Part shown: positions 1 to 64,000 of the stretch, in pieces
Layout: each line of letters starts with the position of its first letter
How positions within the stretch are numbered: the first letter of the stretch is position 1
DNA from: Branchipolynoe longqiensis
Taxonomy: Eukaryota > Annelida > Polychaeta > Phyllodocida > Polynoidae
Length of the DNA stretch: 64,000 nucleotides
Reading direction: 5' to 3'
NCBI GenBank assembly: GCA_030323885.1
Contig: CM059198.1
Location: 77,684,931 to 77,748,930 of the forward strand
The notes under the pieces: model-generated
Told to the model about the DNA's origin: nothing
The model's database searches: none
The model's input: only the letters and a program-made list of their open reading frames with translations
Program-made: the position numbers and the translations under genes

Positions 1-1
1 C

Positions 2-1466
2 AACTGGGAGTGCAAGATAATTTATGAAAAGTTTCATGGAGAGCTAGGGGAGGGGAACATATCGAGGGTACACGATAAGCCTCAGTGCACACATTCGGTT
101 TTTGTTGTACCAAAAGACGATAGCGGTGGTGGGACCATCGTCGATTGTAGCAGGCCGAAAGGCAATTCTGTCAATCAGTATACACATGGCATAGCCACTA
201 CCTTTAGCTACAAAAGTGTTGATAATGTCACAGACTGCATGGAGAGAGGGGATTTTCTATCGACAATAGACATTAAAGATGCTTACAGAGCGGTCTCCAT
301 TCATCCTTGCGACAGGCCTCATCAGGGGCTTGCTATTGCTAGGGCACTTGCTGACGACGGAGCATATTACCTAGATAATAGACTGAGCATGGGCCTATCA
401 TCTAGCCCTTACATATTTTCCAAAATCTCAGAGTTTATTGTGAGATGTGCTGTAAGGGAGGGCGTTACTCAAATGATTACCTCGATGATTTCTGTGTTTT
501 AGGTCGGAATAAGTTCGAGGCCATGCAGGCCCAGAGGCTAGTGCTAGGCATTATCCGCAGATTAGGTTTCTATGTCAGCTATAAGAAAGTGAGCAAGGCT
601 GGGCCGAGAATTCGTTTTCTAGGAATCATAATTGATTCGGACAACCTCCCTATAGATAAGTTAGATAAGATGAGACTGATACTCGGAACGATGAGGAGTA
701 GGAGAAAAGCTTCAAAAAGGGAGCTGGAACAGGTCGGTGGAATCCTCGCCCACTGTGCAAAGGTGATCAGGGGGGGGCGAACCTTTACTAGGAGGATATT
801 CAATATGTCGGCAGCACTTAAGGAGGGCCACCATAGGATTAGGCTAACCAAGGGGGTACGCAAAGATCTTGAATGGTGGATCACATTTTCCGGCCATTTC
901 AATGGGAACGCCAACATTCTTGCCCGTTTTGCACCCCTAATTGCTTCTTACAGTGATGCATCTGGATGGGGCCTGGGTGCGCTACATGGTAGCAACTGGT
1001 TGGTCGGCTCCTTTGTCGAGGCGGACGATAGATTGCTTGCTGGCTACGTTGGTCACCATCACTTGAGTCCTGAGGGCCATGTCGCTTCTTCTCATATAAA
1101 TATTAAAGAGATGGCTGCGGTGTATGCCGCCTGTGAGAAATGGTCACATAATGGACTGATGCAACTGTCGTTATGGTTACTGATAGTGCTGTTGTTCAGG
1201 CCGCCTTGAGCACAGGCAGATCTATATCAGGTGGGATCATGTATTATCTCAGGAGATTGTTTTGGATGGCTGTTGAGATGAATTTTGAGTTCAAGCCTGT
1301 TTATATTCGGAGTAAGGATAATGTTATCTGTGACTCCCTAAGCCGCCTTGACGACAGTGCTAGCAACACCAGGATTTTGGATGCCGACCCTGAGGGGTTG
1401 CTTTGCTGTAGGGCTAAACTGTGTCATACTCTATTCTCTTACAGAAATATCTCAGCTGAGAAGTGA
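2..1466 (+). pseudogene. DIRS-like retrotransposon RT/RNase H region (5' truncated by window edge, frameshifted)
   Basis: The frame is open from the window edge to 502. It then shifts into the frame running to 1209 and again into the frame ending at 1466. Seen: an RT palm segment (STIDIKDAYRAV), the catalytic YLDDF near 490-505, an RNase H segment starting SYSDASGWGLGA near 945-980, and an RNase H-like end (RSKDN...DSLSRLDD) near 1310-1350. A YLDDF-type RT followed by RNase H and then a tyrosine recombinase, with no integrase, is the layout of the DIRS order (DIRS/Ngaro/PAT). At least two indels (about 455-475 and 1150-1175) break the frame, so this copy is dead. The change of frame before the recombinase may be native, because DIRS ORFs can overlap. 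Confidence 0.85.
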
Positions 1467-1473
1467 GCAAAAG

Positions 1474-2405
1474 GGTTTTCAGGAGCAGTTCTACGCGCCA
1501 AATTCAGTAACAACGAGGGCGGTGCAAGTCAAGAGATACTTGGACTTTGTAGAGACTTTTAGTTCTAGTCGGGCTCCTGTGCCATGTTCAGATGAGGAAG
1601 TTGCCCTGTACGCAACTTGGCTCGCCTGCACTATGAAGTATTGCTCAATCACGAATTACCTGAGTGGCTTAAATTTCTTTCTAAAACAGTCTGGCACTCA
1701 GCCTATTGATTACAACAGTTTCATTATCTCCTCAACACTTAGGGGGATTAAGCGGGTCAAGGGGGATGCCCCACGCCGGGCTAGGCCCCTGCTACCTTCA
1801 ATGATGAGAAGGATATTTGCTATGCTGCGCCCATCCCCGGGCCATACATCCTGGAGAGCTGCAATACTAGTTTCCTTTAGAGCCCTTCTGCGGAAGGTGC
1901 AGGTCACCCTCTCGGATTCAACTCTTTGGAGGGGGGATTTTAAAATTGTTGATTGGGGCATGGTGATAACTTTTAGGAAGAGTAAGGCCATCCAGTTCGC
2001 TGAGAGATTATTGGAAGTCCCCGTTGCACGCTGTGGCGATCCGCATTGTGTGCAGTCCATTGGGTTGAACAGCATTTCAACCAGCTACCCGCTGGACCCA
2101 GAGAGGAAGCATTCAGGCTTCCTAATGGGTTAGGGGGCTCTACACTGATGACTTATGTGATTTACCAGCAGACTCTAAAGACTTTTGCATCGAGGGCAGG
2201 TATGGATGTGGACGACTTGTCATCACATTCCCTTCGCCGGGGTGGCTGCACCTTTTTAGCCTTGTGTGGGGCCACTGTAGAAGAAATTAAGGTATGGGGG
2301 GACTGGGCATCTGAGACAGTCTACGCATATCTGAAAACCCCCTTATCTGTTAGGATTATGGACGACATGAGGGTTGCAGCCACCTTGTGGACCGAGACAG
2401 CTTGA
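1474..2405 (+). pseudogene. DIRS-like tyrosine recombinase (frameshifted)
   Basis: This follows the RT/RNase H region of the same element and replaces the integrase of LTR elements; it would integrate a circular intermediate. The N-terminal SAM-like part (VKRYLDFVETF, then NYLSGLNFFLKQSG) is followed by the first catalytic Arg box (SFRALLRKVQV, about 1873-1905), the HSLRRGG box near 2226-2246, and a WGDWAS...YAYL block near 2296-2334 holding the nucleophilic Tyr. The frame breaks near 2075-2105, where translation must move to the frame ending at 2405. The family is clear from these boxes; the DIRS-versus-Ngaro assignment is not settled. Confidence 0.83.
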
Positions 2406-2437
2406 TTGGTTTGGGTGGGAGTCGTTCGGCTCCCTTT

Positions 2438-2520
2438 GGCATTTATCGCTCAGCCCGGAGTCGAATAAACGAACCAACCCAATCTGCTGCCTCCTTGTCA
2501 TTTTGTAGGGGAGTCTTATA
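2438..2520 (+). repeat. Split direct repeat of the DIRS-like element, copy 1
   Basis: This 83-bp block starts GGCATTTATCGCTCAGCCCG and ends GGGGAGTCTTATA. It recurs almost unchanged at 3312-3395. Placed just after the recombinase, it fits the B1 member of the B1-A2-B2 arrangement of Ngaro/PAT-type elements. The matching left-end repeat would be outside the window. Confidence 0.7.
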
Positions 2521-2529
2521 TTATATATA

Positions 2530-3125
2530 AGCCCTGTTCACACAGGCAAAATGTGAGGCGAATCAGGCAAATCGAATCAGGTGAGGCGAATTAGGCGCCC
2601 GTTCACACGGACACTGCGTGAGGCGGAAGTGGATATCTGCGCATGAGCAAGTACAGACTAACCAGCGCCATTTTGGGTTCGACGATGCTGGCACCAGAGA
2701 GTGTGGGTTCGACCTAGATATGTAATGACTGAATCGTATTGGTTTGGAACGGTCAAAACTGCTGCTGGGCAGTGAAACCCTAAAAATAAATAATGAAAAA
2801 AATATCTGTGCATAGATAGCAGTTTCATTAATTAAATTATATAATATGCGCTTTTGATCGACCGGAAAGTCAACAAACTGAGTTGTCGACTGCGCATGCG
2901 TGTGAGGTGCTTAATCTGCCTCAGTGCGTCCACACGGGCAAAATAAATCGAATCAGAGAAATCGCCTCACGTAAACTACCTCGCTTAGGTGGTCTACAGG
3001 ATCCGCATCACGTGAGTCGAATCAGCCCTAATCCGCCTCAGACGTCCGTTCACACGAGAAATGTGAGGCGAACTAGGCAAGTCGCTTTCTACGAATCGAT
3101 TTACATTGCCCGTGTGAACAGGGCT
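2530..3125. mobile_element. MITE with AGCCCTGTTCACAC terminal inverted repeats
   Basis: This 596-bp element begins AGCCCTGTTCACACAGGC and ends GCCCGTGTGAACAGGGCT, with a possible ATA duplication at each side. Inside, GTGAGGCGAATCAGGC and GTTCACACG-type motifs recur near both ends, giving long imperfect subterminal inverted repeats. No protein is encoded. It sits between the two direct repeats of the DIRS-like element, so it landed in that element. The superfamily is not certain; a 3-bp duplication would suit PIF/Harbinger. Confidence 0.75.
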
Positions 3126-3311
3126 ATAATCTATTATATACATATAACCGCTCAGAGAATTATTTATTATTATTATTATTCGATTCGACTCGAGTTGATA
3201 TTGTCCAATCGCCGTCGTCCGCTGCCCTTGCTGCGGGCCCAGCGGCTTTCGATGCTGCTCGAGTGGTTTGAATCGTCACTTGCCTCCAGTTTTTTGCTTT
3301 GAATTAGGTAG

Positions 3312-3395
3312 GGCATTTATCGCTCAGCCCGGAGTCGAATAAACGAACCAACCCAATCTGCTGGTCTCCTTGTCATTTCGTAGGGGAGTCTTATA
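3312..3395 (+). repeat. Split direct repeat of the DIRS-like element, copy 2
   Basis: Second copy of the 2438-2520 block, with one extra base and one substitution. It probably marks the right end of the DIRS-like element. The 3126-3311 stretch before it would then be the A2 segment plus the remainder of the MITE target. Confidence 0.65.
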
Positions 3396-3439
3396 TATAT
3401 ATATGTGTGTTTATGTGTCTATTTCTCATTGATTCATTG

Positions 3440-4190
3440 TAGATGTTGAATCAACACCCGACACTTCACTGACATTATTACACGCGATACCGGGTTATCA
3501 CCATCCATGTAGATATGTAAATATACACATGTAAATATATATATTCCTCCGGTGTGACTGAAACTTGTCGACACCCATTGGAGGAGAGGTGGGCCACAGG
3601 TGGCACCACCTGTCAAGTGTTGAGTATTATGGAGTATAAGAATGGTAATACCGATAATATATAGTAATTAATATATATAATGGAAACAATTCCCTTCGTA
3701 CTTTTATACTTGCATACTACTTTATACATCTCATATATGCATTTCTGTCTCTAGTTTTAATGTGTGTATATTACAGATGTGAAATGACCATTCGACACCT
3801 GACAAACATTATTACACGCGATACCGGGTTATCACCATCCATGTAGATATGTAAATATACACATGTAAATATATATATTCCTCCGGTGTGACTGAAACTT
3901 GTCGACACTCATTGGAGGAGAGGTGGGCCACAGGTGGCACCACCTGTCAAGTGTGGAGTATTATGGAGTATAAGAATGGTAATACCGATAATATATAGTA
4001 ATTAATATATATAATGGAAACAATTCCCTTCATACTTTTATACTTGCATACTACTTTATACATCTCATATATGCATTTCTGTCTCTAGTTTTAATGTGTG
4101 TATATTACAGATGTGAAATGACCATTCGACACCCGACAAACATTATTACACGCGATACCGGGTTTATCACCATCCCTGTAAATATGTGTG
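3440..4190. repeat. 334-bp tandem repeat, about 2.2 copies
   Basis: The landmark CACGCGATACCGGG occurs at 3481, 3815 and 4149, an exact 334-bp spacing. The two full units are nearly identical; the third diverges after about 40 bp. Short open frames on both strands inside it are not genes. Confidence 0.9.
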
Positions 4191-4199
4191 TATATAAAT

Positions 4200-5000
4200 A
4201 TATATATACTATGTGTCTGTATCTAATGCGTGTAGATGAGAGATGCGTAATGGCCACAGGAGACTTGACTGCCCCATTCAAAGGAGCTTCACCAACCTGA
4301 GATCGTAGCACGACCAGGTGGCCGCCGGATACACATGATTCTGTGACGTCACTGGTCTGGGTGCACAGGTCACGTCCCGGTCTCCGATGACCATGTCATT
4401 AAAGACTATATCTGTCAGGAAAGAAGTGCAATCAAGTAACAATATACATAAGTCATGGTGAGATGAGGAGTAGTGACTTTACTATAAAAAGGTTCTATCA
4501 GACAAAATGGTGCATTCGAGATAATGAGGACTGAACCTGTGTAACTGCATGATAGCAAAGCAGATAGAACAATTAAACAAATATATATCTCAGTGAAAAA
4601 TACCAGTTGAGAAACAGTTGTGTTACTGCATGATAGCCTTTTGTAGATAGAGCATTTTTACATCCATAACACCATTTGGTCCCTTTGTCAGATAGAACCT
4701 TTTTATAGTAAGGTTACGGAGTGGCATAATTGTGCTTTTATTTCTCTCAAACACAGGTTCAGTGTGCTGGGGAAGAGTTCACAGTTCAAATCTGGAATTA
4801 GTCAGGTAGTCAAGCCTACAAACTACTGTCTCTTCTTTAAGTTGGGTGATGGCAAACACTGTCGAAGGGCCTGACCTCGCAGGTTTGTCTCCAGGTGCCA
4901 AGGGGCAGTTTGAATCCGGAGGAGATTGTGACGTCTGATCCTGGAGGAAAAAGGAACTGCGAGAAGGCGCAAATACTCACAAGTCTGGTCAAAGCTGGAA
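4200..5000. other. Non-coding stretch, no gene seen
   Basis: AT-rich sequence with a loosely duplicated segment (GTAACTGCATGATAGC at about 4540 and a related GTTACTGCATGATAGC at about 4621, plus two GGTTCTATC/GATAGAACC-type stretches). No coding exon or RNA gene is recognised. Confidence 0.5.
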
Positions 5001-5009
5001 AGCGGCCTT

Positions 5010-6300
5010 ACTACTACGAAATACCAACCAAAATACTGAAAGAGGCACTCCAAGCCATCCCGGCCACTATAGTCGACCTATTCAACATCTCCTTTATCTC
5101 AGCCTGGAAAATGGCAACCATTACCCCTATCCACAAAAGTGGAGACAAACAAAACATGGGAAACTACAGGCCAATATCAATTCTTCAAACCCCAGGCAAG
5201 CTCATTGAAAAGTGTTACATAGACACATAAATGAACACCTGGAAAAAAACAATATACTAATTGAAAGACAAGGAGGTTTCAGGAAACTGCACTCCACATC
5301 TAAAACAATAGCTAACCTAACAAATGACATATTGGCGTCAATGAACCAAAAACAATTAGTTGGAGCAGCCTTCATTGACTTCAGCAAAGCATTCGATACA
5401 GTAGACCATAACATACTACTGGAAAAACTAGAATCCATGGGCATAAAATCCAACACTATGGACTGGATAAAATGCTACCTGAAAGACAGGCAACAGAGAA
5501 CAAAAATAAACAATACGCTATCAGACAACCAACCTGTCACATGTGGTGTACCCCAAGGGTAGTGCTAGGGCCACTGCTCTTTATAATCTACATAAACGAT
5601 CTTGAAAAATGGTTACAAACCGAATGCCTCCAACTATATGCAGATGACACAGTCATATATGCAAACGGCACCACAGAAGAGGAGGTAATAACTAAACTAA
5701 ACAAGCTCCTACTAAAACTGGATGAGTGGTGTGAGTCCAACAAAATAACCATCAACACAAGCAAGTCAAAAACAGTTCTCTTCTCACATAAACAAATGCC
5801 AGAAAGAAAACTACACTGTAAGCTAGGAAGCCAAACACTAGAAAATGTAGACCATTACAAATACCTAGGCCTTGAGTTGGACAGCCAACTAAACTACAAC
5901 CTATGTATAAACAAAATTGTCCAAAAGGTAAACCACAAACTGTGGCTATTTGCAAAGCTAAGAGACTACATGACACAAGAAATGTCAATAAAAATCTTCA
6001 AGGGCATGGTGCTACCCTATTTTGACTATGGAGATGTAAACTACATGGGTGCAAAGAAAGAACTTATAAAAAAACTGCAAACACTACAGAACAGAGCCCT
6101 GAAAATCTGCCTCAGAGTAGACAAGCTGCACCCCACCTACGACATACACAAAAGAACCAAAGTAAAATTGCTAGAAAATAGGAGAATAATTCATCTGAAA
6201 ACATTAGCATACAGCTATAGTCAAGACAATAAACTCCTAACAAAACCACAAAGGGCAACTAGAGCAAATAATGCGCCACTACTAAAGCAGACCAGGGGCC
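5010..6300 (+). pseudogene. LINE reverse transcriptase, three broken frames
   Basis: Seen in order: [59 protein letters not shown], catalytic [11 protein letters not shown] (about 5636-5668), and the thumb/C-terminal region with YKYLGLELD and a NRALKICL stretch. The frame changes near 5215-5230 and again near 5560 (just after CGVPQG), so the protein cannot be made. The order of motifs is that of the CR1/Jockey group of non-LTR RTs. Confidence 0.9.
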
Positions 6301-6430
6301 GTATGCATGACGTGGTGTTAGCGAGCCAAAACTGGTTTTGGCTGGGATTTCTAGGTTAGCGGCGAAAAGTCAGTACGCAAGTAGTGCAAACACACCGAGT
6401 GTAAGCTAACACCATGTCATGCATACAGGC
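6296..6430. mobile_element. Small MITE (GGGCC..TATGCATG family) nested in the LINE
   Basis: A 135-bp insert flanked by CCAG on both sides (6292-6295 and 6431-6434). Its ends are inverted: GGGCCGTATGCATGACG at the left and the complement of GGCCTGTATGCATGACATG at the right. The LINE copies at 27605-29190 and 33955-35770 have no insert at this point, so the borders can be read directly. A 743-bp relative lies at 59619-60361. Confidence 0.85.
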
Positions 6431-6994
6431 CCAGAAGCGAAATAAAAGCTCATGAGAGAAGCATGCTAGAAATGGCTGCCAAGGTGTGGAATGCCCAGTA
6501 AAGGAACGACAAATTCCTGACCTAAAAACATACAAAAAATATCTGTGCAAAATAAGGCTAGGAACCCCCAACTAAGCTGCACCGCAAAGGGGCAGGTGAT
6601 ATGTCACGGCCCACCAGCGAGACGCCCAATGGAAGGTAACCATACCAAAAGCAGCCAGATAGCACACCACACAGCTACGTACAAGCCTATGATATGTAAA
6701 TAGGAGTAGGCTAGTCTAGAAATAAGAACAGACAAAATAAAGCACATATATGCCAAGAAAATCCAAAACAATTAACATAGACTACTAACCAGACCAACCA
6801 ACTATATATCTGCTACTGAAATACAGGCAATCAAATACCTTATCAGCAGCTACTGTGTGATAAGACAACACCAACACTACAGCTGGCCAGCATTGAAAAC
6901 AAGCCTGAATACCCAGGCTTATATGCTATGGACAGTATAAATACAGCCGCAATAAAAAAAAAATTAAAGATTTTAAAAAACTACTTTCTGGGAA

Positions 6995-7975
6995 CAATGC
7001 CAGGTGGGGGCAACAGTGTCAGTTCATTATTGGGCAGAATGTGGTGGCAACAGTGTCAGGTTGTTATTGGTCAGAATTTGGTGGCAACAGTGTCAGTTTG
7101 TTATTGGGCAGAACATAGTTGCAACAGCATCAGTTCATTATTGGGCAGAATCTGGTGGCAACTGTGTTAGTTTATTATTGGGCAGAATGTGGTGCCAACA
7201 GTGCCAGTTCGCTATTGGGAAGAATGTAGTGGCAACATTGTCAGGTCGTTATTGGGCAGAACTCGGTGGCAAGAGTGTCAATTTGTATGACACTGACACT
7301 CTTGCCACCACAAGATGGCAAGAGTGTCAAGAGTGGTGGCAATAGTGTCAGTTTGTTATTGGGCAGAACGTGGTGCCGACAGTGTCAGTTCATTCTTGGG
7401 AAGAATGTGGAGGCAAGAGTGTCAGTTTGTTATTGGGCAGAATCTGGTGTCAACAGTGTCAGTTCGCTATTGGGAAGAATGTGGTGCCGACAATGTCAGT
7501 TCGTTCTTGGGAAGAATGTGGTGGCAACAGTGTCAGTTTGTTATTCGGCCAAACTTGCTTGCAATAGTGTCAGCTCGTTATTAAGCAGAATTTGGTGGCA
7601 CCAGTGTTGGTTTGTTATGGGAAAGAACGTGGTGGCAACAGTGTCAGCTTGTTATTGGGCAGAACGTGGTGGCAACAGTGTCAGCTTGTTATTAGCAAGA
7701 ACGGGGTGGCAACAGTGTCTTTTTGTTATTGGGAATAGTGTGGTGGCAACAGTGTTGGTTTGTTGTGGCAACAGTGTCAGTTTGTTATTGGGCAGTACAT
7801 CGTGGCAACAGTGTCAGTTTGTTATTGGGCAGAAGGTGGCGGTAACAGTGTCAGTTTATTATTGGGAAGAATGTGGTGGCAACAGTGTCAGTTCATTATT
7901 GGGCAGAACGTGGTGGTAACAGTGTCAGTTTGTAATTGGGCAGAACGTCGTGATTCAATCGACTCCCTGCCCTGT
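6995..7975. repeat. 37-bp minisatellite, about 26 units
   Basis: Units of the type GTGGCAACAGTGTCAGTTTG followed by TTATTGGGCAGAATG, period 37 bp. Because 37 is not a multiple of three and the unit has few stops, long frames (for example 7266-7919) cycle through all three phases. They give a 37-residue protein repeat rich in CYWAE, WWQQCQ and VIGQN. I read these frames as shadows of the repeat, not a gene. Confidence 0.9.
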
Positions 7976-9400
7976 CAATAATTACCCATGTTACTTAGTA
8001 ATAGCATTTTCAGCGGTTTTATTCTGTTTTATTTTAATTTATTCCATGATATGAATAGAACACCGTTACTACTAAATGGTTCTTCTGGAGCCCACGACAT
8101 CCAAATGTTCGTGAAAATAATAATAATAATGTGAAGGTAGCATTTACATCTCTTTTCAATTACCTTTCTGATGTCGGTTCTTGAGAAGAAGAAGAAGAAG
8201 AAGAAGAAGAAATGAATAGTTCATGCGCAAAAGCCTGTAGATGCCATGTGTCATTAAAATAACAGATTTCTATGTGAAGCTAATTTTTATTCTCACTAAT
8301 TCCATTTTTCTTGTGAAGAAATGGTTACGGAACAGCAAACAAAAATATAAGAATAACAATTAATTATCCTTTTGAAGGTTTGATTCCAATGTTTACCTGA
8401 GTTTTTTGGATTGGCGCTTACAGGGTTTTGTGCCTGAACTCCTCAAATATACCTCTTAAAGTGTGTCCATTATGAGGATTCCACTAGGTCTGAATTTAGG
8501 AAAATTGATTAGAGAAAGACTTTTCTTCTGGTAAATGAACTTTCTCTATATGTCATTTGTTCGTACCATAGCACTGGTCTTCTGATCGAAAGTTATGTAA
8601 CTTGTTCTGTGACAATATGTAAAATGATTGTACGTATACGCAAAGGGGCATACCTGATTATAGGCTAAAAAAAACTAAACTGTGAATTCATTATCTGTTT
8701 TAGCAATGGTGTTTTTTTGCATAAGTATGAAAATGACAGCGATGATTGTCTCCTAAAATAGGAACAAATAGAGTTAAGGCTATTCATGGAGTCGCTATCA
8801 TATAACTTTGGCACCACTTGTCCTCTAACCATATGCATTTATCCACATGCAATGCTTACATATATGTACACATACAGGGACATATATGATTCTACACGGA
8901 GAGTTCAATTGCTCATTTGTTGTAACAATGTATTTGCACAAGTACAAACTTTAATTTAATGTAACATTGCTTGCTCAGATGGAAGATCACCCCTCGGGGA
9001 AGCCATACAGCTACCTACTACTAAGTACTCCAAAGTGATTTCTATTTTCAACAGGTCAGTATTACAAGTTATATATCTGTACAGATCTTTTAAATTGGAT
9101 CTCAATGATATAAAAATCATTTAGATTGATTGAATAGCTGCAAAGTTATGAGTGTTTAAAGATTGATTTTTTTACCCCGATTTGTGCACAATCCCAAATT
9201 AGCCAAATCTTGGTTTTTAGGGTCCCACCTGGAAGCTATTTTGCATATGATCTGTCCACTATTAAAGAATCTTATTCTCTATAGTATAAATAAGAAGCTC
9301 AATTTTGTACAGACCATCACTGTTCGTATTCTTTCTGAAATTTCATGTCAAACTTGCTAAATTCCTTAATTTCCAGCAACCACGAATAATAAATTCAGTA
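7976..9400. other. AT-rich stretch without a recognised gene
   Basis: Holds a (GAA)n microsatellite at about 8183-8212 and otherwise single-copy-looking AT-rich sequence. The motif CACCCCTCGGGGAAGCCATACA at about 8988 recurs in related form near 10914, so both may be ends of one dispersed repeat. No exon is recognised. Confidence 0.45.
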
Positions 9401-9407
9401 AAATACA

Positions 9408-9708
9408 GAAAAATAGCATAACTCCCTTTCTAATTGTCCTATCACAGCAATCTTTATACCAAAATAACCAGGATTAAAAGCTCTACATGATGACATAATT
9501 GGCTAACTGATCAGAGAAAGAAAGCCAACATTTAGGCATCGCGAGCTGACAATAAAATTAAGAAAAATAGCATAACTCCCGTTCTACAGGTCCGATCACT
9601 GCAATCTTTATACCAAAATAACCAGAATTAAAAGCTCTACATAGGTTCCTGACTGATCAGAGAAAGAAAGACAACATTCACTTTTAGGCATCGCAAGCTG
9701 ACAATAGC
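9408..9708. repeat. 154-bp imperfect tandem duplication
   Basis: GAAAAATAGCATAACTCCC occurs at 9408 and 9562. The following sequence (CAATCTTTATACCAAAATAACC, AAAAGCTCTACAT, GATCAGAGAAAGAAAG, GGCATCGC.AGCTGACAAT) is shared by both copies with a few small indels. Confidence 0.85.
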
Positions 9709-10315
9709 CAAATTCTTGCAGCAGTCACTTCTCAGACCAACCTTGATATGATATGATAATGATATGCGCATGATATAAATCTCAACCAAATATTGATCTG
9801 GTTAGGTAGAAGAAGACTTAAGCTTTCTGATGATATAATTTTCAAAACGATCCTGATCAATTTTCAAGGAGGATTAATGTCTTAATGTTTTCACTCCTTC
9901 AGTTCAATCAAATTTCCCACTCAAAAACACCCATGCTTGATATGCTAATGAAGCCTAGTTTCTTCTCTGTATTTCATTGGTGGTTATTTTTAGCTCAGGT
10001 CACTGTACTCACCAAGGTATCAATTTTAGGGAAGGGAGTAGCTCAGACCGGATGAAAACAAACTCAGCGAGCATGCACAGAGCTGCCGATGGTACCCCCC
10101 AACAAGTGTCCATTGACTGTAATTTATTTCATAATAATAATTAAAAATCAGATATCCTAAAAGACAAAAGAACGAGCTTTAATACCATATAAATTTTATT
10201 TCAAACCAAGCAGAATCAGTGAAGATTGGAGTGTTTTTAAAAGGGTTAAAATATGTCAAAGTTCGCGCTGCGGACACCGTACACGCCCACTTTGGAGTAC
10301 CTACTACTACACGTT

Positions 10316-10550
10316 TGTAGTTAAGGTTGCATAGTCCAAGGAAGCATCAAGTAGAATTGATTCTACATATCTGACTTAGATACTGATGCACTTATTAAGC
10401 AATTGTTGCTGAATAGAAGGCAATACTGGGGCAATTTAATAGAACCTAGGGCGTCAGAGCTTTGCCCTGCTTGCTAAAACTGATATGAAATGGTTGCACA
10501 TCAAATATCTCAAAATTTAGCCATTTAAAATAAAAGTTATTTCAAACCAG
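10316..10550. repeat. Dispersed AT-rich repeat (AAGTTGCATAGTCC family), partial
   Basis: Starts GGTTGCATAGTCCAAGG and continues in the opposite sense with motifs of the family (CACTTATTAAGCAATTGTTGCTG, TCAAATATCTCAAAA, AGTTATTTCAAACC). Better copies lie at about 21440-21770, 30845-31700, 40070-40320, 44825-45185 and 45320-45730. It is non-coding and of unknown class. Confidence 0.6.
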
Positions 10551-10770
10551 ACGGGATCGCCGAATGAGTTAGAGCGCCGGTCTCCCGTGTTGGTAGATCA
10601 TGGGATCGTGGGTTTGAACCTGAGTCGAGTCAAACCAATGACTTAAAACGTGTTGCTTCCTCGCCAGGTTCTCGGCATTTTTAGAATAGGGTGAGGAGCA
10701 GTGGAATCAGGAAGACCAATTGTCCACGATTGAAATTTCCCCTGCTTAAACAACTAATGTAGAAACAAAC
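10551..10770 (+). repeat. SINE family A (tRNA-headed)
   Basis: The head GACGGGATCGCCGAATGAGTTAGAGCGCC resembles a tRNA 5' half with an A box. GGTTTGAACCTGAGTCGAG stands where the B box should be. The body has GAGCAGTGGAATCAGGAAGACC and ends CCCCTGCTTAAACAACTAATG. Copies also lie at 13605, 24155, 39838 and, inverted, 58330. Confidence 0.75.
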
Positions 10771-11051
10771 AAAAAGAATAAAAGTAGGTAGATAATAACG
10801 ATATACTTAATATATTTATCTCAGAAAAAATTACTGAAATGCAAAACCATCGGACTGTGCAACTGTATGTATGAACTTTAATTTAATGCAACATGGGTTA
10901 CTAGCCTGGACCATCACCCCTTGGGGAAGCCATACACACAGTGGCTTAACTACATGTTTATGGTTAAATAAAACTCAACTCAAATAGGAAACTTGGGGCG
11001 GGAAGGGCTGCTTTGAGTTTGGGTGGGTCCACTGCACTTTGAAGTAACCTC

Positions 11052-11549
11052 NNNNNNNNNNNNNNNNNNNNNNNNNNNNNNNNNNNNNNNNNNNNNNNNN
11101 NNNNNNNNNNNNNNNNNNNNNNNNNNNNNNNNNNNNNNNNNNNNNNNNNNNNNNNNNNNNNNNNNNNNNNNNNNNNNNNNNNNNNNNNNNNNNNNNNNNN
11201 NNNNNNNNNNNNNNNNNNNNNNNNNNNNNNNNNNNNNNNNNNNNNNNNNNNNNNNNNNNNNNNNNNNNNNNNNNNNNNNNNNNNNNNNNNNNNNNNNNNN
11301 NNNNNNNNNNNNNNNNNNNNNNNNNNNNNNNNNNNNNNNNNNNNNNNNNNNNNNNNNNNNNNNNNNNNNNNNNNNNNNNNNNNNNNNNNNNNNNNNNNNN
11401 NNNNNNNNNNNNNNNNNNNNNNNNNNNNNNNNNNNNNNNNNNNNNNNNNNNNNNNNNNNNNNNNNNNNNNNNNNNNNNNNNNNNNNNNNNNNNNNNNNNN
11501 NNNNNNNNNNNNNNNNNNNNNNNNNNNNNNNNNNNNNNNNNNNNNNNNN
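11052..11549. other. Assembly gap (498 N)
   Basis: A run of undetermined bases. Any EXOC3 exon that falls here is invisible. Open frames crossing it are meaningless. Confidence 1.
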
Positions 11550-12690
11550 CTGAAGGCTTGTTTGTAAACGATCATTGATTCGAGTTGGCGAATGTGTTTA
11601 ATACACGTCCATATTGCATTATCTGAAATCCTTGGGCCAGTTATAGTTTGGAATTCAGAATTTTTCGGAATAAAGGTACTCCCCAAACATTAATACTGCA
11701 GTATTTAGCAAACATTAACACTGCAGTTAAAACATGAATAATCACACTAAGTTGGATAAATATAGACTACAAATACGATTACAGTTTATTTAATGAAATA
11801 ATGCGATAATTATAGACCAGATATACTTTAGTATAACAGTTGGTGTTACTTAAGCACATACGGCTTCAAATAAATCATAATCAAACACATTAATATTTCT
11901 CCAGAGAAGTGAATGAATATTCAGACGAGGTGGGATAAATATAGCCATAAATAATATTACAGTTTATGTACATACTATCAAAGACAATGTACAACAAGAC
12001 GCGCCACTCATTGCTTTCCTGTGAAATACAGCAAACAAGGTAATTGGACAGGTCCCCTAGCCCAGCCTGACTGCTGTACCATTGAAACAAGGGGACAGGT
12101 TCCCTAGCCCACCCTGACTGTTGTACCATCAAAGACAATGTATGACAATTATAGCGTATTATCTCTTAATATTAATATTGAAAACAATAAATTATAGTTT
12201 AGTTAAGTTCAAACATACTTTAATCTGTGCCATACATTATCTGCGCTACAACAATAAAGAACAAGACACATATGTAAATCAGCTAGAAGTGACCAACCGG
12301 TACTGGGACAGGAAGCACTTGCTGACCAGCTGCCTTTGCTTACCTGTCCCTACAAGCAATAGGGCTCCAAGCCGCTCCAACTGCACAACACAGAACCTTC
12401 CAGAATCTGCACACAATACAATTCATCTGACCCGCTTATATAATATTTGCATAACGGTAGCCATTTATACATACACATAGATATAATTTGGGATGATGTC
12501 TGAGTAAGAAAACTTAACTACTACACCTGATCAAAGACAATGCACCTTGTTTGCCATGGGATGGCGCCACTGCATGATTATTTAAGAAATTCCTATATGA
12601 AAGCACTGAGAGGCACGTCTTTTTGTACATTGTGTTTGATAGTATACAGAAGAAGAAAAAGTCCGGATTTCAGAGAAGGGAATATAGACT
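11550..12690. other. Non-coding AT-rich stretch with diverged internal duplications
   Basis: The patterns GGATAAATATAG, CATTAAYACTGCAGT and AGACAATGTA each recur, suggesting decayed repeat copies (compare 11690-11830 with 11880-12000, and 12030-12110 for the CCCTAGCCCA repeat). I see no exon, although an upstream EXOC3 exon could have been missed. Confidence 0.45.
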
Positions 12691-12698
12691 TGCATAGA

Positions 12699-12775
12699 TA
12701 TGTGTGTGTGTGTGTTGTGTGTGGGTGTGTTGTGTGGGTGTGTTATGTGTGTGTGTGTTGTGTGTGTATGCATGT
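12699..12775. repeat. (GT)n microsatellite just before an EXOC3 exon
   Basis: An imperfect GT tract with GGGTGTG interruptions. It ends about 28 bp before the acceptor AG of the exon at 12803. Confidence 0.9.
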
Positions 12776-12802
12776 ATTAATTTGGTTGATTGTTGTTTTC
12801 AG

Positions 12803-12911
12803 AAAAGTGGTGTTCCGAAGCTACGAGGAGCGTTTGGCATCAACAGATAAGATCTGTCGAGAGGCAGACCAGTTGAAGTCTCTATTTGACAAGCTTTTCA
12901 CCAAGGCACAG
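12803..12911 (+). CDS. EXOC3: EXOC3 exon (fourth from the end)
   Basis: Acceptor TTGTTGTTTTCAG, donor CACAG|GTGAGA. One base carries over from the previous exon, then the frame encodes KVVFRSYEERL to KLFTKAQ and ends in phase 0. Confidence 0.82.
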
Positions 12912-14153
12912 GTGAGAACTAAGGCTGTTGAGAGAAATTCAATCACCTCTGCTTCTCAAAAGTACCTCAAAACAAGCACAGCAGCTATAGCGAGCACCAA
13001 CAATTGCTGTGGAAGGTGTTGGTCCATGGCCAAGTTAAAACAAAGGCTTATCAAACTGATGCTTCTCACTACCTAGCCGGGCGCTCGGCATTACCAGGAT
13101 AGGGCAACGACTGGTTAGCTCAGTATCAGGATAATGTGACTGAGTGGGGTGTTGGGTCATGGTGATGGCGGCCTGGTTTCCCAGTGGGGTAGCACTATAA
13201 AGTTGCCATGAGTGGGCACTGTCACAAGTCGGTACTCGTCCTGATATAACCTTAGATGTTGCTAGGATGTAAAATAGAAGCAATGGTGTCAGGATGTTTG
13301 TTTGTTGTTGTTTTACGTCCTAGCAACATCTAAGGTCATATCAGGACGGGTACCGACTTGTGACAGGGCGCACTTATGGCGACTTTATAGTGCTGTCCCA
13401 CTGGGAAACCAGGCCGCCGGCACCATGATCTGGTATCCCACTCAGTCACATTATCCTGACACTGAGCACACCAGCCCTGTCAGGGTGTAAAGCAAACAGT
13501 GTCTGGATATCTTGAATAAGTAGGATACTGTATCATGGTGTTATCGTATGAAGTACCTTTTTATTATAAATAGCTAACTTCTAGACACCATTGACTTCAT
13601 GGCCAAATGACGGGATGGCCGAATGAGTTAGAGCATCCGTCTCCCATGTTGGTAGATCGTGGGTTCGAACCCTGGTCGAGTCAAACCAATGACTTAAAAA
13701 TTGATGCTTGCCACTTCCTAGCCAGGCACTCGGCATTATTAGGACAGGGCAAGGAGCAGTGGAATGAGGAAGACCAATCATTCACGATTGAAATTTCCCC
13801 TGCTTAAACAACTAATGTACCCCCAAAAAAGCAGTAACGGTTCTATTAAAGTGTTATGCAGCAACAAATGTTTTAACAATGCACCAGATTCTGAATCATG
13901 TATGTAGGATCGAATCTAGGTGAGTGTTTGGGTTTTGAGAAGTTGCATAATCTGATCGTTTACGGTTTCTACCATATTTTTTTTAGATAAATGTATTAAA
14001 TTAAAACCGTTTTTATTAAAATGACTTAATGTTTATTCCCTGTTCTGCAGCAACAAATGTTTTAATAAGCTTCTAAGTTGTATGTGTAGGATCAAATCTA
14101 GGCTTTTAAAGTGTTTTCGTTTTGACAAGTGTATGCAGCTTGAATTGAAGGTA

Positions 14154-14210
<57 letters not shown>

Positions 14211-17200
14211 CGTGTGCTAGTAGTAGTACTAGACATTATAAATATGCAAACTCGTGTTCAAGGTGAAGATAACCCATGGTTTTGCTGGGGTAAGTCAGTT
14301 ATGTCCAGCGTCTCCATATAATACCCCAGTCACATTACTGCTTGTGACCACTTTGCGACCACAAAAAAAAACAGGATGGTCGCAAAGAGGGTCCTCAGTA
14401 GTCACTGACCTTCTTGCGATCATTTTGGTCACAATGAGGTTGCAGCTATTGCACTAAAAACCTCCTTGCGATCATTTTGGTCACAGGGACGTTGCAGCCA
14501 CTGCACTAAAAACCTCATGACCAAAATGGTCGCCCAGAGATCGGCGACCATTGCTTTGGTCACAAGGAAGTTGCGAGGTGGGTTCTTTGGTCCACAATGG
14601 TCGCACGCCGTACTGTGACTGGGGCTTTAGTCGTGTGGTGATTGGGGTCGCAGCACTACCAAGCAAAGCTTTGGGGATGGCCTCCCTATTGCATTCGCTT
14701 ATAGGGGCACTAACATGACCAACACAACTTTATGCTACCAGAATTGTCATGATCTAATATGAATTTGTGATCGGTGTTTCTTGAAACAATCTATTCTCTG
14801 TGAGTTAGTTAAGACCCAACCAAGGCTGAGGACCTTTGTAGTCATCATCCTATGACCTGAGATGTTGTCAGGAGGTAAAACCCAAACAAACGAACAAACC
14901 TATGAAGCTTGTGCACGTGCTAACAGGTGACTTGTGAGGAATTGGCAACAAACTAACCACTTGCATCTGTAAACAGGTTCTAGCTAGGTTCAAGTTGCAT
15001 AATCCGAGCGTTTGGAATTCCTGCCATATTTTTAGATAAATATAGTAGGTTGATCTCTCTTGAAGATTTATACTGCCTATCATGGATAAGCCTGAATAGG
15101 CTTGTTTTCACCTTTAGACAGTTTGTCGATAGAAAGCCCGAGCTACATTTTTACCGACCCAAGGGATTTTTAACCTCCCACACCACGTAGACATGGTATG
15201 AGAGCAACTGGCCTTTGATGACACTGTAGGTTATACACAGCGGTGGAAATCCAAATTGGCAGAGGTGGGGGTAGAGGGAATCGAACCACTGACCTTCAGA
15301 TTAGGAGTCCGACCTAGAAAAAAGTCAGACACTCTAACCACTCCGCCACAGAGAACACCAAACTAATCTACTTAACTTCAGTTTGAAGTAATATGGAAGT
15401 ATTACTAGACTTACTTGCAAGTATTACTGAGATTCTTGTATTTTTAAAGGGTTTATAGATATTTGAATTGAAAATGTGCCAAATTAATTTGGATATGCAC
15501 ACCGAAATACTGGACATTGGCTTAATTGACCCCTTTTTCGAGCAGAATACAGGAGCACCGAACTACAATAAATGATTAATGAGTCACCGGTATCTAAGTT
15601 TGATACAGGCGCCGATGTGCACCTAACAAGCGCTGACTGACATCTGGCAACATGGTGGGGCGCCAGGATAGCGCAGCAGGAACTGGCCCGCAGCGAATAT
15701 AACAATAAATATTGTGGGTTAATAATGAATGCAGCATAAAATGCTAGGATCCTGAAACAGGATATAGGAATAGCTCCGCCCCTTTATACTCATAGTAATA
15801 AATTATATATCCCATATATATATATATATGACTAAATCTCGGTAACTGTTATGGTTTTGTAAATGTTCTCCTTCTATCGGATTATACAACTTGAACCTAA
15901 TTATATGACGATTGTGATTTGTGAATGGAGGTGAGGGTAGGATTATCAAAAAATTTAGATATGCTAAGTCACGTTACTTTGCGAAACGCAAACTGTATCA
16001 AATACCAGAAACTAACTGGGAATAAGGTAATATTGTAATTCAATAACACAAATATACTCGTTCTGTTCCCATGGCTGCTCTGGATATGTATTGTTGTAAA
16101 GATAGTTTATTTGCCTATTATAGTAAATGAAATGAGTTTTGTTCATCACCAATAAATACTACTAATATTATTGATGATAATAATGTACATTTAATAGAGC
16201 GCCCTCCTTATTGTGAGCCTTTCTAAGGCACTGAACAATAACATCACGGAATAACTTATTTACAATCCGCTTTTTTAAATGCCAAACAATGCAAAATGTT
16301 CATGTCATGTCCAGCGTCTCCATATAATACCCCAAAAAGTGGTGAGTCTTAGATGAAATATTTTTATGAGATGATGCATAGTTGGTCCAGTTCTTATAAT
16401 ATCCCCTAGTAGGGAAGTCACCATGAGTACACTGCAGGGGCTGTATGGGGCCTGAAAGTCTTGAACTTCATTTGCCCCATTTCAAGGCCTAGAAAAGCCT
16501 TGAATTTAACCTATTTTGGGTAATTAGTCTTGAAAAGCCGAGATGTTACCTATTATTGTTATTGTCTGTATTAAGAAGGTGGTTACTATCCCCAAGGAGA
16601 GGGTCAGGCTACATACTGTAATGTCTACATTACTCCCTCATCTGTGCAGAAGGCCAATAGTAATAGATATAAGAATGAACCATCATTAGGGGGTTGACCA
16701 TGACGGTTAGTGTAATAAGGGACCTGTTCATAAAGGGTAAGGAATGCAAGGAACATCTCAATCACATTTTAAGAGCTCACAACTTTATTTCTGTTCCTAC
16801 CAACACCATCTAATCTCTTCTAATGTCAATCATATGAATAAACACTTCCCCTCCATTTCCTTTATAGTCAAGATACTTCCAATTACTGTATTTAAAGCGA
16901 GATTATCATCCGAAACACGTCTGATGGGTCTGGGCCTGACGGCTCAAATCTTCTACATTGCTAGAAGAGTAGCACGGGACGGCGAGCAGCCTCTTGCTGG
17001 AAATTATTTCTAATTTTAATGAAATGAAAATTACATTTGGCGTTGGTAAATAAGCAAATGAATGAATGGTTAACTGCCTGCTAAATAATGTTTGTGCGCT
17101 TACAGGACGAGTCTCCTTTCGAGTGCTTCCCAATGGTGGTCGAAGTGATCAAGATGCGCGACACCTCCATGATGACGCTCGAACTCACAGTAGGTGTTCT

Positions 17201-18450
17201 GTTAGCGATACCTAATATAATTAGGGATGACAGATCTATGCGATTTCCGGATTTCCTGTTTTTTTATATTTACTGATTACGTTCACAAATTGCCCAGGAT
17301 ATATATGACTGCAATTGGTTAGTCTGAGTCCTGTTCTTGTATGACCTTAGATGTTGCTAGGACATAACACCAAAACAAGAAAGTCAGGCATGGGCGATAA
17401 TACAGTCACAATGACAGTTGAAACCTGACTTCCACCATCATTTTTCTGCGATTCCCTGACAGTACTAAGGATATCAGTGTTTTCGTGTTAATTTGCTAGT
17501 GGTGTAATAACCATGGCTTGGTTCTTGCTGGAACCCGCTAGGTGGTGCTAGCGTCTTGGCCTAATTTCCTCTTTTTTTTTGCCAGAGACCACAATCATCC
17601 CTGTATAATCAAGATATCATTTTAACAGTCAAGAGTGGGTGGGCGGGGTGATTTCAGATGGGTCAAAGCCGAAGGTGTAGGCCCATGCAAAACATATCCG
17701 TCCGCCTACACACCAGGACTATCATGAGGCTTACAAATATGTCCAATAATATCGTTTGGGTTTTGCATTGCACATGTATAAGTTATTTTGATATTCACTA
17801 TTCATTGACCTCATACCGGGCGCGGTGGCCGAATCGGTAGAGCGCGGGCCTCGCATGTGGGAGATTGGGAGTTTGGTTCCTGATCGAGTCAAACCAATGA
17901 CTTATAATCAAATTGATACTTGTCGCTTCCTAGCTTGGCACTCGGCATTAATAGGATAGGACAAGGACTGGTTCGCTCAGTGTCAGGATAATGCGACTGT
18001 GTGGAATATGAGGTCATGGTGCTAGCGGCCTGGTCTCCCAGTGGGTCAGCACTATAATGTTGCTGTCAGTGCGCATTGTCACAAGTCGGTACTCGTCCTG
18101 ATATGACCATAGATGTCACCAGGATGTAAAACTCCAACAGCCATTGACCATTGACCTCATATGGTACTAGTGTCATTCGCCTAGGCAAAAATACTTTCCC
18201 CATCCCCACCCAGGACATGCGTCAAAGGAGCATATATGCAATAACTTTCAAGACGTAGTTTTTGAGTTGGCTGATGACATTTAAAAAAAAGTTTGTTAAA
18301 GTAAATATATTTATTTTAACAAACTTTTTTTTCTGCAGCAACAAATGTTTTAATAAGCTTCTAAGTTGTATGTGTAGGATCAAATCTAGGCTTTTAAAGT
18401 GTTTTCGTTTTGACAAGTGTATGCAGCTTGAATTGAAGGTAGTCTGTGTT

Positions 18451-18512
<62 letters not shown>

Positions 18513-21141
18513 TGCGTGTGCTAGTAGTAGTAGACACTATAAATATGCAAACACTGTGGTCTTTTTTTTACTATTTTTTTGGTTAAAGTTGAGGCACTGG
18601 TCTTCGGCTATTATTTGTACAGGTAATTGCACTTTTTTTTAAAGATTAAAAAAAAAGGTTTATTGCAATTACAACTTAAAAATCTATTCCGCACGTTGCC
18701 GTCTCGTTTGTTCGAATCAACTATAAGCATCCACCATGGTAGATATGCTCTGCGAAACAGAAATAATGTCCCTGTTTTTTTTGTATTTGCTGTAGGGGAT
18801 CGTAGGCAAGTACCCGGATATCCGGTCGGAACACCTTGTCAACCTGCTCATGTCCCGTGGTGACGTGGGGCGCAGTGAGGCGCGACAGGTAGGTCATACT
18901 TACCTGCTGCTGATAAGCCTGTATCAGGATGTCTATGTCACCTCGCCTTCCCAGATTGTGATCTATCCAAGTACTGACGAGGTTCAACTATTACTTATTC
19001 ACTACTGATTTGGTCGGCTATAAGCCTGTATTAGGATGTCTATGGCACATCACGTTCCCAGATTGTGATCTATCCAAGTACTGACGAGGTTCAACTATTA
19101 CTTATCCGCTACTGATTTGGTCGGCTATAAGCCTGTATCAGGATGTCTATGGCACATCACTTTCCCAGATTGTGATCCATCCAAGTACTGGCGAGGTTCA
19201 ACTATTACTTATCCGCTACTGATTTGGTCGGCTATAAGCCTGTATCAGGATGTCTGTGGCACATCACTTTCCCAGATTGTGATCCATCCAAGTACTGGCG
19301 AGGTTCAACTATTACTTACTTATCCACTACTGATTTGGTCGGCTATAAGCCTGTATTAGGATGCCTATGGCACATCACTTTCCCAGATTGTGATCCATCC
19401 AAGTACTGACGAGGTTCAACTATTACTTATTCACTACTGATTTGGTCAGCTATAAGCCTGTATCAGGATGTCTATGGCACATCACTTTCCCAGATTGTGA
19501 TCCATCCAAGTACTGGCGAGGTTCAACTATTACTTATCCGCTACTGATTTGGTCGGCTATAAGCCTGTATCAGGATGTCTGTGGCACATCACTTTCCCAG
19601 ATTGTGATCCATCCAAGTACTGACGAGGTTCAACTATTACTTATTCACTACTGATTTGGTCGGCTATAAGCCTGTATTAGGATGTCTATGGCACATCACA
19701 TTCCCAGATTGTGATCCATCCAAGTACTGACGAGGTTCAACTATTACTTATTCACTACTGATTTGGTCGGCTATAAGCCTGTATTAGGATGTCTATGGCA
19801 CATCACGTTCCCAGATTGTGATCCATCCAAGTACTGACGAGGTTCAACTATTACTTATTCACTACTGATTTGGTCGGCTATAAGCCTGTATCCATCCAAG
19901 TACTGGCGAGGTTCAACTATTACTTATCCGCTACTGATTTGGTCAGCTATAAGCCTGTATCAGGATGTCTATGGCACATCACTTTCCCAGATTGTGATCC
20001 ATCCAAGTACTGACAAGGTTCAACTATTACTTATTCACTACTGATTTGGTCAGCTATAAGCCTGTATCAGGATGTCTATGGCACCTCGCCTTCCCAGATT
20101 GTGATCCATCCAAGTACTGACGAGGTTCAACTATTACTTATTCACTACTGATTTGGTCGGCTATAAGCCTGTATCAGGATGTCTATGGCACATCAAATTC
20201 CCAGATTGTGATCAATCCAAGTACTGACGAGGTTCAATTATTACTTATCCACTTCTGATTTGGTCGGCTATAAGCCTGTATCAGGATGTCTGTGGCACAT
20301 CACGTTCCCAGATTGTGATCCATCCAAGTACTGACGAGGTTCAACTATTACTTATCCACTACTGATTTGGTCAGCTATAAGCCTGTATCAGGATGTCTGT
20401 GGCACATCACTTTCCCAGATTGTCATCCATCCAAGTACTGATAAGGCTCAGCTATTACTTAATCACCACTCCGTCGTCATATGACCATAGATGTTGCCAG
20501 GATGTAAAACCCCAACAAACACATTACTTACCCACTACTGATTTGGTAGACCAAAGACCTGTAGCAGGATGTTTCTGGCAATCTGACACCTTGTTTATAG
20601 GGAAGTTTAGTAGCCCTGTCCACAAAACAGTAAATAGGTAACTACCTATGGGATAGCTGGTTGGTTTTTGGAGTTTTACGTCCTGGCAACATCTAAGGTC
20701 ATATCGGGACGGACATATGGGATAGCACTGTAAAATCGCTGTCAGTGCGCACAGTTAGAAGTCGGTACCCGTCCTTATATGTTGCTAGGACGTAAACCCC
20801 AAACAAAGCTAGCATCATTAATAGAAGCACCCAGTCTAAACGCTTTCAAATCGAGGCTTAACCGATTATGGAGACATTAGCGAAACAGGCAGAAACCCAT
20901 ACATGAGTTTAGCCCCACAAGTCACGAGATGAAAGGCGATATGGACTGTAAACAGCCCACTTCTGGCAACAGAGGGTAAAGTAAAGTAAAACAGGTTGAC
21001 TCGCTTGCTAGAAGTGTGTTGCGGTGCCCAGGTTCCTTACACGCGTGTCCTTTGTCACTTCAGATGGTGATTGAGTGTGTGGGGGAGGACGATGCCCGAC
21101 CAAGGACCCAGGGCCTCTTCTCACAGATACCCACTAACTAG
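12803..21141 (+). CDS. EXOC3: EXOC3 (Sec6) orthologue, C-terminal four coding exons
   Basis: Sec6/EXOC3 is a subunit of the exocyst, which tethers secretory vesicles to the plasma membrane. Four exons with AG/GT borders and compatible phases (12803-12911, 17106-17189, 18796-18888, 21064-21141) join into about 120 codons ending in TAG. The joined frame reads KVVFRSYEERLAS, then EADQLKSLF, DESPFECFPMVVEVIKM, LELTGIVGKYPDIRSEHL and LLMSRGDV. That matches the pattern I know from the Sec6 C terminus: (R)xxFRSxEER..REAEQLxxLF, AEVIKL.D, LxxLVxKYPDIR.DH, ALL..RGD. Upstream exons were not found; they may be in the gap or left of the window. The tail after RGD is shorter and less conserved than in vertebrates. 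TNFAIP2/EXOC3L paralogues are an alternative, but the KYPDIR and RGD motifs favour Sec6 itself. Confidence 0.82.
13063..13270 (+). repeat. SINE family B body, + copy of a tail-to-tail pair
   Basis: Lacks the tRNA head. Runs from CTACCTAGCCGGGCGCTCGGC to CCTTAGATGTTGCTAGGATGTAAAA. It faces the inverted copy at 13296-13490. Confidence 0.8.
13296..13490 (-). repeat. SINE family B body, - copy of a tail-to-tail pair
   Basis: Begins GTTGTTTTACGTCCTAGC and reads back to CACTGAGC..ACCAGCCCTG. Together with 13063-13270 it forms an inverted repeat of about 190-bp arms with a spacer of only about 25 bp, in EXOC3 intronic sequence. Confidence 0.8.
13605..13815 (+). repeat. SINE family A, well preserved
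   Basis: Has the tRNA-like head (ATGGCCGAATGAGTTAGAGC), a B box (GGGTTCGAACCC) and the body ending CTGCTTAAACAACTAATGTA followed by C- and A-rich sequence. The head folds too poorly to be called a functional tRNA gene. Confidence 0.8.
14040..14240. repeat. Duplicated segment with (GT)n, copy 1
   Basis: GCAGCAACAAATGTTTTAATAAGCTTC through the GT tract to GCGTGTGCTAGTAGTAGT and ATAAATATGCAAAC is repeated nearly unchanged at 18335-18550. The first part belongs to the AAGTTGCATAGTCC dispersed repeat family; a diverged third copy starts near 13830. Confidence 0.85.
14324..14624. mobile_element. Foldback MITE with CCCCAGTCACA ends
   Basis: Left end CCCCAGTCACATTACTG, right end complement CCCCAGTCACAGTACGG. 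Inside, GCGATCATTTTGGTCAC and its complement GTGACCAAAATGGTCGC-type blocks alternate, so most of the 301 bp can fold on itself. The 30 bp to its left (GTCCAGCGTCTCCATATAAT..) also occur at 16305-16334 without the insert. Confidence 0.75.
15058..15358 (-). repeat. SINE family C (tRNA-headed), inverted
   Basis: On the - strand it starts TTCTCTGTGGCGGAGTGGTT (tRNA-like A box), has a run TTTTTTCTAGGTCGGACTCC, a B box GGTTCGATTCC, the body GGGAGGTTAAAAATCCCTTG and a 3' end AGTATAAATCTTCAAGAGAG. Further copies lie at 40372-40676, 57994-58240 and 63146-63357. Confidence 0.8.
15360..17100. other. EXOC3 intronic sequence, no exon recognised
   Basis: AT-rich. It includes a short (TA)n at about 15818-15830, the 30-bp stretch at 16305 shared with the 14324 MITE border, and a CTTGAA/AAGCCTTGAA-rich patch at 16450-16540 that looks like a decayed dispersed repeat. 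Confidence 0.45.
17106..17189 (+). CDS. EXOC3: EXOC3 exon (third from the end)
   Basis: Exactly 84 nt (28 codons, phase 0 at both sides), acceptor GCTTACAG, donor CACA|GTAGGT. Encodes DESPFECFPMVVEVIKMRD to LELT. The G- and C-ending codons stand out from the AT-rich surroundings. Confidence 0.83.
17816..18140 (+). repeat. SINE family B, full-length reference copy
   Basis: The most complete copy in the window. tRNA-like head CCGGGCGCGGTGGCCGAATC, degenerate B box, central CACTCGGCATTAATAGGATAGG, CCTGGTCTCCCAGTGGG, and 3' end CATAGATGTCACCAGGATGTAAAACTCC followed by a C/A-rich tail. Confidence 0.8.
18335..18550. repeat. Duplicated segment with (GT)n, copy 2
   Basis: Near-identical partner of 14040-14240, including the GT tract, GCGCGTGCGTGTGCTAGTAG and the ATAAATATGCAAAC flank. 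Both copies sit in introns of EXOC3. Confidence 0.85.
18796..18888 (+). CDS. EXOC3: EXOC3 exon (second from the end)
   Basis: 93 nt, phase 0 at both sides, acceptor TTTGCTGTAG, donor CGACAG|GTAGGT. Encodes GIVGKYPDIRSEHLVNLL to SEARQ, the most conserved piece of the Sec6 tail. Confidence 0.85.
18905..20475. repeat. 107-bp minisatellite filling the last EXOC3 intron, about 14 units
   Basis: Landmark TGGTCGGCTATAAGCCTGTA recurs at 19011 and 19118 and onward at 107-bp spacing. Units differ by a few bases (TATCAGG/TATTAGG, ATCCGCTAC/ATTCACTAC), and one unit near 19890 is internally deleted. The array starts within about 20 bp of the splice donor at 18889. Frames of 60-80 codons inside it are repeat shadows. 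Confidence 0.93.
20648..20815. repeat. SINE family B fragments, head to head
   Basis: An inverted 3' fragment (GAGTTTTACGTCCTGGCAAC..GGGACGG) is followed directly by a + fragment ending GTTGCTAGGACGTAAACCCC. A further small 3' fragment lies at about 20475-20518. Confidence 0.7.
21064..21141 (+). CDS. EXOC3: EXOC3 terminal coding exon
   Basis: Acceptor TTTGTCACTTCAG; 25 codons (MVIECVGEDDARPRTQGLFS...) and TAG at 21139. It follows the exon ending SEARQ in phase 0; the MRQTIME-like position of the vertebrate tail corresponds to RQMVIE here. Confidence 0.8.
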   Translation: MVIECVGEDDARPRTQGLFSQIPTN

Positions 21142-21177
21142 GTCACCTGGACGCGGACGTGTGATTCAATTAAAAGT

Positions 21178-21430
21178 TGCATGACCCATTTGCAGTTTGG
21201 GCTATTTTCCGTTCCAAACGGGTTCACCAAAGGCTGTGGTATGTGCTGTCCTGTCTGTGGGAAAGTGCATATAAAAGACCCCTTGCTGCTTATCAGAAAG
21301 AGGAGACTATGTGGCGGCAGCGGGTTTCCTCCAAAGAAATATGTCAGAATGTCTATATGTTTGACGTCTAATAGCCGATGACACAAAAACCAATGTCATC
21401 TAGAGGCGTCGTTAAATAAAACAAGCTTTA
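21178..21430 (+). repeat. SINE 3' portion of a type common in molluscs, in the EXOC3 3' UTR
   Basis: Contains TATAAAAGACCCCTTGCTGC, GCGGGTTTCCTCC, GTTTGACGTCTAATAGCCGATG and the end GGCGTCGTTAAATAAAACAAGC. I know this 3' module from mollusc genomes. It begins about 37 bp after the EXOC3 stop codon. The tRNA-like head is missing. Confidence 0.8.
21415..21420 (+). promoter_or_regulatory. Candidate EXOC3 poly(A) signal inside the SINE
   Basis: AATAAA, the first one downstream of the EXOC3 stop, about 275 bp away and contributed by the SINE tail. Inferred from position only. Confidence 0.45.
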
Positions 21431-21439
21431 CTTTCAATT

Positions 21440-21770
21440 AAAGTTGCCTAGTCCAAAGGTTTTGAATTTGTGTTTTTTCTGAGATAAATAAAATAAATTG
21501 ATGGTTATAATCTACCTGACTAGTTTGAAGTAACTTTTATTTTAAATCTGCAGTAACAGGTGGTATTGCATTCACTCAGTATTCCCTTTGATGTGGCAAC
21601 AAATGTTTGATAAGGACATCAGTATATAAGTTAGATATGTATAATAAAATCTAGATATTGGTTTTTGTTTTGAAAATTTAATGTTTCATAGGAATAAGCA
21701 GCTTTAAATAGGTTTATGCAAACAAAATGACAATCTTGTATATTAGAAGAAAATATGTTCCTGCCTATAG
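21440..21770. repeat. Dispersed AT-rich repeat (AAGTTGCATAGTCC family)
   Basis: AAAGTTGCCTAGTCCAAAGG, CTGAGATAAATAAA, TAGTTTGAAGTAACTT, GTGGCAACAAATGTTTGATAAGG and TATAATAAAATCTAGAT follow in the family order. About 330 bp, non-coding. Confidence 0.65.
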
Positions 21771-21889
21771 TGAGTGTCACAGCTATGTTAAGTATTGCCA
21801 GAAAGATTAAAGCTCTTATATTTATTGTTCCATTATGTTTGAGGCAGTCGGGTGCTGAATACTGATCATGGGGTCAGCAAAGGAATATA

Positions 21890-22276
21890 TAGGTCGGTCT
21901 CTGAAACTGGGTACCCCATAGTTGGTTTCCATGTTACGATGGTGATAATTAATTCTCTTTTTTTGGTGGCAAGTCAAATAGTTATCGGTGCCCCTGTTTT
22001 CACTATGTTAGCAATACTACAGGTAATTATTTTAGCCCACAAAATGTATCAAAAGTATGTTTGTGTAATTTTGTGCTAAAGTGAAAATGTACACATCGAC
22101 GCCATGTATTTATCCAGTTTTTTCTTGTAAGACAATCTTGTTTGCCAAACTGTAATAAATAAAATCGTGTTTGAATTAGTTGTGTATGTTAAAATGATGT
22201 TCTGGATGTGTGTTTGATTTCCTTGTTACACAAGTGATTTTAACGTATTGCTCAATTTGTATAAGATCTAAATCTA
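21890..22276 (-). repeat. Diverged MITE-like repeat (TGGGTCRTTCTCAG family), inverted
   Basis: The complement of CCCACAAAATGTATC..CTTGTAAGACAATCTTGTTTG matches 31980-32230 in the same order. The piece continues after the ATGCTAGG MITE and ends near 22675 with GCGAATGACCCATATA, the family's terminal repeat. Confidence 0.55.
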
Positions 22277-22537
22277 ATGCTAGGTACACACCTACCGTTT
22301 ACGACTCGTGCACTAAAACTCGCGACCCGACCCGCTTAAAACTGAAAACGGGCTGATTCATTTTTCGAATCGCGAATCGCAATCGTAAGGAAGCACTTAT
22401 AGCCCTAAAATTGAGTTTTAAGTCGCGAATCGCAATCGGTAGGTGTGCTAGGGGAGTGCACACCTCAAGACTTTTGGGCAATTTTAGATCGAATACGGTA
22501 GGTGGGTGCGGAAAAACGGTAGGTGTGTACCTAGCAT
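22277..22537. mobile_element. MITE with ATGCTAGGTACACACC ends, short copy
   Basis: 261 bp from ATGCTAGGTACACACCTACC to GGTAGGTGTGTACCTAGCAT, flanked by TA on both sides. The inner parts (CGAATCGCGAATCGC, AAGTCGCGAATCGCAATCGG) are also inverted. It lies inside an older inverted repeat copy. A 967-bp member is at 55441-56407. Confidence 0.85.
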
Positions 22538-22899
22538 TAAAGGGAAATAGCTTTTTTCCAACTGTGACATATGCACAACATATAAACCTTCATATGTACA
22601 TGTTTTCTGCTATTAATTGGAAGATTTTCACGTTTGGTCTCCATGTCACGCTTTAGTGTCCAGTTTCAGCGAATGACCCATATATTAAATACATTTAACT
22701 TTAAAATATCCAGCTTCATTTGAGAAGAACGTGGTATTGCATACATCAGTCCGGCGCAATCCAACGAGTGCATTGATACTGAAAAAAACTCAATAAACAT
22801 TTTAACAAAAAAAAAAAGAGGAAAGGACAAATTTTCTAAGTGTTTTCCATGACTCTGTCAGGAATTGAACTACAGCGTCCAGCAAAGGAAGCGGGCACC

Positions 22900-23165
22900 C
22901 TCCTCGGTCAGCCGTACGAGAACTGGTTTCTACGTATGAACATACGGGAGGCCTCCCATGCGGGAATTCAGTTCCCGGTCGAGTCAAACCAATGACATTA
23001 AAATTGATACTTGTTGCTTCCTAGCCTGGCACTCGGCATTAATAGGATAGTGTAATGACTGGTTAGCTAGAAAGTCACAATGAGTGCACTGTCACAAGTC
23101 GGTATCCGTTCTGATATGACCTTAGCTATTGCGAGGATGTAAAACTCCAACGACCAACAAACCAA
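22900..23165 (+). repeat. SINE family B, + copy of a second tail-to-tail pair
   Basis: Has a head remnant (GGGAGGCCTCCCATGCGGG), TCGAGTCAAACCAATGACAT, GCCTGGCACTCGGCATTAATAGG and the 3' end GCGAGGATGTAAAACTCCAAC. Confidence 0.75.
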
Positions 23166-23204
23166 CCGATGAAACCAGATCGTGATGCTAAGTTACTATA
23201 TGCC

Positions 23205-23400
23205 CTGGTTTGGTTGTTGGAATTTTACATCCTGGCAACATTTAAGGTCATATCAGAATGGGTACCGACTTGTGACTGCGCACTCATGGTGACTTTATAG
23301 TGCTGTCCCACTCGGAAATCAAGTCACCATAACGCGATATCCCACTCAGTCACATTATTCTGACACTGAGCTAACCAGTCCTTGCCCTACCCTATTATCC
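23205..23400 (-). repeat. SINE family B, - copy of a second tail-to-tail pair
   Basis: GTTGGAATTTTACATCCTGG to CTGAGCTAACCAGTCCTTGC in inverse sense. Its tail faces the tail of the 22900-23165 copy across about 40 bp. Confidence 0.75.
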
Positions 23401-24154
23401 CGATTTCCGCATTTTTTTTGTCGGAGACCACTTTCATTACCGATAACAAGAAAGTATAGTTATTCATAGAATAATAGAGACATTATTTAAAATAAGACAA
23501 TCAGTTGAAACACAAGGATGCTTTATTGACTTGTGTAACTTTGATGAATATCAATGATGGATGTAGATGATTTGTATACAGATAACATCTGCATTGCCCA
23601 ACAGAGCAGCAAATCACCATTCAGGGTTCATACACCTGAAGGAAGTCCAAATTCAACGCTTTTTCAAGCACTTTCCAGACCAACTTTCTTTTCCAATATG
23701 GCAAGGTTTTCGCTTGGATCTTGTGGCCGCATAATTCTCGTATCTCAAGATATAAATCTTAAAACCCAACCTTTTAGGCGTTTATATTTTATTTGAAATA
23801 ACAATATCATTTTCAAAGGTTTTCCAGATCGCAAGATTATTTTCAGTTATTCAAGCACTTGAGTACATAGGTACGAATCCTGCATGGTTATCTCCCTGCA
23901 GGGGAAATAGGGAACTAAAATTCACAGCTTGTCTCGATCTAGAAATTCCCAAGATAGTATTTAGTAGAAGGTAGTGATTTTTCAGAGTTATAACTGAGTA
24001 TATAATGAGAAAGTGGGAACAACAAAAGTTGTTTTAGAATACTTAATCACTGATGGTAAAATACATCATGTGTCCATCACATTGTCAGATATACATTTTA
24101 AGCAGAGTATTACCGAATGAAATTGATTGATTGATTGATTTCTGGGGGCGATTT

Positions 24155-24395
24155 AACGACGGGATAGCCAAATGAGTTGAGCGCCGACTGCCAGGTTTGG
24201 TAGGTCGTGTGATTTAAATCCCCGAGTTCAGTCCCTGGCCAAGTCAAACCAATGACATAAAAATGTTTACATGACAGCAACTAGCCTGGCGTTCAGCATT
24301 ACTAGGATAAGGCAAGGAGCAGTGGAATGAAGAAGACCAATTGTTCGCAATTGAAATTTTGGCTGCTTAATTAACTAATGTAGCAAACAAATTTT
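24155..24395 (+). repeat. SINE family A, diverged
   Basis: GACGGGATAGCCAAATGAGTTGAGC head, GAGCAGTGGAATGAAGAAGACC and CTGCTTAATTAACTAATGTAG end. The sequence at its end supplies TTTATT, the only nearby poly(A)-signal complement for POLR2K. Confidence 0.65.
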
Positions 24396-24398
24396 ATT
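24393..24398 (-). promoter_or_regulatory. Candidate POLR2K poly(A) signal
   Basis: TTTATT on the + strand (AATAAA on -), about 250 nt beyond the last terminal-exon copy. It could serve all four alternative terminal exons. Inferred from position only. Confidence 0.45.
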
Positions 24399-24646
24399 TT
24401 AAAATGGAGAGTTCATAATGACATCACAATAAGGGAATAGTCCCTCATCTCTGACTTAACGACATGAGAGGATTTTAAAAGTGTGACGTGAGTTTAACGT
24501 GGTGTCACAATGTTGGAGATGTGACGGTGCTGTAGACCACTTCGGGGCTGATGGTGATGACGCGTTGCCATGGTGATGAAGTGTGATGCTCCAACAAGAC
24601 ACTGGTAATGAGTGTGTGTGTGTGTGTGTCGGCGATGCTTAGGTTG

Positions 24647-24669
24647 CTATCTGCCATCAAACACCACCA
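24647..24669 (-). CDS. POLR2K: POLR2K terminal exon, copy 1 (most distal)
   Basis: Acceptor CATGTCACAG on the - strand, then TG GTG GTG TTT GAT GGC AGA TAG. Joined to the A left by exon 2 it gives M-V-V-F-D-G-R-stop. Confidence 0.8.
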
Positions 24670-27600
24670 CTGTGACATGGTTAAGGGATATACACGTGTG
24701 ACGTGCCAACAAGACACTGGTAATGTGTGTGTCGGCAATGCTTAAGTTACTATCTGCCATCAAACACCACCACTGTGACCTGGTTAAGGCATATATACAT
24801 GTGACGCGCCAACAATACACTGGTAATGACTGTGTGTGTGTGTGTCGGCAATGCTCAATTTACTATCTGCCGTCAAACACCACCACTGTGACCTGGTTAA
24901 GGCATATATACATGTGACGCACCAACAAGACACTGGTAATGTGTGTGTGTGTCGGCAATGCTTAAGTTGCTACCTGCCGTCAAACACTACCACTGCGACA
25001 TGGTTCAGGCATACATACAGCAGAGTACATTTCACTGACAATGATGAGCTGCATTTCTTGCCCCCCCCCCCCCCCCCCCGCACACCTACTAATATCATAC
25101 ACTGTACGCGCCTCTCCAGTTGGATCCTAAACATTTAACTAAAGTTGCACTCCGATAAAAGCATCAAATTTTCAAACCGGATTTGAACCTACATATCTTG
25201 TTTGTTGGGATTTTACCTCCTGGAAACATCTAAGGTCATATCAGGATGGGTACCGACTTAAAACAGTGCGCACTCATAGCGACTTAATAGTGCTGCCCCA
25301 CTGGGAGACCAGGCCGCCAGCGCCAGTCCTTGCCCTATCCAAATAATGCAGAGCAGTAGGCTAAGTAGCGCAAGTATCAATTTTGTAAGTCATTGGTTTG
25401 ACTCAACCAGGATTTAAACTCCTGACCTTCCACACGGAAAACCTGTGCTCTACTGATTTAGCCACCACTTCTGGTTCCTACGTATCCAATTTAGATACGG
25501 GTGCACTTACTGAGTATTTGGTGCTACATAAAAGGGCATAGTAAGTAAATTTAATAGAAACTATTACTGCTGAAGCTTATGGGTTCAGAGTTTTGACAAC
25601 CATGCCAAAATTAATTTGGCATGTTTACACTTCAAATATCTCCCAAGTTATGCTTAGGTCACAAATGCTGTGCCACATTATCCTGAATTCATACACGTAT
25701 TTAATATACAAAAACAATCATAACTTTGTTAATATTGATCACACAAACATGAATTTTGTATCATATTGATATTCACTTTACACCTGTTCACTGATGTCAA
25801 CAAATGTGACCGTACAGTGTTGTGGAGTCTGGATTGGCAGGATTGTGGCGTGCAGCGTTGTGATTTTCCAAAGTTAAGATAACTTTGACTTAAAATAACC
25901 GAAACCGCTTGCGGCGAGCAAAAAATGTACGGTCACCGTGCGACAACCGAATCCCACCATACGGTCTGGCCGATGTGGCTAGCTACGGTTGCTGCAAGCA
26001 CGCTGTAGCGCATTTGTGACCGTAGCATTAGTAATTTAAAAGCAGTTACTTCAAACTAAAATAATGTCGATGATAATGATCAACCTCAGGAAAGGAGCCA
26101 TATAGACAGGTAGGCGTTGGTAGTATGGTGATATCAGGGAGCCTAGGTGGTGTAATGGTTAGCACACTGCCCCGGAAGTCAAAGAGATGTGGGTTTGAGT
26201 CCCGCTCTAGGCGCAATATTTCCCATTTTCATCACCCCCATGACAATATCATGTTTATTTGCTGGATTTTTACATCCTGGAAAACCTAAGGTGATATCAG
26301 GATGAGTACTGACTTGTGATAATGCGCACACGTGGTGCCGGTGGTTTGGTCTCCCTGTGGGGCAGCACTATAAAGTTGCCATGAGTGCACCCTGTCACAA
26401 GTCAGTAGCCGTCCTAATATGACCATGGATATTTGTTGTTTTACATCCTAGCAAGATCTAAGGTCATATGGGGACGGGTACTGATTTGTGACAGTGCACA
26501 TGGCGATTTTATAGTGCTGCTTCACTTGGAGACCAGGCCACTGGCAACATGACCCGATATCCCACACAGTCACATTATCCTGATACTGTGCTAACCGGTT
26601 CTTGTCCTATCGCATTAATGCAGAGTACCAGGCTAGGTACCGACAAGTATAAACTTGTATAAGTCATTGGTTTGACTCGGCTGGGATTCAAACTCCCAAC
26701 CTTCCGCATGGGAAGCATGCGCTCTACCTGCAGCTACTGCGTCTGGTCGACCTTGGATGTTGCCAGGACGTAAAACTCCCAAACACGGTCATTGGTCACA
26801 ATCTATTCGATAATAACTTTGCCTACATGCTTTGCTCCACACGGGGTTCAAAAGGATACTTCTCCTGGTTCGCTTCTTGTACATGATGCGATAACCGCAC
26901 TCTCGACAACGAATTGGATCTCGGGCCTTTATCTCATTTTCATGATGACAATCTGGAAATGGAATCGAAGAAAATGCAAATTTCAATAAACTAAATTGTA
27001 GTTATTTGCATTGGACATGTCTTCGTTTGTTTCAAAATATAGTGTCAAATGGTGAAAATAGTTTCTGTACTGTATCTGTACTCAGTGTTTGATGCAGAGT
27101 TTCATAGTACTTGCAGATGGAAACAAAATCTTACGATGTTAATGACTCCAGAAAAGGTAAACTCTTTCATCATTTTTATTTTTTATAGAAATAAATGTCT
27201 TCAACTTAATGAAGACATTTTATATGACCATTTGAAGTGAAATTTGCTATTGTTCATAGGTTTTCATTAAGTTTGTGACACTTTATTTTCAATGATGTTG
27301 ACAATGGCACAAATTAGTGATGTCATTTTCTATTTATTTAGCTACATCCATCCCAATAGGATACATAATACACAATATTAACATTTACTTTTGATCTAAA
27401 ATATCTCCCACATTATTAGGCTAAATGATGAAATCTAAATATTGACACTCCAATAATGGGTTTCTTTGAAATATGCATTTCAAGTAGACTACCTCAAGTG
27501 GTACACAGTTTCTGAGAATGACCCATATACATCAAGTCGTGGAAATCCGAGAAAACGCGGATATCTTTTATCCCTGTATGTTTAAAGCCTTGTCTAAAGG

Positions 27601-29341
27601 GCCATTTTTAATTTTTTTTTATTGAGGCTGTATTTATACTGTCCATAGCATATAAGCCCGGATACCCAGGCTTGTTTTCAATGCTGGCCAGTTGTAGTGT
27701 TGGTGTTTTCTTACCACACAGGGGCTGCTGATAAGGTATTTGATTGCCTGCATTTCAGTAGCAGATAGATAATTGGTTGGCATGGTTAATAGCCTATGTT
27801 AGTTTTTTTGGATTTTCTTGGTATATATGTATTATTTTTTTCTACTCTTATTACTAGACTAGCCTACTCCTATTTACATATCATAGGCTTGTACGTAGCT
27901 GTGTGGTGTGTTATCTGGCTACTTTTGGCATGGTTACCTTCCATTGGGTGTCCCGCTGGTGGGCCGTGACATATCACATGCCCCTTTGCAGTGCAGCTTA
28001 GTGGGGGTTTCCTAGCCTAATTTGCACAGATATTTTTTGTAAGTTTTTAGGTCAGGAATTTGTCGTTCCTTTACCGTTTGGGCATTCCACACCTTGGCAG
28101 CCATTTCCAGCATGCTTCTCTCATGAGCTTTTATTTGGCTTCTGGTCTGCTTTAGTAGTGGCGCATTATTTGCTCTAGTAGCCCTTTGTGGTTTTGTGTA
28201 GAAGTTTAATGTTTTGACTATAGCTATATGCTAATGTTTTCAAATGAATTATTCTCCTATTTTCTAGTAATTTCACTTTGGTTCTTTTGTGTATGTCATA
28301 GGTGGGGTGCAGCTTGTCTACTCTTAGACAGATTTTTAGGGCTCTGTTCTGCAGTGTTTGCAGTTTTTTTTAGTAGTTCTTTTCTCGCACCCATGTAGTT
28401 TACATCTCCATAGTCAAAATAGGGGAGCACCATGCCCTTGAAGATTTTTTATTGACATTTCTTGTGTCATGTAGTCTCTTAGCTTTGCAAATAGCCACAG
28501 TTTGTGGTTTACTTTTTGTATAATTTTATTTATACATAGGTTGTAGTTTAGTTGGCTGTCCAACTCAAGGCCTAGGTATTTGTAATGGTCTACATTTTCT
28601 AGTGTTTGGTTTCCTAACTTACAGTGTAGTTTTCTTTCTGGCATTTGTTTATGTGAGAAGAGTACTGTTTTTGATTTGCTTGTGTTGATGGTTATTTTGT
28701 TGGACTCACACCACTCATCTAGTTTTAGTAGGAGTTTATTTAGTTTAGTTATTACCTCCTCTTCTGTGGTGCCATTTGCGTATATGACTGTGTCATCTGC
28801 ATATAGTTGGAGCATTCAGTTTGCAACCATTTTTCAAGATCGTTTATATAGATTATAAAGAGTAGTGGCCCTAACACTGACCCTTGGGGTACACCACATG
28901 TGACAGGTTGGTTGTCTGATAGTGTATTGTTTATTTTTGTTTTCTGTTGTCTGTTGTTCAGGTAGCATCTTATCCAATCCATAGTGTTGGATTTTATGCC
29001 CATGGTTTTTAGTTTTTCCAGTAGTATTTTGTGGTCTACTGTGTCGAATGCTTTGCTGAAGTCAATGAAGGTGGCTCCAACTAATTGTTTTTGGTTCATT
29101 GATGCCATTATGTCATTTGTTAGGTTAGCTATTGTTTTTGATGTGGAGTGCAGTTTCCTGAAACCCCCTTGACTTTCGTTTAGTATATCGGAGATTCCCC
29201 ACCTCTAAACACCTAATTAAGACAATCTGTTCATGATGAGTTAATATTTTGACATTTCCAACTAGATTGGCTACTCACTTTTCCATCTATTTGTTGATTT
29301 AGCATGAAAATGAAACACTGCGAATATCACAACATAACTAA

Positions 29342-29373
<32 letters not shown>

Positions 29374-30801
29374 GCTGTTGGTCGCAATGCGACAAAGACG
29401 GCTTTCATTACTTGACTGCCACTCTCCATTTAGCTCTCTGCTGTGAGAGTGATGTGTACATTTCATGAAAGCTGCCAGCAAAAGTGTTGAAGTGCTGCTG
29501 GCTTTTGCAAGTTACCAGCGGCACTCTCGGGGAGCAAATAGAGGTTTCACACCGGCAAGAACATGTCCAGACAGGCGCAAAACTATTTGTCCCTGCAGTG
29601 GCTGGTCGGGAGATGTTGGGAGTTCCATACATCAACTGCCCTTAATGCTGCCACAGTGACATGGTTTTCTGTTTAGGGTTTGCTCCCTTAGCCTTCGGTA
29701 CTGTCAAGAACCTGTACCACAAGGCACAACATATCCCACTCAGTCACATTATACTGGCACTGAGCCAACCATCCTTGCCATATCCTATTAATGCCGAGCA
29801 CCAAGCTAGGAAGCAACAAGTATCAAATTTTATAAGTTGTTGGTTTGACTCGACCAGGAATCAAACTCCCGGCCTTCCACATGGGAAGCCTCCGCTCTAC
29901 CAATATGGCAACAGCGTCCAGTAATTTCATGTTAGAACCCAAGCACAACAGATTTCATTCAAGCGCTCTCTTTAGGTGAAACATACTAAAACGTAAATAA
30001 TTCACATGCCATGTAACCAAGTATCTGGCGTAACCATCATAAATGCAAGTAACCAAGGAGTCACAAATGTAATAACTGTAGTAACGTAGCCAACGTGCTG
30101 AACCCAGCTACGACAAACCGTCATTTGCCGTTCAATATTCGCACAGTAAGGAGCAGTAGTACATAGTACTGTAGTAACGTAGCCAACGTGCTGAACCCAG
30201 CTACGACAAACCACCACTTGTCGTTCAATATTCGCACAGTAAGGAGCAGTAGTACATAGTACTGTAGTAACGTAGCCAACATGCTGAACCGAGCTACGAC
30301 AAACCGCCACTTGTCGTTCAATATTCGCACAGTAAGGAGCAGTAGTACATAGTATTGTAGTAACGCAGCCAACGTGCTGAACCGAGCTGCGACAAACTGC
30401 CACTTGCCGTTCAATATTCGCACAGTAAGGAGCAGTAGTACATAGTACTGTAGTAACGTAGCCAACGTGCTGAACCGAGCTACGACAAACCGCCACTTGT
30501 CGTTCAATATTCGCACAGTAAGGAGCAGTAGTACATAGTATTGTAGTAACGCAGCCAACGTGCTGAACTGAGCTGCGACAAACTGCCACTTGCCGTTCAA
30601 TATTCGCACAGTAAGGAACAGTAGTACATAGTATCTTAGTGAGCTATACCCGAAATGAATAATAATTTCACCTATTTGTATGTAAATATTGCTACTGTGT
30701 TTGGGGAAAGGATTTGATTGAGACTTACCCCCACAAATGTAGATCATAATTTGCGGTTTCTGTGTCGGCCCGTCCTTACCATCTCCACGAGGGGTGTTCA
30801 T
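24647..30801 (-). CDS. POLR2K: POLR2K (RPB12/RPABC4) gene with four tandem terminal exons
   Basis: A small zinc-ribbon subunit shared by RNA polymerases I, II and III. Exon 1 (30801-30729) starts MNTPRGDGK and ends MIYICG plus one base. Exon 2 (26952-26860) supplies [20 protein letters not shown] and [11 protein letters not shown] plus one base. Any one of four 23-nt exons supplies the end (M)VVFDGR-stop. The product is 62 residues against 58 in human as I recall it. The zinc site is C-x2-C-x13-C-x2-C across the exon 1/2 junction. Human ends LVVFDAR; here Ala is replaced by Gly in all four copies. The exon 2 donor GTATCC is weak. Intron 1 is 3776 bp and contains a LINE; intron 2 is 1867 bp if the nearest terminal exon is used. 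Exon order, phases and protein length all fit, so I am confident of the gene. Which terminal exon is used is unknown. Confidence 0.93.
24750..24772 (-). CDS. POLR2K: POLR2K terminal exon, copy 2
   Basis: Acceptor CAGGTCACAG; the coding bases are identical to copy 1 (GAT for Asp, AGA for Arg). Confidence 0.8.
24863..24885 (-). CDS. POLR2K: POLR2K terminal exon, copy 3
   Basis: Acceptor CAGGTCACAG. Differs from copies 1 and 2 by GAC for GAT, which is synonymous. Confidence 0.8.
24970..24992 (-). CDS. POLR2K: POLR2K terminal exon, copy 4 (nearest to exon 2)
   Basis: Acceptor CATGTCGCAG. Has GTA for GTG, GAC, and AGG for AGA, all synonymous. This is the first acceptor reached by transcription and the most diverged copy. 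Confidence 0.8.
25062..25079. repeat. Poly(C) run
   Basis: 18 C in a row. Similar runs lie at 40026-40049 (C) and 46636-46650 (G). Confidence 0.95.
25203..25480 (-). repeat. SINE family B, nearly full length, in POLR2K intron 2
   Basis: Reads inversely from the tail (GATTTTACCTCCTGGAAAC) through CACTGGGAGACCAGGCCGCC to the head region GCTCTACTGATTTAGCCACC. It interrupts an AAGTTGCATAGTCC-type repeat whose parts lie on both sides (25145-25200 and 25485-25680). Confidence 0.78.
26050..26250 (+). repeat. SINE family D (tRNA-headed)
   Basis: GGGAGCCTAGGTGGTGTAAT begins the tRNA-like part; GGGTTTGAGTCCCGCTCTAG is the B-box half; then TTTCCCATTTTCATCACCCC. The same family forms the array at 61690-62900. 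Confidence 0.75.
26255..26745 (-). repeat. SINE family B cluster: fragment, + copy and full - copy
   Basis: An inverted 3' fragment (26262-26350) runs directly into a + fragment (26355-26435). The tail of that fragment meets the tail of a full-length - copy (26440-26745) ending with its tRNA-like head (GCATGCGCTCTACC). It lies in POLR2K intron 2. Confidence 0.75.
26860..26952 (-). CDS. POLR2K: POLR2K exon 2
   Basis: Acceptor CCATTTCCAG, 93 nt, donor AGAA|GTATCC. Encodes the core [19 protein letters not shown] and [12 protein letters not shown], almost residue for residue as in other animals. It holds three of the four zinc cysteines. Confidence 0.95.
27030..27535 (+). repeat. Right half of a TGGGTCRTTCTCAG-type MITE
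   Basis: From ATAGTGTCAAATGGTGAAAAT to GTTTCTGAGAATGACCCATA it matches 32938-33428 at high identity. The left terminal repeat is missing. It lies in POLR2K intron 1. Confidence 0.8.
27605..29190 (-). mobile_element. CR1/Jockey-like LINE, copy 2, in POLR2K intron 1
   Basis: Inverse orientation to the window and co-oriented with POLR2K. The 3' end (TTTTATTGAGGCTGTATTTA) is at 27617. RT motifs [33 protein letters not shown] and a [11 protein letters not shown] block lie between 28740 and 29108 but in two frames, broken near 28800. It is 5' truncated at QGGFRKL. This copy lacks the MITE found in copy 1. Confidence 0.88.
29340..29373. repeat. (ATC)n microsatellite
   Basis: ATCATC repeats, next to the dispersed repeat that follows. 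Confidence 0.9.
29375..29725 (+). repeat. Dispersed ~350-bp repeat, copy 1
   Basis: Matches 50035-50400 over its whole length (GCAATGCGA.AAAG, GTGTTGAARTGCTGCTG, CTTTTGCAAGTTAC, GAGCAAATAGAGGT, CTATTTGTCCCTGCA.TGGC, AACCTGTACCACA). Non-coding; class unknown. Confidence 0.8.
29727..29925 (-). repeat. SINE family B, inverted, 3' truncated
   Basis: Begins at the central CATATCCCACTCAGTCACATTA and reads to the head (GGAAGCCTCCGCTCTACC). It abuts the dispersed repeat directly. Confidence 0.72.
30075..30640 (-). repeat. 93-bp minisatellite in POLR2K intron 1, about 6 units
   Basis: GTAGTAACGTAGCC recurs at 30078 and 30171 and then every 93 bp. Units alternate between two types (GTAGTAACGTAGCC and GTAGTAACGCAGCC), a 186-bp higher-order pattern. 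Since 93 is divisible by three, two - strand frames stay open across it, with 31-residue repeats ([14 protein letters not shown]..). I do not call these genes. Confidence 0.92.
30729..30801 (-). CDS. POLR2K: POLR2K exon 1
   Basis: 24 codons plus one base: [16 protein letters not shown], then MIYICG, donor GGGG|GTAAGT. The start at 30801 is chosen because it gives an N-terminus of family length before the conserved MIYICG; an upstream in-frame Met at 30819 is possible. It contributes the first zinc cysteine. Confidence 0.92.
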
Positions 30802-30844
30802 TTCTAGATTCAAATTCATAAATGATAGGTTATTATTTTTGCCA

Positions 30845-31720
30845 AGCTTCAACTCAAGTTACCTAGTCCGATGATTTTGAGTTCATGACATTTAACAAAA
30901 ACGATAAATACAGTGAACCCCCGATATAACGGGATTGGTGGAGTCCAAAAATCGTCGCGAAAAAGGCAAGGTAACGCTAAATGGGGTTATAGTTTACTGA
31001 ATTCCCTTTGAATTAAAGCTGAACTTCGATATTGGTGCATTAATTAAGGATGCATATTCGGACCATTTTGAGTTTCTGTCATTTTCTGAGATCAAGATAT
31101 TAGGTTGGTCGCTATAATCTATCCTACTTTAGTTTGAAGTAACTTTGATTTGAAATGGCTACCTTTTTATATATTTGAAATGCAAACATGCCAAAATAAT
31201 TCTGGCAAGCATGCCAAAACTCTGACAACATATGCTTCTTCAGTAACATATTTAATTAAATTGTCCGAATGACAAACTCAAAGCTATAGGACCATGCAAC
31301 ATTAAAGAATTCTATATCCAATGACGCATCACGGTATACCCGAATTCGCGTAGAATCGGGGTTGCACTGTATGTTAGGTTGATTGTTATAATGTACCTTA
31401 ATTTACTTGCAAACATTGAAGTAACTTATTTGAAATCAGTAATTTTGGAGATAATTTGATTGAAAATATGCTAAATTAACTTCATATTAAATTTGTGACA
31501 CCTTTGTGACATTAGGCTTCAGTAGTAACAGGTTTGATTAAATTGACTTAATATTGCCTTCTACACATTAACAAACGCTTAATGAGTGCACCAGTATCTA
31601 AGTTAGACATGCGGGGTTAAATGTAGGTCAGTGCTTTGTTTTCGAAATGTTGATGTTTCATCGGACCAAGCAGCTTTGGCAATCTGTCGCCAAATCAAAG
31701 AAATTGAGTAACAAACTGTT
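30845..31720. repeat. AAGTTGCATAGTCC-type dispersed repeats, two or more tandem pieces
   Basis: Several pieces of the AT-rich family lie in a row: AAGTTACCTAGTCCGATG at 30852; an opposite-sense block with TTTAATTAAATTGTCCG near 31250; and TAGGTTGATTGTTATAATG near 31375 to GAAATGTTGATGTTTCATCGG near 31650. A short CCCCGATATAACGGG / GCACTGTA-type repeat is mixed in. Non-coding. Confidence 0.6.
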
Positions 31721-31852
31721 ACTAGTGTTAGCCATTAGCAATTGTTTATAACCCACAAAGTTTCACGGCACCAAACAGGATGCCCAGAAACCACAAGCCA
31801 CCAAATGCCACACTACAGACGAAGTATGTGCTTAACAATACTGAGTCATATA

Positions 31853-32345
31853 TGGGTCATTCTCAGCAATCGTGGAACCAGTTGTGTGACATGGAAACCA
31901 AAGTGAAAACATTCCAAATAATAGCAGAGTCTATGTTCATATGAAGGTATACAAGTTGTGCATGTTACAGTCGAAAAAATAGCAATTTCACTATTTTAAA
32001 CAAATTGAGAAAAAACCCTGTTAAAATGAGTTGTGTAACCTTCATCGATACATAACATTTCAAACAAGATTTTACTGATTACAGTTAAGCAAAAAAGATT
32101 GTCTTACATGATAAAAAAAGTTTGGGTAGATGCATCGCATTGATATGAAAATTTTAACACAATATCATAGAAGCACATTTTGTGGGATAGATTAAATACA
32201 TGTAGTATTTATTGCCAACATACTTAATACAGAGGCAACAATAACTATTTGACTTTCTACCCGTACCACTACCCCAAAAAAAGGCGTAATCATTAACAAT
32301 GTAATGCAAAATATGAATGATAACTATTCTTTAAAAATGTTTTTA
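31853..32345 (+). repeat. TGGGTCATTCTCAG-type MITE-like copy, left part
   Basis: Starts ATATGGGTCATTCTCAGC. Shares GTGTGACATGGAAACC, GATTACAGTTAAGCAAAA and CACATTTTGTGGGATAG with 21890-22276 (inverted) and 46310-46610. Confidence 0.65.
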
Positions 32346-32452
32346 TATGAATGAAAAGCAAATAAGAGGTGGAGGACCTAGTCCCAGCAAGCAGTTTAAA
32401 TCCATATTGGCATAGAGTTTGGCATTGGGAGAAAATGCACAAAAAGTGAAGA

Positions 32453-33428
32453 TGGGTCGTTCTCAGAAGTTGCGTACCAATAGTGTGACATCAGTACCAG
32501 AAAATCAAAATGCTGCCAAAGTCCTATAAGCAAGTTTCCTCAATGTGTATGTCCTTTTGCATCTGAATAATTGAAAATAAACATATTCTGGCATTTTTAA
32601 GTAGGTCAAATGATGCTCACACCCAATAAATAGCAGTATAGCATGGAAACCAATCTGACTCCAAAATCAAATATTTTCCACACAAAACTTGACATTTTTA
32701 GGACATTTCACATGCCACTTGCTTTATAAACAGTAGTAATAATAATTTGAAACCTCATTGCTATGGTTTTGTCTTATTTGTGAATATTAAAGAGAAAAGC
32801 AAGAAAATATTAGCAGAGTAACAGATTAGCAGAGTAACAAAGTGGAAACAACAATTTTACACAAATGTTCGGCTCAAATTTCAATGTTTAGGGGCAATTT
32901 CAGGATTTATCTTTTACTATACCATAACTGGGTCCATGCATAGTGTCAAATGGTGAAAATAGTTCCTGTACTGTATCTGTACTCAGTGTTTGATACAGAG
33001 TTTCATAGTACTTGCAAGTGGAAACGAAATGTTACGATGTTAATGACTCCAGAAAATGTTAACTATTTCATAATTTAAATTTTTTTTTTAGAAATAAATG
33101 TCTTCAACTTAATGAAGACATTGTATATGACCATTTGAAGTGAAATGAGCTGTTGTTCAGAGGTTTTCATTAAGTTTGTGACACTTTATTTTCAATGCTG
33201 TTGACAATGTCACAAATTAGTGATGTAATTTTCTATGTATTTAGCTACATCCATCCCAATAAGATACATAATACACAATATTAACATTTACTTTTGATCT
33301 AAACTATCTCCCACATTATTTGGCTAACTGATGAAATCTAAATATTGACACTCCAATAAAGGGTTTCTTTGAAATATGCATTTCTAGTAGACTACCTCAA
33401 GTGGTACACAGTTTCTGAGAACGACCCA
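32453..33428. mobile_element. MITE with TGGGTCGTTCTCAGAA ends, full length
   Basis: 976 bp. Left end TGGGTCGTTCTCAGAAGTTG, right-end complement TGGGTCGTTCTCAGAAACTG, then TACCA in both. No coding capacity. The right half equals 27030-27535. It starts about 100 bp after the end of a related copy, so the family tends to cluster. Confidence 0.8.
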
Positions 33429-33954
33429 GATAGCAGCCACTAGATGCTCTTGATTTGACTTTTATTTTTAAAGCATCATGATTTAATCAATTCTTCACCC
33501 CAAACTTGCCAGGTTAAGCTAGATAAGCATTACAACCTTATATTTAACACCTTAGATTGTACATTCATGTGGTTATATCCCAAAACCAGCTTCCCAACAC
33601 TGAGACGCTAAGACAGTGCAGTGGGAGTAACGAGTTAAGATGGTTTCACCCATTGTCAGAACTTACACCGGAGTGTATTTATAGCATTTACAACTTTACC
33701 TATTGTAACATGATAATGGGGAATGGATGTGGATGTGGTTGTGTGTGAGGTTGTGTTTTGCATTAGGGCAATTGATTCGAATTCATTCAGTGACTGATTT
33801 GTGCCTTTGCTATGGTCACCGAGGTGGCGACATGTGCATGGATGGGGGTCGATGGACATGGCATGATATATGAAGATGTTCCATTGTTTGTCACCATTAA
33901 CAGTGATTTAAATGTCACAAACTAGAAAAGGGAAAGCGACTGTGTTTTTTGTTT

Positions 33955-35770
33955 TTGTTTTCGATTGAGGCTGCATTTATACTGTCCATTGCATATAAGC
34001 CTGGGTATTCAGGTTTTTTTTCAATGCTGGCCAGCTGTAGTGTTGATGTTATCTTATCATACAGTAGCTGCTGATAAGGTATTTGATTGCCTGCATTTCA
34101 GTAGCAGATAGATAGTTGGTTGGTATGGTTAGTAGCTCGTGTTAGTTTTTTTAAATTTTCTTGGCATATGTTTTATATTTTCTACTCTTACTACTAGACT
34201 ACTCCTATTTACATATCATAGGCTTGTACGTAGCTGTGTGGTGTGCTATCCGGCTACTTTTGGCATGGTTATCTTCCATTGGGCACCCGCTGGTGGGCCG
34301 TGACATATCACATGCTCCTTTGCAGTGCAGCTTAGTGGGGGTTTCCTAGCCTTATTTTGCACATAATTTTTTTGTATGTTTTTAGGTCAGGAATTTGTCG
34401 TTCCTTTACCGTTTGGGCATTCCACACCTTGGGAGCCATTTCCAGCGTGCTTCTCTTGTGAGCTTTTATTTGGCTTCTGGTCTGCTTTAGTAGTGGTGTA
34501 TTATTTGCTCTAATAGCCCTTTGTAGTTTTGTTAGGAGTTTATTGTTTTGACTATAGTGCTATACGCTAATGTTTTCAAATGAATTATTCTATTTTCTAG
34601 TAATTTTACTTTGGTTCTTTTGTGTATGTCATAGGTAGGGTGCAACTTGTTTATTCTGAGGCAGCTTTTTAGGGCTATGTTCTGCAGTATTTGCAGTTTT
34701 TTTAGAAGTTCTTTTTTCGCACCCATGTAGTTTACATCTCCATAGTCAAAATAGGGGAGCACCATGCCTTTGAAGATTTTTATTGACATTTCTTGTGTCA
34801 TGTAGTCTCTTAGCTTTGCAAATAGACACAGTTTGTGGTTTACCTTTTGGATAATTTTGTTTATACATAGGTTGTAGTTTGGTTGGCTGTCCTACTCAAG
34901 GTCTACATTTTCTACATGGTCTACATTTTCTAATGTTTGGTTTCCTAGCTTACCGTGTAGTTTTCTTTTTGGCATTTGTTTATGCGAGAAGAGAACTGTT
35001 TTTGATTTACTTGCATTGATGGTTATTTTGTTGACTCACACCACTCATCTAGTTTTAGTAGGAGCTTATTTAGTTTAGTTATTACCTCCTCTGCTGTGGT
35101 GCCCTCTGCATATATATGACTGTGTCATCTGCATATAGTTGGAGGCATTCGGTTTGCAACCATCTTTCAAGATTGGTTATGTAGATTATAAAGAGCAGTG
35201 CCCTTAACACTGACCCTTGGAGTACACCACATGTGACAGGTTGGCTGTCTGATAGTGTATTGTTTATTTTTGTTTTATGTTGCCTGTTGTTCAGGTTGCA
35301 TTTTATCCAGTCCATAGTTTTGGATTTTATGCCCATGGTTTTGAGTTATTCCAGTAGTATGTCAGGGTCTACTATATCGAATGCTTTGCTGAAGTCAATG
35401 AAGGCACCTCCAACTAATTGTTTTTGGTTCATTGATGCCAGTATGTCATTTGTTAGGTTAGCTATTGTTTTTTATGTGGAGTGCAGTTTCCTGAAGCCCC
35501 CTTGTCTTTCGTTTAGTATATCGTTTTATTCCAGGTGTTCATTTATGTGTCTATGTAACACATTTTCAATGAGTTTGCCTGGGGTTTGAAGAAGTGATAT
35601 TGGCCTGTAGTTTCCCATGTTTTGTTTGTCTCCATTTTTGTGAATAGGGGTGATGGTTGCCATTTTCCAGGCTCAGATAAAACGCCCCCGGTTCAAAGGA
35701 GATGTTGAATAGGTCTACTAGAGTGGCCGGGATGGCTTGGAGTGCCTCTTTCAGTAAGTTTGTTTAGTCA
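33955..35770 (-). mobile_element. CR1/Jockey-like LINE, copy 3
   Basis: 3' end ATTGAGGCTGCATTTATACTG at 33966. RT pieces include CGVLQGSVLRALLFIIYITN and YADDTVIY around 35082-35336 and a C-terminal piece [21 protein letters not shown] around 34532-34801. It extends further 5' than copy 2 (to the NYRPISL region near 35600) but has many frame breaks. No MITE insert. Confidence 0.87.
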
Positions 35771-36424
35771 CTCCGTTTGTCATACATGGCGCAAAGAGTT
35801 TGAGGATCATTGCATCACAATCATGAAATGCATGTTAAAATAGGTACTCCGGTAGCACTACAGTTTAACACTGTATGAGACAGGGCTGCTCAACAAACCA
35901 GAAAGTGTCGTAAAGCTGGGGAAATTGAATTTACAACATGAATTCTTAATCTAAGATTAGTAATAAGCAAAATAATTTGGAAAATATATTCTTCAGTAGA
36001 TAAAAGATTCACCCCATACTTGCAGCAGGGGTGAAAATCAACCCATTAGGAAAAGTGGCGAAAAGTTGGGTAAGGCTTGGTAAATGAAATGAAAATTCCT
36101 AATTTAAGAAGCTAAACATATTCTTTATATACTTCTTCATATTTACCCACTACTTTCGAGTTGAAAAATAAAATATGTAGTTTAATGAACTTTAAATGTG
36201 AAAATGACAGCATTCTATGCCATGTTGTCTTCTTACATTAACTCTGTGTCGACATAACTTTATAAGTATCCATTTGATACTGGAATTCCACTTCCTGTTC
36301 CATACTAAAGCAATGTTCGCTTGTATTTAGACTATGTTGTCATTCCCCCCTACTGCCAGTGCAAGTATGGCATTGTATGGGCCTTGATCTAAGGACTATA
36401 AGACTAATTCTTCACATATCTATT

Positions 36425-37175
36425 AATAATTGGCACAAGATTGGCAACTCGGCTTCAATGAGAGCAAATGCAAAGTAATCCACCTGGGTAAAAATAATGT
36501 CAAACGACTCTATAAATTGAGCAACACCACTCTACAGGCAGAGAATGAAGAGAAAGACCATGGCATTATTATTGACAGTGAACTCAAGTTCCACAAACAC
36601 ATAGTTCCACAAACACATAGCTGCAGCCATTAATAAGGCTTCCAGGATGCTTGGCCTCATAGGAGCTACCTTCAAATGTCTGGACGAAAGTACCCTCCCA
36701 CGTCTGTACACAACTATGGTACATCCTCACCTTGAGTATGGCAATGTAATTTGGTCACCGCGCTACAAACTGGACACCAACGAAATCGAAAAGATTCAGC
36801 GAAGAGCCACAAAGCTAATCCCCAACTTGAGCAATGTGCCATATGAGGAAAGATTAGTCTCACTGAAGCTCCCATCACTATTGTATTGCAGAAGACGTGG
36901 TGAGATGATACAAGAGTTCAAAATTGTAAAGGGAATTGACCGCATATACCCCCACATATAATTCTTTCCCCAGCAACCTGAAACCACTATTCACACAAGA
37001 GGTCATGAACACAAGCTCTACAAAAACAGATGCCACCTGGAACTTAGGAAGCACTTCTTCAGCCAAAGAATAATAACTGACTGGAATTCACTACCTGATA
37101 ATATCATCTCAAGCCCTACCCTGAACTGTTTTAAAGCTAGAATAGACCGATTTTGGAAAAAAATGAGCAGTATAA
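36425..37175 (+). pseudogene. Second LINE type, RT C-terminal relic
   Basis: WQLGFNESKCKVIHLG, then LPRLYTTMVHPHLEYGNVIWSP, EKIQRRATKLIP, YEERLVSLKLPSL, and after a frame break HTRGHEHKLYKNR, RKHFFSQRI and DWNSLPD. This is the thumb-to-C-terminus pattern of CR1/Jockey-group RTs, different from the 5000-6970 family. Frames break at about 36633 and 36961. Confidence 0.85.
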
Positions 37176-37719
37176 AACTCTGTGACTACCTTTTCAAGTA
37201 TTACAGAATAGAGACCGAAATATCAACAGGTAAATTATGCCTTCAACATTTCGTACATCTGGTATCAAGTTATAATAATTATTTGCCTGCCACTTTTGGA
37301 GTAAGAATTATTTAATAATGTAGATTAATGCACTTGCACTCGCCGACTCGGATTGACAGCAGTCTGAGAAGGGTTAACTTAGGGGTGAATCGTCTATCCG
37401 GTGAGATGAATTTAATCAAATTAACGGATAATGAACACGCTGCCTGTGATGAAACTGAGTTACTGATGTAGACAGTCACAGTGTATATATTTTTTTTTTT
37501 TAAACCACAAAAGTCAAAACAACTTGAAGACAGACTGGCCTAGACCTAGTTTCTAGTAGAGTTCACAGTTCTTGAGGATTCTATTTCACTTTAATTCGCC
37601 TGTTTTTAGTACCCTAAATTAATACATAAAGGCACTGTATTTCAACAGATCAAATATGTTGTTACTTTATTGCATATTCACCTGAATTTGCAGCTAAAAT
37701 GTTCCACTTCACGTGCTGT

Positions 37720-38049
37720 TTTAGGTGCGTAGACGGCTGGTCACAATCTAAACATATACTTAGACATCAAAGCCACCGGGACAAGCGCAGTCGAACCGGA
37801 TGGACTTTCCCGAGATCACGTTCCGTACGAACCTTCGCGAGATTCTGTTTTGATCGCTGATTGGCTGTCCCTTCCAAGTACGCCAATTTCGAATGTTGTT
37901 GCGCTTACTTCACGCTGCCTACGTATTGCGTTGACGTTATTCCCTAACGAATTATTCTTGTAACCACGTGAATTACGAAAGGATCGGGAATATTTTGTAC
38001 ACTGGGAGATAGAGTATATCTCCCATGAGGCGATCAGTTAGAATTTGAG
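37720..38049 (+). promoter_or_regulatory. Candidate promoter and non-coding first exon of the FBXO43-like gene
   Basis: CpG-bearing sequence with CGCGAGATTCT, an inverted CCAAT box (GATTGGCTG at about 37858), an E-box (CCACGTG) and a strong donor GAG|GTGAGT at 38050. It stands between divergent POLR2K and FBXO43-like and could supply the 5' UTR exon spliced to 40716. This is inference; no transcript evidence is available. Confidence 0.33.
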
Positions 38050-38519
38050 GTGAGTTGTTTTGTAAATTGTGCAAATCCAGATAAAAGTTGAATCGTCGGT
38101 GTTTAAATGTCCGGTTGACTTTGACACTGAAACCAACCTTACTACTTCCTTCGCCTAGGTTTTTCAACTTTCAGGTTTCTTCAGCTTCCAATTATTTGGG
38201 GGTAGCTTTTCTTAATTTATATATCGAAATATATTATTTAGCATGTTATCCGTTACTTCATTTTGCTACAATATCCTCTCGGTCAAATGTTATAAGTCTT
38301 AATCTCCCCAACCATTCATAACACAAGCCACTGAAAAATGGGCGGGACCTCGTCGGGAACATTGTTTTGACCGGGACTTATTTTCAAGGAAATCAAATCC
38401 CAAAAGCTCGGGTGCAAGTTGCAGGAATTTGCGATTGCACGGGATGAGTTTTTATAATGGAAGCGTTTGATAGATTTGTACCGGTTGTAACTTTAGAATG
38501 GGGAACAAATATTTATTCT

Positions 38520-38700
38520 GACAAATAAATTGAGTGTTAGTTCCCGCGCACCCGGAGCAGCGCGCCCGGCGGTTGGCTGCGGCTGGGCGGCGCGTCTCCC
38601 TGGGGTTGTCGCACCTCTCCCTTGTCTCCCGAGCATCCCACAGTCATGGCGGTCTCGCCACTCCTCCCGCCCTTTTCATGCTGGTAATTGGTTAAAACTG
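38520..38700. promoter_or_regulatory. CpG-rich island
   Basis: A sharp rise in CpG (CCCGCGCACCCGG, GCGCGCCCGG, GGGCGGCGCG, ATGGCGGTCTCGCC) in AT-rich surroundings. It may be part of a bidirectional promoter region. The 109-codon frame crossing it looks incidental. Confidence 0.35.
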
Positions 38701-39837
38701 TACTCATTTCGTCATCTCATGAACGCCAGATTACACATAGTGACTGATATCGATGCATATGACATCTTTTCTCCGCGACACGCAGTTGTTGTTCGGTGTT
38801 TAAAAAAAATTGTATCTGATGGCAGTTGTTTACAACTGAATTTAGAATTTTGGAGGTAGACGGCGCCGACCTGTTGAATGAAGCCACTTGACTTGCAAAT
38901 TTGTATAGAATTTTAAGAGTGTTCCTAGGTTTGGTCTCTTTAACTCTTAAGCATATTACATTTCATTCAAGAGTTGTTGTTTTTAACTAGATGAAACTGA
39001 TCAAATCTTTACTTCCGAAGTTTTTAATGCTCATCCAAGTCGATCATTGGCTCGGGCCCCGGGCAAGTTGAAGTTGGGCGTAAGGGTCAAAACATTCTTT
39101 TTAGGCACTTTAAAAGTTTATGCTTTTCGATTATTATTTCGTTTGTGACTTTCAAATATTGTTGATAATATTATAAAAATGTATGTTGTACTGAGTATAT
39201 GTATTCAGTAAATACATTGTGGTGATTGTCGCCAGATTACTTGGCAACTTGGAAAGCGTTGTTAACATTGTGATTTTGAACATTAAATCTTGAATTTTGA
39301 TCAAAAGATGTAGTTTCAGTATGTCTTAAAATAGCTATTGGTAATTTCATTATTTCACTTTTCTTTATTCGCCACACATATTTTTCGACCTATAAATTAT
39401 AATCAAATGACACAATTTTACAAACATCTACATCAGTATGATCAGCTAGGACTAGGGGCTAAGGCTAGACTAGTTATAGCTGTAGTCGGAGTGGGGGAGG
39501 TTAAGTGATTTAATATGGGTTGAAGCTGGTGCCCATTTGAAATCACTTTTCCCACCCACAATCATTGGCTATGATTATATTAAAGTATTATGTATACAAG
39601 TGTATATATATTATATTATTATACACAGATCTATTTGGAGTTATATTCCCATGACTTTGCCTTTGGTACATTTGACCAGGCAGAAAGGGCCTCCCATTTA
39701 CTGTTAGAAATTCAATATTTGCAACCCTATTCACATGCATTAATTAGTCTAATAGTTGTCAGTTTATGCCATCAATAAATATATATGTTATTAGTTGATT
39801 AAGCAGGTGAAATTCTAACCGCAGAAATCGGGTCAAC

Positions 39838-40022
39838 CGGACTATGTCGCTGAATGAGTTGAGTGTCCGCCTCCCGTTTTGATAGACCGTGGGATTCGAA
39901 CCCTTGCCGAGTCAAACAATTGATACCTAATCTGGCATTCGGCATTACTAGGATAAGCAAAGGAGTCGTGGAATGAGAATACCACGATTGAAACTACCCC
40001 AGTTTTATCAACCAATGTATCC
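39838..40022 (+). repeat. SINE family A, diverged
   Basis: ATGTCGCTGAATGAGTTGAG, GGGATTCGAACCC, GGAGTCGTGGAATGAG and the end AACCAATGTATCC, followed by a poly(C) run. Confidence 0.7.
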
Positions 40023-40069
40023 TTCCCCCCCCCCCCCCCCCCCCCCCCCAAATAAAAAAATTAATATAT

Positions 40070-40320
40070 TAGGTTAATCGTTATAATGTACCTCACTTTA
40101 GTTTGGAGTAACTTGTTTTAATAAATTGCTAACTTTTAAATACATTAAATCTGACGCTGTAGGTTTCAGTGGGGCTTAGTATTCCGTTCTATGCAGCAAC
40201 AGATGTTTAGTAAGTATCCCAATATCCAAGTTGAATATGTAGAATAAAATCGAAATAGGAATTTTGGTTTTGAAAATGTTATACGTTTGTTGGACTGCCA
40301 CATTAATCTTGTTTTCAAAT
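40070..40320. repeat. AAGTTGCATAGTCC-type dispersed repeat, partial
   Basis: ATTAGGTTAATCGTTATAATG, TTTGGAGTAACTTG, GCAGCAACAGATGTTTAG and AGAATAAAATCGAAA follow in family order. Confidence 0.6.
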
Positions 40321-40371
40321 GAATGATCAACTTTGTGTGGTGCTTTTGGTGTTCCTGATGATTTTTTTTCT

Positions 40372-40676
40372 CTTGGAAGATTTATACTGCCTATCATGGA
40401 TAAGTCTGATTAGACTTGTTTTCACCATTAGACAGTTTGTCGATAGAAAGCCTGAGTCTACACTTTTACCGACCCAAGGGATTTTTAACCTCCCACGCCA
40501 GATAGACATGGTACCAGAGCAACTGGCCTTTGATGTCACTGTAAGTTATACACAGCGGTGGAAATCCAAATTGGCAGAGGTGGCGGCATGGGGAATCGAA
40601 CCACCGACCTTCAGATTAGGAGTCCGACCTAGAAAAAAGTCAGACACTCTAACCACTCTGCCACAGAGAACACCAC
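40372..40676 (-). repeat. SINE family C, inverted, just upstream of the first FBXO43-like coding exon
   Basis: Full-length relative of 15058-15358, from TCTTGGAAGATTTATACTG to the tRNA-like head CCACTCTGCCACAGAGAACACC. It ends only about 40 bp before the acceptor at 40715. Confidence 0.8.
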
Positions 40677-40740
40677 CATTACTATGATTAATAATGTTTA
40701 ATGTTATGTCTGCAGGCGGAAGCACTCCAGCGATTACCTG

Positions 40741-41663
40741 ATGGCTGACAGTATAGAAACAGATGTGGACCCCTTGTCGACATTGATGGACCTCGACTCG
40801 TCTTGGGGTGAGGATGACCTCATCCAGGAGCTGAAGTCAATCCACCCTACACCTCAGCGACTCAGCACGTCTGTTGTCGACATGGACTTCAGACGACTTG
40901 TCACCAGATTCGACAACACCAGCACACCCTTTGTATCACACTCCACCATGTGCAAATCTTTGTTGTCCTCAGAGACGACAGTGCTGCCTTGTTGGCTCAG
41001 CAATGATTCAGGATACAGTGGGGAATCTAGCATTCTCTTCTCCGCGTCCTCCTTGAGTCTGGCTGATAAGAACATGCGGGCAGACAGTGTTTCTTCTTGG
41101 AATTCCTTACAAAGTCAGACAGAAGAACAATCACAAAAACTATGCAGTCGAAGAAGCATCAACAGTGATGTACCGCATGATGATGATGTCCCGCTTGAAT
41201 CGCTATCTGAGACCGACTCCGCTTATGATGAGACCTCATCAGTCTGTTCGCAGCAGAACCATGAACTCTCTGACATCATCTCCACTTCGCCTAGCTCATC
41301 TTGCGACTCTCAGGCAATGGACATGGTCTTCCAGGCGCTGGATCTCAACTCGAGTGGCTACAGCTCCATTGACTCCTCTCGTTGCTGTTCTCAACACAAT
41401 CTCACGATAGATGCTGATGACAATGCCGTCGACATGTCACCGGACTCTGAGTCATCGTGTGAGTCACAGGTTTCTGTTGTGGAAATGGTGTGCATAAAAC
41501 TTGAAAAGGTGCTTCCGCTCTTCTCTAAGGCGATTGTGGATCGGCTTATTGGTCGAAAGATGGGACTTCACACAGTGGATGTTGTCAGTGAGTTGCAAAT
41601 GCGCAACATGGCGGCGCCACTGGGCATCATCTTAAGCTTCCTCTCCGGAAAAGATCTAACAAG
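40741..41663 (+). CDS. FBXO43: FBXO43-like coding exon 1
   Basis: 307 codons plus AG; donor AACAAG|GTATGT. Holds the phosphorylatable N-terminal region and the first half of the F-box. The intron interrupts the F-box after KDLT. Confidence 0.93.
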
Positions 41664-42889
41664 GTATGTATGCATAATCAGTTGAAGCAACAAATTTATT
41701 AATTTAATTGTACCTTTTTGTGTTGATTATCTCTTACTAATCTTGCAATCTTAATTTGGGGGGGGGGTTGTGTTCATGATCTCTTGTAGGTCTAGTAAAT
41801 TTAATGGGGAGGCGAATATAGTTTGTTCACTATCTCCTATTAGTCTTGTTTACTGAAAGCCACTGTTAATGAAAGTGTATCTTGTAAATTACAGGTCCTA
41901 GCATTTGCTTGTGTTGTGGTTCATTATCCTAATATCAGACTGTTAACCTTTTGTTCTCATTTATTTCAGTGTGAGCTGTGTCAGTCGGTCGTGGCGAGAA
42001 TCTGTGTTAGATGATTCCCCAGCGAGACATCGAAAACAATTACATGTCAAACAGATAAAAATACAACGGTGCGCACAAAAGGTATGTCTATTTTATACTA
42101 AAGATAAACTTGGCTGGTTTTCATCTAAGACCACTATAGTTATTTCCATCTACACACAAACTGTGACGTCTATCTAAGCTTTTTGATGGTTTTCATCTAA
42201 AACCGTTATATTCATTTCTAACCTGTGAGGTTTGTATCTAGGCTGGATTCATCGGTCAAATCTAAAGAATCACAAGGTCTAGATTAGTTTCATACAGTCG
42301 CCTGGTCTCACAGTGGGGCAGCACTATAAAATCGCCAATAGTGTGCACTGTCACAAGTCGATGTTCATCCTGAGATGTTGCTAGGATGTAAATCCCAACA
42401 CAAAATAACAAACAAACACAATATATATATATGTTTTTTCAATTAATTAAACAAATATATTGTTTATTTAAGGAGAATCGATGCGTGAAGAAAATCCGCT
42501 CCGACCGGCGCTTGGTCCGACGGCGGGAGACGGAGCCGGCGACCGCCGCCCCACTGGCCGAGCTGATCCACGCCTCCGCCGCCCCCACGCCCCCCTCCGC
42601 CGCCCACACCACCACCAAGCACCAACAGTTTGTTGCCGCCGCCGGTCGGCTCACCAACGAGGAGAGTTTGCGAAAGTGCCCGCACTGCCAGCACCCGGCG
42701 CTCGTGCACCGCGTGCAGGAGCGCGCGCAGTGTGCCAACCGCGCATGCGCCGCCGACTTCTGCATCCGGTGTCTAGGCGCCTACCATGGGGCGAAGGACT
42801 GCCCTGGCGGTGTGGCACTGGGCCGGAAGTCGCGGAACGAGCCCAAGATCGGCGGGAGGAAGAGCAAGCGGAACCTAAGGAGGCTCTGA
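40741..42889 (+). CDS. FBXO43: Emi1/Emi2-type APC/C inhibitor (FBXO43/FBXO5 orthologue)
   Basis: Family members block the anaphase-promoting complex and so hold cells before anaphase (mitotic Emi1, meiotic Emi2). Three coding exons (40741-41663, 41970-42081, 42473-42889) join in frame into 483 residues (human Emi1 is 447). Seen: a Ser-rich N-terminal half with DSGYSGES at 89-96 and SSGYSS at 204-209, resembling beta-TrCP degrons; an F-box around 285-325 (LSFLSGKDLT/SVSCVSRSWRES); a zinc-binding region with C414, C417, C432, C437, C442, C445, H450 and C455; and the C-terminal tail NLRRL, whose final Arg-Leu is the family's APC/C-binding signature. The start is the first Met after an acceptor at 40715; the 25 nt before it are open, so an upstream start cannot be excluded. 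Synteny with POLR2K favours FBXO43; it may be the single ancestor of both vertebrate genes. Confidence 0.94.
41970..42081 (+). CDS. FBXO43: FBXO43-like coding exon 2
   Basis: Acceptor CATTTATTTCAG, donor CAAAAG|GTATGT. Completes Ser308 and encodes VSCVSRSWRESVLDD and a basic stretch ending RCAQK; leaves in phase 0. Confidence 0.93.
42296..42420 (+). repeat. SINE family B 3' fragment in FBXO43-like intron 2
   Basis: CGCCTGGTCTCACAGTGGGG to TGTTGCTAGGATGTAAATCCC plus an ACAAACAAACA tail. It makes up about a third of the 391-bp intron and ends about 50 bp before the acceptor. Confidence 0.75.
42473..42889 (+). CDS. FBXO43: FBXO43-like coding exon 3 (zinc-binding region and RL tail)
   Basis: Acceptor TGTTTATTTAAG; 138 codons and TGA. 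Third positions are overwhelmingly G or C (for example the GCCGCCCCACTGGCCGAG stretch), in strong contrast to exons 1 and 2. The linker before the zinc region is Ala/Pro/Thr rich (AAPLAELIHASAAPTPPSAA). Confidence 0.95.
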   Translation, partial: ENRCVKKIRSDRRLVRRRETEPATAAPLAELIHASAAPTPPSAAHTTTKHQQFVAAAGRLTNEESLRKCPHCQHPALVHRVQERAQCANRACAADFCIRCLGAYHGAKDCPGGVALGRKSRNEPKIGGRKSKRNLRRL

Positions 42890-42939
42890 CATACCTTACT
42901 CGAATAGCAAACATTATATACATTACATATATTACAACC

Positions 42940-43240
42940 GGGTGCGGTGGCCGGATAGGTAGAGTGCAGGCTTCCCATGTAGAAGGTCGGGAGTTTGAAT
43001 GCTGGTCACGTCAAGCGAATGACTTGTCGCTACCTAGCCTGGCACTTGGCATTAATAGGATATGACTAGGTTAGCTTAGTATCGGGATAATGTGACGGGG
43101 TATGTGGGGTCATGATGCCGACAGCCTGGTTTCACAGTGATGCAGCAATGTAAAGTCATCATGAGTGTGCATTGCCACAAGTCGATACCCGTCCTGATAT
43201 GACCTTAGATGTTGCTGGAATGTATAACAACAGCCAACAA
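42940..43240 (+). repeat. SINE family B, full length, about 50 bp after the FBXO43-like stop
   Basis: Head CCGGGTGCGGTGGCCGGATAGG through GCCTGGCACTTGGCATTAATAGG to CCTTAGATGTTGCTGGAATG and a CAACAAC tail. Probably in the 3' UTR. No AATAAA is seen close by. Confidence 0.78.
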
Positions 43241-43475
43241 CAACCATACATTATATACATACCAATATGCCATACATACACCCAGTGGCGGGCACCATAC
43301 ACAGCATAGTGGATGGCAGGCCCGCGATCTGTTGGAAGTGTCAGTTGACTTATTCAGTAAGCCCGTTATCCATTGGCAGCAGCTTACACATACTGCCTAT
43401 AAGATTCCACCAGCTCTACCGATTCCAGCCATCCCTTCCTTGAATACTGGAAGAACATTGCACGCATGCGCGCAC

Positions 43476-43570
43476 ACATACATACATACATACATACATA
43501 CATACATACATACATACATACATACATACACACACACGCACACATACACGCACACATATACACATACACA
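43476..43570. repeat. (CATA)n / (CACA)n microsatellite
   Basis: About 14 CATA units followed by mixed CACACG/CACATA units. Confidence 0.95.
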
Positions 43571-44029
43571 CAAAGGATGAAAGGTCCCCGCCATTTAATA
43601 TTTGTTGTACAATCCCTGATTAATTATCACAAAATGCCAGGAATATATATGACAACAATTTGAATCCCGTTCTTATAATTAGGACGTTACAACTCAGACA
43701 AACAGAAACAAACTAAGAAAAGAGGGATTGGCAGCATGGGTAATAATAGTCACAAGGACAGTGGACCGCTCTCCAACGATAGTCTGTACTGACTGATCAG
43801 TGGAATGGAGCTAGGATTGTGCTAGGAGAGTAGTGCATGAAACCTGGCTTCCGGGAATTGTCCGCGATTCCCTGACAGTGCTAAGCCTATGGTAGAATAT
43901 CAGGTTTTCACATAAGTGTCATGAGAGTGGACAGTGTAAGACAATTACTTTTCAGTGTCCTTTATTATTTACATGTTCCTCGCCTAAGATTGCCGTGTTT
44001 TATTTTAACACCAAATACCACTTTCATCC

Positions 44030-44049
44030 TCTCACACACACGCGCGCAT

Positions 44050-44124
<75 letters not shown>
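44030..44124. repeat. (CA)n microsatellite
   Basis: A long pure CA tract preceded by CGCGCGCATG. It gives spurious His-Thr frames. Confidence 0.97.
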
Positions 44125-44125
<1 letters not shown>

Positions 44126-44129
44126 CTGG

Positions 44130-44820
44130 CGTTGCTTTGTTGCGTCTGTGGTTTATATGTTGTACATATTAAAATGTCTTAGTCTTCTGTCTGGTTATAT
44201 AATGGATTCATTCCTGTGCATGGGTCTGCTTTATTAATAGATGAGTATATATTTTGTTGTGTGTAGGCTTGATAAAACTGTGATGTTAGCTCATGTATTA
44301 AGCAAAAGCGTACCCCCTCAAACAGGAAGTTATCCTTAGGTTTCATTTGAGACTTGGATGGTTTTTCTTTTTTTATAATTATTATATATATATTTAAACA
44401 AATTACTTATAATGCAGTATTGTGTATATGTATATATGGATACGTGAACAGGGATGGCTACGATTATTGTTGACAAATTGAATTCCCTGATATCGGTGCT
44501 AAGCGGGCGAATTTCTCATTTATTTCCAAAGTGAGGGTGGGTGGGGAAAACATTGCCATTTAGGAAGAACGGGTATGCTGATCCAAATAGCATGGTTGCG
44601 CGTTAAATGTGAATGCACTTCTTGCAATTGATTGGTTTAGGAATGGCTATGTTGTGTGTTCCATTAGTGTAACAACTTTGTAGCAGTTGATTGCTGTAAA
44701 GTTGTAAGTTTCAGATTTTGTTCAGGAGTATTTCTTGGTTGATTTTCAGAGAAGGAAAACCACTCAAAGTTTCTTGACAACTCCCGTTATCCTCGTTATA
44801 GGGGTGTATTCCTGGTATTA
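44130..44820. other. Non-coding stretch, no gene seen
   Basis: AT-rich sequence with no recognisable repeat, exon or RNA gene. Confidence 0.45.
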
Positions 44821-44824
44821 ATTT

Positions 44825-45185
44825 CTTAAAGTTGCATAATCCGATGACTTTGAAGGTTTTTTTTTTTTTGTATACATATTATTTTGATCATTATAATCTA
44901 CTTTAGTTTAATTTATTTTTATTTTTGAATGGTTTAACTTTGGAGATGGTTCTAGTGGAAATATGCTAAATTAACTTTGTGCACATTGAAACCCTGGACA
45001 ACGTAAGCATCAGTTGTGACGGGTTCTATTAAATTGATAGTAATATATATATATTGTGTGAAACATTAAGTATTCACCAGTATCTAAGTTGGATGCGTAG
45101 AACTAAGGTGTAATCTAGGAGAGTGCCTTCGTTTAAAAAGATTGACACCTTTGCTGCAATATGCAGATTTAAACTGAACGGTAAC
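44825..45185. repeat. AAGTTGCATAATCC-type dispersed repeat, near full length
   Basis: The clearest copy: AAAGTTGCATAATCCGATGAC, ATTTTGATCATTATAATC, GGAAATATGCTAAATTAAC, AACGTAAGCATCAGTTGTGAC, ATTAAGTATTCACCAGTATC, and TTGCTGCAATATGCAG near the end. Confidence 0.7.
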
Positions 45186-45319
45186 TACTGATGTTCCAAA
45201 TTGTTGTGATGCTCTCTTGCAACTCCGCTATTAACTTCAATATTCAGTTGTACCAGGGATGAGACATTAAGATTTGTGGCTATTTCATGTTCATATGGGT
45301 TATTTCCCATTATACATTT

Positions 45320-45730
45320 AAAGGTGCAGTCTGATAATTGCATGAAACGTTCCAAACTAAAGGCATACTTAGATTTGATCTTACATATTCAAATTATATA
45401 CAGCCTCATTAAACATTTGTTCTAGATGATGGAATAATGCGGAGTCAATTTCGTGGAGTCAATTTCCCATATATATATATCAATATATATTTTTTTTAAA
45501 CACCAAAACAATCTTCTGAACTCTGGTGTCAGCATTTCGATGTGCATATCAAAATTAATTTAGTATGCTTTCACTTCAAATAGCTCACACATTTATTCAT
45601 TTAAAATTAGTTACTTCAAACTATTGTAGATTATATTTATTAACCTGATATATTTATTTTTTTAATGACAGAAACTCATGGTCATTGGATTCTACAACTT
45701 TAACCATAAGGAAATTTACCGGATTCAGAT
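45320..45730. repeat. AAGTTGCATAGTCC-type dispersed repeat, inverted
   Basis: Opposite-sense copy: AGATTTGATCTTACATATTC, CATTAAACATTTGTTC, ATTTAGTATGCTTTCACTTC, GTTACTTCAAACTA and TTGGATTCTACAACTTTAAC. Confidence 0.6.
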
Positions 45731-46309
45731 GTTCATCTTTTTATTGTTGGAAGCGATACATCCCTGCAACATTCTTTTAAGGAAAAAAAATCACGTCAAC
45801 AAATGGTGGACGATATTCGTTAGATGAAGTGACTGATAGAGTTACTAATTTCTATTTTGTTTCTTTTAAGGAATGCATTTAAAATAAGTGTTCAAATGTA
45901 ATTACATTAGTTATACCCGGCTGATCAGCTAACAAAATAGGTGATTTGACTTTGTGTCAGAATTTATCTCAATTTTATTATCTTTAGCAACACTTGACAT
46001 GTTCATCGTAACGACATGATAGCAGCATGTAGTTAACTAGTTTTTACTTTTAATTTAACTCTTTTTTAAAAAAAGAAGCAAAATGTCGCTCAACTGTATT
46101 CACCAGTGTACCACCGCACTGTCTTCAATGTTGGATTCTAGTTTATCTCACGGGGAATTGGGCATACAAATATGGAGTCTCTTATTATCTGGTGACTGAA
46201 GTTTGAAGTAAAACCAATATATTTATTGTTCACAATTTTATGGCATGAATTGAAATGGTAATAAAATATGGAAATGATTTGAATAAACCTTTTGTTTTAT
46301 TTCTGCGAC

Positions 46310-46610
46310 GTGTGCATAGTTCGTACTCAGAAGTTGCATACCACTTTAGCGACATCAAACCCAAAAGTGAAAACCTTCCAAATAATAGCAGTATTCGTAT
46401 GATGGTTTATGTCAGGGTTGACTTTGGCTCACAGATTTTTATTGATTACAGTTAAGTAAAAGTCTTACAAGATAAAAGTTGAAAAAACCATTTGGCTAGA
46501 TACATGGTGTCAATATGGAAATTTTCACTTGGCACAAAATCATAAGCATGTTTTGGATACATTGCTAACTTACCTGACTATTTGACTTGCGACAATAAGA
46601 GTGCTGACTT
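46310..46610 (+). repeat. TGGGTCATTCTCAG-type MITE-like relic
   Basis: GTTCGTACTCAGAAGTTGCATACCA is a worn terminal repeat. GATTACAGTTAAGTAAAAGTC and CAATATGGAAATTTTCAC match 32080-32160. Confidence 0.55.
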
Positions 46611-46639
46611 CCTGTACGGAAGGTCAGAGGGTGGTGGGG

Positions 46640-47100
46640 GGGGGGGGGGGAGTCAAATCCCAGCCATTTGTTGCTGTATGGAAGGGAACGGCTTGCCGGC
46701 TGAGATAATGCTATGTGGCGCTCGTGTCCTATCAGTCCATACCTTTTGTGTACTTTGACTGCTTGCCTGTATGTGTAGCCCTGGTTACATCCACATTAGT
46801 GAACGTAGTGGAGTCTAGCCTAGTTGAACGTACCAGCATCCATACTTCTCCGTGATGAGAACATGATATAAAAGTGTGTGCGCTGTGAGTTCCGATTTAA
46901 TCTCTGGACATGTTCAAAAGAGAGGTACGTTTGAGGCAGACATAGCTTCTGTGATGATAACGTACTCTAGCGTACTTCTTACTGTACTCTAGCGTACTTT
47001 GAACCGCACAAAACATTGGCCGTTCTCCCATGGTCACATAGCCGTTAGTGGACGAAGTTGAACGTAGTTGAATGTAGTGGAGGGTAACATAGTTGAATGT
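46640..47100. other. Non-coding stretch with GAACGTAGTGGAG-type short repeats
   Basis: GTGAACGTAGTGGAG, GTTGAACGTACC, GAAGTTGAACGTAGTTGAATG and ACTCTAGCGTACTT recur in both senses, so a decayed inverted-repeat element is possible. No gene is seen. Confidence 0.4.
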
Positions 47101-47104
47101 AGTT

Positions 47105-47682
47105 GGACATAATGTATGACTCCCTGTCTTCCTACTTGTCTGTATCTTTGCCTGCATATATGACTCCCGGTCTTCCTACTTGCCTGTATCTTTGCCTGCA
47201 TGTATGATTCCCTGTCTTCCTACTTGCCTGTATCTTTGCCTGCATGTATGACTCCCTGTCTTCCTACTTGTCTGTATCTTTGCCTGCATGTATGACATCC
47301 TGTCTTCCTATTTGCCTGTATCGTTTCCTGCATGTATGACTCCCTGTCTTCCTACTTGCCTGTATCTTTGCCTGCATGTATGACTTCCTCTATTCCTACT
47401 TGCCTGTATCTTTGTCTGCATATATGACTCCCTGTCTTCCTACTTGCCTGTATCTTTGCCTGCATGTATGACTTCCTGTCTTCCCACTTGCCTGTATCTT
47501 TGCCTGCATGTATCACTCCCTGTCTTCCTACTTGTCTGTATCTTTGCCTGCATATATAACTCCCTGTCTTCCTACTTGCCTGTATCTTTGCCTGCATGTG
47601 TGACTCCCTGTCTTCCTACTTGCATGTATCTTTGCCTGCATGTATGACTCCCTGTCTTCCTACTTGCCTGTATCTTTGCCGT
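47105..47682. repeat. 44-bp minisatellite, left part, about 13 units
   Basis: Unit GCATGTATGACTCCCTGTCT + TCCTACTTGCCTGTATCTTTGCCT. The array resumes at 48481 after an insert. Frames inside (ACMTSCLPTCLYLCL) are repeat shadows. Confidence 0.93.
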
Positions 47683-47691
47683 TCAGAACTG

Positions 47692-47748
47692 AAACCGTTC
47701 AGAACTGACCATCAATGGGATCCATCGATGGTCAGTTCTGAACGGTTT
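47692..47748. repeat. Perfect 22-bp inverted repeat (hairpin) at the edge of the insert
   Basis: AAACCGTTCAGAACTGACCATC is followed after 13 bp by its exact complement. A further partial GTTCAGAACTGA lies at 47681. It stands between the minisatellite and the LINE fragment. Confidence 0.93.
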
Positions 47749-47754
47749 CAAATT

Positions 47755-48470
47755 TTCCAAGACCAAAACAGTCTGCATGCACATCTGCCTGCTGCGTAGA
47801 ATTCATGCGGAACCGGAGCTGATCCTGGATGGGGATCCCATTAAAGTCGTTGAGAAAACCAAATTTCTGGGTCTCATTCTCGACGCAAAACTGTCTTTTG
47901 TGCCACATATAAAGTACCTGAAAACAAGATGCCTGAAAGCGCTAGATATTCTGAGGGTGCTGTCCAGCTCAGAGTGGGGAGCGGACAGATGTTCTGCTCT
48001 CCGTGTACAGAACCTTGGTTTGGTCACAAGTGGATTACGGCAGCATAGTATACGGTTCCGCAAGGAAATCATATATTGGGCTGCTAGACACGATCCACCA
48101 CCAGGGACTGTGCCTGGCCCTTGGGGCCTTCCGCACCTCACCGGTTCAGAGCCTTTACTTCGAAGCCAATGAACCATCACTTAACAACAGGAGAATCAAA
48201 CTGGCCATGCAATATGTAGTCAAAATAAAAACTAATGCATTGAATTCTGCACACAATTGTCTATTCGAGCAACATGACGAATCCAGGTATGAAGCCAGGC
48301 CGAATTACATCCGGCCACTGAGACTCCGAATGAAACCTCATTTGGAGGCTTGGGCAGGATTTGGATGTGTTGGAGGATGCCAAAGTCCCAGAACATCCCC
48401 TGTGGTCGTTGAGAAAGCCATCGGTTATCCTCTGACTCACGGAACTGAGGAAGTCTGGGACACATCCACT
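47755..48470 (+). pseudogene. LINE (I/Ingi-like group) RT C-terminal fragment inside the minisatellite
   Basis: GDPIKVVEKTKFLGLILDAKLSFVPHIKYLK, RCLKALDILRVLSSSEWGAD, then after a frame shift near 48000 WSQVDYGSIVYGSARKSYIG, LDTIHHQGLCLALGAFRTSPVQSLYFEANEPSL. This is the thumb region typical of I-group LINEs with a downstream RNase H. Frameshifted and cut at both ends. Confidence 0.87.
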
Positions 48471-48480
48471 CGAGTACCAA

Positions 48481-48590
48481 GTATCTTTGCCTGCATATAT
48501 GACTCCCTGTCTTCCTACTTGCCCGTATCTTTGCCTGCATGCATAAGTCCCTGTCTTCCTATTTGCCTATATGAATGTTGGTTTGCCTGT
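48481..48590. repeat. 44-bp minisatellite, right part
   Basis: Two to three units in the same phase and sense as 47105-47682 (GTATCTTTGCCTGCATATATGAC..), then degenerate CTGCCT copies. This shows that the LINE fragment interrupts a once continuous array. Confidence 0.88.
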
Positions 48591-49242
48591 AAGACTGCCT
48601 TTCTGTCTGCCTGGATGTCTGTCACATGACACTGCGTGGACTGATAGTACACGCGCGCCACCTAGCGTTATCCTGACCGGCCGGCAAGCCCCATTTAAAG
48701 AACCTGTTTAAACGTGAAACTTCAAATATCTCCAATGTTAGTAATTTTAAAGCAAAGTTACTTCGAACGAAAGAAATGTAGATTGTAACGATCAACCTAA
48801 TATAAGTATCTCAGAAAATGACAGACTCAAAACCATTGGACCATACAACTTACACTTCACTAGATGTTGTCACAGCCAGAAACCTTACATAGCGTTAGTT
48901 GAGAGAACTAAGCAGTGCTTGTGTTAGTCGGGTATCGTCGCCGCTTGGTGGTGTCGACGTACGGCCACGGTGGCGCCCTCTGTGAATAACAGGCCAGGGG
49001 ACCAGTGTATCTGTGTTAAACTTGCACAATAGGATGGTTTGAGGTATTTCTTTTTGCTATATTGGCAGGGGCGTAGCCATGGGGGTCGGGCGGGGGGTGC
49101 GTGGGGGGAGCTACAGCCCCTACCCCCCAAAGAGTAAGAGAGGAAAAAGAAGAAAACTGTTTTGCATTCAGCTCCCCTCCCCCCGCCACCCCACCTCAGT
49201 CCCATGATTAACTTACAGATCCTTTTCTGGCTGATCTAGGCC

Positions 49243-49460
49243 CTAATGGGCCTCTAATACCAGCTCGTAATGGCAATTATTTTTCACATGAATGTGGGTC
49301 GACGGTTCCCTGAAGTCATATATTTGTGGGTGGCCCTTCCAATGTCTGTCCAGCCTTCTCTCAAATGCTTCTACCGTTGGTGCTTCAAACACTTGGTCTT
49401 TGAGACGGTTCCATGGATCTGTCACTCGAAAGAAAAATGAGTGCGTCCTGACCTCAAGTC
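49243..49460 (-). pseudogene. LINE RT C-terminal relic
   Basis: On the - strand: FFFRVTDPWNRLKDQVFEAPTVEAFERRLDRHW, the very end of a CR1-like RT (pattern DxWNxLP..VV.A.SV..FK..LD.HW). Only the 3' end is left. Confidence 0.8.
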
Positions 49461-49609
49461 TGGGCCTCTCCTTGAAGATGATCCTCAGCCTCCCTCCATC
49501 CCCACCTCATCCCAATATTCTCAGCCTAAATATATTTGATATATTTAGGCTGAGAAACCAATCACAATATGTAACAGGAAATAATATAGTCAATCATGCT
49601 ACAACATAT

Positions 49610-49975
49610 TGTCACGGCCCACCAGCGGGACGCGCAATGGAAGGTAACTATGCCAAAAGTAACCAGATAACACACCATACAGCTAGGTACAAGCCTATGA
49701 TATGTAAATAGGAGTAGGCTAGTCTAGTAATAAGAGTAGAAAAAAAAATTAAAATACATATATGCCAGGAAAATTTAAAAAAAACTAACATAGGCTACAG
49801 ACCATACCAACCAACTATCTATCTGCTGCTGAAATGCAGGCAATCAAATACCTTATCAGCAGCTACTGTGTGGTAAGATAACCCCAACACTAAAACTGGC
49901 CAGAATTGAAAACAATCCTGAATACCCGGGCTTATATGCTATGGACAGTATAAATACAGCCTCAATAAAAAATTA
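49610..49975 (+). mobile_element. CR1/Jockey-like LINE, copy 4 (3' UTR only)
   Basis: GTCACGGCCCACCAGCGGGACG to CAGCCTCAATAAAAAATTAG matches the 3' UTR of the copy ending near 6960. 5' truncated to about 365 bp. Confidence 0.87.
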
Positions 49976-50034
49976 GATACCCTTCTTAGTTTCTTACATC
50001 TATCTCACAGTGAGGGTTATCGTCATCATTATGC

Positions 50035-50400
50035 TGTCAGTCACAATGCGATAAAGGCTGGTTTCATTACTTAACCGCTGCTCTCCAATTAGCTCTGCTG
50101 CGAGAGTGATGTTATCTCATGTGGTTGTACATTTAATAAAAGTTTCTTGTAAAGTGTTGAAATGCTGCTGACTTTTGCAAGTTACTAGTGGCTCTCTCTC
50201 AGAGAGCAAATAGAGGTCTTGCACTGACAAGAACACATCAAGACAGGCGCAAACTATTTGTCCCTGCAATGGCTGGGCGGGAGATGTTGGGAAGTCCATT
50301 CATCACCACCGTTAATGCTGCCACATTAACATGGTTTTCTATTAGGTTTGCTCCCTTAGCCTTATGTTCTATCAAGAACCTGTACCACATGGCAGTGGTT
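50035..50400 (+). repeat. Dispersed ~350-bp repeat, copy 2
   Basis: Partner of 29375-29725, again next to a CR1/Jockey-like LINE copy (about 60 bp after its 3' end here; about 190 bp from the LINE's 5' end there). Confidence 0.8.
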
Positions 50401-50458
50401 TACAAGTTTGCAAGGCAGGGGCATCAAACTCCCTGAGGTATTTTAGCACCTAAGGTAT

Positions 50459-50551
50459 TAGAGGTAATGCAATACCTGCATACCGATGCAAATGGTATTG
50501 CAGCAATACCTGCATACCAATGCAATTGGTATTGCAGCAATACCTGCATAC
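50459..50551. repeat. 34-bp minisatellite, left part
   Basis: GCAATACCTGCATACC recurs every 34 bp (50469, 50503, 50537). It continues at 54921-55050 on the other side of the Ty3 element. Confidence 0.9.
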
Positions 50552-50666
50552 TGTAATGTACGTCTGAACACCTTGAGTAGCGTGATGGAACTGTTTATTT
50601 ACATACGTGTTACCCAGCATGCCCCGTACATGACGTCACGGTTACCTATGACACGGATACATAACA
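50552..50666 (-). repeat. 3' LTR (115 bp)
   Basis: On the - strand runs TGTTATGTATCC..CATTACA, with TG..CA ends; identical to 54806-54920. Confidence 0.96.
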
Positions 50667-50884
50667 TCTCATTTCCATGGAATTATTGAGCCTAACACGC
50701 ATGAACACACAACCCTAAGTGAACAAGTTAACCAAGATAACCTGTCTTAAATGTAATATATACTTAATCTAACACAACACATTTTCCCCTTTTCTGATGT
50801 TTTTTATCAGTGTTCCAAATGTAGCCGATGTGAACCCCAAAGGTGCACATGCCAACACCGTAATAGTAAGTCAAAGCAAAGTTC

Positions 50885-51400
50885 TTAAAGAAACCCTAAC
50901 CTGTTCGGTGGACGAATGTGTCTACCATAACGTGTTTGATATGTATGCGTCATATCACCTTTGTGGTCACCGTTGTCATCCCGAGCTGTCCTATCATTTG
51001 GCATTTCATGTGGACTGTCCGGGGGACATTTATATATGAATTTCCTATTTCGGCGCACAATTTTATTGCCATTGTTAACGATCTCATAATCCCTTGGTCC
51101 AGGTGTATTATTATGAACGATCTTCCCTGATCTCCATTGTCCCATGTGATCCTTATACCTAATGTTATCACCTGGCTTAAGTGTGGTCAACGGTGTTCCA
51201 GCTTTCCTATCAAAGTGTTCTTTCTGATTTAATTGATTATGTTTCAATAACAACAATTTGGACGTTTGTACACACGGTTTCAACTTAATATCTAACACAG
51301 GTAAGCGTGTTCTCAACCTGTGAGACATCAGCAGTTGAGCTGGTGACGCCCCTATGCCTTGCAATGTAGTGTTACGGTAGTTCAACAGGCCTAGATACAT
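50885..51400 (-). CDS. Integrase C-terminal region, out of frame with gag-pol
   Basis: Starts YLGLLNYRNTTLQGIGASPAQLLMSHRLR, the end of the integrase core that follows the catalytic Glu. It continues with a GDNIRYKDHMGQWRSGKI chromodomain-less C-terminal domain and a tail rich in charged residues. It belongs to the same polyprotein as 51391-54774 but is shifted by an indel near 51395-51410. Whether this is a mutation or a sequencing error cannot be told. Confidence 0.88.
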   Translation of the reverse strand: MYLGLLNYRNTTLQGIGASPAQLLMSHRLRTRLPVLDIKLKPCVQTSKLLLLKHNQLNQKEHFDRKAGTPLTTLKPGDNIRYKDHMGQWRSGKIVHNNTPGPRDYEIVNNGNKIVRRNRKFIYKCPPDSPHEMPNDRTARDDNGDHKGDMTHTYQTRYGRHIRPPNRLGFL

Positions 51401-54400
51401 GTCCCCATCATCCTGTTGTGATTTTTTATTATATTCTTTATAGTTTGCACATATCTCTCTACCTGGCCATTGCTCTGGGCGTGCATCGGATTTGTATATA
51501 CAGGTGCAAAGCCATATCCGGTAGAGAAATTGGTATATTCGATACTTTTGAATTGAGGTCCATTGTCAGAAACGACATACTTAGGTATACCGTACCTGGC
51601 AAATATCTGCTTTAGCGCTATGATCACAGCTTTGCTAGTGGTGGTCTGCATTTCAATAACCTCGGGGAACTTGGTATAATAATCAACCACCACTAAATAA
51701 TTACAATCATTAACATGACATAAGTCGACCCCTATTTTATAAAACGGTACATCTACTACCGGGTGATTCATGAGAGGTTCTTTATGAGGTGCACTCCTAA
51801 ATTCTTGACATATTTGGCATCTAGCAATTTTGTCCTCAATTTGAGTGCCCATGCCCGGCCAGAACACAGTATCCCTCGCCAATTGCTTACATTTAATGAT
51901 CCCTAAGTGGGACTCATGGATTTTATTTAATACATCCGCTTGCAACGATTTAGGAATAACTATCTGTGTGCCCTTTAATACCAAACTGTGAGATGATGTG
52001 ATGTCCCTATTATAAGTGTAGAACGGCTTAATCATTGGTGATACCATCTTGTTATTACTGGGCCAACCATCAAGAACGTAACCAATTATCTTTTGCAGGG
52101 TTTTGTCCACTTTGGTTTCTGATATGACTCGCTGTACCATATCCGTCTCAATATCCACGGTTGCCACCGACACATCGTGATCAAAAAGATCATTTGGCTC
52201 TATGCTAGACGTGTGTGCTCTTGACAGTGTATCTGCAAAATAAAGTGTTGACCCCTTAGTGTAAACTACTGTTAAATCATAATTCTGTAACCTCATCCTC
52301 ATACGCTGCATGCGAGCTGAGAGTTCATGTATAGGTTTCAGCATAATGGATTCTAACGGCTTATGATCTGTTTGCACAATAATATTATTACCGTATATAT
52401 ACTCGTGAAATTTTTTACACCCGAAGCAAATAGCCAAAAGCTCCTTTTCTATAACTGCGTAACTTATTTGACATTTATCTAACGCTTTGGAAGCCATTGC
52501 AACTGGTCGACCATCCTGAAAAATGGTTGCCCCCAATCCATATTTGGAAGCATCGACCTGCAAGACTATTTGCTCCCTACAATCAAAATACCTAAGGATC
52601 GGTGCATCTCTTAACAGCTGTTTTAGTTTCTTAAATGCCATTATCTGCGGTTCGTCCCAATGCCAGGCTATGTTTTTCTGTATGACTGTTCGTAATGGTT
52701 TTGTTATTTGTGCCATGTTACTTATGAATTTGCTGACGTAGCCTATCATTCCCAAGAACCGCTGTACAGCAGGTTTGTCAGTCGGATCAGGCATGTCTAT
52801 GATTGCCTGTACTCGCTCTTCATTCGGCCTTAATCCATCAGCAGTAATTAAGTGCCCTACATAATTGACACTTGTTTGGCAATTTTTTGACTTTTGTGGA
52901 TTTAACTTTAGATTCATCAGTCTGGCACGGGATAATACCGCTTCTAACCGCTTATTATGTTCAATTACAGTTCTACCGTGTACTAAGATGTCATCCGATA
53001 TTACATGAACTCCTTCAATGTCATTTAGCATGTCATTCATTTCTTTAATAAAAATGTCTCCTGCCATTTTAATACCAAAGGGTAACCTGGTGTAACGGAA
53101 CCGACCCCATGGGGTATTAAATGTACAAAGTTTGGAACTATTATTATCAAGCTGTACCTGCCAAGACCCACTATTTGCGTCGAGCACGGAGAAAAATTTA
53201 GCCCCGTGTATTTGTGCTACAACTTCCTCTACCGTTCGGACAGGATACGGGCCTCGCAGGATAGCTTTATTTAACTTGGTGGGGTCCAAACACACTCTAA
53301 TTTTGCCCGGTTTCCGAACAATTGTAATAGAGCTGACCCATGGGGTTGGTTCCTCCTCCTTAACAATTACACCTAATTTTAACATGCGGTCCAATTCATT
53401 CTTGACATCCGTCATAATTGCTACAGGTATCCTACGTGGAGGATCAATTACAGGAGGTACAGATACATCTACATGAATTGTGGCATTCACTTTTATAAGG
53501 CCTAAACCCTCAAATACATCAGAAAAATTATTTACCAGATGTTGTGCTTGTGATACAACCGTACTGTCTTGAATAACATCAACCCGAGATATTAGGCCCA
53601 AAGTAACACACGCTTCTTTGCCTAGGATGGCACTCTCCGCATCTGTGACTTGAAATTTCAGTCGTCTCCCTCTGACATCCAAATGCACCTCTCCAGCTGG
53701 CATTACCCGATCACCGTTGTACGTCACTAAATGACACTTGGAAGGATTCAGCACTACATTTACCAATTTGTGGTACACATCCAGCGGTAAAATGTTCGCT
53801 TCTGATCCGGTATCCATCTTGAAGGATACATCACAATCTTGAATCCGCACAGTCGTAAACCACAATCCATCCTTCAACCCGTCACTTTTGTAAACTGCTC
53901 CGACGAACAGATCATATGCTTGACCCAGATCCTCTTGCGCGTCATGAACGTTATTTGGGTCAACCATCACCTCGTTAACTGGCACAGTTGCATTTAACTG
54001 AGCTCGGCATACTTTGCGAAAATGTCCTAATTTATGACACCCATCACATGTCTTCCCACGAGCTGGGCAACTCCCTCTTGGGTGATTATATCCACATTTA
54101 TCACATTGAAATGAGGTAAGTCTTGTTTGCCGAAATCTCGAAGATGGCGGTACCCATGGTTGCGATGGGCGAGACGTCACACCTTGATGACGGCTATTGA
54201 CAGTGTCGATGCTGGCCACATTTTCATCAGAACGAACATCATTATGAACCAACTGAGTAGATTTGTGCTCACTTAACCTGCACATTTGCACACATTGATC
54301 GAGAGATAAATTCGGTGTCTGTAACAGTCTGTTTCGAAGTGTATTATCCTTGATACCACAGACCAGTCTGTCACACAACAAGGAATCCTCGATATTGTCA

Positions 54401-54774
54401 TAGCAACAGTGTTCTACCCGCGATTTAAGCTCCCGAATGTAGGCTTCAATGTTTTCGCTCGTCTGATTATACGAGTTGAATTGATAACGTATGACGGTGA
54501 TGTTTGATTTACCTTCACAGTATTCATTAAAAGCAGCAATGAGTGGAGCAATTTTATCCCGATCTGTCGCCTCTATCCTGAGCGTCCTGTGGATTTTCTG
54601 GGCTTCCCTACCTGCGACGTGCAGGAATACGCAGCATTGTACTCTTTCAGACTTGGACGATGCACCCGACGCTGTCGCATAAATCTCATATGCTTGCAAC
54701 CATGATCTCCAGTTCATGGCCATGTTGTCTTCAACATTTAAAGCAGACGGGGGTTTCAATCCCGTTAATGCCAT
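51391..54774 (-). CDS. Gag-Pol polyprotein of the Ty3/mag-like element
   Basis: Counting residues from 54825: Gag core (SWLQAYEIYATASG), zinc knuckles C-x2-C-x3-H-x4-C (241-253) and C-x2-C-x4-H-x4-C (260-273), aspartic protease MDTGSEANILP (Asp338), RT with SDDILVHG (610-617), RNase H starting QVDASKYGLGA, integrase H-H-C-C finger (HESHLG..CQICQ) and D,D,E core (VDLCHVND, SDNGPQF, NGQVERY). I place the start at the Met at 54774 because the longer frame begins inside the LTR. Gag and Pol are in one frame with no shift between them. It ends at 51391 because of a frameshift into 50885-51400. Confidence 0.96.
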   Translation of the reverse strand: MALTGLKPPSALNVEDNMAMNWRSWLQAYEIYATASGASSKSERVQCCVFLHVAGREAQKIHRTLRIEATDRDKIAPLIAAFNEYCEGKSNITVIRYQFNSYNQTSENIEAYIRELKSRVEHCCYDNIEDSLLCDRLVCGIKDNTLRNRLLQTPNLSLDQCVQMCRLSEHKSTQLVHNDVRSDENVASIDTVNSRHQGVTSRPSQPWVPPSSRFRQTRLTSFQCDKCGYNHPRGSCPARGKTCDGCHKLGHFRKVCRAQLNATVPVNEVMVDPNNVHDAQEDLGQAYDLFVGAVYKSDGLKDGLWFTTVRIQDCDVSFKMDTGSEANILPLDVYHKLVNVVLNPSKCHLVTYNGDRVMPAGEVHLDVRGRRLKFQVTDAESAILGKEACVTLGLISRVDVIQDSTVVSQAQHLVNNFSDVFEGLGLIKVNATIHVDVSVPPVIDPPRRIPVAIMTDVKNELDRMLKLGVIVKEEEPTPWVSSITIVRKPGKIRVCLDPTKLNKAILRGPYPVRTVEEVVAQIHGAKFFSVLDANSGSWQVQLDNNSSKLCTFNTPWGRFRYTRLPFGIKMAGDIFIKEMNDMLNDIEGVHVISDDILVHGRTVIEHNKRLEAVLSRARLMNLKLNPQKSKNCQTSVNYVGHLITADGLRPNEERVQAIIDMPDPTDKPAVQRFLGMIGYVSKFISNMAQITKPLRTVIQKNIAWHWDEPQIMAFKKLKQLLRDAPILRYFDCREQIVLQVDASKYGLGATIFQDGRPVAMASKALDKCQISYAVIEKELLAICFGCKKFHEYIYGNNIIVQTDHKPLESIMLKPIHELSARMQRMRMRLQNYDLTVVYTKGSTLYFADTLSRAHTSSIEPNDLFDHDVSVATVDIETDMVQRVISETKVDKTLQKIIGYVLDGWPSNNKMVSPMIKPFYTYNRDITSSHSLVLKGTQIVIPKSLQADVLNKIHESHLGIIKCKQLARDTVFWPGMGTQIEDKIARCQICQEFRSAPHKEPLMNHPVVDVPFYKIGVDLCHVNDCNYLVVVDYYTKFPEVIEMQTTTSKAVIIALKQIFARYGIPKYVVSDNGPQFKSIEYTNFSTGYGFAPVYTNPMHAQSNGQVERYVQTIKNIIKNHNRMMGTCI

Positions 54775-54786
54775 TTCGTCGAGTGC

Positions 54787-54805
54787 TCCCACGTATCTGA
54801 CCCCA
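54787..54805 (-). promoter_or_regulatory. Primer binding site (tRNA-Leu-like)
   Basis: Directly after the 5' LTR the - strand reads TGGGGTCAGATACGTGGGA. The complement of the 3' end of the tRNA-Leu at 57897 plus CCA is TGGTGTCAGAAGTGGGA. They agree except for one substitution and a 2-base insertion region, so a Leu tRNA primer is likely. Confidence 0.5.
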
Positions 54806-54920
54806 TGTAATGTACGTCTGAACACCTTGAGTAGCGTGATGGAACTGTTTATTTACATACGTGTTACCCAGCATGCCCCGTACATGACGTCACGGTTACC
54901 TATGACACGGATACATAACA
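54806..54920 (-). repeat. 5' LTR (115 bp)
   Basis: Identical to 50552-50666; flanked on its outer side by CATAC. Confidence 0.96.
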
Positions 54921-55050
54921 CATACCAATGCAATTGGTATTGCAGCAATACCTGCATACCAATGCAATTGGTATTGCAGCAATACCTGCGTACCAATTCA
55001 AATGGTTTTGCAGCAATACCTGCATACCAATGCAAATGGTATTGCAGCTC
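54921..55050. repeat. 34-bp minisatellite, right part
   Basis: Continues the array interrupted by the Ty3 element (CATACCAATGCAATTGGTAT units). Confidence 0.9.
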
Positions 55051-55054
55051 TTAA

Positions 55055-55440
55055 AGAACTGATGCCTTTGTACTTTCTTACACCTCTTAACGATGCCTTT
55101 GTACTTTCTTACAGTTACACCTCTTAGCGATGTCTTTGTACTTTCTTACACCTCTTAACGATGCCTTTGTACTTCTTACACCCCTTAACGATGTCTTTGT
55201 ACTTTCTGACACCTCTTAGCGATGTCTTTGTACTTTCTTACACCTCTTAACGATGCCTTTGTACTTTCTTACACCCCTTAACGATGCCTTTGTACTTTCT
55301 TACACTTCTTAACGATGCCTTTGTACTTTCTTACACCTCTTAACGATGCCTTTGTACTTTCTTCCACCTCTTAACGATGCCTTTGTACTTTCTTACAGTT
55401 ACACCTCTTAACGATGCCTTTGTACTTTCTTACACCTCTT
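55055..55440. repeat. 31-bp minisatellite, left part, about 12 units
   Basis: Unit CTTAACGATGCCTTTGTACT + TTCTTACACCT. It resumes at about 57008-57075 after a 1.57-kb insertion block. Confidence 0.92.
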
Positions 55441-56407
55441 ATGCTAGGTACACACCTACCGTTTACGACTCGCGCACTAAAATTTGTGCCTGACGCGACC
55501 CGATCGCGATTAAAACCGAAGATAAGGGATGCACACATATACCGACTGGACGCGCACATATAACGTCCGATTCGCGGCTGCGATGCACGCTCCTGGTGGG
55601 TTTTTGCGCGAACTACCTCGCCATCAGCGCCATCTAGCATTTTCCTTGCGCCGATTCGCGTCTGTGCTGCACGCACCTGGTGGGTTTTGCGTGAACTACG
55701 TCACCATCAGCGCCATCTAGCAGTTTCCTGTAGCAATGCTATTTGTTTTGTTTACATTCGTCGATTAGAAAACCTTAATATCGCCGGCGGCGGAATTTCC
55801 TTGTGCCTGCTACGTACTTGTTTAGTTTACATTCGTCGATTAGAAAACATTAATATCGCCGCCGTTGAATAGATTTGGGTCTAATATGTAGCCGCCGAAC
55901 CGGCGGAATTTCATTGCGCCTGCAACGTACTTGTTTAGTTTACATTCGTCGATTAGAAAACATTAATATCGCCGCCGTTGAATAGATTTGGGTCTAATAT
56001 GTAGCCGCCGAACAGGCGGAATTTCCTTGCGCCTGCTACGTATTTGTTTAGTTTACATTCGTCGATTAGAAAATATTAATATATAGCCGCCGATTAGAAT
56101 TTTTGGTTAAGACACTGTCACGTGTCCTTTTTCCGGCCCGGCGATTCGCTGATCGTTAACTCAGATGCAAACGGTCGGCGGCTAGCACGCATATACCGTC
56201 TAAGATACGACCGACCGCACGCACCTCCCGATTTGCAATCGTCCCGATTCGTTTTTCGAATTGGTTGCGATTTCAGTTTTAAGGCCTAAAACTGAGTTGT
56301 AATCGCAAATCGCGGACGTCTGGTGTGCTATGGTCCCGCACCCACCTACTGACTAACGAGGTCGTATGCGCGAATCGCGTCGTAAACGGTAGGTGTGTAC
56401 CTAGCAT
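55441..56407. mobile_element. MITE with ATGCTAGGTACACACC ends, long copy (967 bp)
   Basis: Ends as in 22277-22537, with CCTACCGTTTACGACTCG and its complement just inside. The middle carries a tandem repeat: TTTACATTCGTCGATTAG at 55751, 55826, 55939 and 56052 (the last two spacings are 113 bp), with TTAATATCGCCG and AGCCGCCGAACCGGCGGAAT. No protein recognised. Landed in the 31-bp minisatellite. Confidence 0.85.
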
Positions 56408-56419
56408 TGGTCGTAATGC

Positions 56420-57002
56420 GAAGCATTACGCTTGATGCAAGAAGAGGAAGAGACCCTCCCCCGCCCCGGGCTGTCGCGCTGCGCTCACACTTCACCAGAC
56501 CCCGCCGCGCCGCCTCCTCCCCGCCCCCCTGTCGCGCAGCATTCGCGCCTCACCCGACGCCCGCTCCTCACCTTCACTCGCCCTCCCCCGGGCCGGCAGC
56601 TTTCACAACTCACCTGCTGTCGCCCGCGCCCCCGCCTTCCCTTATAAGGCCGCCGCCGGCATCCCTCAGGCACTCGCCCTCCTGCCGCCTTCCAGATCTC
56701 TCCCGCTTTTCTCCACCCACCCCAACTCTCCCTCCTCTACCCTCTTCCCTCTGCGGCGGAGGGCTCCTCGGCACCCCCTCTACCAGAACTCTGACTTTGC
56801 TCCTCTTGAGCCCCTCCTGCATTATCTCTGCTCCTCATGAGCCCCTCACTGTATTGCTCCTCACGAGCCTGTTTCTTGCTCCTCATGAGCCCTTTCCTTG
56901 TTCCTTGCCTGTGTATCTGTTCCTCTGTATCCTCTGTTGAGGCGTTAATAAAACGCCTTTTTCCCACCCCCGCCTTCCCTTCTTCCTTTTCGCGCATCAG
57001 AG
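56420..57002 (+). other. GC- and pyrimidine-rich block, possible solo LTR
   Basis: About 580 bp, strongly C/T-biased, CpG-rich at the left, with a CTTATAAGG box near 56640 and GTTAATAAAACGCC near 56945, the order of promoter and poly(A) signal in an LTR. It starts near TGATGCAAGAAG and ends near CGCGCATCA, which are inverted at the tips. CTCCTCATGAGCCC is repeated several times. No target duplication could be confirmed. The 181-codon frame across it is low-complexity Pro/Ser/Leu and not credible as a protein. Confidence 0.35.
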
Positions 57003-57007
57003 ATGAC

Positions 57008-57075
57008 GTTGTCCTTTCTTACACCTCTTAACGATGCCTTTGTCCTTTCTTGCACCTCTTAAAGATGCCTTTGTA
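57008..57075. repeat. 31-bp minisatellite, right part
   Basis: Two or three units of the array seen at 55055-55440, then degenerate copies (GACCCCTTTGTCCTT) to about 57170. Confidence 0.85.
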
Positions 57076-57179
57076 CTTACACATCCCAGGGAGATTATTA
57101 CACCGTTCAAAGACCCCTTTGTCCTTTGTTACACCTCCCAATTGAGATTATTATACCTTCGAAAGACCCCTTTGAAGTT

Positions 57180-57720
57180 AGTCATATGTTCCCTAGATGA
57201 CACATTCCCAAGATAACATATTATCACTCAGTTTTAATTGGATAATATAATCGTAATCTCCATTTTGATTGGTCAATGATGAAAGCATGCCATGTAAGAT
57301 CCAATATAACGGCACCCCAAATATTGCTTGGGTCATAAGTTCTATCATGGATAAGTGACAGTCATCTATGTTCCACTTTCTTCAGCCAGTCTGATATATA
57401 TATCTAATAAAGAGTGAAAATGAAATGTGTATATTTGTTATCCTTGATTGACACGGCGGTTGGGGGGTTGGGTGGTTGGGTTGGGGGGGTAAATGCAGCG
57501 TGAATGGACTGAGATGATGCTAACACAAACAGACACAGGGGGGGGGGGGTGATGGTATTATCTCAAAAAGTTCAGCCGTCCCCTAGAAAATCCTGGCTAC
57601 AGCACTGTGTAATTGCTTAGATTATTTTATGGTTATCCTTGTAGTCTACTGTGCAAACCGAAATGCTCGACATTATGCTTTGTTGACTTGCTTTGAAGTT
57701 TGAGCGGAACAACTTAGAAC
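57180..57720. other. Non-coding stretch, no gene seen
   Basis: AT-rich, with G runs at about 57465-57490 and 57538-57550. Confidence 0.45.
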
Positions 57721-57721
57721 A

Positions 57722-57895
57722 GGTTGGTGGAGTTTCACGTTCTGGCAACATCTAAGGTCATATCAGGACGTGTATTGACAGTGCACACTCTTGGTGACTT
57801 TATAGTACTGTCCCATTGGGAGACCAGGCCACCAGCACCATGACCTGATATCCCACTCAGTCACATTATCCTGACCCTGAGCCAATCAGCCACAA
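57722..57895 (-). repeat. SINE family B 3' half, inverted, touching the tRNA gene
   Basis: GTTTCACGTTCTGGCAACATC to CTGACCCTGAGCCAATCAGCC. It ends one or two bases before the tRNA-Leu. Confidence 0.78.
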
Positions 57896-57896
57896 C

Positions 57897-57980
57897 GTCA
57901 GGATGGCCGAGCGGTCTAAGGCGCTGCGTTCAGGTCGCAGTCCAGTTCTCTGGGCGTGGGTTCGAATCCCACTTCTGACA
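57897..57980 (+). tRNA. tRNA-Leu (anticodon CAG)
   Basis: 84 nt, class II. Acceptor GTCAGGA pairs with TTCTGAC (one G-T). A box TGGCCGAGCGG, anticodon stem CTGCG/CGCAG with loop TTCAGGT (anticodon CAG), long variable arm CCAG..CTGG, B box GGTTCGAATCC, discriminator A. A TTTT run follows at 57986. No encoded CCA and no intron. A clean cloverleaf, unlike the SINE heads around it. Confidence 0.97.
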
Positions 57981-57993
57981 ATCTGCTTTTGGG

Positions 57994-58240
57994 CGTTCTC
58001 TGTGGTGGAGTGGTTAGAGTGTCTGACTTTTTTCTAGGTCAGACTCCTAATCTGAGGGTCGGCGGTTCGATTCCCCATGCCCCCAGCTCTGCCAATTTGG
58101 ATTTCCACCACTGTGTATAACTTACAGCGTCATCAAAGGCCGGTTGCTCTCATACCATGTCTATGTGGTGTGGGAGGTTAAAAATCCCTTGGGTCGGTAA
58201 AAGTGTAGGCTCGGGCTTTCTATCGACCAGCAGTGGAGAG
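57994..58240 (+). repeat. SINE family C, + strand, with intact tRNA-like head
   Basis: TTCTCTGTGGTGGAGTGGTT, TTTTTTCTAGGTCAGACTCC, GGTTCGATTCC, GGGAGGTTAAAAATCCC and GGCTTTCTATCGACC. A SINE family A tail fragment follows (58255-58290). Confidence 0.8.
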
Positions 58241-58329
58241 AGACCAGTCGTCTGTGACTGGGATTTCCCCTGCTTGGGACAACTAATGTACCAACAACAA
58301 AAAAAGAGAGACAAATAAGTGTTCACACT

Positions 58330-58515
58330 TCCTGTCTACCTATTGCTATATCGCTTGCCCTATCCTTATCATGCCGAACGCCCGGCTAGACAACAACCAG
58401 GTTAGTGTAAATCATTTAGTCATTAATGTGACTCGAGCAGGGTTCGAACCCATGGGTTCGAATCGCACGTTCTACTAAAACGGGAGACGGATGCTCAACT
58501 CATCCGGCCATCCCG
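58330..58515 (-). repeat. SINE family A/B-like copy, inverted
   Basis: From CTTGCCCTATCCTTATCATGC through GACTCGAGCAGGGTTCGAACCC to the complement of the head (CAACTCATCCGGCCATCCCG). Confidence 0.7.
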
Positions 58516-58539
58516 TGTGTTCACAAATAATGGGTCTAG

Positions 58540-59075
58540 AGTATATAGTTGATATGCAGTAGTACTTAATAAATAGTGTATGGCTTGTATATAATGGTAG
58601 TTAATAACATTATATAGTACATGGCTTATAGACAATGGTAGTCAATATATACTATATGACTTATATACAATGGTAGTTTATACTATATGGCTTATTTCAA
58701 ATGGCAGTTAATATACAGTATATGCCTTATATACAATTGTAGTCAATAGTATATGGCTTAAATACAATGGTAATTAATATATGGCTTATTTACAATGATA
58801 GTTAATATATAGTATATGGCTTATATAATGGTAGTTCATAATATATAGAAGAATAGTGTATGGCTATATATAATGGTAGTTCATAATACAAAGTAGTATA
58901 GTATATGACTTATATATAATGGTAGTTAGTATATAGTTTATACGCAATGGTAGTTAATATATAGTATATAGCTTATGTACATTGTATATAAGCCATGTAC
59001 TATATAATCATATTAACTACCATTATATATAAGCCATACACTATTTATTAAGTACTAGTGCATATTAACTATATA
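58540..59075. repeat. AT-rich minisatellite TATGGCTTATATACAATGGTAG, ending in an inversion
   Basis: Loose units of about 35 bp (TATGGCTTATATACAATGGTAG + TTAATATATAGTA). At about 58985 the sense flips (CATTGTATATAAGCCATGTAC). One more block lies at 60589-60670 beyond the inserted element. Confidence 0.82.
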
Positions 59076-60588
59076 GGGTATTCACGTGACGTCATCAACC
59101 GGATGCGCGGCCATTGTTGCGATATCAACCAGTAAACATCCCATAGAGTTTGCCTGTACGCGCAGTGCAAAACGTTAGTTTTATTAAAAATTAATAGAAA
59201 TGCATAACCCCAACCATATCAATTTAATATAATCTTGTTGGTAAACATGTTTTCTATGTGTATTCCAATCAGTTTGTTTCTAGGTGTTGTGGTTTTAGAG
59301 ACATTTAACTTTTTCTGCATGAAGATTGCTCACGACCATTGACAATGCCTTGAGTTTGCCGCTACGCGCAGTGCAAAGCATTAGTTTTATTCAAAATTAA
59401 GAGAAATCCAGAACCCTAACCTTATTAATTTAATATAATATTTTTGGTAAATATGTTTTCTATATGTCTACCAAGCGATTTGTTTATAGGTGGTGTGGTT
59501 TTAGAGATATTTCACTTTTTCTGTATGACAGATTGCTCATTGCCATTGACAATGCATTGAGTTTGCCGGTATGCGCAGTGCAATACGTCAGTTTTATTCA
59601 AAATTAATAGAAACCCAGGGCCCATATGCATGGAGTGGTGTTAGCGGCGTGTGGTGTTATACCTCTAACTCCGGGTACCTATCTCCGGTTATCGGCGGCG
59701 TCGAGAACTATGTCAAGCCGTATGCATGGGCGTTTAAACGGTGAGTGTTATCTAAACGTGAATGTATTTATAGATTTGGGAAATCCCTCGATTTGACAAT
59801 ATGAATAACGCCGCCAATGCTGCGGCTACATTAATATCGGTTCGAATTTAGGGTTAAATTGATAAGATTTCACTTATTGCGTATGTAATTCTGTCAAATA
59901 TGATCGCATTGAATAGATTTCGGTATAATATATTGCCGCCGATTCGGCGGCGATGTCGGTGGCCATGTTTATTTGATGTTGGACAGTATGGATATCGAGG
60001 TCGCTGCAGCGGCGACGATTTGTTTACTTTACATTCGTTGATTCGAAAATATTAATATCGCCGCTGCTACGGCAGCAGCGTTAATATCGCTTCGCATTTA
60101 GGGTTAAACTGATAAGATTTCACTTATTGCGTATGTAATTCTGTTAAATATGATAACATTGAGTAGATTTGGGTTCCATCCTGACACTAACCTAACACTA
60201 ACACTGCTGTAAACCTGCTATGAGCAGAGTTAGAATTTCTGAGTTTAAACGCTCGGTGTTAGGCCTAACACTGCTCCATACATACCGACTTTTCGGCGCT
60301 AAACCAGAAATCCCGCCATAAACGCGGTTTGGGTCGCTAACACCGCTCCATGCATATGGCTCCAGAACCCTAACCGTATCAATTTAATATAATCTTGTTG
60401 GTGAATATGTTTCTATATGTATTCCAATCAGTTTGTTTCTAGGTGTTGTGGTTTGAGAGATATTTAACTTTTTCTGTATGAAGATTGCTCATAGCCATTG
60501 AGTTTGTAGGGTGACAGTGCCTTTATTATTGTGGTTACTATCTTCACAATGGCCGCACTTCCGTTTAACGTGACGTCAGTGCATGCCC
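59076..60588. mobile_element. Inverted-repeat element with GGG.AT.CAC..TGACGTCA ends
   Basis: Left end GGGTATTCACGTGACGTCA, right-end complement GGGCATGCACTGACGTCA, both followed by CCGGA/CCGGA-like and GCGGCCATTGT. TATATA on both sides may be the target duplication. The middle holds three tandem copies of about 206 bp (GAGTTTGCC at 59147, 59352, 59559) with GTTTTATTCAAAATTAATAG. The third copy is split by the 59619-60361 MITE. Confidence 0.83.
59619..60361. mobile_element. GGCCC..TATGCATGG MITE, long copy (743 bp), nested
   Basis: Flanked by CCAG on both sides (59615-59618 and 60362-60365), like the 135-bp copy in the LINE. Ends ATATGCATGGAGTGGTGTTAG and the complement ATATGCATGGAGCGGTGTTAG. 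The middle has two ~200-bp repeats with TTTAGGGTTAAA.TGATAAG, TTAATATCGCCGCTG and AATAGATTTSGGT, shared with 55441-56407. Confidence 0.87.
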
Positions 60589-61075
60589 TATATATACTAT
60601 AGGCCCATTATAGTTAATATATGGAATATGGCTTATAATTATATATAATGGTAGTTACTATATAGTGTAGTTTTACCCTGCTTGTGTGCTTAGAGTTCAA
60701 AATCAGGGCCAATACTGATGCAACATGGCCTCCAGGTGGCGGAACCCGGCGCTGGCGTCACTATCGAGTAGTCCCGGGCTTGCAGGCCCCGGCCAGCGAT
60801 TGGGCATTATAGATATTACCAAAAATATATAAATCCTCGTCGAATATATTTTGTATTAGTACCTGTTGATTCCGGCCATTTATATACGTATAATATATTA
60901 TGCTCCTTATAAAAGTTATATATATATATATAATTCCCCAGTGGACATTCAAGTTTACTGGCTGGTGATTTGCTAGTAACACCCGGTTGGGGTTGTGGTA
61001 AGCAGAGAGACCCGGGTGCCTCAGTGTATATCAGAAACCGGCCCAGAAAGCACTGCTGCGTCCATTGTGTTAACC

Positions 61076-61139
61076 ATGGCAACCACCACCTGGGAAGTCA
61101 GCGTAGTGCTCATAGTGACAACCCTGGCGGCATGTTCAT
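61076..61139 (+). CDS. Candidate first coding exon of a secreted or membrane protein
   Basis: ATG in a good context (TTAACCATGG), then M-A-T-T-T-W-E-V-S-V-V-L-I-V-T-T-L-A-A-C-S, a signal-peptide pattern with a hydrophobic core and small residues before a possible cleavage site. Donor TCAT|GTGAGT, phase 1. The likely next exon is at 63650. The family is not recognised; the gene would continue past the right edge. Confidence 0.42.
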
Positions 61140-61221
61140 GTGAGTGATCCAATTGTTTAGTTTATATTTCAAACTAGCTCCTATTGAACACACCTTGCAA
61201 TTACTCTTCTTCTTACTCCTT

Positions 61222-61282
61222 TTCTTTCTTCTTCTTCTTCTTCTTCTTCTTCTTATTATTATTATTATCATCATCATCATTT
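61222..61282. repeat. (CTT)n(ATT)n(ATC)n microsatellite
   Basis: Three successive trinucleotide tracts. Confidence 0.93.
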
Positions 61283-61483
61283 AATGTGTTGTTTGTTCAA
61301 GTGTTTTTATTCCTCTGAATAATATGTTGTCATTGCTAATGCACTGGTCTTCCAGCCCTAATGACAATTGCCATTACACAATAAACAAATCTACAACAAT
61401 ATAGATAGAGACAATTACAAGAAAATAAGCAAAACACCGATACATCTAGTATTAGTGTTATTTATTACAGCATTCCATTTGTA

Positions 61484-61672
61484 GTCGACTGGTTGGCTCA
61501 GTATCAGGATAATGTGATTGAGTGGGATATCAGGTCATGGTGCCGGCGGCCTGGTCTCCCATTCGGGCAGTACTATAATGTCACCATGAGTGTGCACTGT
61601 CACAAGTCGGAAACCATCCTAATATGACCTTAGATGTTACCAGGACGTTAATCTCCAACAACCAACCTACAA
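61484..61672 (+). repeat. SINE family B 3' half
   Basis: GACTGGTTGGCTCAGTATCAGG to CCTTAGATGTTACCAGGACG. No head. Confidence 0.77.
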
Positions 61673-61679
61673 ATGATTT

Positions 61680-62900
61680 GTAGTTGTCTGCTCTGACCTC
61701 TCAGGCAAGGCGTCACATAGACAGGTAAACGTGGATAGGGTGATTACATCAGGGAGCCGAGATAGTGTAATGGTTAGCACACCAGCCCGGAATGGCAAGA
61801 AGTTTGAGTTTGAATGCCGCTCTAGGTGAACTATGTCGTACTTTCATCACGTCCACTACACTGGTTGCCATGACGAGAGTCCCGTAAAGCTACATACTGT
61901 ATGGTTGACGAATCTACTCTGTACTTATATGTAAGTGCATTTCCTGTATGTGTATATGTATTATCATAAGATTTAAATTACTTATGGGTGTACACCATTT
62001 AAAATACTTATAATTCTAGGGGGATGAGTGTAGTAGTCTGCACTGACTTCTCAGGCAAGGAGCCACATAGACAGGTAGGCATGGATCGGGTGGTGGTCAC
62101 TAGATCTTCTTGCTAGCTATTAATCGACATGAATTAATCAATTCTTCACTCAAGAATAGAGGACTATGATAAACACGTAATGGAACCATACATTTAGCGT
62201 GTTAGATATTGCAAATTCATCTGGTTATATCCATAACTCAGCCTTCCGATACCATTTGATGATTTGTTATGGGTTGTTCAGCAGCCGTCACAGGAACAGG
62301 ATTGTCTTAGTTACTAGTGTAGTAGTCTGCACTGACCTCTCAGGCAAGTAACCACACAGACAGGGAGGCGTGGGTAGTGTGGTGATATCAGGGAGTCTAG
62401 GTGGTGTAATGGTTAGTACACTGGCCCAGAGTTCAAAGAGATGTGGGTTCGAGTCTCACTCTATGTGCAATATTTCCCATTTTCATCACCCCCATTGACA
62501 CTGGTTGCTGTGACCATGATTCCGTACAAGCTATGCGCTGTATGGTTGTTGAACCTACCCTGTGTGTGTATGTGTTAGTGCATTGCCTGTATGTATGTAA
62601 TTGTAAGCATTAAAAGGCTTACAATTCTAGGGGGACGAGTGTAGTAGTCTGCACTGACCTCTCAGGCAAGTAAGCACATAGTATAAATCTTCAACAACAA
62701 CATAGACAGGTAGGCGTGAGTAGTGAGGTGATACCAGGGAGCCTAGGTGGTGAAATGGTTAGCACACTGGCCCGGAATGCAAAGAGATGTGGCTTCGAGT
62801 CCCACTCTAGGCTCAGTGTTTCCCATTTTCATCCCCCCCACGACACTAGCAATGTTGGTGATAGTTCCTAATTCTGCCGCTGGCGCCACCTGTAAGTGGT
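61680..62900 (+). repeat. Tandem SINE family D units, four, about 310-340 bp apart
   Basis: CTGCACTGACCTCTCAGGCAAG (or a close variant) occurs near 61690, 62038, 62329 and 62650. Units 1, 3 and 4 go on to the tRNA-like GGGAGCCTAGGTGGTG.AATGG, the B box GGGTTCGAGTC and TTTCCCATTTTCATC. Units 1-3 are joined by GTAAGCATTAAAAG / ACAATTCTAGGGGGA.GAGTG. Unit 2 is interrupted by a foreign 200-bp stretch (62095-62300) with a resemblance to 33430-33570. Confidence 0.8.
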
Positions 62901-63145
62901 CACTGTTGGATGGATTTTATTCGGTGTGCTTTATATTAAATCTCCTGTCAGAAGATACCAACTTCTCCTCAACCAACCTTGGCTCAATGTTCTCTCTTTT
63001 ATGCATAGCGACTGTTTATATGTGATGCATAACGCATTATGCAAATATAAATATGTGGAGGGGAATAAATGAAGAGTTCAGGCGCAAAAACCATCAGGCA
63101 GAAATGAAACCATGACTGCCACGTTTGAGCTGAAACTGTCATCAA

Positions 63146-63357
63146 CTCTGCCAATTTGGATTTCCACTACTGTGTATAACTTACAGTGTCATCAAAGGCC
63201 AGTTGCTCTCATACCATGTCTATGTGCTGTGGGAGGTTAAAAATCCCTTGGATCGGTAAAAGTGTAGGCTCGGGCTTTCTATCGACAAACTGTCTAATGG
63301 TGAAAACAAGTCTATTCAGACTTATCCATAATAGGCAGTATAAATCTTCAAGAAAAA
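63146..63357 (+). repeat. SINE family C, head missing
   Basis: CTCTGCCAATTTGGATTTCC to GGCAGTATAAATCTTCAAG. Directly follows a short unique stretch. Confidence 0.78.
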
Positions 63358-63649
63358 ATGCCTTTATCAAGCTGGAATTGGTAGACTTTAATTGGAAAGC
63401 ACAACAATAAAGTCTATTTTTGAGAAAACAACTAAAATGGACTTGCCGGTTTTTGCGGCTGAACCCTTCAAATGATCTATTACTTTATATCTATCCTGCT
63501 AACAATGTGACATGACGTATTGGTGGAATATGTATATATAAATCTATCTATATTTACGTATATAATTATATGTATATTATATGGATATATACATATAATT
63601 ATATGCGTATATAATTTACATATAATTTACATATATTTTCGCAGCAAAG

Positions 63650-63704
63650 TGATTCATACAGCGAGTGAGCATAAGTACAAAGAACTGCCGGTGGCAGCGC
63701 CACC
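63650..63704 (+). CDS. Candidate second exon of the secreted-protein gene
   Basis: Acceptor TTTTCGCAGCAAAG; reading in phase from 61139 gives L-I-H-T-A-S-E-H-K-Y-K-E-L-P-V-A-A-P-P; donor CCACC|GTAAGC. The nearer, stronger acceptor GCAG (63644) would bring a stop in this phase, so either the downstream AG is used or an intermediate exon exists. GC-rich codons in a very AT-rich region support an exon. Function unknown. Confidence 0.33.
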
Positions 63705-64000
63705 GTAAGCCAGCAGGCCGCAGTTAATCGATATTTGTCCGTTATTGGATGTTAACAATATTATACAGTGACAATCATAATAATAATAATAAACCTCATA
63801 CCGATGATTTATACCCGTATATTTATATACTAGCTATAACTACATGTAAATATATACATATAATTATATAAGTATAGGCCTACATAACAATTCGAACATT
63901 TCTTAGAATAGCAACAAACCCCTATTCTATGCACGGTACACCCATAATCAACCATGAGTATCACTTGTTGCACCCAACAGGAAATGTAACACGTAATTCA
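63705..64000. other. AT-rich stretch to the window edge, nothing recognised
   Basis: TATATA-rich sequence without repeats or exons that I can identify. Confidence 0.45.

Follow-up and report, generated by a model that had tools for sequence, protein, structure and literature searches.

The last intron of POLR2K in Branchipolynoe longqiensis looks, by its splice signals, like an intron of the U12-type (minor spliceosome) class, and it is followed by four tandem copies of its acceptor and last exon. This arrangement is very probably the outcome of a tandem duplication of about 107 bp at an ancient phase-1 U12-type intron, which has placed four acceptor-exon cassettes behind one donor. In each unit of the array, 27 nt of intron tail precede the 23-nt terminal exon, after which come about 57 nt of 3' UTR that include a CA tract differing in length from copy to copy, and this segment, with a U12 branch point and an AG in its intron tail, is the one that would have been duplicated. 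The U11/U12 di-snRNP would then pair the single donor with one of four branch points, and whichever copy was chosen would give the same protein. Unchosen copies downstream would remain in the 3' UTR, whereas those upstream would be removed with the intron. The duplication may have been tolerated because no copy lacks any part of the acceptor or departs from the reading frame. In this regard, U12 acceptors are compact and need no polypyrimidine tract, so that there would be room for a whole acceptor in a unit of about 107 bp, which may explain why its duplication was harmless. Near-neutral redundancy would be the simplest evolutionary reading of the array.

The window, that is the whole 64-kb stretch of DNA analysed here, contains the following parts of the gene:

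30729..30801, minus strand: POLR2K coding exon 1, 73 nt, placed by tblastn of human POLR2K and by the joined translation
26860..26952, minus strand: POLR2K coding exon 2, 93 nt, ending in phase 1 with an A, placed by the match to the human protein and by translation
24617..25019, minus strand: tandem array with units of about 107 nt, delimited by repeat searches and alignment of the copies
24970..24992, minus strand: last exon copy 1, 23 nt, reading (A)TG GTA GTG TTT GAC GGC AGG TAG
24863..24885, minus strand: last exon copy 2, 23 nt
24750..24772, minus strand: last exon copy 3, 23 nt
24647..24669, minus strand: last exon copy 4, 23 nt, followed by a unique 3' UTR

On the evidence of its encoded protein, the gene is POLR2K (RPABC4/Rpb12). 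A scripted join of exons 1 and 2 to any of the last-exon copies gives an identical 62-aa protein in 4/4 cases, as an earlier sequence-only reading of this DNA had proposed. The protein matches the zinc ribbon family of the 7-kDa Pol subunit (PF03604) with 63.1 bits against a cut-off of 24, as well as solved RPABC4 chains (28jc_L at E 5.8e-26), and ends in RRMVVFDGR. Among the best 120 of 464 POLR2K relatives, the C-terminal RMVVFDGR is found in five, including Ridgeia piscesae, which at 81% identity is also the closest of the named relatives in that set; the end of the protein encoded by the four copies is therefore no chance resemblance. A GR ending is present in 7 of the same best 120 of 464, among them Ridgeia piscesae (RMVVFDGR) and Bradybaena similaris (RLIVFDGR), and to judge from these relatives the FDGR end in place of FDAR is real. 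The assembly searched comprises 1.85 Gb in 1914 contigs. Human POLR2K found a single locus in it, exon 2 of the gene described here, at E <= 0.001 (4/4 candidates scored), and, within the reach of this search, POLR2K is thus a single-copy gene.

As for the array, the sequence-only reading had described four 23-nt stretches on the minus strand preceded by TCACAG or TCGCAG, and all four lie exactly where it placed them: the hexamer is TCGCAG before copy 1 and TCACAG before copies 2-4. The distances between successive exon starts are 107, 113 and 103 nt, unique intron sequence precedes copy 1, and unique 3' UTR comes after copy 4. The idea of a minisatellite-like amplification with units of about 107 bp was also borne out, with Tandem Repeats Finder reporting 3.7 copies of period 113 with 85% matches at 24617-25019, and a separate repeat search giving a 118-nt unit present four times, the other three copies being 64-90% identical to the reference copy. 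Such head-to-tail units fall within the 10-100+ bp of minisatellites. The 27-nt intron tail is identical in copies 2 and 3, the exon in copies 3 and 4. As in alternative terminal exons, these are homologous tandem exons with an acceptor each; the predicted isoforms would not differ in protein, with the same 62 aa from 4/4 copies, and the exons have no poly(A) signal of their own as far as AATAAA and ATTAAA are concerned.

Further tandem repeats are scattered over the window. A 93-bp repeat with 6 copies (30075-30633) lies within POLR2K intron 1 near exon 1, a 37-bp minisatellite of about 25 units occupies 7004-7952, and an array of about 14 units of 107 bp, unrelated to the exon array, extends over 18913-20470; its like period is either a coincidence or the result of a common bias. 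The existence of other arrays with units of about 100 bp indicates that the birth of repeats is common here.

The class of the intron had not been recognised by the sequence-only reading, which had proposed CCTTAAC/CCTGAAC as possible branch points. These motifs fit U12-type branch points. The signals concerned are:

26849..26859, minus strand: U12-type 5' splice site GTATCCTTTTG, the only RTATCCTTT in the window
24993..25011, minus strand: copy 1 U12-type acceptor, TGCCTGAAC, two mismatches to TTCCTTRAC, branch A 11 nt before the exon, CAG
24886..24904, minus strand: copy 2 U12-type acceptor, TGCCTTAAC, one mismatch, 11 nt, CAG, with an extra AG 4 nt past the branch A
24773..24791, minus strand: copy 3 U12-type acceptor, TGCCTTAAC, one mismatch, 11 nt, CAG, with an extra AG 4 nt past the branch A
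24670..24688, minus strand: copy 4 U12-type acceptor, TCCCTTAAC, one mismatch, 11 nt, CAG, with no intervening AG

At the junction with exon 2, an A is followed directly by GTATCCTTTTG. The donor matches RTATCCTTT perfectly and has no G at -1 or +5. On both strands of the 64-kb window RTATCCTTT occurs once, exactly at the exon 2 boundary, where GTATCCTTT occupies 26859-26851, and 1 of 7825 GT dinucleotides (both strands of the window) reads GTATCCTTT. Shuffled windows contained at least one RTATCCTTT in 79/100 cases, with a mean of 1.60; chance occurrences being this common, only the position of the donor is telling. The donor after exon 1, by comparison, is GTAAGT, that of an ordinary intron. 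The genome also encodes a U12 snRNA, which scored 119.7 bits against a cut-off (gathering score) of 53, with a match in 0 of 14 control genomes. This U12 snRNA carries GUAAGGAA, which we take to be the stretch that pairs with the branch point. The intron between exon 2 and the array is in phase 1, and in a passage of PMC10639083 this phase is the commonest one reported for minor introns of animals and plants. The final A of exon 2 agrees with the bias of U12 GT-AG introns against G at -1 described in part of PMC10853781. Moreover, no polypyrimidine tract was seen by eye before the acceptors, and the lack of such a tract is given as typical of the U12 class in a section of the review PMC3584512, together with an optimal distance of 11-13 nt between branch point and 3' splice site. 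An ordinary duplication of a terminal exon at a U2 intron was also considered and was rejected because of the splice signals.

The branch motif is CCTTAAC in copies 2-4 and CCTGAAC in copy 1, and with the second A of the motif taken as the branch A, its distance to the exon is 11 nt in 4/4 copies. The combined motif CCTTRACN7CAG occurs three times in the window, always in the array (copies 2-4), a number reached in 0/100 shuffles, whereas the looser CCTNRACN7CAG occurs four times, again always in the array with copy 1 added, and 1/100 shuffles reached four. A perfect TTCCTTRAC is present in none of the four copies. Branch-like 9-mers with at most one mismatch and an AG at 9-14 nt number 14 on both strands of the window, three of them in the array, and those with at most two mismatches number 80; as such sites are frequent, branch points alone are weak evidence, most of all for copy 1. 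The sequence-only reading had called all four copies apparently usable, and it is here that copy 1 becomes doubtful. Its pairing to the U12 snRNA of the same genome is 6/8 in a fixed-register count, compared with 7/8 for copies 2-4, one of its two branch-point mismatches falls in the core, and it is matched by two further 2-mismatch sites of the same intron, at 26186 and 25804, with an AG at 12-13 nt. From the pairing counts, copy 1 should be the weakest acceptor of the four, and copies 2-4 are predicted to be used more. The extra AG of copies 2 and 3 is probably too close to the branch A to be used.

Traces of the same donor may be recognised in the POLR2K proteins of other animals. Two protein searches (best 120 of 464 and best 120 of 453) yielded 164 different POLR2K proteins. 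Of these listed entries, 116 are canonical by pattern and P0037 is canonical outside the pattern, a Lamellibrachia entry ends precisely where exon 2 does, and 46 bear other, non-canonical tails. In 43/46 the tail begins with S, C or R followed by IL, the exceptions being P0157, P0158 and P0164, and a tail of this kind is the phase-1 read-through to be expected from a GTATCCTT donor. The 43 proteins come from cnidarians, molluscs, a hemichordate, an insect and vertebrates. The count of 43/46 carries a bias, since the second query itself had the ending SILLN and the lists are the best 120 of 464 and of 453; in the first search, whose query had no such tail, both read-through tails among the best 120 of 464 show the pattern (Lottia and P0077). 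As read from these amino acids, the GTATCCTT donor looks ancient, with the same donor implied in other phyla. Altogether, 44 of the 164 listed entries stop at the last intron or seem to enter it (P0018, P0073, P0077, P0121-P0156 and P0159-P0163). This points to an annotation fault of POLR2K database entries at the last intron, where the last exon seems to be often missed by gene prediction, probably because it is tiny.

At the 3' side of the array, neither AATAAA nor ATTAAA, the two signals searched, was found between the copies, and the first AATAAA comes downstream of all of them:

24393..24398, minus strand: AATAAA nearest downstream of the array, a candidate poly(A) signal shared by the four copies

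The shared poly(A) signal put forward by the sequence-only reading is thus supported, with the first downstream AATAAA starting at 24398; further downstream, AATAAA starts again at 23793 and 23527. Within the intron there is an AATAAA at 26259 and an ATTAAA at 25705 and at 25555. As no signal of either kind separates the copies, the choice of copy would alter the length of the 3' UTR only, and the predicted isoforms would differ solely in this length, by 103-323 nt. The proposal of four interchangeable last exons consequently keeps its differing 3' UTRs, but because the 3' ends are shared the copies are better described as alternative 3' splice sites than as separate terminal exons. Control of the choice by hnRNP L at the CA tracts, also suggested there, is a conjecture, and the copy number may perhaps be polymorphic. 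A candidate exon-UTR hairpin in each unit, an RNAalifold stem between the exon and the CA tract, was rejected, with z from -0.41 to -1.11 and 0/28 pairs changing on both sides.

The differences among the exon copies affect 3/23 columns, all of them third codon positions, and are all synonymous transitions, just as had been noticed from the letters. If the events are independent, three synonymous changes out of three have a chance probability of 0.008-0.028, depending on the transition bias. Selection on each copy, as suggested earlier, is only hinted at by this result. The exon does not stand out clearly from its flanks by low variability: variable columns amount to 3/23 in the exon, 7/27 in the intron tail and 8/46 ungapped columns (plus 19 gapped) in the UTR. 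Taken as a whole, the pattern is a hint, though no proof, that more than one copy is used now or was used formerly.

The main competitor of such shared use, with a probability only a little below even, is that one copy alone is spliced, either the strongest or the first one reached, and that the others are inert minisatellite copies which still read correctly because they are young or have been homogenised by unequal crossing-over and conversion. Splicing of a single copy is compatible with the array anatomy laid out above, and its odds are not to be added to those of the other readings. It would account for the low divergence of the copies, for an exon that varies about as much as its flanks, for the shared intron tail of copies 2 and 3 and the shared exon of copies 3 and 4, and for the branch-point mismatch of copy 1, but it sits less easily with three exon changes that are all synonymous (p 0.008-0.028) and with the preservation of AG, frame and 11-nt spacing in 4/4 copies. 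The possibility that the array is an assembly artefact, the true copy number being one or another small number, is quite unlikely. The assembly may be weak at a run of 19 G at 25061-25079 (minus strand), just upstream of the exon array, and the window has an N gap in another place (11052-11549); against this, the copies are distinguished by substitutions and by the length of the CA tract, and the contig that contains them all is at least 77.7 Mb long. Moreover, in a search that skips simple repeats and very common words, the array DNA had one match in the assembly, itself (1 candidate), and did not turn up on a contig of a second haplotype.

Removal of the intron by the major (U2) spliceosome, its U12-like letters being a coincidence or relics of a converted intron, is very unlikely. 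Part of PMC10853781 does describe U2 machinery splicing some introns with U12-like signals, but such a reading has to face a perfect RTATCCTTT donor with no G at -1 or +5, acceptors with no polypyrimidine tract by eye, a branch-AG distance of 11 nt and the implied presence of the same donor in other phyla. Least probable of all, and hardly to be credited, is a pseudogene or second paralogue with a normal POLR2K elsewhere, a reading for which no evidence was found, since human POLR2K has one match in the assembly (the exon 2 part), the frame and the splice sites are intact, and the locus is linked to an FBXO43-like gene, a partner that is also found in human 8q22.2 (PMC7954304, as far as its relevant passage goes). 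The duplication at an ancient U12-type intron remains the preferred explanation of the locus.

The neighbouring gene is placed as follows:

~40741-42889, plus strand: FBXO43-like gene, with an IBR_1 match of 34.1 bits (cut-off 27) in its inferred last exon

No Pfam family matched its first exon. The joined protein gave 10 matches among 7997 scored candidates, the best four of them without names, and those to vertebrate FBXO43 were at E 3e-28 or worse. POLR2K (30801-24647, minus strand) and this gene (plus strand) are arranged head to head, an order that is presumably also the human one. Both POLR2K and FBXO43 are among the human 8q22.2 genes in the portion of PMC7954304 concerned, so their linkage may be very old. 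Other features of the window are related to mobile elements. Two tRNA-like matches above the Rfam cut-off and with no ARAGORN call, at 26141-26213 (in POLR2K intron 2) and 62741-62813, are possibly tRNA-derived SINEs. By eye, 406-2405 contains reverse transcriptase/RNase H and tyrosine recombinase frames resembling a DIRS-type element, 51391-54852 (minus strand) an open frame of 1153 aa resembling an LTR-retrotransposon polyprotein, and 5209-6359, 28414-29204 and 34532-34891 three incomplete copies of a single non-LTR reverse transcriptase family, of which one is in POLR2K intron 1.

Compared with known systems, the POLR2K intron shares with U12-type introns the GTATCCTTT donor, the CCTTAAC branch point, the 11-nt spacing, phase 1 and a U12 snRNA in the genome, but it differs from them in having four U12-type acceptors for one donor. 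In the relevant section of a 2012 review, alternative splicing of U12 introns was considered almost entirely absent (PMC3584512). This older view is tempered by a 2019 survey (PMC6717393), in an excerpt of which alternative 5' and 3' splice sites are reported near minor introns in every tissue studied and rank first in prominence among the kinds of alternative splicing at these introns. The tandem duplicated terminal exons of pip, as described in part of PMC9013439, are likewise tandem and homologous; in a comparison made irrespective of the intron type of pip, the POLR2K copies stand apart by encoding the same peptide, by the absence of poly(A) signals between them and by their U12-type signals. 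The mutually exclusive exons of MAPK8/9 and TMEM87A/B are another case of exon choice beside a minor intron, but there, according to passages of PMC8329584 and PMC6717393, U2-type 3' sites compete for U12-type 5' sites, whereas in POLR2K there are several U12-type 3' sites. A tandem arrangement of minor-spliceosome signals is also seen in the USSE; there, from the corresponding parts of PMC3584512 and PMC6865273, the repeated signal is the 5' splice site and a U2 acceptor is activated, while in POLR2K the acceptor and the exon are repeated. Finally, units of about 107 bp in four copies, a CA tract of variable length and the presence of similar arrays in the window are all as in minisatellites (VNTR), but the POLR2K unit contains a complete splice acceptor and a protein end.

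No precedent for several U12 acceptor-exons behind one U12 donor was found among the open-access papers listed for the subject, and no paper of the open-access literature searched treats POLR2K together with the minor spliceosome or the U12 type with tandem 3' splice sites. In the same literature, two papers combine POLR2K with U12 or minor-intron terms: in the relevant extracts of PMC10853796 POLR2K and U12-type introns are named separately, POLR2K not being named there as having one, and the other is PMC3521179. POLR2K may well be present in minor-intron databases already.

The array could in principle have been kept by selection, the tandem U12 branch points raising the odds that the slow minor spliceosome finishes the intron, which we regard as unlikely. 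If true, the array would be an avidity or redundancy device at the intron that is rate-limiting for a core RNA polymerase subunit, and both POLR2K output and the length of the 3' UTR would be tuned by copy number. In any case, minor introns have rigid signals and, as stated in portions of PMC3584512 and PMC8329584, are considered to offer few splice sites to choose from. In POLR2K of B. longqiensis, four natural U12-type acceptors differ in their branch-point match, order and spacing, and each outcome would give the same protein, which would offer a clean way to learn whether the minor spliceosome favours the first acceptor, the last one or the best.
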